DNA from: a virus
DNA length: 35,795 bases
Reading direction: 5' to 3' (one strand)
IMG/VR virus record: IMGVR_UViG_3300032238_001554
Coordinates: 1 to 35,795 of that record
The notes under the pieces are model-generated. The model ran no database searches and had not been told where the DNA came from. It saw nothing but the letters and a program-made list of their open reading frames with translations. Both the position numbers and the translations under genes were made by a program. Shown here one piece after another: positions 1 to 35,795 of the stretch; the first letter of the stretch is position 1, and every line of letters begins with the position of its first letter.

Positions 1-1686
1 GAATGTTCCTTGTCCATTTCGGAAAGTTGCCTGCCAAGAAGAAGGATCTTTTTCTTTACCCTCTGGAATTATTAAATCAGCATCAAATCTCTTTTCTGGA
101 GCTTGCTCTATAATGTAAGAGCATGTGTGATTTACATAAATACAAAAAGATTCCTTACTGGGCGACCCGTAAGAAACTTTTATATAGAAAGAATTACCAG
201 AGGGTAAAAGTTCAACCTTAGGCTTAAGGGTTTGGAGAATTCCAGAAGAAAACCAATTATTTTCCGAGTCTATTGATGATTTTATAAAATCAAAAACCTT
301 AGATAGCTCATCATTAGTTAAAGTTTTAACTACTGTTTTTCCTGGGGTTTTATAAGTCCCTTCTTCTATTTCTTTTGTATACTGTTGTCCATATTGGGCA
401 AAAGCTTTTCTAATATACCTATTATTAAATTCCCCACTCTTGTCTAGATCTATCTTTTTAGCATAATCAGGATCTCTTTCGTTAACATAAGCTCTGAAAT
501 AATCGCCCTCCTCTTTATTTTTGAAAGGAGTAGAAGGATTAGCTTCCCCTTTAGGATCTTGCTTAGCCTTAACTTTTTTTTCAGACGATCCCCTCCCTGA
601 CTTTACTGCTTCAACATCAAACTCTTCGTTCATTTTAAATTTGATGAAATTATCGAAAGAGATTAATTTATCCGAAGAAGATTTCAAACTCTCGTTTGTT
701 TCCTTGTAATTCTTTAGAACTGTGTAAAACTCAGGGGTAATATTTCCGCTCTTATCGTTTTCTAATTCTTTGTTACTTTTTCTTAATCCATTTTTTACAT
801 CCTTGATAACATTAGCAGTATTTGCTCTTAGTGTACCGCTAACTTTAGGGTAGCTTTTGTAAACTATACCCCAATCTTTAGTACCACTGACAGCTTCGTA
901 CTTTTTGAATTTCTCGTAAATTATCTTTTTAACCTCTTTTACTATTTCACCGTCTTTACCGTCATATGCAGCATCTCTTTGTTTTATTGCTGAGGTTAAT
1001 TCTCCTTGTAATACTGTTGATCCTGTACCTCCAGCACCTGTTGCTCCTTGTGTATTTGCTGGTAATTGTTGAGCATTTAATCTGATAGTTTCTAAAATTT
1101 TAACTAGATCATTCTTAGCTTCAGCAAAAAGAATTTCAGCATCCTGTAAAGGCTTTGTTATAGAAGGGTATTCTATATCAGCAATAACTTTTTCAGATTC
1201 TTGAGCCCATTCGTTTCTGTAATTTTGTGATGTCTCTGTAAAATCATCAAATAGATTCGAATAATTATTTCTGAAGTTATTAATCAAAGCCATATCTTTT
1301 GACACTTCAAGAAATTTTCCATCTTTTTCTCTTTGATAAACAGCTTCAGCTTTAAGTTTAGCAACTCTTTCTAAAAGTCTAGTAAAGAGAACAAGAAACT
1401 TCTTTGCAGTTTCTGTTCCTGCTAGATTAGAATCTGGATTTTGTCTTTGTTGTGCATCATTATAATCAGCAACTATCGAATTCTTCAGTGATTCTAGGGA
1501 ATCTATAAAAGGATTTAATTTAAAATCCTTCTCATCGTCTTCGAATTTTTTTCTTCTTTTCCCTTCCCTTCTCTCCTCTCTATCTTCCTTTCTTTCCACT
1601 TTATCTCTTCTTTCCTGTATTTGGTGGTAGTATGAATCACTCTTCATACTCTCTATTAAAAGGGAAAAATTTCTACTAAGTGCCAT
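1..1686 (-). CDS. Large coiled-coil-rich protein, 3' end outside window
   Basis: An open frame of 562 codons begins at ATG 1686 (leader AAGATAAAAAA) and runs off the window at base 1 without a stop. I do not recognise the family. The N-terminus (MALSRNFSLLIESMKSD) has a hydrophobic-x-E-S motif shared with neighbouring head-region proteins. Residues about 25-55 are highly charged (many R, K, E, D), and most of the rest looks helical. A short GATGAGGTG stretch lies near residue 225. The last 120 residues look more globular and beta-rich, with Cys near the end of the visible part. It is the last visible gene of a cluster downstream of the major capsid protein and probably shares the promoter at 2245-2254 with the 172-aa gene. 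A virion or internal head protein is inferred from position only. Confidence 0.75.
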   Translation of the reverse strand, partial: MALSRNFSLLIESMKSDSYYHQIQERRDKVERKEDREERREGKRRKKFEDDEKDFKLNPFIDSLESLKNSIVADYNDAQQRQNPDSNLAGTETAKKFLVLFTRLLERVAKLKAEAVYQREKDGKFLEVSKDMALINNFRNNYSNLFDDFTETSQNYRNEWAQESEKVIADIEYPSITKPLQDAEILFAEAKNDLVKILETIRLNAQQLPANTQGATGAGGTGSTVLQGELTSAIKQRDAAYDGKDGEIVKEVKKIIYEKFKKYEAVSGTKDWGIVYKSYPKVSGTLRANTANVIKDVKNGLRKSNKELENDKSGNITPEFYTVLKNYKETNESLKSSSDKLISFDNFIKFKMNEEFDVEAVKSGRGSSEKKVKAKQDPKGEANPSTPFKNKEEGDYFRAYVNERDPDYAKKIDLDKSGEFNNRYIRKAFAQYGQQYTKEIEEGTYKTPGKTVVKTLTNDELSKVFDFIKSSIDSENNWFSSGILQTLKPKVELLPSGNSFYIKVSYGSPSKESFCIYVNHTCSYIIEQAPEKRFDADLIIPEGKEKDPSSWQATFRNGQGTF

Positions 1687-1708
1687 TTTTTTATCTTATT
1701 TTTTTATT

Positions 1709-2227
1709 TTAGACCTGAGACGTTTTGGATTTCCAATCCTCTATAAACTTAGCATTAAAACTGTTTAATTGATCTATAATGCTTGCAGTTATTGCAGGAT
1801 CGTTTACGAATTCTCCAGCTTCTGCTTGGAGAGCTTCGTAAGATTTTCCAATTTGCTCAAATCCTTTTGTTACCTTTTCAACGAAAGAAGAATAAAGATT
1901 CTTATTCTGAGATGCTAAAGCCTCAGTCTTTGCTTTATTCCAAAGTTCTTGAGATGCTTTTATTATGTCACCTAATCTTGTTTGAGGCGGAAGAGGTGTA
2001 GTTGCTGCTTGTATAAAAAGAGGAAAAACTTTTGCCTTAACATCGTCTGGCATGCTCAAAAAGAAGTGCTGAACGTTGGATACAAGGATCGAGAAAATTC
2101 TTCCTGCATAATCCTCAACTTTATCAGCACTAATATTTGCTTCATAAATTTTACCATATTGATGTTTCTTAACCTGATCGCTAAGAGATTCAAAAACTGG
2201 ATTGTAAGGTAAATAATTATTCCTCAT
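1709..2227 (-). CDS. 172-aa protein with NPVFESL N-terminal motif; probable head-internal protein
   Basis: The gene starts at ATG 2227, 17 nt downstream of a late-promoter-like decamer. The product looks mostly alpha-helical and has no recognised domain. Residues 9-15 read NPVFESL, nearly the same as NPIYESL in the 870-aa protein encoded at 8297-10909. VFE followed by Ser fits the hydrophobic-x-E cleavage rule of T4-type prohead proteases. I infer a small protein targeted to the prohead and processed by the protease at 6219-8270. It is followed after 22 nt by the partial gene at 1-1686. The function is otherwise unknown. Confidence 0.75.
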   Translation of the reverse strand: MRNNYLPYNPVFESLSDQVKKHQYGKIYEANISADKVEDYAGRIFSILVSNVQHFFLSMPDDVKAKVFPLFIQAATTPLPPQTRLGDIIKASQELWNKAKTEALASQNKNLYSSFVEKVTKGFEQIGKSYEALQAEAGEFVNDPAITASIIDQLNSFNAKFIEDWKSKTSQV

Positions 2228-2244
2228 TTTACTATTTTATTATT

Positions 2245-2254
2245 GTATATATCC
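2245..2254 (-). promoter_or_regulatory. Late-promoter-like decamer GGATATATAC
   Basis: On the minus strand the decamer GGATATATAC lies 17 nt before the ATG of the 172-aa gene and just after the stop of the 93-aa gene. It belongs to a set of seven RGATATATAM elements at similar distances from start codons. It resembles the T4 late promoter TATAAATA. The promoter role is inferred from position and recurrence. Confidence 0.6.
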
Positions 2255-2256
2255 TT

Positions 2257-2538
2257 CTAACCTAAGGATTCGAGCTTTTTAACCGCAACAGATTTCTTTT
2301 GAAATTCTGCTACTTTCTTTTGCATTTCTATAGATTGCTGTTGTAAGGAATCGCTTTTTTTCAAAGTTCCGTCCTTTTCTCTTTTAAGAAGATTCGCTAT
2401 AGCTAAGTCAATTTCACTTATTCTCTTATCTATTTCGAGGATCTCTTTTTCAGCATTGGTTTTAGCTTGAAGATCCTTAGCTTTATCCTGAGCAGATTCT
2501 TGCTCGTAAATGAAATTTTTCAACTTAGTTATTTTCAT
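2257..2538 (-). CDS. 93-aa coiled-coil protein
   Basis: A short, almost entirely helical, Lys/Glu-rich protein with heptad-like hydrophobic spacing from about residue 15 to 90. Its N-terminus (MKITKLKNFIYEQES) carries an IYE motif like those at the N-termini of neighbouring head-region proteins, a possible prohead protease site. The ATG at 2538 overlaps the end of the upstream 287-aa gene by 14 bases, so the two are probably translationally coupled. No family is recognised. It may be a small core protein comparable in role to T4 gp67 or gp68, but this rests on location and composition only. Confidence 0.65.
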   Translation of the reverse strand: MKITKLKNFIYEQESAQDKAKDLQAKTNAEKEILEIDKRISEIDLAIANLLKREKDGTLKKSDSLQQQSIEMQKKVAEFQKKSVAVKKLESLG

Positions 2539-3388
2539 TTCTAATCAATTTAATTTGTTTTTCCACCATAGTAATTCTAGAACGTATTCTTTCTAAAATA
2601 TCTCTATAATGAGATCTAATCTTCGTCTCTTCGTTTTCTAAACTATCAATAACTTGGGAATCCCCTATTTTTTTAGCCTGTTTAATTTCTTTTCTAATTA
2701 CGTCTATTTCATTTTTATTTCTAATGTCAATATCAAATCTAAAATTATAAAGAGAGCTAAGCAGATCTTTTAATCTTTTCTCGTCAGATTCATCGATAGA
2801 TTTTTGTGCATCAGAATTTGAGTATTCCACGAAAGAAATAACGTCATTGGATAAATCATCGCTATAAGCTCCAATGGAAGAACCTTGATCCGCCATAGTT
2901 TCAAAATAAGCGGATTTTTTGTTAGCGTCTTTTACTAAGGAATCAAAATCAGCCGCTATTGTATTTAGCTCGCTTCCTGATTTATACTTGCTTAGTTCTT
3001 TCAGAAGTTTTTCCTTTATATCAGCTTCTATTTTAGCAAGCTCTGAACTAAAATAAGCTTGAAGTTTAGGATTTTTGTCTATTATGAATTCAGCTTCTTT
3101 TAATAAAGAAGTTATCTCCTGATTTTTTAGATTGCTATAAATCCCTATTTGTCTATTAAGATTAGAAAAAATGAATCTATATTCTGGTGTATTTTCTTTA
3201 GTCAAATTCCAGATCTCTTTTTCTATAGAGATTCTATTTTCTAATTCTTCAGTTTTAGCTTTTTTTATTTGTTTTAATAATGAATCAACTTTGGATTTTT
3301 TTGATTTAAAAACATCAGAAACCCCCTTAAACAAGGAAGAAAAAACTCCCTCGTTCATGTTAAACTCGTTAATTCTTTTTAATCTCAT
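2525..3388 (-). CDS. 287-aa helical protein with MNE-G N-terminal site; probable internal head protein
   Basis: The start ATG at 3388 overlaps the stop of the 321-aa gene by four bases (ATGA). The N-terminus has INE at residues 6-8 and MNE at 11-13, followed by GVFSSLFKGVSDVFK, a short amphipathic segment. The 321-aa neighbour has the same arrangement (LNE then GLGDSIANFLGSAF). The rest is long charged helix with several coiled-coil-like stretches. No enzymatic motif is visible. I infer a co-expressed internal head or scaffold-core protein trimmed after the NE-G site. The family is not recognised. Confidence 0.7.
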   Translation of the reverse strand: MRLKRINEFNMNEGVFSSLFKGVSDVFKSKKSKVDSLLKQIKKAKTEELENRISIEKEIWNLTKENTPEYRFIFSNLNRQIGIYSNLKNQEITSLLKEAEFIIDKNPKLQAYFSSELAKIEADIKEKLLKELSKYKSGSELNTIAADFDSLVKDANKKSAYFETMADQGSSIGAYSDDLSNDVISFVEYSNSDAQKSIDESDEKRLKDLLSSLYNFRFDIDIRNKNEIDVIRKEIKQAKKIGDSQVIDSLENEETKIRSHYRDILERIRSRITMVEKQIKLIRNENN

Positions 3389-4350
3389 TTTATTTTCATT
3401 TCTTCCTTAGCTAAAGCATCTAAAAGATTCTCACATTCTAAATAAATCTTATAAATGTCCTTTTGCTTTTGTCCAGAGTAATTATTAAATTCTGGTTTAT
3501 GTATTTCGTCATCTATAGATTTTTTCAGGTTTTCTATATCCTTCCTTTTTGAAAAATATCCACCTACGCTACCTCTTATTTTTTCTAATTCTTCGCTAAA
3601 AGACTTTTCGGGATCTTCAGTAAATGATATATTAGAAGGTGTTGTTGGTGGTGTATTATCTAATTTGTCGACAGCTTTTTCTGCTTTAGTTTTAGCTTCC
3701 TCAGCTTCTCTTTTAGCATCCTCTACACTAACTCCAAAAAATTGATGGAGATCTTGAGATCTTGATTTACTTTTAGCTGTTATTGCTTTAATTTTTTCGT
3801 ATCTGTCATTTCTAGTTTCTAGAACATCAGTGGCTCTTTGAGCATTGAAATATTTTTTCTTTCTTTTGTTATCTCCAGTAAGATCCTTAATTTTTTGTTC
3901 CAATATATCAAATATCTCCTCGTGCATTTTATTAAGCTCTTTCATTCTCATATTCAATGAATTTCTGTGATTCATTATATCTTTAGTCAAACCCTGATAG
4001 TTAGGATTTTTTGTATCTTTTTCTAAAGCCTTCTCTTCTTGTAAAGTTCTATAAAATTCTTCATATATCTGATATTCTTCCCTGTTGAACTTTAATTCTT
4101 GTTCTTTCATCTGGGTCAGAACTGTTTTAATCTTTGAAATATCTCCACCAAAAGCACTTCCTAGGAAATTAGCTATTGAATCACCTAAACCCTCATTTAA
4201 TGAATTTAATGCAATTAGAATTTCACCTTCAGAAAGATTAGAAAATTCATTATCCTTTTTCAGAGTATTAAAAACTAATTTAACATCTCTTCCATTTGAA
4301 AGTAACATTTGTTTAGCTTTTTGGTATTGGTTGATATTTTCAAATAACAT
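3385..4350 (-). CDS. 321-aa helical protein with SLNE-G site; probable internal head protein
   Basis: First gene after the capsid terminator, with a late-promoter-like decamer 17 nt before its ATG. Residues 50-53 read SLNE followed by GLGDSIANFLGSAF. The SLNE is identical to the predicted propeptide cleavage site of the major capsid protein (SLNE-S at residues 40-44), so cleavage by the same protease is likely. The remainder is rich in K, E, Q and predicted coiled coil (residues about 75-230), with a Pro/Thr-rich linker near residues 232-240. No homologous family is recognised. Position, promoter and cleavage-like site suggest a protein packaged in or removed from the prohead core. Confidence 0.72.
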   Translation of the reverse strand: MLFENINQYQKAKQMLLSNGRDVKLVFNTLKKDNEFSNLSEGEILIALNSLNEGLGDSIANFLGSAFGGDISKIKTVLTQMKEQELKFNREEYQIYEEFYRTLQEEKALEKDTKNPNYQGLTKDIMNHRNSLNMRMKELNKMHEEIFDILEQKIKDLTGDNKRKKKYFNAQRATDVLETRNDRYEKIKAITAKSKSRSQDLHQFFGVSVEDAKREAEEAKTKAEKAVDKLDNTPPTTPSNISFTEDPEKSFSEELEKIRGSVGGYFSKRKDIENLKKSIDDEIHKPEFNNYSGQKQKDIYKIYLECENLLDALAKEEMKIK

Positions 4351-4367
4351 GATCTTATTCTTTTTTA

Positions 4368-4377
4368 TTATATATCT
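4368..4377 (-). promoter_or_regulatory. Late-promoter-like decamer AGATATATAA
   Basis: AGATATATAA on the minus strand, 17 nt before the ATG at 4350 and downstream of the capsid terminator. It therefore probably restarts transcription for the 321-287-93 aa genes. It is one of the seven spaced RGATATATAM elements in the window. Confidence 0.65.
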
Positions 4378-4390
4378 AAAGAACTAGTAT

Positions 4391-4426
4391 AAAACAAAAA
4401 GAAAAGGTCCATAAAGGACCTTTTCT
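4391..4426 (-). terminator. Strong intrinsic terminator after the major capsid gene
   Basis: On the minus strand a perfect 11-bp stem, AGAAAAGGTCC paired with GGACCTTTTCT, closes a 5-nt loop and is followed by the T-rich tail TTTTTGTTTT. It starts 20 bases after the capsid stop codon. The geometry is that of a rho-independent terminator and separates the capsid unit from the downstream internal-protein unit. Confidence 0.9.
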
Positions 4427-4446
4427 AATATATGAACTAGATTCTA

Positions 4447-6207
4447 TTAGATAATAGAAGTAGCTGTTCCAGCGTTAACGTGGAAGCATAAGTACATAGT
4501 TTCTGGAAGGTGACCAGCTTCAACAAGAGCGTATCTTGATTTAACTGCGATCTTAGGAGACATAGTACCTTCAGAGATTGTCTGAATTGATTCAGCCATC
4601 ATGTAAGGCATGAACTTCATACCTGGCTCATCATCAGCACCTTTTCTACCAACCAATACTCTTGTGTCGTTGAAAGACATGTTTTGGTCAACATACACTG
4701 TCATACCTGCAAGTGAACCTACAGGGTAAAGTGTACCGTTGTTTTGAGTAAGTGTGTTAGTAAACGGAGCGAATGTGAACTGACTGATGTCTTGTAAAGC
4801 AGACGCGATTTGTGAGTTAGTAACAATGAAGTTAGCAGGACCTCTACGACCTCTGTTAGCAACCACGTTAGCAGCAGCTAAAATACGGCTGTAAAGTCTT
4901 CTTTGAACTGTTGATAAGTTCTCGAAAGTACCTGAAGTAGGACCAGCTACAGAACCTGGAGCTCCAGTTATAGGAGAGCCTGTCTTACCTACATAAGCAG
5001 GAACTGCATAACCGGAAGCAGCACCACCAATAACTAAGTTAAGGTTAAGGTTTGTGTTTTCAGTTACAAAGAACTGAGCGTGGTTAGACCAACCGAGAGC
5101 AAAACCTCTAGAAAGGATGTGCTTGTTAATAGCTTGAGAAACCTCATTAACAAGAGCGTTCTCGATCATAGAAACTACGTCGATACCGAATTGCTTGTTA
5201 AGGTCTTGGATTTGCTCAGTAGTAACAGAAGCAGCAACTTGGAAAGTACCAGCTTCTACGAACTTAGTGAAGGTAGAAAGACCGAGTGACTTGAAATAAG
5301 TCGATTCAGCTGTACCTCTTAACATTGGATCGTAGTTTTGAGTACCGTCTACGTAAGGACCTTGCCAGTTGTTTGAGTTAGTTGGACCAGCACCAGAGAA
5401 ACCTTGAATGTGATCTTCCAAAGTCTTAACTAGTACAGCAGCACCACCTGAAAATGCAAGTACGCTACCTGTTGTGGTCATCGTTTGGTTATCAGCTTGT
5501 GAAGAAGCCAATCTAATTTCTGAATTAGCAGTAACAGTAGTTGCAATAGAATCACCAGAAGTAAGTGCAGTAATTCTGAAAATTGGGAAACCGTCTATAC
5601 GTGAATATCCAACAAATTGACCTTTAGCAGAGTCACTAGCTACAGTAGCACCAGTAACTGCTATGATATAATAAGTACCAACTGTTAGAGTTCCAAATAC
5701 TGGAGAAGCAACAGCGATAGGAATTTTAATCATATCTGGTGTATTTGCAACGAAATTAGTAGCGCTATCCGTTGAAGTACCACCTAAAGTACCACCTGCA
5801 TACACATAGTCAAGGTAAGAAAGTACCCCTGTTGGACCGCTCATTGGAATAACAGGAACGATGTCAAAACCAACGGTTTTAGCAGCTACCTGAATAGCCA
5901 ATGGAAGAAGTGAAGGGAACTTATCACCAGAACCAACATAAGGTGTACCAGCATTGTAAGTGTTGTTGTAGTAAAAACCTGGGTTACCTGCACCAGCAGC
6001 ACCACCTTGGTAGTTACCTGGAGGTAAGATATTACCCATACCGCTTAATACACCTAGAGAGTTGTAAGCTCCAGCAGATTCGTTAAGTGAGTGGAAGTGA
6101 CAATATTTAGAAAGCCATTCTACTTTTGAACGATCATTCATGCCGGTCTTGCTCTCGATAATAGGAGACCATGTTTCGTAGATCTCGTTTTGATTTAAGA
6201 GTTGCAT
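4447..6207 (-). CDS. gp23: Major capsid protein, T4 gp23-like, with cleavable propeptide
   Basis: A 586-aa protein forming the head shell hexamers. Family blocks are visible: after a Gly/Asn/Tyr-rich region comes KFPSLLPLAIQVAAKTVGFD and a GPTGVLSYLDYVYAGG segment, matching the gp23 pattern of a conserved 'GFDI..V.PM.GPTG' core. The C-terminal part has the GRRGPANFIVTNSQ and VYVDQNMSFNDTRVLVGRKG blocks. The N-terminus (MQLLNQNEIYETWSPIIE) resembles the T4 gp23 delta-peptide, and SLNE-SAG at residues 40-46 is the likely cleavage point. The mature protein would begin at about Ser44. T4 gp23 is 521 aa and is cut after residue 65. A beta-rich, Thr/Ser/Ala-rich stretch of about 90 residues near 165-260 makes it longer and may be a surface insertion. 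It lies 11 bases after the protease gene and is closed by a strong terminator. Confidence 0.93.
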   Translation of the reverse strand: MQLLNQNEIYETWSPIIESKTGMNDRSKVEWLSKYCHFHSLNESAGAYNSLGVLSGMGNILPPGNYQGGAAGAGNPGFYYNNTYNAGTPYVGSGDKFPSLLPLAIQVAAKTVGFDIVPVIPMSGPTGVLSYLDYVYAGGTLGGTSTDSATNFVANTPDMIKIPIAVASPVFGTLTVGTYYIIAVTGATVASDSAKGQFVGYSRIDGFPIFRITALTSGDSIATTVTANSEIRLASSQADNQTMTTTGSVLAFSGGAAVLVKTLEDHIQGFSGAGPTNSNNWQGPYVDGTQNYDPMLRGTAESTYFKSLGLSTFTKFVEAGTFQVAASVTTEQIQDLNKQFGIDVVSMIENALVNEVSQAINKHILSRGFALGWSNHAQFFVTENTNLNLNLVIGGAASGYAVPAYVGKTGSPITGAPGSVAGPTSGTFENLSTVQRRLYSRILAAANVVANRGRRGPANFIVTNSQIASALQDISQFTFAPFTNTLTQNNGTLYPVGSLAGMTVYVDQNMSFNDTRVLVGRKGADDEPGMKFMPYMMAESIQTISEGTMSPKIAVKSRYALVEAGHLPETMYLCFHVNAGTATSII

Positions 6208-6218
6208 TTTATTAGATC

Positions 6219-8270
6219 TTATTTTTTAAATCTTTTGTCTAATTCTGCTGCGATGTTTGCGATATAGCTGCTGCTAATCCCGCTGTTCGTAGCATTATTA
6301 GGGGTTTGGGATTCGTCTAGTCTTTCCAAGTTAGCTTGTGGAGCTTGAAATCCTCTAGTTCTCCAGAAGTTGTTAATCTGATAAGGAGTATCTAAATGAT
6401 AGAATTTACTTTGGGCAACAATCGATGCCTTCTGTGATTCATTCAAAGAGTTCCAAACAGGTACCAGATCTTGTGGTATCATATCGAGGAATTTTTCTCC
6501 CGAGTTAACTTGTTCAGTTAAAGCGGATCCCATTATTTGAACTACGTCCATACCTGAACTATAATTCTGCTCATTAAGAGCTTTAACGACCTTTTGTTTT
6601 TCGGCCTCGTTCAAAGAAATGAATCCTCTCTTAGTTTGTTCATCGACAAGCTTTAAGAAAGAATATTTATTTTCGTTTATGATTTCTTCAGTTTTGTTCT
6701 TGCTAAGTGATTCAATTAACTCATCAACTTTACCAGAGAGAGAATTATAATCTCCTGAAAATTCTGAAGTTCTTTTACCTTTTTGTACTGAATCGTTTAT
6801 CTGTTTTCCCATTTCATGCCCTGTATTATTAACACCTTTGTTGTTAATAGACTCTGCAAGATACTGAGAATATTCAATACCGGATTTAACTTTTTCAGCT
6901 AAATATTCTGAATAATTTATATTGCCGTTCAATTTTTCTCCGACATATTCAGTATAAGAAATACCTCTATCTAAATTTTCAGCTAAATAATCAGAGTAAG
7001 AAATATTCTTATCCAATTTTTCAGCAAGATATTCTGAATAAGAAATACCTCTGTCAATATTTTCGGCTAAGTATTCAGAATATAAAATATTCTTATCCAA
7101 TTTTTCAGCAAGATATTCTGAATAAGAAATACCTTTATCTACATTCTCAGCAAGATATTCTGAATAAGAAATGTTCTTATCTAAATTTTCAGCTAAATAT
7201 TTGCTATAAGCAATGTTATTATCCAAATTTTCAGCGATATACTCAGAATATGAAATGTTTCCATCAACGTGTTCTGCTAAGTATTTAGCATAAGAAATAG
7301 CTTTGTCAAGGTTTTCAGCTAAATATTTGTTGTAAGAAATAGATCCTTCTAAATTTTCAGCTAGATAATCACCATAGTTAATGGCAGATTCTAAATTTTC
7401 TGCAAGATATTCAGAATATTTTTCGAGTCTTTGGATTCTCTCTTCTAGACCTGCATCTGAAGTGCTAACGTTAGAAGATGAGCTTCTTGAGAAAGATTTA
7501 ATCTCATTCTTTAAAGTATCCATTTCTTTTTTAAGAATGAGTGAATATTCGTTTAGTTCTTCTGCTGTGACAAAGTTATTGTCCATATTCTTTGTATTAT
7601 TTGTATTTTCTAAAAGTCTAGAGATCTTCTCTATATCTTTAATTCTATATATCTGCGTGTTAGAATTTTTTCTTAGTCCTAAGCTTTCATTTATGTTTGT
7701 TAATGATGAAACAACTGAGTTTTTCTTTTCTTCCATAAAATCAGTAAAGCCTAAACTCTCATATAGATTCTCACTAACTCTTTCTAATTGAGCATTTTCA
7801 AAACCAGGATCAGCTACTAGATCATAAGTAAAAATTTTCTTAATCTCTACTTTTTTATTCTCTTTTACGTTTCCTGCTGCTCTAGAAGAGATGGAAATAG
7901 GTATACCAGCATCGACAAGATTTTGTGCAATTTTACCAGCTGGTGTATCAAGAAGTTTAACCTTAATTTTTACACATCTATCATTATTATCGTAATCGAG
8001 ATCAGTGATTATGTGTGAAATATTCTTAAGCGAAACATCGAACTCTTTTGGATGATCTAATTCGCCAACTAATCTATTTTGCTGGATCTTCTTTTTCAAA
8101 TAATCAAGGTGAGGAAGATATTCTTTTTCCTCGTAGATTCTGTGATTTGAATTCTCTACCCCGAAAACTGCTGCAACACCCTCTAGAAAATATTCGCCTC
8201 CTTCTTTCTTGGTAGAAAGATTATTTATCGATTTTTCTAAAATCAGTACATAATCTAGGTTTTTTTCCAT
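6219..8270 (-). CDS. gp21: Prohead protease (gp21-like) fused to a repeat-rich scaffold-like region
   Basis: The first 175 residues are a T4 gp21-type serine protease: GELDHP (His73) matches the T4 GELNHP motif, and ISISSRA (Ser128/Ser129) matches GVSSRG. The T4 enzyme is only slightly longer than this domain, but this protein is 683 aa. After a linker come fourteen tandem 14-residue repeats (residues 285-480, consensus YSEYLAENLDKNIS), then a helical C-terminal region with SLNE motifs at 552-555 and 608-611. In T4 the scaffold is a separate protein, gp22, that the protease degrades. The fusion suggests that protease and scaffold enter the prohead as one chain. Met229 could be an internal start for a protease-free scaffold. 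The gene is preceded by a late-promoter decamer and followed by the capsid gene after 11 bases. The protease call is firm; the scaffold role is inferred. Confidence 0.88.
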   Translation of the reverse strand: MEKNLDYVLILEKSINNLSTKKEGGEYFLEGVAAVFGVENSNHRIYEEKEYLPHLDYLKKKIQQNRLVGELDHPKEFDVSLKNISHIITDLDYDNNDRCVKIKVKLLDTPAGKIAQNLVDAGIPISISSRAAGNVKENKKVEIKKIFTYDLVADPGFENAQLERVSENLYESLGFTDFMEEKKNSVVSSLTNINESLGLRKNSNTQIYRIKDIEKISRLLENTNNTKNMDNNFVTAEELNEYSLILKKEMDTLKNEIKSFSRSSSSNVSTSDAGLEERIQRLEKYSEYLAENLESAINYGDYLAENLEGSISYNKYLAENLDKAISYAKYLAEHVDGNISYSEYIAENLDNNIAYSKYLAENLDKNISYSEYLAENVDKGISYSEYLAEKLDKNILYSEYLAENIDRGISYSEYLAEKLDKNISYSDYLAENLDRGISYTEYVGEKLNGNINYSEYLAEKVKSGIEYSQYLAESINNKGVNNTGHEMGKQINDSVQKGKRTSEFSGDYNSLSGKVDELIESLSKNKTEEIINENKYSFLKLVDEQTKRGFISLNEAEKQKVVKALNEQNYSSGMDVVQIMGSALTEQVNSGEKFLDMIPQDLVPVWNSLNESQKASIVAQSKFYHLDTPYQINNFWRTRGFQAPQANLERLDESQTPNNATNSGISSSYIANIAAELDKRFKK
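6831..7418 (-). repeat. Fourteen tandem 42-bp coding repeats (14-aa YLAE units)
   Basis: Residues 285-480 of the protease-scaffold fusion are 14 in-register units of 14 residues with no gaps. The consensus is Y-S-E-Y-L-A-E-N-L-D-K-N-I-S. Position 4 is always Tyr, and positions 5-7 are LAE in twelve units, IAE in one and VGE in one. At DNA level the units have diverged in synonymous positions, so this is an old expansion held by selection on the protein. Confidence 0.95.
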
Positions 8271-8282
8271 CTTTCTGTTTTT

Positions 8283-8292
8283 TTATATATCT
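8283..8292 (-). promoter_or_regulatory. Late-promoter-like decamer AGATATATAA
   Basis: AGATATATAA on the minus strand, 12 nt before the ATG of the protease-scaffold gene, in the 26-base gap after the 870-aa gene. It is the closest to its start codon of the seven RGATATATAM elements. It would drive the protease-capsid unit. Confidence 0.65.
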
Positions 8293-8296
8293 TAAA

Positions 8297-10909
8297 TTAT
8301 TCTACTTCTTCAGACTTTTCAGCTACACCAGATGTGATCTCACCCATTCCCTCTGAAAGTTTTTCGAGATCTTCTTCAGTTATTAACTTAAGATTCTCTG
8401 CCAACTTAGCAGCGTTTGCGTTTAGTTTAGATACACCTTCATCGCAAGCATCTTTTGCACTTTCGAAAGTAGTAGCACCTCCACCTTCTGTAGGATTCTT
8501 AGTTTTGAAGCTAGCAGGGAATGATGGAATCTCATCCATATCAGTAACTATATCCTTGAAGAATCCACCTGCACCACCTGAAGTGATTGAATTAATATCA
8601 CCTGCTAAATCACCTCCTCCGAAACTTGCATAATCAGTTTTAACCTTCTGCCATACAGATACTGCATTACCATCTCCACCCTCAGTGAATGTACCTCTGC
8701 AGAGAATTAAAGTTGAATAGATTGCTAATAAATCTTGAGAAGAAACTGTACCAGTTAAACTGTTGTAAATTCCTCTTGCCATTGCCTTAACAGCTACACT
8801 TTCTATGTAACCGTTAACTACTAAGATTGTAGCTGGTTTTCTATCGTCTCCTACCCATTTTGAAATAGAAGCTCCTCCGATTGCACCTGTAGCTAATACA
8901 GCAACACCACCTGCTGTAGCTAAACCTGCTACTGCTGATCCAGCTCCTGCTAAACCTGCTGCTGCTGCTCCAGCTCCTACAACTGATGTTCCTGCTAAAG
9001 TAGGTACTGCTACAGTTAATCCAGCTGCTCCAATTCCTGTTGCAACTAAACCAACTATTAATCCCGTTACTATAGCTCCTTTTCCAACGTCTCCCCACCA
9101 ATCACTCCAACTTTCATCATAGAAAACTGTATATGCTCCGTCTGTAACTGGCTTAAGACCTTTCCATTTTATTTCTCCAGTAGCTCCAGTAGCACCTGTT
9201 CCTCCAGTAGTTCCTGTTGCTCCAGTAGCACCCGTTCCTCCGGTTGTTCCCGTAGCACCTGTACCTCCAGTTGCTCCAGCGCACGGAAGAACTTTTCCTT
9301 GTGCTAAAGAGTCTTTTATACAAGAATCTTTCAATTTAGTTTTTGCGTAACCAGGCATAACAAGAGACCCTGTAGGACCTGTAGCGCTAGTTACAGTTGC
9401 ATCAGCTGCTGGAGCAGGTGTAGCTGTATTTTTACCCAATCTGTCAAATACTGATTCTTCATCTAGTTTTGCAAAATTGTAAGATTCTTCAATAACGGAA
9501 TAAAAATCTTCAAAAGAAAGAATTAAAGATCCTTTTATCTCTTCTCTCTCTTGTATTTTCTGATCGAGAGACATTTCATTTTTTGATGACTCTAAAGCTC
9601 CTATTGGAACGTCAATATCAATATCTGCTGGAGTTAAAGCTATAATAGCTCCGTACATTTCTTCTGTTAGATCTGAGGTAAGAGCTTGTCCTGTTTGTCC
9701 AGAAAGATAAGACCAAACTATGTTTGCTGCAGCTGCTGTACCTTTTCCGTACTTATTATCAGCTCCACCTTTTGCAGAAAGATAAGTTTTTATAGAAGGA
9801 ATAACTTCCATTAATTTGTTCTGAAGTTTTCCTACTTCTTTACATTTAGTTCCAAATTTTACTGGAAACTTACAATCTGTAGATGTTGTTACTGGTTCTT
9901 TCTTCTTTTGTTGCTGTTGTTGTGTTGTGTCTTCAGTTTTAACTGGAGCTTGATCTACACATATTCCTTTAGAAGCATCAAAAACTTTACCTGGAGGACA
10001 TACTGGAATTACTACAGGAGGAGGGGTAAGTCCTTTATTCTTTAAAGCCGCATCCTTTACTCTAGTGTATTCTCCTTTTTGTCTTATGATTTCATTAATT
10101 AATGAATCTTGTTGTCTCATATAGTCAGGTCTCTTGAATTCACCTGAATTAGTAACTATATTTCTAAGACCTTTTCTATCTACCATTTGAAGGTCCTGAG
10201 CTTTTTTATAAAGACCTCCTGCTATATCTTTATATCTTTTTATGTCTTCGTTATCCTTTAAAACTGCGATATAAAGATCTCTATCGACCATACCAACGAA
10301 TCCGTTTGCTGCATCTAGAGATTCTTTTGACTTGTTAAAAGCTTTCCCTCTAAACTCTTGCTCTTCAGCTTCTTCGTTCTTATCCTCTTTTACTACTAAT
10401 CCTTGCTTAACAACTTCACCGAATAGCTTAGGATTAGTTTTCTGTAATTGTGACTCTCTTTGTTTTAAATCCTCCTCGAAATTAACAAGGAGTTTACTAA
10501 CAGTGTCTTTTTTAGCACTATCGAAAAGCTTAGGGTCTGAAAGGATTGGTTCTGCTAAAGCAAGAACTTCTGTAACAAACTGAATGTTCTTAGAATAAGC
10601 TTCTCTTTGGCTAGGATCCATAGCTGCTAAAGCATCTAAAACGGAGATAATATATTGTCTAAAAGATCCAAAATTGTTTGTTCCTAGGATCTTATTTTTT
10701 ATCTCCTGAAATCCTCTTACAGTTTTAGCATTTTCCATCTTAGAATTTAAGATAATGGAAAAAAACTGGTTCATAACCGTAGAGATTGATGAAATAGTAT
10801 CTAGAGCTTGCATTTTCTTTTCTGCTCCTTTCTCCTCGTTCAACGAATTTTTTAAGCTTTCGTAGATCGGATTGATACCTTTGTAAATGTCTTTCATGTT
10901 ATTATTCAT
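8297..10909 (-). CDS. 870-aa multidomain protein with GATG repeat and hydrophobic segment; probable head-internal or ejected protein
   Basis: No family covers the whole protein. Visible parts in order: an N-terminus with NPIYESL (13-19) and SLNE (22-25), both matching sites in other head-region proteins; a helical region to about 295; a Pro/Cys linker (CPPGKVFDASKGICVD); residues about 344-425, whose VGKLQNKL...NKYGKGTAAA pattern resembles peptidoglycan-binding type 1 domains; a collagen-like GATG run at 543-578; a long Gly/Ala/Val hydrophobic stretch at about 611-680, enough for two or more membrane passes; and a C-terminal Gly-rich and helical region. It sits just upstream of the protease and capsid genes and overlaps the nucleotidyltransferase gene by 8 bases. 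I infer a protein packaged in the head that might interact with the host envelope during ejection. The peptidoglycan-binding resemblance is weak. Confidence 0.75.
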   Translation of the reverse strand: MNNNMKDIYKGINPIYESLKNSLNEEKGAEKKMQALDTISSISTVMNQFFSIILNSKMENAKTVRGFQEIKNKILGTNNFGSFRQYIISVLDALAAMDPSQREAYSKNIQFVTEVLALAEPILSDPKLFDSAKKDTVSKLLVNFEEDLKQRESQLQKTNPKLFGEVVKQGLVVKEDKNEEAEEQEFRGKAFNKSKESLDAANGFVGMVDRDLYIAVLKDNEDIKRYKDIAGGLYKKAQDLQMVDRKGLRNIVTNSGEFKRPDYMRQQDSLINEIIRQKGEYTRVKDAALKNKGLTPPPVVIPVCPPGKVFDASKGICVDQAPVKTEDTTQQQQQKKKEPVTTSTDCKFPVKFGTKCKEVGKLQNKLMEVIPSIKTYLSAKGGADNKYGKGTAAAANIVWSYLSGQTGQALTSDLTEEMYGAIIALTPADIDIDVPIGALESSKNEMSLDQKIQEREEIKGSLILSFEDFYSVIEESYNFAKLDEESVFDRLGKNTATPAPAADATVTSATGPTGSLVMPGYAKTKLKDSCIKDSLAQGKVLPCAGATGGTGATGTTGGTGATGATGTTGGTGATGATGEIKWKGLKPVTDGAYTVFYDESWSDWWGDVGKGAIVTGLIVGLVATGIGAAGLTVAVPTLAGTSVVGAGAAAAGLAGAGSAVAGLATAGGVAVLATGAIGGASISKWVGDDRKPATILVVNGYIESVAVKAMARGIYNSLTGTVSSQDLLAIYSTLILCRGTFTEGGDGNAVSVWQKVKTDYASFGGGDLAGDINSITSGGAGGFFKDIVTDMDEIPSFPASFKTKNPTEGGGATTFESAKDACDEGVSKLNANAAKLAENLKLITEEDLEKLSEGMGEITSGVAEKSEEVE
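9176..9283 (-). repeat. GATG/GTTG/GGTG collagen-like tripeptide run
   Basis: Residues 543-578 of the 870-aa protein are Gly-x-Thr/Gly triplets (GATGGTGATGTTGG style) with no interruption. The DNA is a short imprecise repeat of GGTGCTACTGG-like units. It is much shorter than the collagen-like runs in the fibre at 16525-20169 but similar in composition, so it may be a flexible or trimeric spacer. Confidence 0.85.
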
Positions 10910-11657
10910 TGTACATATTTGTATAAGCTTTAGAGATTAACTCTATTATCTTTTCTATATATCCTTCATTCCTCAGTTTTTTGAATGCTAGATTTTCTAC
11001 TGAAAATTCTCCACCTCTCGATAATCCCTCCTTCCTCATTTCTAAGATTTTTTTCTTAATCTTAATAGCATGTAAATAAATTTCGTCAGGTGTTACGGAA
11101 GAAAAATTCGAAGTGGATAAAAGATTTTCCATTTCGTGTATTTCAGAAACGTATCCCTGAAATTTTTTATCCACGTCTTTATAGTCGATGTCTGGAGGAT
11201 TATAATTAGGAATTCTAATCCATTCATTATTTTTTAAAGAAAAAAGTCCTGAAGCAGTGTGAGGCTCGTTGATATCCTGAATGTATAATTCAGTATCGTA
11301 TCCTCTAATCTTAACCTTGTGTCTTAAATTCCATATGAATCTAGCACCATCTAGAGCTTTTTTTACTAAGTCTACGTTTTCATCTATTTCAGAAAAATCG
11401 ATTAAAACGTGAACATCTAAATCAGATTTATCAGTCCAATTATAGTTAGCCAAAGATCCGGTTAACTGAATATCCTTGATAGGAACTGTAATTTTTAAAG
11501 CCTCATAGAAATCTGAAGCAATCTTAAGAAGTTTTTTTCTTACTTCTGGATCAAAGGAATCCCCTTGCCAAAAAGAAGGATTTAGTTCCTTTTTATAAAA
11601 GTCATTTCTCTCCTCTGTTTCGGAGATCCAAGCATAAAAATTTAAAATCTTATTCAA
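10902..11657 (-). CDS. Nucleotidyltransferase-fold protein
   Basis: A 251-aa protein with the polymerase-beta-type nucleotidyltransferase signature. GSLANYNWTDKSDLDVHVLI around residues 66-85 gives the GS helix start and the DxD metal-binding pair, and YDTELYIQD about 40 residues later supplies a likely third carboxylate. The substrate cannot be told; the family includes tRNA- and protein-modifying enzymes and antitoxin/toxin nucleotidyltransferases. The N-terminus (ILNFYAWISETEE) is reminiscent of the T4 capsid-targeting peptide of internal proteins (KTYQEFIAEA). The gene is the first of the late unit leading into the 870-aa protein, so the enzyme might be packaged and delivered like T4 Alt. 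That delivery role is inference. Confidence 0.8.
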   Translation of the reverse strand: MNKILNFYAWISETEERNDFYKKELNPSFWQGDSFDPEVRKKLLKIASDFYEALKITVPIKDIQLTGSLANYNWTDKSDLDVHVLIDFSEIDENVDLVKKALDGARFIWNLRHKVKIRGYDTELYIQDINEPHTASGLFSLKNNEWIRIPNYNPPDIDYKDVDKKFQGYVSEIHEMENLLSTSNFSSVTPDEIYLHAIKIKKKILEMRKEGLSRGGEFSVENLAFKKLRNEGYIEKIIELISKAYTNMYNE

Positions 11658-11659
11658 TT

Positions 11660-11688
11660 CTGGATATTAGAGCTTATTATATATCCAG
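11660..11688 (-). promoter_or_regulatory. Late-promoter decamer inside an inverted repeat
   Basis: The decamer GGATATATAA (11677-11686, minus strand) lies 19 nt before the ATG at 11657. It is embedded in a perfect 8-bp inverted repeat, CTGGATAT and ATATCCAG, separated by 13 bases. The decamer fits the other six RGATATATAM elements. The repeat could be an operator or an mRNA 5' hairpin. Confidence 0.6.
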
Positions 11689-11702
11689 AAATAATTTTTA
11701 AC

Positions 11703-12398
11703 TTAAGAAGATATTTTCTTAAAACAATTCATAGTACATAAAACATCCTCTTCGCAGTAGTTTTTAATTTCTTCTATCATGTTTTGTTTCCAGTAACTAG
11801 AATGAACTTTAGATCCTTCCATAAGAGATTTAGAAGATTTAACTCCTAAAACGTGTGATACTAAATCTAAAGAAGAAAACGTTTGGCCCCATGCTCCGAA
11901 GGAAAAAATTTCTGCTAGATCTGTGAAAGAAGTTTCCCATGGTTTTTTGTTCCATGTTTGTATTATATTGTCAGGAACTACAGAATTAATGAGCATTCTT
12001 TTTCCAATAAATGGAATATCAAAATTCTTAATATTTTGTCCAGCTATCTTGAAATTTTTTGTTCTTGAATTAGCTAAAATTTTATTTGCTTTCTCTAAAA
12101 TATCTCTTTCATCTTCTCCGTAAAAACTTGTTATTTTTTCAAGATCCCCTGAAAATACACCAAAGCTTATACAAACTATTTTTCCAAATTCTGGGTGTAA
12201 AGATGATTTAGATTCCCAAAGATCGTGGGGATCTGAAGATTCGCCGGAATCTATATTTTTTTGTAACCATTTGCATCTTTTTACCCAAAGTTCTGCAAGG
12301 TGAGGATCTTTGTTGTAAACCTCCTCTAAAGTCGGATATAAACCTACAGTTTCAATATCTATAAATATTGATGAATCGAGGAGAATTTTTGGAAGCAT
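11703..12398 (-). CDS. DEDDy 3'-5' exonuclease, PolB-exonuclease-like
   Basis: A 231-aa protein with all three exonuclease motifs of the DnaQ-like fold. Motif I is FIDIETVG with Asp14 and Glu16, motif II is GQNIKNFDIPF with Asp127, and motif III is NYCEEDV with Tyr214 and Asp218. The length and the Tyr in motif III match the small stand-alone exonucleases related to the exonuclease domain of family B DNA polymerases. It would degrade single-stranded DNA 3'-5'; a repair or recombination role is inferred. It is transcribed divergently from the plus-strand gene at 12419, with 20 bases between the two starts. The start ATG at 12398 leaves only 9 residues before the first beta strand, typical of this family. 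Confidence 0.85.
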   Translation of the reverse strand: MLPKILLDSSIFIDIETVGLYPTLEEVYNKDPHLAELWVKRCKWLQKNIDSGESSDPHDLWESKSSLHPEFGKIVCISFGVFSGDLEKITSFYGEDERDILEKANKILANSRTKNFKIAGQNIKNFDIPFIGKRMLINSVVPDNIIQTWNKKPWETSFTDLAEIFSFGAWGQTFSSLDLVSHVLGVKSSKSLMEGSKVHSSYWKQNMIEEIKNYCEEDVLCTMNCFKKISS

Positions 12399-12418
12399 AG
12401 TAATATATAATTGTAATT
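12399..12418. promoter_or_regulatory. Short divergent AT-rich intergenic region
   Basis: Twenty bases separate the minus-strand exonuclease start and the plus-strand start. They contain TAATATATAA (12401-12410 on the plus strand), which resembles the late decamer without its GA. It ends 8 bases before the plus-strand ATG. It could serve one or both genes, but no firm promoter can be assigned. Confidence 0.35.
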
Positions 12419-12685
12419 ATGGAAAAATACGGATATCGTAATATTAGTTCTAGAAACGAATTTGAAAAAGCTTCGAAAAAAGACGGAAAAATTAACTATG
12501 GACCTGTAGATGGCAAAAATCTTACAAATTATAATTTCATAGATTGGTCTAAACAGGGCAATTGGGGAATGCCGGGTCAAACAAGATACTATGTAAAAGA
12601 CCTTGAAGCTTTAGTTAAAGCAGATTCTTCAGCTAGTAAGGCAGTAACATCAGAAAGAAAGCCTAAGGGATATGTTGGATGGTAA
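12419..12685 (+). CDS. 88-aa unknown protein, only plus-strand gene
   Basis: A small protein (MEKYGYRNIS...KPKGYVGW), rich in Tyr, Lys, Asn, Gly and Trp. It has a central segment DWSKQGNWGMPGQTRYYVKD that looks folded, followed by a helical, Ala/Ser-rich stretch. No family is recognised. I take it as real because its composition is balanced, it has an A-rich start context (TTGTAATTATGG), it fills the gap between two minus-strand genes exactly, and it ends in its own intrinsic terminator. A 73-codon minus-strand frame overlaps it but has no such support. Its orientation suggests separate regulation, for example in early infection. Confidence 0.7.
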   Translation: MEKYGYRNISSRNEFEKASKKDGKINYGPVDGKNLTNYNFIDWSKQGNWGMPGQTRYYVKDLEALVKADSSASKAVTSERKPKGYVGW

Positions 12686-12711
12686 ATCCTAATTTACCCA
12701 TTTTTTATTAA
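12681..12711 (+). terminator. Intrinsic terminator of the plus-strand gene
   Basis: GGTAAAT and ATTTACC form a perfect 7-bp stem with the 4-base loop CCTA, followed by CATTTTTTATTA on the plus strand. The stem includes the stop codon of the 88-aa gene and reaches into the 3' end of the convergent glycosylase gene. T-richness lies only on the plus-strand side, so it acts on the plus-strand gene. Confidence 0.75.
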
Positions 12712-13486
12712 TCCAAAATTTTCTACCGGTCGAGTCCAAAATCGGAATACAATCTTCGTTGTTAGAATAATATCTCATCCAATTTTTAAAATTTTTGGAG
12801 GTATCAACCAATTCTTCGTTGTTATACCAATCCTTTAATCTACCACCACCGATCTCGTAAGCTTGTTTGGATATCTCATAACAAAATCTAATCACTTCCG
12901 GGTTTTTTTGAATGTAGTCCACCGATGAAATACCAGGATCGCAATCTATTCTTCCCAAAATTTCAGCCCTTAAATAATTTCCTATGCCATTAAAGTATTT
13001 TTGGTTCATAAGGATTTCATACATTGGTTTACTAAATTCCTTATCACCTAGCGAGGTAAATATAAATCTACTAAATTCTGTAAATTCTGTAAGTGGACAA
13101 GGACCTCTGTTTTGGCTCCATCGATCATCTACTCTCCATCTTGCAAACCTTCTTAAATCATACATGCACAAGGAAAATTGATTCCCGTTAAAAATTAGAT
13201 GTGTGTGTTTAGGAGGTTGTTCTTCAGTTATGAATTTGAAATTCCCTGACATCCCCATTAAAAAATACAAAGAAATCTTCCCTTCTTCATTTGTAAAATC
13301 TACTCTGAGCTCTTTCCCTCTCGCTAGGCTTGAAATCTTAGCTCCTTTGTTTAGGATTTCTTTTATATCTTCTAATTCAGTTTTGGATTTGTGTTTTGGA
13401 TTTTTCCAAACATCATGAAAAATTTTACCAGAGCAACGATTGTTGATATGGTCGCTCATAATTTTTATTTCTGCAATTTCTGGCAT
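12689..13486 (-). CDS. Fpg/Nei-family DNA glycosylase, zincless-finger type
   Basis: A 265-aa base-excision repair enzyme that removes oxidised bases and nicks the strand. The N-terminus MPEIAEIK supplies the catalytic Pro2 and Glu3, matching the family MPE(L/G)PE. The helix-two-turn-helix is clear (NQKYFNGIGNYLRAEILGRI), and SLARGKELRV supplies the conserved Lys hairpin. The C-terminal CxxC...CxxC zinc finger of bacterial Fpg is absent. In its place is a hairpin DSTGRKFWINKKW, as in the zincless finger of NEIL1 and viral Nei proteins. It is convergent with the plus-strand 88-aa gene and 20 bases after the UvdE-like gene, suggesting a small repair pair. It could prefer oxidised pyrimidines, but the substrate cannot be read from sequence. 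Confidence 0.92.
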   Translation of the reverse strand: MPEIAEIKIMSDHINNRCSGKIFHDVWKNPKHKSKTELEDIKEILNKGAKISSLARGKELRVDFTNEEGKISLYFLMGMSGNFKFITEEQPPKHTHLIFNGNQFSLCMYDLRRFARWRVDDRWSQNRGPCPLTEFTEFSRFIFTSLGDKEFSKPMYEILMNQKYFNGIGNYLRAEILGRIDCDPGISSVDYIQKNPEVIRFCYEISKQAYEIGGGRLKDWYNNEELVDTSKNFKNWMRYYSNNEDCIPILDSTGRKFWINKKWVN

Positions 13487-13491
13487 AACTG

Positions 13492-13499
13492 CAAATGTA
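13492..13499 (-). promoter_or_regulatory. TACATTTG, Bacteroidota -7-like element before the glycosylase
   Basis: On the minus strand TACATTTG matches TAnnTTTG, the -7 box of Bacteroidota primary-sigma promoters, and ends 5 bases before the ATG. No TTG box was found at the usual distance upstream. It could be a promoter for a nearly leaderless message, but a chance match in AT-rich DNA is possible. Confidence 0.25.
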
Positions 13500-13506
13500 T
13501 GAAAAA

Positions 13507-14262
13507 TTAAATAGGTTCCGGTAAATTATTATCAAAAGCAACATCTACACTTAGATTGTAAGGGTTTAAATCCTTGACACTTACGGTTTCTTCTTTAGTA
13601 GATGGGCAATAAAAAAGAATAGGATTTGATCTCTCAGCCCATGTGGAGGCTGCAAGAAAAAAGCTTTCCTTATACGTTAATCCCCCTTGGTTTGTCCTGT
13701 GTGAAGATGTTCTAAAAACTATTGGTATTTTTTTCTCTATGTAAGTTACAGAAAGAAGATCCTTAACAGAATATAGGCTGGGCTTATCATCATTTATTAA
13801 GCACATTGATTTCTGTATTCTCCAAGGAAGTCCATCGAAAAGTTTACAAAATTCCTGCATGCTCTTTCTCCTGTTTCCTTTAGCTCCACCGATATGGCAG
13901 ATAAGAGGAATGTCAAATCTTCCACCGTCGATTTCTTCTATAACTTTACCTATTTTTAGAATTTCATTCTTAGCATTTTTTTTAGAATTAGAATCCGTTG
14001 ATATCACATGATTCTTGCTTTTTAAGTAGAAAGCTATCCTTATGTCTAGGTCATCTAGATAATAAAATATTCTTTCTTTTTCAGAAGGACCTACTTCCAA
14101 ATCTGTATCCAGATCTTTTTCTGATATTTCTATTATAAAAAGCTTATATCCTAAGGGTAAAGAATTTTTAATCTGATCACAAATTCTTCTAATTAAAGAA
14201 TTCTCTTTAACCAGATCAACATCCGGTAATTTAATTACAATCCCGTTTCTAATTTTTTCCAT
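13507..14262 (-). CDS. UvdE/UvsE-like TIM-barrel protein with altered metal site
   Basis: A 251-aa protein whose second half follows the UV-damage endonuclease pattern. HIGGAKGNRRKSMQEFCKLF corresponds to the 'H.G...GK..A..RF' block. SMCLINDDKPSLYSVKDLL corresponds to 'L.LENDD..y...dLL'. IPIVFRTSSHR corresponds to 'iP.v.D.hHH', and a terminal ASTW matches the following strand. UvdE nicks DNA 5' of UV photoproducts using a metal cluster. Here the Glu of LENDD is Ile and the Asp/HisHis motif is reduced to one His, so catalytic ability is doubtful. The first 30 residues (NGIVIKLPDVDL) are shorter than in typical UvdE. Its neighbour is a DNA glycosylase, which supports a repair role. The fold assignment is inferred from motif order. 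Confidence 0.55.
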   Translation of the reverse strand: MEKIRNGIVIKLPDVDLVKENSLIRRICDQIKNSLPLGYKLFIIEISEKDLDTDLEVGPSEKERIFYYLDDLDIRIAFYLKSKNHVISTDSNSKKNAKNEILKIGKVIEEIDGGRFDIPLICHIGGAKGNRRKSMQEFCKLFDGLPWRIQKSMCLINDDKPSLYSVKDLLSVTYIEKKIPIVFRTSSHRTNQGGLTYKESFFLAASTWAERSNPILFYCPSTKEETVSVKDLNPYNLSVDVAFDNNLPEPI

Positions 14263-14295
14263 ATAATTTTTATTTTAGATAAGATCTTAAGTTTC

Positions 14296-15096
14296 TTAGA
14301 GAGCATCAAATGCTTCTAGATCCATCCTAGGCCAGGATTCTAATTGGCTTATCGGTGAAAGATTTGCAACCTTTACTCCTTTCTTTTCCAGATTGGATCT
14401 TAAAACTCCATATTCAGAATCGATGTTCCTAATATGTTTAGAGAGTTTGTGTGTGCCACTTTTTGTGAAAAAATGATCATTAGTAAAATCTACCCCTATC
14501 ATTCCAATTTTAGAAGCACCTAATTGGTAAGCAATTACAGCTGCCATATATGGAGAATTCATAGTGTGATCAACAAATTCAAATTGATCTAATCTTGCTT
14601 GGTTTCTTTCTCCTACTTTAATTTTTGCTAAATGTGCAGATCTTGTTATAGGTCCAGGATTATCTAGATGCGAGAATATAACGGGACTCATAGAATCTCT
14701 TACGTATTCCCATCTTCCTCTCATAAAAGTTCTAAAATCGTTTACAACTACCAAAAAATCAGGAGTAAGGATTCTTTCGACATCGTTAACCCCTATAACA
14801 TAGTATTTACTTAAATCCGTAAAATAATTAACAGAGGATCCACATCCTACTATTATAAAAGGCTTATCTTTATATTTTCCTATGTAATCCGGATAAAGAT
14901 TTTTTCCTAAGTATTCGCTTTTTATTGTTGTTGTAATCCTATTTACTGGCAATTCCATACCCGATTCAGTATTATTAACTCTTATATTAGGGGGAGCAAT
15001 TTCCTTACTCCCAGTTTTAAAATCCGCATTGAAATTTGGATTTTTTACCCTTTCTCTGCTAATACGTAGAAGACTTCTTTTTTTCTCTATAGACAT
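14296..15096 (-). CDS. DUF115/MptE-like Rossmann protein, possible glycosyltransferase
   Basis: A 266-aa protein with a Rossmann-type start (KPFIIVGCGSSVNYFTDL, about residues 77-95), then YYVIGVNDVERILTPDFLVV and later YMAAVIAYQLGASKIGMIGV, followed by DF. This arrangement is seen in DUF115/MptE-like and phage sialyltransferase-like proteins. Some relatives modify flagellin (MAF proteins). The first 70 residues are charged and probably flexible. Its ATG overlaps the stop of the upstream 293-aa gene (TAATG), tying it to the fibre unit. I infer a role in decorating a virion or host component. The substrate and even the reaction are uncertain. Confidence 0.6.
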   Translation of the reverse strand: MSIEKKRSLLRISRERVKNPNFNADFKTGSKEIAPPNIRVNNTESGMELPVNRITTTIKSEYLGKNLYPDYIGKYKDKPFIIVGCGSSVNYFTDLSKYYVIGVNDVERILTPDFLVVVNDFRTFMRGRWEYVRDSMSPVIFSHLDNPGPITRSAHLAKIKVGERNQARLDQFEFVDHTMNSPYMAAVIAYQLGASKIGMIGVDFTNDHFFTKSGTHKLSKHIRNIDSEYGVLRSNLEKKGVKVANLSPISQLESWPRMDLEAFDAL

Positions 15097-15977
15097 TAAG
15101 GGATAAAAGTATTAATTATAGACTTTGCTTTTTCTAAATCTCTATCTCTGCATTCACCGTATGATTCACCGGTTAAATGTGGAAAATTTTGAATTAAAAT
15201 TTTCTTAGCATTAGCCTCATTCTTTAATTCAAGAAATATGACTCCAAGTAAAGACTTTACTGAGTTTTCTAGATCTTTCATCTCTTTATGATATCTCATA
15301 AAACAGTAAGCTTCTGCTGCTTTAATGATATCTTTTATATCTGAAATGTTTAAAGAATTAAGGCAGTATATCTCATTTGAATCCACATTACAAGAAACCC
15401 CTTGAAAAATTGAATTATCTCCTGGCAACTTTTCGCAAAAAACTATTTTCCATCCAGTGTTGAAAGGCCCTTCAATTTTTTCTGAATTTTCTATCGGAAT
15501 TAAAAGATCATTAGGATCTTCATTTTCTAAAGATCCCCATACAATGTTACCACCATCATATTTTAAGTTCCCAGTCATTTTTTCTCTTGAACTAATAGAA
15601 AGGCCAGTAAGATTTCTTGTGTTTCCCCTGTCTTCCGTAAATTCTATAGATCCAGGAATTAAGGCGTATATTTTTTTATCCTTTAATCCCTGTATTTTAA
15701 TCCTATAAGACTTACCATCGATTGACTTAAATGTCTCAATGATTTCTCCAGTTATTTTCTTTTTCTTCCCTTGTACATTACCTTTAACTAAATCCCCAAT
15801 TTGAAATGCAGAGTCTTTTACTAATAAGCTAGGATCTGGATCTCTACCGACAGAAATAGATAAATCCTGAAATGGCTTATAATCCACTTTAAAAACTCCA
15901 TTAGAGCTATTAAAGCCATCTCCAGTTAATGTCTGGGAGAAATACTCATTTAAGGATTTAATTTTATTGTTTTTCAT
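15096..15977 (-). CDS. 293-aa unknown with SH3/KOW-like segment
   Basis: No overall family is recognised. The N-terminus (IKSLNEYFSQTL) again contains SLNE, as in the capsid and internal head proteins. Residues about 57-110 (FQIGDLVKGNVQGKKKKITG, then YRIKI and YALIPGSIEF) have the beta pattern of a small SH3/KOW-like barrel. A similar segment occurs in the 771-aa protein at 29672. The C-terminal half is helical with a few Cys. The start at 15977 overlaps the stop of the UVR-motif gene by four bases, and its stop overlaps the DUF115-like start. A structural or head-associated role is possible but unproven. Confidence 0.65.
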   Translation of the reverse strand: MKNNKIKSLNEYFSQTLTGDGFNSSNGVFKVDYKPFQDLSISVGRDPDPSLLVKDSAFQIGDLVKGNVQGKKKKITGEIIETFKSIDGKSYRIKIQGLKDKKIYALIPGSIEFTEDRGNTRNLTGLSISSREKMTGNLKYDGGNIVWGSLENEDPNDLLIPIENSEKIEGPFNTGWKIVFCEKLPGDNSIFQGVSCNVDSNEIYCLNSLNISDIKDIIKAAEAYCFMRYHKEMKDLENSVKSLLGVIFLELKNEANAKKILIQNFPHLTGESYGECRDRDLEKAKSIINTFIP

Positions 15978-16516
15978 TTCTGTTTTTTGTAAATTTCTAT
16001 AAGATCTCGTATCTTAGAAGCTAGTTCGTAATTTTCATCTTTTAGTGCTTTTTCTAATTGTTTATTTAGATCTGTGGTTTCTGTAGTTTCTGGATATTCT
16101 TCTTCGTCTATAACAACCTCTTTTGAAATAACTACCATCGGGGAAAAATGGATCTCTAAAACTGATTCTAAAATAGGGAAAAAACTTGTTCCTCCCCCAG
16201 GAACTTCATTACCGTCTTCATCCATTTCAGGAATTTCCATTTCCCATTCTCCGTTTACCCAAACTATGTTCCACGGACCATACATAAATTGACTAATATC
16301 ACTTTCTACAACATGATTGATTAAATTACTAATTTCTTCTCTTATATGATCTGTTGTTAGTTTAGTACCTTTTGGCAGTTTTTTAATACCAGGAATTTGT
16401 GTGATTTCGGTTCCAACAGTTCTTCCCACCATTTTGTAAAATTTGTGGATTAAAGACCAATCAATCGTGTCTAAAACCCTGTTAATTAACGTTTTATTCT
16501 TTTCCGATATCACCAT
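15974..16516 (-). CDS. 180-aa protein with C-terminal UVR motif
   Basis: The last 30 residues (LNKQLEKALKDENYELASKI, then RDLIEIYKK) match the UVR motif of UvrB, UvrC and ClpC-type adaptors, a helical hairpin for protein-protein contact. The first 145 residues are not recognised; they contain a conserved-looking MYGPWNIVWVNGEWEMEIPE block and an acidic region. The gene follows the fibre stop after 8 bases and overlaps the next gene by ATGA. The UVR motif suggests binding to a UvrB-, UvrC- or Clp-type partner, whether host or phage. Confidence 0.75.
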   Translation of the reverse strand: MVISEKNKTLINRVLDTIDWSLIHKFYKMVGRTVGTEITQIPGIKKLPKGTKLTTDHIREEISNLINHVVESDISQFMYGPWNIVWVNGEWEMEIPEMDEDGNEVPGGGTSFFPILESVLEIHFSPMVVISKEVVIDEEEYPETTETTDLNKQLEKALKDENYELASKIRDLIEIYKKQK

Positions 16517-16524
16517 TCCTCTTT

Positions 16525-19500
16525 TTAATTTATAGCCGCATCCGTTTGAAGTGTTCCAGTATTATCTATATAAATTACTGTGGATGAAGCTCCGGTTGTG
16601 CCCATGATTGTTTTACTTATAGTGCTGTTATAAATATAAGTAGCGGAAGAAAAATTATCTCCTATCTTTGCAGTCTGTATGTCTGAAAAATAAACGTATC
16701 CTGTTTGTAAACTTCCCTTTGAAAAAATACAACCATCTAGATTTGAAATTTTAGAACCGCTACATCCGCATCTAAATGATGTATTTCCTATATTTTCTAA
16801 TTTTGAATCGATTAAAATGTGTTCATCTGATCCATAATTTTTAAAATAAGAGCTGTATAAATTTGATATGTAGGAGTTTTTCAAATTTCCTTCCAATATA
16901 GAGGAGGAAATACTTCTCAAACTTAGATCGTAAAAATCTGAATTAATACTAAATATAGATTGGCTACAATTTTCAAAACAGGCATTAAAAAATGATAAAG
17001 ATGTTCCACTACCTAGAGGTGTTTTAACAGTTTGAATAATTAAATTCGTACAATTTTCTAATTTTATAGAATTTGCTTTTTCTTTAATATCCCCTGAATC
17101 GAAGAGAATTGATAGGGTGTTTCCTACACAAGATCCGTCGAAAGATATATCAGAAATGTTTATTGTTTGATCCCTCGTTATTATCACATTATTAGGAATA
17201 TTTGTCGAATCATAAAGCTGTCCAGTAAATGGATTAAGAACCCCGGAGTTTTGTAATCTATTTTTAAAGCTTATATTTTTAACAGAAATTGTTTCAGTAA
17301 TATCAATAGCAAGAAAATCCCTAGATGTTGAAGATATAGGTATATTAAAAGTAACGGGGGTATCCCCAACTGAAATCGAATATGTGGCCTGTTGTGTGGC
17401 CATATATAGAAGATTAGTATCTACTAGCTTCACCCAATTATTATTATATACAGGATTTATACCACTAGAATCTGGATTTACACATCCCCAAAAGCTACTA
17501 GCAGCAGGAGATGCGGTAACTCTTACAATATCTCCAGGGCTATATGTTGTAGGAGGTGAAACAGAGTCCCAAACAGGGATAGAACCGCTATTTATACTCC
17601 ATCTTCTAAATTTAAAATTTCTCCAATCAAAATAAGCTTCTATATTTCTATTTGTGTCTTTCCTATATGTAATTGCTCCTCTAAATCCTGATATAATTGT
17701 CGAAGGTGCAATACTGAAAGCTTCGTCTGTGTAAAAATTGGAAGGTTCCGGATCCCAATAAATAATATCTTCTGGGAAATCTTCTGAAATAACCCTCCGA
17801 TCTATAGTGCTCGAGGATGTGGCGAAAACGTAGATCTCTTCGGTGGTCCCTGTGTTTGTAGTACCTCCTGTTTCTAAAATGTAATGTATAGTTCTGAAAT
17901 CGTTTATCCTATAAAAATTTCCAACAGTTAAGGTTCCTCCTGAAAATAAAGCATAGAAAGCTGCATATGTTAGAGATGTTACTGAAATAGCTCCAGTTGC
18001 TCCGGTAGCGCCAGATCCAGTTGGACCTGTAGCCCCTGCTGACCCTGTAGGTCCAGTTGCACCAGCAGATCCAGCAGATCCAGTAGCTCCTGTAGCACCG
18101 GAAGACCCGGTTGCTCCTGTAGCTCCAGCTCCAGTAGGACCTGTTGGACCAACGGGACCTCCAGAAGGACCAGTTACCCCTGCAGCTCCAGAAGGACCTG
18201 TTGGTCCCATCTGTCCTTGAAGGGCTACAACAGAGATTCCAGTATCTCCTAATGTTATATTTACTGTTCCTACACCTCCTGAATCATATTCCACCTTAAC
18301 CCAATACTGGTCATTTGCTGCAGCATCTATAATTCCAGTTACTACAACGGTTTCAAAAGGGGATTCAGATCCGGATACGTCCTCAATTGTCTTGAATGCT
18401 TTCATATTAGAAACTTCTGCTGGTGATGAAGTTCCTAACATTAGTTTAGTAGTTATCAAAGAAGAAGCGGATGCGGTTGTATTATCTAATCCAACTTTGT
18501 AACTTACAAAATATTTACCAGCTACTAAGGTTTCGAAATATGTCCCTGTTATACCTGAAGGGATATAGTTTCCTGTTGTGAAGAAAGAAGAATCTATAAG
18601 ATTTGTGGTATCGAATCTTACTGGTAAATTACCTCCTGTTGTTATGCTTTGTGAATTTGAAACATTAGAAAGATCCAAATAAGGCATAGTACCTGGGGAT
18701 CCTGCAGGACCAGTTGCACCAGTTACCCCCGAACTACCTGCTGCTCCAGTTGGTCCAGTAGCCCCAGCAGATCCAGTTGATCCAGTTGCTCCAGTTGCTC
18801 CATTAGATCCTGCAGTACCAGTTGCTCCGGTACCTCCAGTTGCTCCAGTAGTTCCAGTGGATCCTTTTATATTGGTTGTTAAATTCCAAACTCCTGAAGA
18901 TTTAACGTAAATGTTGTAAGCAACAGTGTCTAAATACGTGTCACCATTGATTCCTAAACTTATCAAAGGAACTCCGCTTCCAGTTCTAAAACTTTGCCCA
19001 GTAGGACCAGTTACCCCGGATCCAGTAGCACCAGTAGAACCAGTTGGACCTGTAGATCCTGTTATACCTGCTCCAGTAGCACCTACTGATCCAGTAGGTC
19101 CTTGAGCCCCAGTAACTCCATTAGTTCCTGCACTTCCTTTAGGACCTTGTGGACCAGTTGCTCCTGTAGATCCAGTGTCTCCAGTTGGACCGGTTACACC
19201 AGCTTCTCCGGTTGGACCAGTGGCTCCAGCTCCGGTAGCACCTGTAGCACCAGTAAGTCCTATTGAACCTGTAGGTCCTGTAGGTCCTGTAGGTCCGCCA
19301 GATCCAGTTGCTCCTGTGGGACCTCCAGGAGTTCCTGGTGCTCCTGTGGGACCAGCGGGTCCAGATGAGCCAGTTGCAGTAATTAAGCTTACCCATTGAT
19401 CTATTCCATCAGCACCTCCCGACATTGATCCTCCAGTAACGTTTGTTGGAACCGCTCCAGATAGGGTAATTGTGTCTCCGTTAGAAGTTGAACCTAATCC

Positions 19501-20169
19501 AGGAAGAGCTATAATAGTTACAGTGTTTAAATTGTATTCTGCTAAGCAAGGACCGGTTGGATTATTAGATATGGCAGAAACAAGCTGCTGTGCAGTAATT
19601 GTTCCGTTGTCTAGCCAAGAAGTTGTTCCAGCAGTAGTTCCGTTATAAAGAACAGAAATAGTTTGACCAGTAGCTCCAGTGGATCCAATATCGAAAGAAA
19701 AAGTTGCTCTTACTTCACCTACCTCAAAATAAGCTTCGTAATCATTACCAGTAAATCTTATTTGTCCAGCTACACCAGGAAGAATAGTATCATCCGTATA
19801 TGTTCTATCTAATACAAGTCTTAATCTTCCGCCCTTGTTAGAATTTCCTACTATAACATTTCCACCACCGAAAATGTCGTTGACCGTATTTAAACCGCTA
19901 GAAATTATATCCCCGTTTGCGCCATTTAACTGGATGGAAGTTGTTCCTTCTATAGGAAGTCTAACTAAATTGGCTTTTAAGTTCCCTACGTTTAATTTAC
20001 CAGTGGGAAAATTTAAAGATTTATCCTGTATAGAAATCCCAAAAGCTTTATTAAGGAGATTAAATCCTTCTTGCAGTTGGGAAAAATTAGCATTGGTAAT
20101 TTGGTTATTTGCACCAATGGTATTAGAGGCAAGTAATTGCTTTATGGTTATCTGACTGAGCTCCTGCAT
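16525..20169 (-). CDS. Collagen-like tail fibre or virion fibre, 1214 aa
   Basis: The N-terminal 260 residues are beta-rich after a short helix and probably attach the fibre. Then three Gly-x-y blocks occur, coded at about 19000-19371, 18697-18863 and 17990-18213. They are dominated by GPT, GAT and GST triplets, a trimeric collagen-like rod interrupted by globular parts. One of these interruptions reads [20 protein letters not shown], a domain common in such fibres. The C-terminal 330 residues have short Ser/Asn-rich beta repeats with NISDISF and [13 protein letters not shown] patterns, suggesting a beta-helix tip. The fibre is preceded by a late-promoter decamer. It may bind the host surface. 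Which virion structure it belongs to is not clear. Confidence 0.85.
17990..19371 (-). repeat. Three collagen-like Gly-x-Thr coding blocks
   Basis: Blocks at about 19000-19371, 18697-18863 and 17990-18213 encode uninterrupted or nearly uninterrupted Gly-x-y triplets. Pro or Ala dominates at x and Thr at y. They are visibly more GC-rich than the rest of the window because of GGN, CCN, GCN and ACN codons. Proline is mostly at x, unlike animal collagen where hydroxyproline sits at y. Confidence 0.93.
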
Positions 20170-20186
20170 TCCGGAAGTGTTTTGCT

Positions 20187-20196
20187 TTATATATCC
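20187..20196 (-). promoter_or_regulatory. Late-promoter-like decamer GGATATATAA
   Basis: GGATATATAA on the minus strand, 17 nt before the fibre ATG at 20169, in the gap after the replication block. It is identical to the element at 11677-11686. It separates early-type genes from the fibre unit. Confidence 0.7.
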
Positions 20197-20214
20197 GGAT
20201 AAGAAATATCAATC

Positions 20215-20616
20215 TCAACTCAAAAGCAATTCAATTTCCTTATAATAGGATTTGAATTTTGAAGGAAAGAAATCCATCATTTCTTGGATTTCTCTATTTG
20301 ATATCTGATGCTTGCTTTTAATAAACTCAAGTATTTCTTCTTTATACTTTGAATCTTCCTTCTCTTTGTTTCCTTTTATAGTTTTAGTCCAAACCCACTG
20401 GGGAGTTTTTTTATTATGGTGTGAAATAAAAACTTTCCAGAAATCCACAGATCTCTCAGATTGTATTTTGATGTGATTAAAGGAGTTTGCTTGTAATGGA
20501 TAAGCTATAGAACATAATCTATTAATCATAAAGAAATTTCTAGCCTTATCTCGATCCTTCACCTTTTCCCAATCTTTGGTGTGGAAAGCTTTTAATATAT
20601 CGAAAGGATTATTCAT
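20215..20616 (-). CDS. gp62: Probable clamp-loader small subunit, gp62-like
   Basis: A 133-aa protein starting at ATG 20616, which overlaps the RNase H stop as TGATG. A TTG one codon earlier is a less likely start. The pattern NPFDILKAF...FFMINRLCSIAYPLQANSFN and a following PQWVWTK block resemble the short gp62 proteins of marine T4-like phages ('IN+.lS....D.v...N' then 'PKKR...W.K'). T4 gp62 is 187 aa, poorly conserved, and acts with gp44 to load the sliding clamp. The gp44 gene lies three genes upstream in the same block, which supports the call. It is a motif and context inference. Confidence 0.55.
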   Translation of the reverse strand: MNNPFDILKAFHTKDWEKVKDRDKARNFFMINRLCSIAYPLQANSFNHIKIQSERSVDFWKVFISHHNKKTPQWVWTKTIKGNKEKEDSKYKEEILEFIKSKHQISNREIQEMMDFFPSKFKSYYKEIELLLS

Positions 20617-21749
20617 CAATTAAAGAGAGAAAATGGATCAAATGCTTTAGGTGGACTGGTATCATTCGACCAGGGGGATTTTTCAATCATCACCTTCTTA
20701 TCAATAAGGGGTGGACAGCTTTGGTTTTTATTATTTAGACTAATCACATGATTTCTCAAACTTTCTACCATATCATCGGGTATTGATCTTTGATTCAACC
20801 AAACTAACCTCCCGTTTTCTTCATAATACTGCTTAAATTTATCTCTATTTTCAGTATTATCTGTTTGTCCTATCATTCTTAAAGAAAGTCCGGCTAACCA
20901 TGTTAAAAACTCGTCATTCTCCCATAGATCTTCCATAGGATATCTTTCCCATGGAGATTGAACATAAAGATCCCATATTTTTTGTGCTTTTCCTTCAGCT
21001 ATATTAGATGTTTTACCGTTTTTAGTTGAATAAGGAAAAACCCCAGGGACATCGTCTTTTTTGTCCCCCATTAGTATTTTTTTAAAAACGTATTCCTTCA
21101 CCTCTATCTTCTCAATGCTACAGGATGAGATTAAATTTTTTAGTTTGTGATCGTTAGATCCAGAGGAGGGAGTTACGTCAAATATTGTTGTTTCCTTTTC
21201 TTCTTCTAATTTCCAATCATGAGAAACAACGAATTTATTATTTTTCGAATTGCTATTCCATATACAAGCCCAATTTTTCTTAGAGGATCTAACTAATTGG
21301 TGCATATCTTTATCCCCACTAATAATAATCACTTGATCATCTGAATCTTTTAGATGTTCACACCAAGCCCAAATTAAATCATCACCTTCAGCTCCTCCAC
21401 AAGTGCTATAAATAAAACCATTTTCAGAAAGAAATTCTCCAAATTCTTCTAGAAGTTTAAAAAAAGATCCCCAATCTACTCCCTCGCTTTTGATCCTACT
21501 TTCTTTATAAACACTTCTTGATATTTTATAATCTTTTCTCCACGATCTAGAATCCTTACAGAAAATAATTTTATTTAAATCTGGTATTTGATTTAAGGAA
21601 TAACACATGTCGGTTATGACTTTCCGCAAAAACATGTTCCTTTCAGCTTCCGAAGATAAAACATCGCCCGGGCTTTTACTACCAAATCCAGAAAAAATAC
21701 CGAAGGTCTTATGTAGTAAATAGTTTCCGTCTAAAATAACTGTAACCAT
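20616..21749 (-). CDS. rnh: RNase H / 5'-3' flap nuclease, T4 Rnh-like
   Basis: A 377-aa nuclease of the FEN-1/T4 RNase H family, which removes RNA primers during lagging-strand synthesis. Acidic motifs in order: ILDGNYLLHKTFG near the N-terminus, GGAEGDDLIWAW, IISGDKDMHQLV and MGDKKDDVPGVFP, giving the two-metal site and the helix-hairpin-helix region. It is longer than T4 Rnh (305 aa), with an insertion before the third block and a Pro/Ser-rich C-terminal tail (SPWSNDTSPPKAFDPFSLF) that might bind a partner protein. The ATG directly follows the guanylate kinase stop codon (TAAATG). Confidence 0.88.
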   Translation of the reverse strand: MVTVILDGNYLLHKTFGIFSGFGSKSPGDVLSSEAERNMFLRKVITDMCYSLNQIPDLNKIIFCKDSRSWRKDYKISRSVYKESRIKSEGVDWGSFFKLLEEFGEFLSENGFIYSTCGGAEGDDLIWAWCEHLKDSDDQVIIISGDKDMHQLVRSSKKNWACIWNSNSKNNKFVVSHDWKLEEEKETTIFDVTPSSGSNDHKLKNLISSCSIEKIEVKEYVFKKILMGDKKDDVPGVFPYSTKNGKTSNIAEGKAQKIWDLYVQSPWERYPMEDLWENDEFLTWLAGLSLRMIGQTDNTENRDKFKQYYEENGRLVWLNQRSIPDDMVESLRNHVISLNNKNQSCPPLIDKKVMIEKSPWSNDTSPPKAFDPFSLFN

Positions 21750-22217
21750 TTAAAAAATATTTGTTATCAATATATCATAGTCAGAAAATTCAAAAAAATC
21801 CAGGTTGTCTGCAAGTATCCTTCTCTCTGTAGAATCTGCATCATTTCTTTGTCCCATTCGTTCTTTCCTAATTTCAAGATCAGGATTTAGATAAATTACT
21901 AAACTTCTTTCCCTGTCTTTTTTATCCAAAGATCTTAATCCCGCAGGACTGAGGATGAACAGATCTTTAGCTTCGAATTCTTCTTTTGAAATACCATAAT
22001 GCCATCCATTAAACTTTTGCATTTCTAAAAAGATATCTGGATTTGATTCAAAAAAATAAGAATCTCTAAAATAGTAGTCTTTTGCTTCAGTCTCACCCGT
22101 TCTTGGAGGTCTGCTTGTGAAAGATATCCCATATTTAAAACCCTTAGATTCCATTTTTTTTCTTAAGAAATCTTTTCCTGATCCCCCTGGTCCAACTATG
22201 ATTATTTTATTGCTCAT
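21750..22217 (-). CDS. gmk: Guanylate kinase-like nucleotide kinase
   Basis: A compact 155-aa P-loop kinase. The P-loop is VGPGGSGKDF near residues 7-16, and the guanylate kinase signature SFTSRPPRTGE with the GMP-binding Arg and Tyr (YYF) follows. FNGWHYGISKEEF is the usual G-x-x-YG block. The enzyme would convert GMP or dGMP to the diphosphate for DNA synthesis. It is about 50 residues shorter than bacterial Gmk, mainly in the C-terminal helices. It lies between clamp loader and RNase H in the replication block. The substrate could differ (phage dNMP kinases), but the signature favours guanylate. Confidence 0.85.
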   Translation of the reverse strand: MSNKIIIVGPGGSGKDFLRKKMESKGFKYGISFTSRPPRTGETEAKDYYFRDSYFFESNPDIFLEMQKFNGWHYGISKEEFEAKDLFILSPAGLRSLDKKDRERSLVIYLNPDLEIRKERMGQRNDADSTERRILADNLDFFEFSDYDILITNIF

Positions 22218-22282
22218 TAATGTCGTGTTTTGTGTAGGAAACTAAGCTTTAAGTGATGTTTCCTTAATCAACGTATAGTTTT

Positions 22283-23236
22283 CTATCCGTTTTTATTTAC
22301 TATCTGTTGAAGAGAAAAAACTAAAGCTAATAGACTAACTGAAGGATCTATAACTAGATTTCTTTCAGCCTGGTATTTAGCAACTGTTATAATTATACCA
22401 GGAATGAAATTAGCACTTTGCGGTTTTTTTTCTTGTATCCACTTTATAAAATCAGAACTCAAAGCTGACATTACCTCATCTGTTTTAGACGAATATTGTC
22501 CAACGATATACTGGTAGTTTTTGACGGGCTCCGGTTTAGAAAAGATCAGCTCGAAAACCTCTTCATGACCCCAAAGGACCTCGTTAATTTTAGATTCAGT
22601 TAAATCGTCTAATCCATCTATGCTCCACCTTTGAATTGTATTCAAGGCAGATCTCATATCGGGGAAATATTTTTTTGTAAATAGGTCTAGATTTTTTTGA
22701 TCGTGACGTATTTGTAAAGCGGATAGGATTTTACCTACTCTGTCTTTCCATTGGCCTTGAATTTCATCTTCCTCCTGTTTATTGATTGGATCAAAATCGT
22801 ACAATTCAAATCTAGAACGAATAGCTTCCGGAATTTTATTAAGGTAGTTACAAGTTGCAACAAATCTTGTACCTTTTGCATATTTTTCAATTGTTCCTCT
22901 AAGAGCTTTATAAAACTGTTCAGAAGCCCCATCAAACTCGTCTAGTATAACTATTTTTGTTTGGTTTTCACCGTCCATTATAGAAACAGTGGAGCAAAAG
23001 TCATGAATTTTAGTCCTAATAGTTTCAACTGAGCTTTCATCAGAAACATTAATGAATATATGTGGATGATTCTGCATTAATATTTTAGCCATACTAGTTT
23101 TTCCACATCCGGGGGATCCAGATAAAAGCACGTTTTGTTGAAGTCCTCCCTCGAATGAATTTTTTATCCTCGAAGGAAGGATCATATGTTTCAACTCTTT
23201 AGGTCTGAGTTTCTCTGTTAATAATTCCTGTATCAT
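22283..23236 (-). CDS. gp44: Clamp-loader ATPase subunit, T4 gp44-like
   Basis: A 317-aa AAA+ protein, almost the same length as T4 gp44 (319 aa). Walker A is LLSGSPGCGKTSMAK, Walker B is KIVILDEFDGA (the DEFD form is typical of gp44), and SRFELYDF is the SRC-type arginine-finger block. It loads the sliding clamp onto DNA together with the small subunit. Its ATG overlaps the ligase stop by four bases (ATGA). No late decamer precedes it, in line with early expression. Confidence 0.93.
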   Translation of the reverse strand: MIQELLTEKLRPKELKHMILPSRIKNSFEGGLQQNVLLSGSPGCGKTSMAKILMQNHPHIFINVSDESSVETIRTKIHDFCSTVSIMDGENQTKIVILDEFDGASEQFYKALRGTIEKYAKGTRFVATCNYLNKIPEAIRSRFELYDFDPINKQEEDEIQGQWKDRVGKILSALQIRHDQKNLDLFTKKYFPDMRSALNTIQRWSIDGLDDLTESKINEVLWGHEEVFELIFSKPEPVKNYQYIVGQYSSKTDEVMSALSSDFIKWIQEKKPQSANFIPGIIITVAKYQAERNLVIDPSVSLLALVFSLQQIVNKNG

Positions 23237-24555
23237 TTACAATTTTCTTTAAGATCGTCTGCTTGAGTTTTATCGTTCCTGATTTCTATAAATCTTGGAA
23301 GAAATAGGGACCAATTATTATTCTTATCGTTGATTATGACATTATACTGGACAGAGCATATTTTTCCAATGTGCTCATCAGGATTTTTACTCAGTTCTTG
23401 AAGATCGTTATCAGTAAATCCAGATCCGATTTTAACTTTCAATGTTCCGGAAGAATCCTCACAAATAAATCCACCTATGAATCCCTCCCTTTTACCTTCT
23501 CCTGGATACCATCCCTTAATTACCAAATCACATTCGTTTACTTCTTTTAACTTAATCCAATTCTTTGATCTTTTACATTCATAAACGTGGTCTGGATTTT
23601 TTAAAATAACTCCCTCGCCTCCTTTATTTACTACATTTTTATAAAATGTGAAAATATCTTCTTTTTCTTTTGTTACAAAAGACTCCGCTATAGTAACAGA
23701 ATAAGTGGAGGATCCATCAAAAACACCTTCTAATGTTTGTCTTCTGATTTCGAAAGGAACTACACCCTTTCCTTTTTTCAGTGTCTCTGCATCCTCTAAA
23801 TCAAAAACATTAAAAATAAGATCATCACCGATTGAATCTGCAGGTTTCCCTTTTAACATTTGATTTACCTTACCTGAAACACTTTTTCTATTTAAATCGG
23901 TTAATTCTCCATCAAAAAACCAATCTCCGATTAACCCTGAATTTTTTATCAAATTTCTACACTCGAGAGATATTCTAGTGAGATAATGTGAAGGTATTTC
24001 ATTAAAAGCTCTTGTGAAAAATTTAACCTCAGGCCCAGATACAAAAGCAATTATCCTTACTCCGTCGTATTTTTCTTCACAAATAATTCTATCCCATTTA
24101 TTAATTTCTTTCTCATCATCTTCTGCTAACATAAGACTAGGATCAGGAATAACTTCACTACCGAAAGCTTTGTTGATTAGTTTTGCCCCAATACCAATAT
24201 TCAGTCTTTTAGTTAATATCTTTCCAAGCATTTTTCTTTCTTCAAAAGAGGCCTGTATACAATTAACTAATTCAAAAGCTTCCTCTCTAAATCTGTCATT
24301 AGGAGCGGGGGCATCAAATAGTCTTGAAGTTAAATCTTTGAATTTTTCAAAAACGTCATAGTCTACCACATAAGGGTGTTCAGCTACCACTTCTAACTTG
24401 TGAAGCTTGGTAGTTAAAAACGGATCTAAAGCAACCTTCAGAAGATATTCCAGTTCTTTAGAGTAGTTGTTTTTAATAAGCTCCTGTTTAGCTTTTTGTG
24501 ACCCTTCACCTGTAGAAGATTCTATTTTTAGAAGGACAGAAAGTTCTTTTTGCAT
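23233..24555 (-). CDS. gp30: ATP-dependent DNA ligase, T4 gp30-like
   Basis: A 440-aa ligase with nucleotidyltransferase motif I EEKYDGVRI (AMP-accepting Lys162, close to Lys159 of T4), motif III around DWFFDGELTD, motif IV GGEGVILKNP and motif V SKNWIKLKE, followed by an OB-fold region with GEGKREGFIGGF. It seals nicks in replication and repair. The N-terminal helical domain is shorter than in cellular ligases, as in T4. It begins the replication block, 17 bases after a TAAATTTG element. It is slightly shorter than T4 ligase (487 aa). Confidence 0.93.
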   Translation of the reverse strand: MQKELSVLLKIESSTGEGSQKAKQELIKNNYSKELEYLLKVALDPFLTTKLHKLEVVAEHPYVVDYDVFEKFKDLTSRLFDAPAPNDRFREEAFELVNCIQASFEERKMLGKILTKRLNIGIGAKLINKAFGSEVIPDPSLMLAEDDEKEINKWDRIICEEKYDGVRIIAFVSGPEVKFFTRAFNEIPSHYLTRISLECRNLIKNSGLIGDWFFDGELTDLNRKSVSGKVNQMLKGKPADSIGDDLIFNVFDLEDAETLKKGKGVVPFEIRRQTLEGVFDGSSTYSVTIAESFVTKEKEDIFTFYKNVVNKGGEGVILKNPDHVYECKRSKNWIKLKEVNECDLVIKGWYPGEGKREGFIGGFICEDSSGTLKVKIGSGFTDNDLQELSKNPDEHIGKICSVQYNVIINDKNNNWSLFLPRFIEIRNDKTQADDLKENCK

Positions 24556-24571
24556 GTTGTCTTGTTTATTG

Positions 24572-24579
24572 CAAATTTA
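24572..24579 (-). promoter_or_regulatory. TAAATTTG, Bacteroidota -7-like element before the ligase
   Basis: TAAATTTG on the minus strand matches the TAnnTTTG box of Bacteroidota promoters and lies 16 bases before the ligase ATG, in a 130-base gap. The matching TTG box is not visible upstream. It is the best candidate for a host-type promoter of the replication block but remains weak. Confidence 0.35.
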
Positions 24580-24685
24580 GAAAAGTAAAGAAATATAAAA
24601 AAAAGATATCTAATATTTTACAGGATAAAACACAGGAGTTTCTGTATAATCCTTAAAAATTAAAAAAGAAAATGGAGGTTTAAAA

Positions 24686-26293
24686 CTAGGATGCTGGTGT
24701 TTCCGGTGTTTCAGTGGTTTCTTCTGCAGCAGCGGAAGCAGATGCTGAACCTTCGGATCCTTTATTTTTTTCTAGATAAGTTTTATTCATTTTGATATCA
24801 TCATAACTTAAATCTAAAAATCTTTCTATTAAGAAATCTTGATTAAAATACTGGACCTCCTCGTCGTTTACTGTTTCTTTGATTTCTCCAAGAGATGTAA
24901 CGAAGTCTATTTTCTTAATCAGCTGCTCTATTTCTCTTGATTCACCAAAAACGTTATCACTTTCAAATTTAACACCTATTTGGCTTCTAAATTCAGAGTC
25001 ATTTTTCAAATTTGGAAAATCTAAACACATTTGGATCCATAGAGGTTTAACAACTATTTCTTGGAATATTGATCTCAGTCTAGTTACAAATTTAGAAAAC
25101 CTAACCTCGTCTCTTTCAGATCCGTCTGCTGGAATCTTAAAAGGATTTCCAGCACCAACTCCCCATCTTGCGCTAAATCTATTGTAGGGTATTTTAGAAT
25201 CTTGTCTTAACTTATTATAGAAGTAAACAACAGAATCCATTATATTTAAATTTGGGCCCTGAGCATTTATAGTTTCCACTTTTACTGAATTACCTCCTTG
25301 TTGTGGGAAAAGGTAATTTTTATAAAACTGAAGATCTGGTCTTCCATTTATGGCAAGCTCGCCTGATGATGTATCCAGTTTTATATCCTCTTTATAAACT
25401 GACATAAGTTCTCCTAAAGTTTCTTTTGCCTTTTGAGGAGACTTACTTCCAATTGGAACTGTCATTTTAATTCTGAATTGCGAATTCATAACGTTCCAGA
25501 TTATTCTAGAATGCTCCATGATCTTTAAAAGATTATACGAGCGTATTAATCTTTCGCAATAGGAAATTCTTGAAGCAGTATTAGCTTTAGCATATGATAT
25601 GTAAATAACTTGAGCATCAAGAAGCTTTCTCTGTCTTGTAGTTTCTCCGTAGTATTGCCACCAAATAGATTCTCTAGTTCCATCAGCTTTTTTTTCAACT
25701 GCTGGAGTTAAACTTGTAGCATCTAGCTCTTTAAATCCTACTATTTCTTTTCCATCGCTAGAATAAATTATCTCAAAAGCTAAAAATCCTTCAACCAGAA
25801 GCTGTCTGAAATATTGCCACCCTGTTAAACCGTTACAGAAATTATGAAGAACATACAGCTTTCTGAAATTTTTTCTTAAAGCTTTTACTACATCCTCTTT
25901 TAGATCCATATTAATCATGCTAGGATGACAAAAAAAGTTCTTCTCATCGTATACTATGGCTTCATCGCAAATAGTGTCTAAAATGTACTCTATTTCAGCA
26001 TTTAAAGCGAATGTTCTTAAGAAATCCCTCTTGAAAGGGTAATCCTTATCGAAATATGCAATGTATTTCCTGTTGGAAGTGTCTTGAGCAGCTATGCTAT
26101 AAATAAAATCCTCGTCATCTTCGGAAAACCCGAACCTTTCTCTCATATTGGCTTCTGAGATACCTATGGCCATAGAATCTTGAATGACCATATCTTTGTA
26201 GTCCATTCCGAAACTTCCTAGCCCGCTTATAGTTTTTATAATCCTTGATATATTAGGATTGAATTTTCCTATATTATCTACAAATCCAGCCAT
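24686..26293 (-). CDS. gp20: Portal vertex protein, gp20-like, second copy
   Basis: A 535-aa portal protein (T4 gp20 is 524 aa). Family blocks include AEIEYILDTICDEAIVYDE near residue 95, an ARVGFK-type block read here as IVGFKELDATSLTP, MEHSRIIWNVMNSQFRIKMT, and the stem region KAKETLGELMSVYKEDIKLD. It differs from its upstream paralogue in an insertion-free central loop and an Ala/Ser/Thr-rich C-terminal tail. The gene starts three bases after its paralogue ends. The portal forms the ring through which DNA is pumped and the tail attaches. No frameshift or broken block is visible, so both copies look functional. It is followed by a 130-base gap before the ligase. Confidence 0.92.
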   Translation of the reverse strand: MAGFVDNIGKFNPNISRIIKTISGLGSFGMDYKDMVIQDSMAIGISEANMRERFGFSEDDEDFIYSIAAQDTSNRKYIAYFDKDYPFKRDFLRTFALNAEIEYILDTICDEAIVYDEKNFFCHPSMINMDLKEDVVKALRKNFRKLYVLHNFCNGLTGWQYFRQLLVEGFLAFEIIYSSDGKEIVGFKELDATSLTPAVEKKADGTRESIWWQYYGETTRQRKLLDAQVIYISYAKANTASRISYCERLIRSYNLLKIMEHSRIIWNVMNSQFRIKMTVPIGSKSPQKAKETLGELMSVYKEDIKLDTSSGELAINGRPDLQFYKNYLFPQQGGNSVKVETINAQGPNLNIMDSVVYFYNKLRQDSKIPYNRFSARWGVGAGNPFKIPADGSERDEVRFSKFVTRLRSIFQEIVVKPLWIQMCLDFPNLKNDSEFRSQIGVKFESDNVFGESREIEQLIKKIDFVTSLGEIKETVNDEEVQYFNQDFLIERFLDLSYDDIKMNKTYLEKNKGSEGSASASAAAEETTETPETPAS

Positions 26294-26296
26294 AGT

Positions 26297-27895
26297 TTAT
26301 AATTTAAATGTTTCACTTGAACCCTCTTCAGGTTTCTTTTCCTCTCCACCTTTAGCTTCTGTTTCTTTTTTCCTTTCCGCTTCCTCCTTTTTAGCTTTTT
26401 CGTTGTCCAGTCTATCTTGATTGGTCATTCCCAGATATCTGTCAAGAAGAAACTGTAAACTAAAATAAGGTTTTCCCTCCGTATTTTTAAGACCTAATAT
26501 CTTTATAACCTGGTCCTTCCTAGCGGACATAATTTCCATTTCTTTAGCCTCTTTGAACATATTCTCCTTCACATAATCAAGACCAAACTCGGATTTGATA
26601 ATATAATCATTCTTTAAGTGCGGGAAATCTAAACAAAATTGAACCCATAGGGGTTTCATAAGTATTTCTTGATATATGGATCTTAATCTATTAATGAATT
26701 TACTAAACCTGATTTCTTCCATATCTAATCCATCAGCTCCGAAAGTAATAGTTCCTTCAGAACCGCTATCTTCTCTTCCAAATCTTGAAACTGGTACTTT
26801 TGAATCGATCCTTAATTTATTAGCAAAATATTGCAGCGCCTTAGTATCAGAAAAAGCTGTAGCATCCCCTGCTCCAGGTAATGGCTGTATATCTGGTGTT
26901 CCATTGGGTGACGAGGGCATTAAATAATTCTTAAAGAATTGAATCTTAGGTCTTCCATCAACAGTAAGCTCCCCTGAATCTGTATTTAATCGTATATCCT
27001 CTTTATAGATCGACATAAGCTCACCTAAAGTTTGCTTAGCTTTTTGTGGAGATTTTGTACCGACTGGTACAGTCATAGCCATCCTATAAGATGAATTCAT
27101 CACGTTCCAAATTATCCTCGTGTGCTCCATTATCCTCAAAAGATTAAATGATCTAATTAACCTCTCGATATAGCTGATTCTTGAAGCTGTTCCTCCACCT
27201 TTAGCGTAGCTGATATAGATTATTTGTGAGTCATACAATTTTCGGGTTAAAGAAGGATTATCCGGATATTGTATCCATATATCAACGAAAGAACCATCGG
27301 GCTGTGCTTCGACTGTTGGAACTAGAGAAGCTGCATCTATTTCTTTGAATCCAACTATGTTTTTTCCCTTCTTGTCGAAAACAATCTCAAATGCTAAATT
27401 TCCCTCGATTAAAAATTTTCTGAAAAGATGCCAAGCAGATATGTCTTGGTTGAATCCGAAAAGATTGTAAACCTCTTTGTATCTTTTTTGTGTTTTAGCA
27501 TAAACTTCTTTATCAACATCCTCGTGCTGCATAAAGGAGAAATAAGCCCAGAAATTTCTTTCGTCGTAAACTATAGATTCGTCACAAACTGTATCTAATA
27601 TAAACTCTATTTCTGGATTTTGAGCAAATCCTTGAACATAATGTCTTTTATTCTTAAAGTCTTTATCGAAATAAGCAATATATTGCTTTGTGGTAGTATC
27701 GGCTTTTCTTAGACCAAAAAGGAATGCCTCATCCTTTATTCCTCCTTTTTTAAGGAATTGAGCTTCAGTAACCCCAACTGCATGGGAGTTTTTAACAACT
27801 AAATCTCCATAGGCCATTCCAAAATTTCCCACTTTTTTGATATTCTCTATGATAGAGCTAAAAAAAGTTTTTTTCCCGTCGGTAAATCCGGCCAT
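26297..27895 (-). CDS. gp20: Portal vertex protein, gp20-like, first copy
   Basis: A 532-aa portal protein that aligns end to end with the next gene. Shared blocks include MAGF..., PEIEFILDTVCDESIVYDER, MEHTRIIWNVMNSSYRMAMT, KAKQTLGELMSIYKEDIRLN and FINRLRSIYQEILMKPLWVQ. It differs by a Pro/Gly-rich segment (SSPNGTPDIQPLPGAGDATA) and a GSEGTITFGADG loop around residues 330-400, and by a Lys/Glu-rich C-terminal tail. The ATG overlaps the stop of the 197-aa gene (TAATG), and a late decamer lies 18 nt upstream within that gene. Both portals would be made from one transcript. Confidence 0.93.
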   Translation of the reverse strand: MAGFTDGKKTFFSSIIENIKKVGNFGMAYGDLVVKNSHAVGVTEAQFLKKGGIKDEAFLFGLRKADTTTKQYIAYFDKDFKNKRHYVQGFAQNPEIEFILDTVCDESIVYDERNFWAYFSFMQHEDVDKEVYAKTQKRYKEVYNLFGFNQDISAWHLFRKFLIEGNLAFEIVFDKKGKNIVGFKEIDAASLVPTVEAQPDGSFVDIWIQYPDNPSLTRKLYDSQIIYISYAKGGGTASRISYIERLIRSFNLLRIMEHTRIIWNVMNSSYRMAMTVPVGTKSPQKAKQTLGELMSIYKEDIRLNTDSGELTVDGRPKIQFFKNYLMPSSPNGTPDIQPLPGAGDATAFSDTKALQYFANKLRIDSKVPVSRFGREDSGSEGTITFGADGLDMEEIRFSKFINRLRSIYQEILMKPLWVQFCLDFPHLKNDYIIKSEFGLDYVKENMFKEAKEMEIMSARKDQVIKILGLKNTEGKPYFSLQFLLDRYLGMTNQDRLDNEKAKKEEAERKKETEAKGGEEKKPEEGSSETFKL

Positions 27896-28488
27896 TATAT
27901 TACTGAGTTTTTCTTATATATCTCTTCTATCGGGGTCCCTTCAATAGACCTTGTTTGAAGATATACTATTCTAGTCCAGTCTTCATAAGTAATTTCTTTC
28001 ACATCCTTTATTTTTTGTATATCCCATGCCCTATAAGAATTCTTCCATGGGATACCCCTCATTATATTATCAATTATCGGATAGTCGCATTTTAGCTGAA
28101 TCTGATCTAAAAAATTCCCGCGCTCTACTCTTTCTATATTTGTTTGTATTTGGGATTCGTAAACACTACTTATCCTTATAAAAAAGGCTAATCTGAATTG
28201 AGGTGGAATAAGTATTAGATCTAAACCTCCAAAAACAACTTTATCTTCAGAGGTGAAAAATCCTGTGAAAAAAACTACGGGTCTCTTATTGATGAATTTT
28301 TTGTTCTTTTCTATTCGGTCGTTATAATCAAATGAATAGATTTTTCCTATTAAAAGATCTGAGATTTCTAAAGTTGATTTTTTATCCAAATAGTTTTTTT
28401 GCCAATAAAGAAAAGATTCTTCAGACAAAGAGGAAAGACCTGAAACGCTGGATTTATATTCTTCAAATCTTTCATTGAAAGGCTTCAT
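27895..28488 (-). CDS. 197-aa unknown next to head-completion nuclease
   Basis: I do not recognise this family with confidence. The core GKIYSFDYNDR...RPVVFFTGFF...LDLILIPPQFRLAFF is beta-rich, followed by a helical C-terminus ending in EEIYKK. It overlaps the gp4-like gene by ATGA and the first portal by TAATG, so it is part of a head/neck cluster. The T4 gene order would place gp53 (196 aa) after gp4, but this protein lacks any visible gp53 pattern. A neck, DNA-end or portal-associated role is inferred from position. Confidence 0.7.
   Translation of the reverse strand: MKPFNERFEEYKSSVSGLSSLSEESFLYWQKNYLDKKSTLEISDLLIGKIYSFDYNDRIEKNKKFINKRPVVFFTGFFTSEDKVVFGGLDLILIPPQFRLAFFIRISSVYESQIQTNIERVERGNFLDQIQLKCDYPIIDNIMRGIPWKNSYRAWDIQKIKDVKEITYEDWTRIVYLQTRSIEGTPIEEIYKKNSVI
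27914..27923 (-). promoter_or_regulatory. Late-promoter-like decamer AGATATATAA inside coding sequence
   Basis: AGATATATAA on the minus strand, 18 nt before the ATG of the first portal gene. It lies within the last codons of the upstream 197-aa gene. Its sequence and distance match the intergenic elements, which supports a real promoter giving separate portal expression. Confidence 0.6.
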
Positions 28489-28979
28489 CTCATTATAAAG
28501 TTTTCATTTATGGCTCCGAACTTATAGCCCCTATCTTCTGCGAATCTTTTAGCTGCTTCAAATTTTGCCCTATTAGTAATCCAGATTTTTAATTTCTCAT
28601 TATACGACCTTATCTTTTTCTCTGTTATATTACCTGTGGGTTCTTTTGGTTTTTTATCTAGCGCATACTGGTTTTCTGGTTTTATTTCTATTAGCCAGTT
28701 TTCAAAAGAATCCCCCTTTTTTACTTGAATGTAATAATCTATATTATAATTGTGTTCTCTTTTATCTATTGGACTCCAGTATTTTACACACACCGCTTCA
28801 GAGCTCCATTTTGTTATGTTTGGATTCATATCACAATACTGACAAAACCTTCTCTCCCAAGAACTCCTGTAAATAATGTTATTAATATCCCCGATATATT
28901 TTTTTGGATTAATTGGGGTATAAAGTCCCTGCTGGTAAACAGAATTCTTATTAGGTCTAAGATTTTTGATATTCTTCAT
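28485..28979 (-). CDS. gp4: Head completion nuclease, T4 gp4-like
   Basis: A 164-aa protein with the gp4 head-completion pattern: QQGLYTPINPKKYIGD, IIYRSSWERRFCQYCD, NPNITKWSSEAVCVKYWSP, then the nuclease core YNIDYYIQVKKGD and LIEIKPENQ, and a final KFEAAKRFAEDRGYKFGAI. The D...EIK arrangement is the PD-(D/E)xK type site shared with TnsA-like nucleases. In T4 it acts on DNA ends and head completion before tail joining (150 aa there). It is the first gene of the head/neck cluster, upstream of two portal genes. Confidence 0.88.
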   Translation of the reverse strand: MKNIKNLRPNKNSVYQQGLYTPINPKKYIGDINNIIYRSSWERRFCQYCDMNPNITKWSSEAVCVKYWSPIDKREHNYNIDYYIQVKKGDSFENWLIEIKPENQYALDKKPKEPTGNITEKKIRSYNEKLKIWITNRAKFEAAKRFAEDRGYKFGAINENFIMR

Positions 28980-29040
28980 AGCACATCGATATTTACCAAA
29001 TTATACCTTTGTTAAGTTAAGGTACAACTTTCTCAATAAT

Positions 29041-29065
29041 CCATAGATTTATATATTCTCTATGG
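29041..29065 (-). promoter_or_regulatory. Promoter-like TATATAA inside inverted repeat CCATAG/CTATGG
   Basis: On the minus strand GAATATATAAAT is flanked by a perfect 6-bp inverted repeat (CCATAG and CTATGG). It lies in the 97-base gap between the sigma gene and the gp4-like gene, about 65 bases before the latter's ATG. It is a weaker match to the late decamer (A in place of T at one position) but sits in an inverted repeat like the element at 11660-11688. Confidence 0.45.
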
Positions 29066-29076
29066 GTAATAACTTC

Positions 29077-29433
29077 TTAGACGTTGTAGTTTGAATTCTC
29101 TTCCTTGACGATTCTAGAAAAAGGAATAGTTTTGATGGACTTAGGTGGATGAATTTTTTTCCATCCTTTCTTCATGCCATTATGAGCTATTTGGGAAATG
29201 AAAGCAAAAGGATTATCAGATTTTTCTGGATCGTATCGGTTCCAATATTTTACTAGATCTTCTAATCCTGAAGATATACAGTCTTCTCTGTCTTCTGTAT
29301 CTCTATAAGAATGTGTTTTAGACATACCGTTAACTATCAGAGTAAACATCTTTACAGTTTCTGAAGTTAGTTCTCCTTTTTCTTTGCTTTCTAGTAAAGC
29401 TCTTTTAAGGTCTTTGTTTTTTACATATATCAT
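29077..29433 (-). CDS. gp55: Late-transcription sigma factor, T4 gp55-like
   Basis: A 118-aa protein with the gp55 pattern. The N-terminus is YVKNKDLKRALLESKEKGEL. A sigma-region-2-like core follows (YRDTEDREDCISSGLEDLVK, then YWNRYDPEKSDNPFAFISQI, then NGMKKGWKK), matching the T4 'YT...EMI.DGIE...NFD....NP.AYITQ' region. It would direct host RNA polymerase to late promoters. It is much shorter than T4 gp55 (185 aa) and ends soon after the core, so the C-terminal segment that binds the sliding clamp in T4 is missing or replaced. Its ATG overlaps the stop of a preceding small frame (TAATG). The RGATATATAM elements here are its expected targets. Confidence 0.82.
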   Translation of the reverse strand: MIYVKNKDLKRALLESKEKGELTSETVKMFTLIVNGMSKTHSYRDTEDREDCISSGLEDLVKYWNRYDPEKSDNPFAFISQIAHNGMKKGWKKIHPPKSIKTIPFSRIVKEENSNYNV

Positions 29434-29675
29434 TATTCGGGGAAGTTATTTTGGAGCTTTTTTATCTGTTCTTCTAAATTTTTTCTTAATTGTTCCAAAT
29501 TTTCCCTCGAATCTTTAATTATGTCTATTCCAATTTTACCATTTTCAATGCTAGAAGTTTCTAATTCTTCTATTTTATTTAAGCAATCTTTAAGATCGTC
29601 CAAAATAAAACTGAGTCTGTTACCTAATCCTTCTTCCGGAGAGGTCTCAGACTCAGTTATTTTATCTGTTCTTAC
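29433..29675 (-). CDS. Open -1 frame of 80 codons, coiled coil; frameshift extension or non-ATG gene
   Basis: From base 29675 a frame one base back from the 771-aa gene stays open for 80 codons and ends in TAA overlapping the ATG of the sigma gene (TAATG). It encodes an acidic, coiled-coil-like sequence (RLSFILDDLKDCLNKIEELE; LEQLRKNLEEQIKKLQNNF). There is no ATG or GTG in it. The only usual alternative is TTG at 29603, giving 56 aa. The upstream gene ends ACA AAA AAA AAG TAA, which contains the slippery heptamer A AAA AAG in frame. A -1 shift, or slippage on the A9 run, would fuse these residues to the 771-aa protein (851 aa in all). The coding nature is supported by length, composition and the precise TAATG junction. 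Confidence 0.55.
   Translation of the reverse strand, partial: VRTDKITESETSPEEGLGNRLSFILDDLKDCLNKIEELETSSIENGKIGIDIIKDSRENLEQLRKNLEEQIKKLQNNFPE
29609..29658 (-). other. 11-bp stem-loop after the A9 slippery site; terminator or frameshift stimulator
   Basis: On the minus strand AACTGAGTCTG and CAGACTCAGTT form a perfect 11-bp stem around a 28-base loop that can itself pair weakly (ACCT with AGGT, TCC with GGA). It begins 16 bases after the AAG of the slippery run and is followed by TTTATTTTG. It could terminate the 771-aa gene message or promote ribosomal frameshifting; the spacing is longer than the usual 5-9 bases for the latter. Confidence 0.6.
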
Positions 29676-31987
29676 TTTTTTTTTGTCTTAGGAGCGGAAG
29701 AAAGATTCGCTCTTTTTGTGTCTTCTACAAATTCTTTACCGTCCTTTTTGTGATTGCCTGGTGCTTCTGCTAAATCAGCATTTTCTTCGTCTTCTACAAA
29801 CTTTTTAGGTTTTTCAGATTTTGCACTCGGAGCCTTTACTGTGTGAGAATTTTTTTGATTCTCCTTCAGTGCTAAATTTTGATTTTTTAAATCATCTATA
29901 AACTCGGAAGCACTTTTAATGTTTGAAGATGGTGCTTTAGCTAAATTTGAATTATCTGTTTCTTCGATAAATTTTTTAACTGAAGCTTTTTTACTTGATA
30001 ATGGTGCTGACGATAAAGAGGTATTAGCTACTTTATTTTTGCTCGTCTCCATTCCTTTTCCTGTTGCTTCAGGTGCTCCAGCATAATTAAAATTAGTCTC
30101 GTCTTGTATGAATTTAGCTGAGCCTTTTGCTTCCTTTTCTGGAGCTTCTGCTAAATTTTTCTTATACATTTTTTCAAAAGCCTTATCCCCTGCAGATTTA
30201 TTATTAGTGCCTGGTGCTACTGAAAAGTTTTGATCAGATTCATTAGTAAATTGCAAATCCATATCAGGAGTGCTTATATCATATTGATCGATCTCATCTT
30301 CTAGATTTTCTACATCAGAAAAGAAATATTCTCCTGTTCTTCCCTCTTTAAAAAGGATAGTATATGTTTTTGAGCTTCCGTCTACACCTATCACTTTACC
30401 CTTCACTCCGTTTCTTTTAACCCTTACCTCCGTATCAATTGGATACCCCATATCTTCATTTACTGATGATATGTCATTAGCCTTCTTTTCAAATCTTTCA
30501 ATTTCGATATTAACTTGATTCCATTTATTTTTCAAAGATGTAATCTCAGTTTCTATCCCTTCTTGGATTTGTAATAATTCTGGAGATTCTGCAATAAGTG
30601 GGTATTGTTGCTTAGCATTGTCAATTTTTCTAAGCTCACCTTCTAGAATTTCTATGTTATGAACAATTTGTTTTTTGTCATTTTTCATTACACTCAAGAA
30701 AGCTTCCTCACCATTTAAGAACTCGGTAAGAGATTCCGAAATGTCAAATTTGATAAATTCTTTTATAATGTTTACTGCCTGAGTTGCGTTTGCTTCATAG
30801 ATTTTATTAAGCTTCATAGCAGGATTTACGGTTTGAACGTAAATTTTATCTCCTGACTTAAAGATGTTAGCTTCTACACCTTCGTAAACCTTAGATTTGA
30901 TTTTTTTTCCAAAATCTATATCTACGATTTCATCAGAAGTAGCAGCTACAAAAACTGCTCTGTTGATTCTACTGTTAGCTCCTTCTAAAAGATTGCCAGT
31001 AGAAACGCTAACTGCTAAAGGAAGATCTGATTCGCTTATTTTTTTACCGTCATAGTAAATAGATTTATCCTTGTTCTCGAAAACTATTTCTACTTTATTT
31101 TTTCCGATATTTAAAGTAATCTTATTATTGTCTATGTTTATATCTCTATCATCAACCATTACTGCCTTTGCTTGGAAATCAGTAGGAACTTCTTCCATCT
31201 GACATTCAGATATTGATTGTGTAGATTCGTCTATCTTAAAATATTTACCGCTGGAGAAGAATATAACTCCGCTTTCAGTAACAAGCAAAGGAGAGTAAAT
31301 ATTAGAAACCTCACAAACGGAATTGTCTGCGCCTACATAAAACTTATTGCTAACTTTGTTTTCGTAAACTGATAGGAAGCTAACAAGACTTCTTACCATT
31401 GGATTAAATCCAAATCTTTTTAGTCCATGAAGAAGAGAATCTGTAGATCTTTTTTCAGAAATCAACCAATTTTGCATCGTTGATGTTGCATCAGAAAATA
31501 AATCTCTTCCTGGAGTATTTTTAATAGATTCGTAAGTTTTAATTACCTCTATTTCTCTTCTTCTGTTTTCAAAAATATGTATAATGTTTTCTAAAACAGT
31601 AGAAGCTGAATCTTCCCATGAAAAAGATTGAAGTTCTTGTATAAATCCTTCTATCAAAAAAGCTTCTGGAATATTTTTGGAAACTAATAAACCCTCAAAT
31701 TTTTCTAGCATAATTTTACCAGCAGGAAGATCATAAAGGCTAGAATTTTTTAGTGCGGATACAGTATTTAAAAGACCAAAACTAAAAATAGGATCTTGAT
31801 TTCTCTTTGGAGAAAAATTGGTATCTTTTGATTCATTGATCATTTGCGAAGTTGCTCCGTTTAGAAATGAGGATGCAACTGGAGATTTTGAAGCATCTAG
31901 TCCTGCCCATCCTCTTAAAGAGTCTGCCGCATTTTTAGAAGTCTCCATATTTAATCTGTTAATATCTGGATTAATATTTTTTTCCAT
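29672..31987 (-). CDS. 771-aa protein with C-terminal FhEDxxNxNLAxAP repeats
   Basis: No family is recognised. Residues 1-130 are mixed helical with a Ser/Ala-rich start. The middle is beta-rich (VIFFSSGKYFKIDE and KITLNIGKNKVEIVFE blocks) and then coiled coil near 430-510. Residues about 516-564 (EVRVKRNGVKGKVIGVDG...YTILFKEG) look like an SH3/KOW barrel. The last 197 residues carry about eight degenerate repeats of 22-25 residues with a KFxEDxxNxNLAxAP core, Lys-rich between units. It starts 18 nt after a late decamer and precedes the sigma gene, so a late virion protein is likely. The 3' end has an A9 run directly before the stop (see the -1 frame entry). Confidence 0.75.
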   Translation of the reverse strand: MEKNINPDINRLNMETSKNAADSLRGWAGLDASKSPVASSFLNGATSQMINESKDTNFSPKRNQDPIFSFGLLNTVSALKNSSLYDLPAGKIMLEKFEGLLVSKNIPEAFLIEGFIQELQSFSWEDSASTVLENIIHIFENRRREIEVIKTYESIKNTPGRDLFSDATSTMQNWLISEKRSTDSLLHGLKRFGFNPMVRSLVSFLSVYENKVSNKFYVGADNSVCEVSNIYSPLLVTESGVIFFSSGKYFKIDESTQSISECQMEEVPTDFQAKAVMVDDRDINIDNNKITLNIGKNKVEIVFENKDKSIYYDGKKISESDLPLAVSVSTGNLLEGANSRINRAVFVAATSDEIVDIDFGKKIKSKVYEGVEANIFKSGDKIYVQTVNPAMKLNKIYEANATQAVNIIKEFIKFDISESLTEFLNGEEAFLSVMKNDKKQIVHNIEILEGELRKIDNAKQQYPLIAESPELLQIQEGIETEITSLKNKWNQVNIEIERFEKKANDISSVNEDMGYPIDTEVRVKRNGVKGKVIGVDGSSKTYTILFKEGRTGEYFFSDVENLEDEIDQYDISTPDMDLQFTNESDQNFSVAPGTNNKSAGDKAFEKMYKKNLAEAPEKEAKGSAKFIQDETNFNYAGAPEATGKGMETSKNKVANTSLSSAPLSSKKASVKKFIEETDNSNLAKAPSSNIKSASEFIDDLKNQNLALKENQKNSHTVKAPSAKSEKPKKFVEDEENADLAEAPGNHKKDGKEFVEDTKRANLSSAPKTKKK
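29675..30265 (-). repeat. Degenerate 22-25 aa repeats, core KFxEDxxNxNLAxAP
   Basis: About eight units occupy residues 575-771 of the 771-aa protein. Examples of the cores are QFTNESDQNFSVAP, KFIQDETNFNYAGAP, KFIEETDNSNLAKAP, KFVEDEENADLAEAP and EFVEDTKRANLSSAP. Spacers are rich in Lys, Ser and Gly. The DNA is not an exact repeat. The pattern suggests short binding motifs on a flexible chain. Confidence 0.8.
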
Positions 31988-32005
31988 TTGTTATTCGCTT
32001 TTTTA

Positions 32006-32015
32006 GTATATATCT
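32006..32015 (-). promoter_or_regulatory. Late-promoter-like decamer AGATATATAC
   Basis: AGATATATAC on the minus strand, 18 nt before the ATG at 31987, in the 55-base gap after the oxygenase gene. It would drive the 771-aa gene and the sigma gene, which would make sigma expression partly self-dependent. Confidence 0.6.
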
Positions 32016-32042
32016 AATCTTTTGTAGATTCCTTTCCTATAT

Positions 32043-32696
32043 TTATTTAGACTGGAAGTATTTATTTATTCTCCTGCTCAATCTTACTCTTGGATCATCC
32101 TCTTTTCTATTTAATGTGTTATAAGTCAATATAAAACCTAAACTTAGAAAAACCCTTCTTGAAGCAAATTCGTTCGTCCAGTGCTTATATAATGAAGCTT
32201 CAAAGCAATAAATATCCCTTTCATTTATATTAATTGATTTATTACCAATAAAAAATTCATAATCATCGGATAAGACACTTATATTACACTTATAGTTTAT
32301 ATATCCATCTATAGAAGCATCATAATGTGGATTAATTTTTCCACCCTTATTCATATCTACCGCTTGAAGAAAAATATTATCCTTCGGAAAATTAAATTCC
32401 TTTGATATTCTATCAATTATATTGTAAATAAACTCAGGTAATGTATCTTGAGATACATCTGAAATTGATTGGAAGTTTGTGATGTAGTTGGTAAGGGGTG
32501 TGTTTGAAATATCAAAAATGCAAGACTTTCCTTTTAGGTCTTTGGACAATTCTGATAAATGATAATTACTATCATTTCCTGTGTGGTTAACAGAATCAAT
32601 CCATTTAACTATTTGCTTTGATTCATCTTCCGTGATGAACTTTTTTTTTATCTTATATTTTTGTGATTCCGTACCTTCCAATCTTTTTAAGCCCAT
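32043..32696 (-). CDS. 2OG-Fe(II) oxygenase
   Basis: A 217-aa protein with the double-stranded beta-helix iron site. HYD at His124-Asp126 is in INPHYDASIDGYINYKCNIS, the distal His is His172 (LYKHWTNE), and the 2-oxoglutarate-binding Arg is Arg181 (RRVFLSLGF). Such enzymes hydroxylate proteins (prolyl hydroxylase type), nucleic acids or small molecules, and are frequent in marine T4-like phages with unknown targets. The start at 32696 overlaps the preceding gene by 44 bases. No later in-frame Met precedes the core, so this start is kept. An exact GGATATATAA occurs at 32297-32306 inside the gene but faces no nearby start. Confidence 0.85.
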   Translation of the reverse strand: MGLKRLEGTESQKYKIKKKFITEDESKQIVKWIDSVNHTGNDSNYHLSELSKDLKGKSCIFDISNTPLTNYITNFQSISDVSQDTLPEFIYNIIDRISKEFNFPKDNIFLQAVDMNKGGKINPHYDASIDGYINYKCNISVLSDDYEFFIGNKSININERDIYCFEASLYKHWTNEFASRRVFLSLGFILTYNTLNRKEDDPRVRLSRRINKYFQSK

Positions 32697-32919
32697 GTTT
32701 TTCTAAAAATTCTTTAGGATTCATAGCTTCTATTGTTGTTAATTCAGCAGAATCTATCATCTGTTTTGCCTTTTCGTCAGTAACTGCCAATACGCATAAT
32801 TTATGTGTTGCTGGTAATTCCCCGGTAGGTGATAAATCTATCCTTAAGATGTTATCATTTTTCATTTTTTCTCTTGCTTGAAGAACCTTAGATTCTTCAC
32901 ATAGTATACAGATTCTCAT
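32653..32919 (-). CDS. 88-aa unknown small protein
   Basis: A small alpha/beta-looking protein (MRICILCEESKVLQAREKMK ... PATHKLCVLAVTDEKAKQMI ... NPKEFLEKHGLKKIG). I recall similar short proteins in marine T4-like phages but know no function. The CILC pair might bind metal but has no partner Cys pair. It overlaps the previous gene by four bases (ATGA) and the oxygenase gene by 44 bases, so it belongs to one message with them. Confidence 0.7.
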   Translation of the reverse strand: MRICILCEESKVLQAREKMKNDNILRIDLSPTGELPATHKLCVLAVTDEKAKQMIDSAELTTIEAMNPKEFLEKHGLKKIGRYGITKI

Positions 32920-33164
32920 GGTTTATTTTTTTTTATAATATCTAAAAGTTCCTTTTTCTCTTCGTCTGAGATCGGTTTACTTTTTCTCATGTTAACAACT
33001 TCTTTTATCTGATCTGAAGTATATGTATTTAGTAATTCTGCCTTTGCAGTTTCGCATTCTCTATACGTCATTTCGAACGCATCTGCAACGTTATTAACCC
33101 AAGAGTCAGTTTCAACCGACTGTAGATATTTGTTATCAGTTTTTCTTTGTATCAGCTTTATCAT
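32916..33164 (-). CDS. 82-aa unknown small helical protein
   Basis: A short, mostly helical protein (MIKLIQRKTDNKYLQSVETD ... ECETAKAELLNTYTSDQIKE ... DEEKKELLDIIKK). No family is recognised. It starts 11 bases after the LamG-type gene and overlaps the 88-aa gene by ATGA. The coupled arrangement and balanced composition support a real gene. Its function is unknown. Confidence 0.68.
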   Translation of the reverse strand: MIKLIQRKTDNKYLQSVETDSWVNNVADAFEMTYRECETAKAELLNTYTSDQIKEVVNMRKSKPISDEEKKELLDIIKKNKP

Positions 33165-33175
33165 GTTAATATATT

Positions 33176-35239
33176 TTAATTATTGGTTACTGTAAATGTT
33201 AGTGTACCATTAGCACTAAATTGGTTTTTAAGATTTGTTGGCACGGTTACCATAATTCCATTAGGTCCACCCTCTGTGTAAATTAAATTGAAGACGTTAT
33301 TTTGATCATTGTTCAGCAATGTAATTAGTTCTTGGATATCATTAACAAGTGAGGTATTAGCAGCATAGATGGTTTGTATTTGGTTACCGTCACTATACAA
33401 ATCTATAGTAACATCTGAAAAAGAAAATTCTGCAATAACCTCACCGTATATCTCTATAGGAGTAGTGTCGGTATCCTGCTTTACTTTAATCTCTATTGGT
33501 GTATAGTAGAGTAAGTTATCGGCCAGGTCTCCTGGTCCTCCAGTTGCAACTACATCTATTACAATAAATCCATCTTTAATAAGAAAAGTTGAAATATAAG
33601 GTGCAATAAGTGGTGGAAACCCAGGACCATTATCGAACGAATATTTGAGTGGAGTGATTATTTCTACCCTGTCTCTTTGGAAAGAATTGTAAATTGGTCC
33701 TGTGATGCTATTATATGCAACATAATACCCATACCCTCCGGATGGAGCTTGATCCCAAGTTAAGCCATGACCAAGTGTGTTTTCTAGAACATCGACAACT
33801 AATCCACCATCAGATGTCAATTCAGAGGAAGCATTCCAATTAGTTGGTACTTGCCCTGTAGCAATAAAAACACATCCTGTTTCGTTAATAGTCCCGATTT
33901 GAACATCAGCAATATTACTAAAATCATCTCCGCTTTGATATGCTGTGATAGTGTATTCTTCCCCAACAATTAATCCATAATTAAATGATGAAATAGTTGT
34001 ACCTACTATTGAACCGGTTTGAGTTAACAGAGCTCTGTATGTTCCAATACTGTTTATTAATTTAACATTGTCTAAATCTCCAGGTAATGTTGTAGTTCCA
34101 TCTGCTCCAAAATTCCAAGATTTTGTATAGCTAGAAGGATATGTATACACTCCTACAGGAGCAATACTTCCAAGAGGGGGATTAGTATTCCACTGTGCTA
34201 ATGGCATATTGAAAGTCCCGGTGTTCACATAAAGGGGTTGTCCAAATCCTGGAACATTAATACCATATTCACCATCAATAAAAAGTATATAAGGATCGCT
34301 CCCCTCGTTATAACCAGCAGGAACCCATATTGCATCATTATTGACTCTAATATAAGTGATATTAACTGCTACAAAATCAGCACCACTGATGGCTATTACA
34401 GTTGGAGGATCAGTTGGTATTCCATCATTCTTTACAGAAATATCGCTATCGCTTTTTATAGTGTTGTTTGGAAATTTTGTTGCTCCCTCTGTTCTAAAGA
34501 TCCAAGTACCGTCTATGGATGTACCCCATGGACTTTCGATCACTATTGTGGCATTACCTGTTCCAACATTGATAGTTGAAGAATTGCAAGTTAGTAAGCT
34601 TGTATTTCCAATTGGGATGAGGGGTTCCGTAGGTGGTGTAAATACTTCGGTGTATATTGCTGAATTCTTTACAATACGTAAGTTACTAATCCTTCCTGAA
34701 AAGAAACTTGTGTTACCGAATTCACCGATAGTAACCTCTATACCTCCTTCACCTGTGATAGGAGTAGTTTCTGCACTCACTGTTCCAACTATGGCACCAT
34801 TCTGATACAGGGTTATATTTGATCCATTCCAAACTGCAGCCAAATGAACCCACTGATCTAATGGTAAATTAACAGAGCTAGTTGCTGATTTTCCAGTAGG
34901 ATTGTTGTCTCCTCCCTGTCCAGCACCAGTGGCGATTGTTACTTTCCCATCGCTAGCTAACGATAAAAGATAGGTTGAATAATTTTGAGATGGTATACCA
35001 TCTTTTTGTATAATAACACAAGAACCAGCTGGATATGCACCTGTGTAGATCCACGTCTCAATAGTCCAAGAGGTAGCATCACCCAGTCTTAAATTTATAC
35101 TGTCGGGAATTGATATTGATTGGGTTCCATCAAATCCGTTACTATATAAAGGTACATCTCCATCAATAGTTAGTGGAGTCCCAAAACTACCTGTTAGGGT
35201 TTGTCCCGATACGTTATTTACAATATATTTTGTTGACAT
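33176..35239 (-). CDS. LamG/concanavalin A-like adhesin, 687 aa
   Basis: Residues about 35-200 form a LamG-type jellyroll. Key blocks are GFDGTQSISIPDSINLRLGD, TSWTIETWIYTGAYPAGSCV, LDQWVHLAAVWNGSNITLYQ, and FFSGRISNLRIVKNSAIYT, which is the usual last strand. The rest is Gly/Asn/Thr-rich beta structure (SWNFGADGTTTLPGDL is a block common in marine phage fibres). The last 60 residues (DIQELITLLNNDQNNVFNLI... to the end) resemble the C-terminus of the adjacent upstream protein. LamG domains often bind glycans, so a host-surface or tail-fibre role is inferred. It is 22 bases after its neighbour. Confidence 0.8.
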   Translation of the reverse strand: MSTKYIVNNVSGQTLTGSFGTPLTIDGDVPLYSNGFDGTQSISIPDSINLRLGDATSWTIETWIYTGAYPAGSCVIIQKDGIPSQNYSTYLLSLASDGKVTIATGAGQGGDNNPTGKSATSSVNLPLDQWVHLAAVWNGSNITLYQNGAIVGTVSAETTPITGEGGIEVTIGEFGNTSFFSGRISNLRIVKNSAIYTEVFTPPTEPLIPIGNTSLLTCNSSTINVGTGNATIVIESPWGTSIDGTWIFRTEGATKFPNNTIKSDSDISVKNDGIPTDPPTVIAISGADFVAVNITYIRVNNDAIWVPAGYNEGSDPYILFIDGEYGINVPGFGQPLYVNTGTFNMPLAQWNTNPPLGSIAPVGVYTYPSSYTKSWNFGADGTTTLPGDLDNVKLINSIGTYRALLTQTGSIVGTTISSFNYGLIVGEEYTITAYQSGDDFSNIADVQIGTINETGCVFIATGQVPTNWNASSELTSDGGLVVDVLENTLGHGLTWDQAPSGGYGYYVAYNSITGPIYNSFQRDRVEIITPLKYSFDNGPGFPPLIAPYISTFLIKDGFIVIDVVATGGPGDLADNLLYYTPIEIKVKQDTDTTPIEIYGEVIAEFSFSDVTIDLYSDGNQIQTIYAANTSLVNDIQELITLLNNDQNNVFNLIYTEGGPNGIMVTVPTNLKNQFSANGTLTFTVTNN

Positions 35240-35261
35240 TCTATTTTTATTTTTTTAATTT

Positions 35262-35795
35262 TTAATCGTTAAATACATAAATTGAGTATGTTCCACCTGA
35301 ACAGTATTGTGCTTTTAATGATGGGTTAATATATAAACCAATGGTTCCATCATTATTATCAAAGAAATATCCAAATGACCTAAAGTTATTATTAAATAAC
35401 GTAACTAATTCTTGAGTATTATTTACAGTTTGACTAGTGGTGCCGCCATTATTACTAAACACACCATCACAATGAAAATTAAAACTGGTGTAATTAATGG
35501 GGAATGTTAGTGATTGACTATAAACTGGAATATAACCTGATATTTCATATACTGAATCAACATTTAAAATATCATCTTCATCATAAAAAGATACTCTCTT
35601 ATCACCTAATCTTCTCTCAAAAATTTGTTTGGTATAATGTTGATAGAATGATGAATCCGAGCTAGTACCAGTTACTGTAATTACAATATCATCAGAATAA
35701 AGTGTACTAACTGTTATTGTGATGTCATCAACACCATCAACACCGCCAAATAAACTACCAACTATTGTTAATGTTTCACTTTCAGAATAACCACC
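35262..35795 (-). CDS. Beta-rich virion/fibre protein, 5' part outside window
   Basis: The frame is open from the window end, giving at least 177 residues before the TAA at 35262. A GTG at 35462 could be mistaken for its start, but codons upstream remain open and meaningful (GVDGVDDITITVSTLYSDDI; RLGDKRVSFYDEDDILNVDS). The visible part is beta-rich, Asn/Thr/Ser-rich. Its last 60 residues (NTQELVTLFNNNFRSFGYFF ... YSIYVFND) parallel the C-terminus of the next gene, suggesting a shared terminal domain. A structural or adhesin role is inferred. Confidence 0.75.
   Translation of the reverse strand, partial: GGYSESETLTIVGSLFGGVDGVDDITITVSTLYSDDIVITVTGTSSDSSFYQHYTKQIFERRLGDKRVSFYDEDDILNVDSVYEISGYIPVYSQSLTFPINYTSFNFHCDGVFSNNGGTTSQTVNNTQELVTLFNNNFRSFGYFFDNNDGTIGLYINPSLKAQYCSGGTYSIYVFND

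Follow-up and report, generated by a model that had tools for sequence, protein, structure and literature searches.

Two full-length gp20-type portal genes and two tail-tube genes in a lineage of uncultured T4-like phages

The portal locus

The window analysed here is the whole stretch of 35,795 bases, positions 1 to 35,795 of the virus record IMGVR_UViG_3300032238_001554. On its minus strand, two adjacent genes each encode a portal protein of the T4 gp20 type. The upstream gene, portal A, is transcribed first and is followed by portal B. The pair and the principal genes around it are arranged as follows.

28485..28979, minus strand: head closure/completion protein, T4 gp4-like (phrog_218, E 1.9e-43)
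27895..28488, minus strand: DNA end protector, T4 gp2-like, immediately before A (phrog_429, E 1.9e-8, and synteny with contig G012)
26297..27895, minus strand: portal A, T4 gp20-type, 532 aa, upstream gene of the pair (PF07230, E 1.5e-62; phrog_213, E 6e-60)
26294..26296, minus strand: 3-base gap from the stop of A to the start of B (2-23 bases in relatives)
24686..26293, minus strand: portal B, T4 gp20-type, 535 aa, downstream gene of the pair (PF07230, E 1.6e-61; phrog_213, E 9e-59)
23233..24555, minus strand: ATP-dependent DNA ligase, first gene after B (phrog_114, E 1.6e-85)
6219..8270, minus strand: prohead protease, gp21-like, with a long repeat-bearing C-terminal region, single copy (phrog_207, E 1.3e-38; Peptidase_S77, E 1.8e-10)
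4447..6207, minus strand: major capsid protein, gp23-like, single copy (PF07068, E 1.5e-39; phrog_138)

An earlier note on this DNA had described two open reading frames of 532 and 535 aa with three bases between them, and their positions were verified on the minus strand. Both genes lie in one reading frame and are divided by a TAA stop and one further codon. The two proteins align with 49% identity over 503 residues (E 2e-173). In the Portal_T4 family (PF07230), for which the curated cut-off is 22.9 bits, portal A scores 212 bits over model positions 9-433 and portal B 209 bits over positions 9-432. Alignment to T4 gp20 places the wing, stem, clip, tunnel-loop and crown regions in both proteins. 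Neither gene contains a frameshift and neither protein lacks a domain, which bears out the claim that the two align end to end over all portal blocks. Judged by their sequences, A and B are typical T4-family portals.

The likeness to T4 gp20 (PF07230; PDB 3JA7) extends from the fold family and the wing, stem, clip and crown domains to the head-assembly context, with gp2- and gp4-like genes upstream and the protease and a gp23-like capsid gene downstream. The window also encodes a late sigma factor upstream of the portals. Downstream, the DNA ligase, a clamp loader and further replication genes are found, and the protease and capsid genes are 16 kb off. The gp2-like gene occupies the same place in the single-portal sister contig G012, and the sister gene order is gp4-gp2-portal-protease-capsid. 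In the two-portal lineage the order is gp4-gp2-A-B, replication block, protease, capsid; when the two-portal contig G007 was compared with G012, a replication block, DNA ligase included, lay between portals and protease only in the former. The adjacency of A and B is strict although the flanking genes have been rearranged.

Within the prohead protease gene, at positions 6891-7371 (minus strand), a 42-base (14-aa) unit resembling YSEYLAENLDKNIS is repeated 11.5 times. This array could possibly represent a coiled scaffold fused to the protease.

Distribution and descent of the pair

Viral contigs were scanned with three queries, namely A, B and one distant relative. Portal A followed by portal B on one strand was present in 195 fetched loci of the lineage, which belong to two deep phage clades. 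Nine loci contain a single copy, every one of them interrupted by a contig end, and there is no true exception. A copy absent or decaying in all relatives would, by the earlier note, have spoken against the idea; both are kept in every fetched locus that a contig end does not cut, so that this check did not refute it. At the 80 distinct A-B junction sequences the gap measures 2-23 bases and a stop always intervenes. The genes are in frame at 46 of these junctions and out of frame at the other 34, and at none of the 80 do they overlap or fuse. Some contigs contain open frames of 1093-1104 aa, which were considered as natural A-B fusions and rejected, since a stop separates A from B in every one of them. 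Counts over whole records gave exactly two gp20-type portals in all ten large contigs (82-175 kb) and one full-length portal in each of the sister and outer groups.

Among GenBank phages, portal B matched 2,057 records at 2,059 places, and none of these 2,057 records contains a second full-length portal. The two surplus places fall in paired 735-kb genomes in which the extra piece is a remnant. In LR756501 it consists of 62 residues of a gp20-type portal (15166-15351, minus strand), far from the intact portal, and is perhaps what is left of a lost second copy. Since this piece is so short, a second portal in LR756501 was rejected.

No description of a two-portal phage was found in open-licence papers. 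On the evidence of 50,697 phage records and this literature, two things are new, namely the presence of two full-length gp20-type portals in one lineage and, as detailed below, their co-occurrence with two tail tubes; the view that the locus departs in an undescribed way from one portal gene per phage is upheld by the GenBank records, the single-portal outgroups and the literature alike. The lineage is widespread, uncultured and T4-like. A host look-up returned no relatives among 84,980 species genomes; to judge from related phages only, the hosts may be Bacteroidota. The nearest relatives of its portals and tubes are the single-portal sisters LR756500 (462 kb) and contig G012 (161 kb), the Lak megaphages, PAU and PTm1. 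The single-portal relatives share the gp4-gp2-portal order but carry only a single portal and a single tube.

In a tree of 78 portals, all A sequences form one clade (support 100/98) and all B sequences another (98/94), and the same two subclades recur inside both. In a reduced tree, from which long-branched rows were removed, A and B together form one clade (100/99), and the group of LR756500 and G012, with single portals, falls outside it. Taken together, these topologies indicate one duplication which preceded the split of the subclades. Since then the copies have neither recombined with each other nor been lost. Pairwise distances among A sequences and among B sequences are correlated with r = 0.99, mean divergences are equal (0.327 and 0.339), and both copies are equally distant from the outgroup. 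The substitution rates of the pair, which the earlier note had singled out for comparison, reveal equally strong purifying selection on both, with dN/dS in close pairs of 0.018 (A) and 0.020 (B). Neither copy is degenerating, and neither evolves at an accelerated rate.

Positions were mapped on T4 gp20 with domain limits taken from the literature (PMC4493910), and a column was counted as fixed at a threshold of 93%. The same fixed residue occurs in A and B in 26 of 71 clip columns and in 12 of the 24 columns of the first stem helix. Both proteins thus keep the conserved regions which in T4 serve ring building and motor docking (PMC4493910). Only eight columns are fixed to different residues in the two copies, so that no clear signature of two complementary interfaces emerges. 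A structure prediction for a fused A+B chain, with the stop read as Gln, reached a pLDDT of 48.7 and a pTM of 0.33, a confidence too low for reading an interface.

The differences in a central loop and in the C-terminal tails which had been noticed between the two copies are present in the window; they are not diagnostic of A and B. The Pro/Gly-rich loop of A corresponds to the inner-clip/channel loop of T4. The LPGAG version of this loop occurs in only one clade of A, and the A proteins of the other clade and all B proteins have the loop form of the single-portal relatives. Owing to this restriction LPGAG cannot underlie a conserved division of labour, and it was rejected as the key difference of A. 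The C-terminal tails are variable throughout. A role of loop and tails as the basis of specialisation is not supported.

Duplication of the tail tube

The tail-tube region lies beyond the window and is known from relatives. Self-comparison was carried out on two large two-portal contigs, one per subclade, and on the single-portal contig G012. It brought out a second strongly conserved structural pair in both two-portal genomes, two adjacent genes of ~190 aa (T1 and T2) which have a single counterpart in G012.

G001 (IMGVR 3300008267_000005), 131661-132822: T1-T2 tandem tail-tube genes
G007, 109442-110590: T1-T2 tandem tail-tube genes

Tail-tube profiles match both proteins (T1: phrog_3629, E 3.7e-8; T2: phrog_45, E 4e-5, and phrog_3629, E 7e-5). 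The modelled structure of T1, whose confidence is modest (pLDDT 66.5), superimposes on T4 gp19 (5w5f) with Z 11.3 and an rmsd of 5.0 over 149 residues, and on T4 gp54 with Z 12.5; the structures it matches are mostly tail tubes and Hcp. The predicted structure thus supports a tail-tube fold for T1. A sheath gene (phrog_34521, E 1.9e-119) is located upstream of the tubes in G001, and in G012 the same sheath homologue immediately precedes the single tube gene. Between the sheath and tube genes of G001, a homing-endonuclease-like gene occupies the opposite strand (129893-131485, minus strand).

The T1-T2 pair was found in 78 of 80 tube loci, and the remaining two are interrupted by contig ends. 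Contigs known to encode two portals have two tubes in 20 cases, with one more cut, whereas the single-portal records with a detected tube have one tube in 14 of 14. In the tube tree all T genes group together (98/96), as do those of T1 (95/97), and the duplication maps to the branch matching that of the portal. Topology tests do not reject one tube duplication (p-AU 0.40). Separate duplications in the two clades are disfavoured, with a p-AU of 0.016 when the tubes of clade II are held together and of 0.077 for clade I. T1 and T2 are separate genes in the 78 complete tube pairs, as are A and B in all portal pairs. Capsid, protease, terminase and sheath are single copy in the two-portal and single-portal groups alike.

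Possible arrangements of the paired proteins, and further observations

Textbooks describe the portals and tail tubes of tailed phages as homomeric rings, and a tailed phage has one portal vertex. It has long been asked how a 12-fold portal operates between a 5-fold capsid, a 5-subunit motor and a 6-fold tail. T4 and all other gp20-type phages examined have one portal gene and a homomeric 12-mer; the present lineage differs in carrying two obligatory-looking paralogues. Since capsid, protease, terminase and sheath each exist once, only one kind of vertex has to be served. Given one vertex, one motor and one sheath, and yet two equally constrained, adjacent portals and two tubes, the simplest account is that the members of each pair share a ring. 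We therefore propose, with about even confidence, that A and B, born of one ancestral duplication, have become obligatory co-subunits of a single 12-subunit portal ring and that the tube rings are mixed likewise. A and B would most likely be produced at similar levels from one message and would co-assemble at the one portal vertex, most simply as six alternating A-B pairs. Coupled expression, co-assembly, alternation and a 1:1 ratio are what we infer from the features of the genes. The strict adjacency would be equally expected of proteins that are made together and assembled separately.

The tail tube forms the next long stretch of the DNA channel and was duplicated on the same branch as the portal. 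T1 and T2 would probably mix in the same manner, giving a six-subunit ring of three T1-T2 pairs. In the resulting channel the rings would be pseudo-12-fold and pseudo-6-fold, and their true rotational symmetry would be halved. One shared branch with one event for each protein makes a functional link suggestive and does not prove it. That the whole channel has lowered symmetry, with six A-B pairs feeding three T1-T2 pairs and functionally linked duplications, is thus a tentative extension, and we rate it as somewhat improbable.

Duplicated virion proteins with divided roles and different places in the virion are familiar from T4, where gp23/gp24 and gp19/gp54 are such couples; A/B and T1/T2 resemble them in being duplicated virion proteins. 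A and B might build two separate homomeric 12-mers acting at different places or stages; one could serve initiation and the other packaging, or the two rings could be stacked. T1 and T2 would likewise make up different tube segments. Each portal is full length with every domain, the T1 model matches both gp19 and gp54, which are tube paralogues of distinct segments, and the two tube proteins of certain contractile injection systems also make up distinct segments (PMC7394362). We nevertheless regard separate rings as unlikely in view of the single portal vertex, the single capsid, protease and terminase genes, and the equal rates and distances and strict 1:1 pairing, which give no hint of a lesser role for either copy. 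Also unlikely, in our judgement, is a division in which one copy is the portal and the other a specialised partner outside the ring, which might start assembly, act as a chaperone-like decoy or regulate ring size. The last of these roles is conceivable, as T4 gp20 alone yields minority 11- and 13-mers (PMC4493910). In addition, some positions are fixed only in A and others only in B. However, a protein outside the ring should show relaxation, and the stem helix, clip and motor-docking region are similarly conserved in two equally constrained copies; the tube duplication would moreover require an explanation of its own.

Extra dosage, or two unspecialised portals used alternatively or mixed at random, appears very improbable. 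Phage P22 does tolerate variant portal subunits produced alongside the wild type, where mixed rings are expected and the titre is not reduced (PMC9320234). Redundant copies would not, however, be expected to stay cleanly separated into two clades at 49% identity across two deep lineages, without a single locus in which a copy is lost, converted or swapped. An assembly artefact or a chimera of two phages can practically be dismissed. The source data are metagenomic contigs only, but the 80 distinct junction sequences come from many samples and include contigs of 100-175 kb; these junctions, the purifying selection and the retention in all loci reject an artefact and a pseudogene alike.

Shared rings of A with B and of T1 with T2 would have partial counterparts in known systems. 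The tail tube protein pb6 of phage T5 arose by duplication and fusion and forms a trimeric pseudo-hexamer (PMC5717097). The likeness lies in a ring-subunit duplication that turns true symmetry into pseudo-symmetry. The T5 copies make up a single fused chain, and the tube alone is affected, whereas here the genes are separate and the portal is duplicated too; this separateness means that neither pair is a fusion of the pb6 type, though both may work alike. In the fungal V-ATPase c-ring, an unrelated protein, duplicated subunits became obligatory paralogues without new function (PMC7982386, citing Finnigan et al. 2012). There the hetero-ring is demonstrated, whereas in the phage lineage it is proposed. 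Joint retention of the paralogues through divergence, a mark of such hetero-rings, is found for A and B.

If the portal ring does alternate, packaging does not need identical subunit positions. A lineage that has kept both portals and both tube proteins while diverging so deeply would allow the symmetry question to be tested, and the lineage would provide a datable viral case of a homomeric ring turning dependent on two subunits.

Several further genes attracted attention. Collagen-like Gly-X-Thr/Ala repeats occur in two proteins of the window, one of 870 aa near the head genes (8297-10909, minus strand) and one of 1214 aa (16525-20169, minus strand). A DNA repair gene with the N-terminal domain of a formamidopyrimidine-DNA glycosylase (MutM-like) lies at 12689-13486 (minus strand). 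A third tandem pair, encoding proteins of 500-560 aa, is shared by both subclades (G001, 82720-85854; G007, 22079-25298). It has no PHROG or Pfam match, and its sequences are possibly fibre-like.
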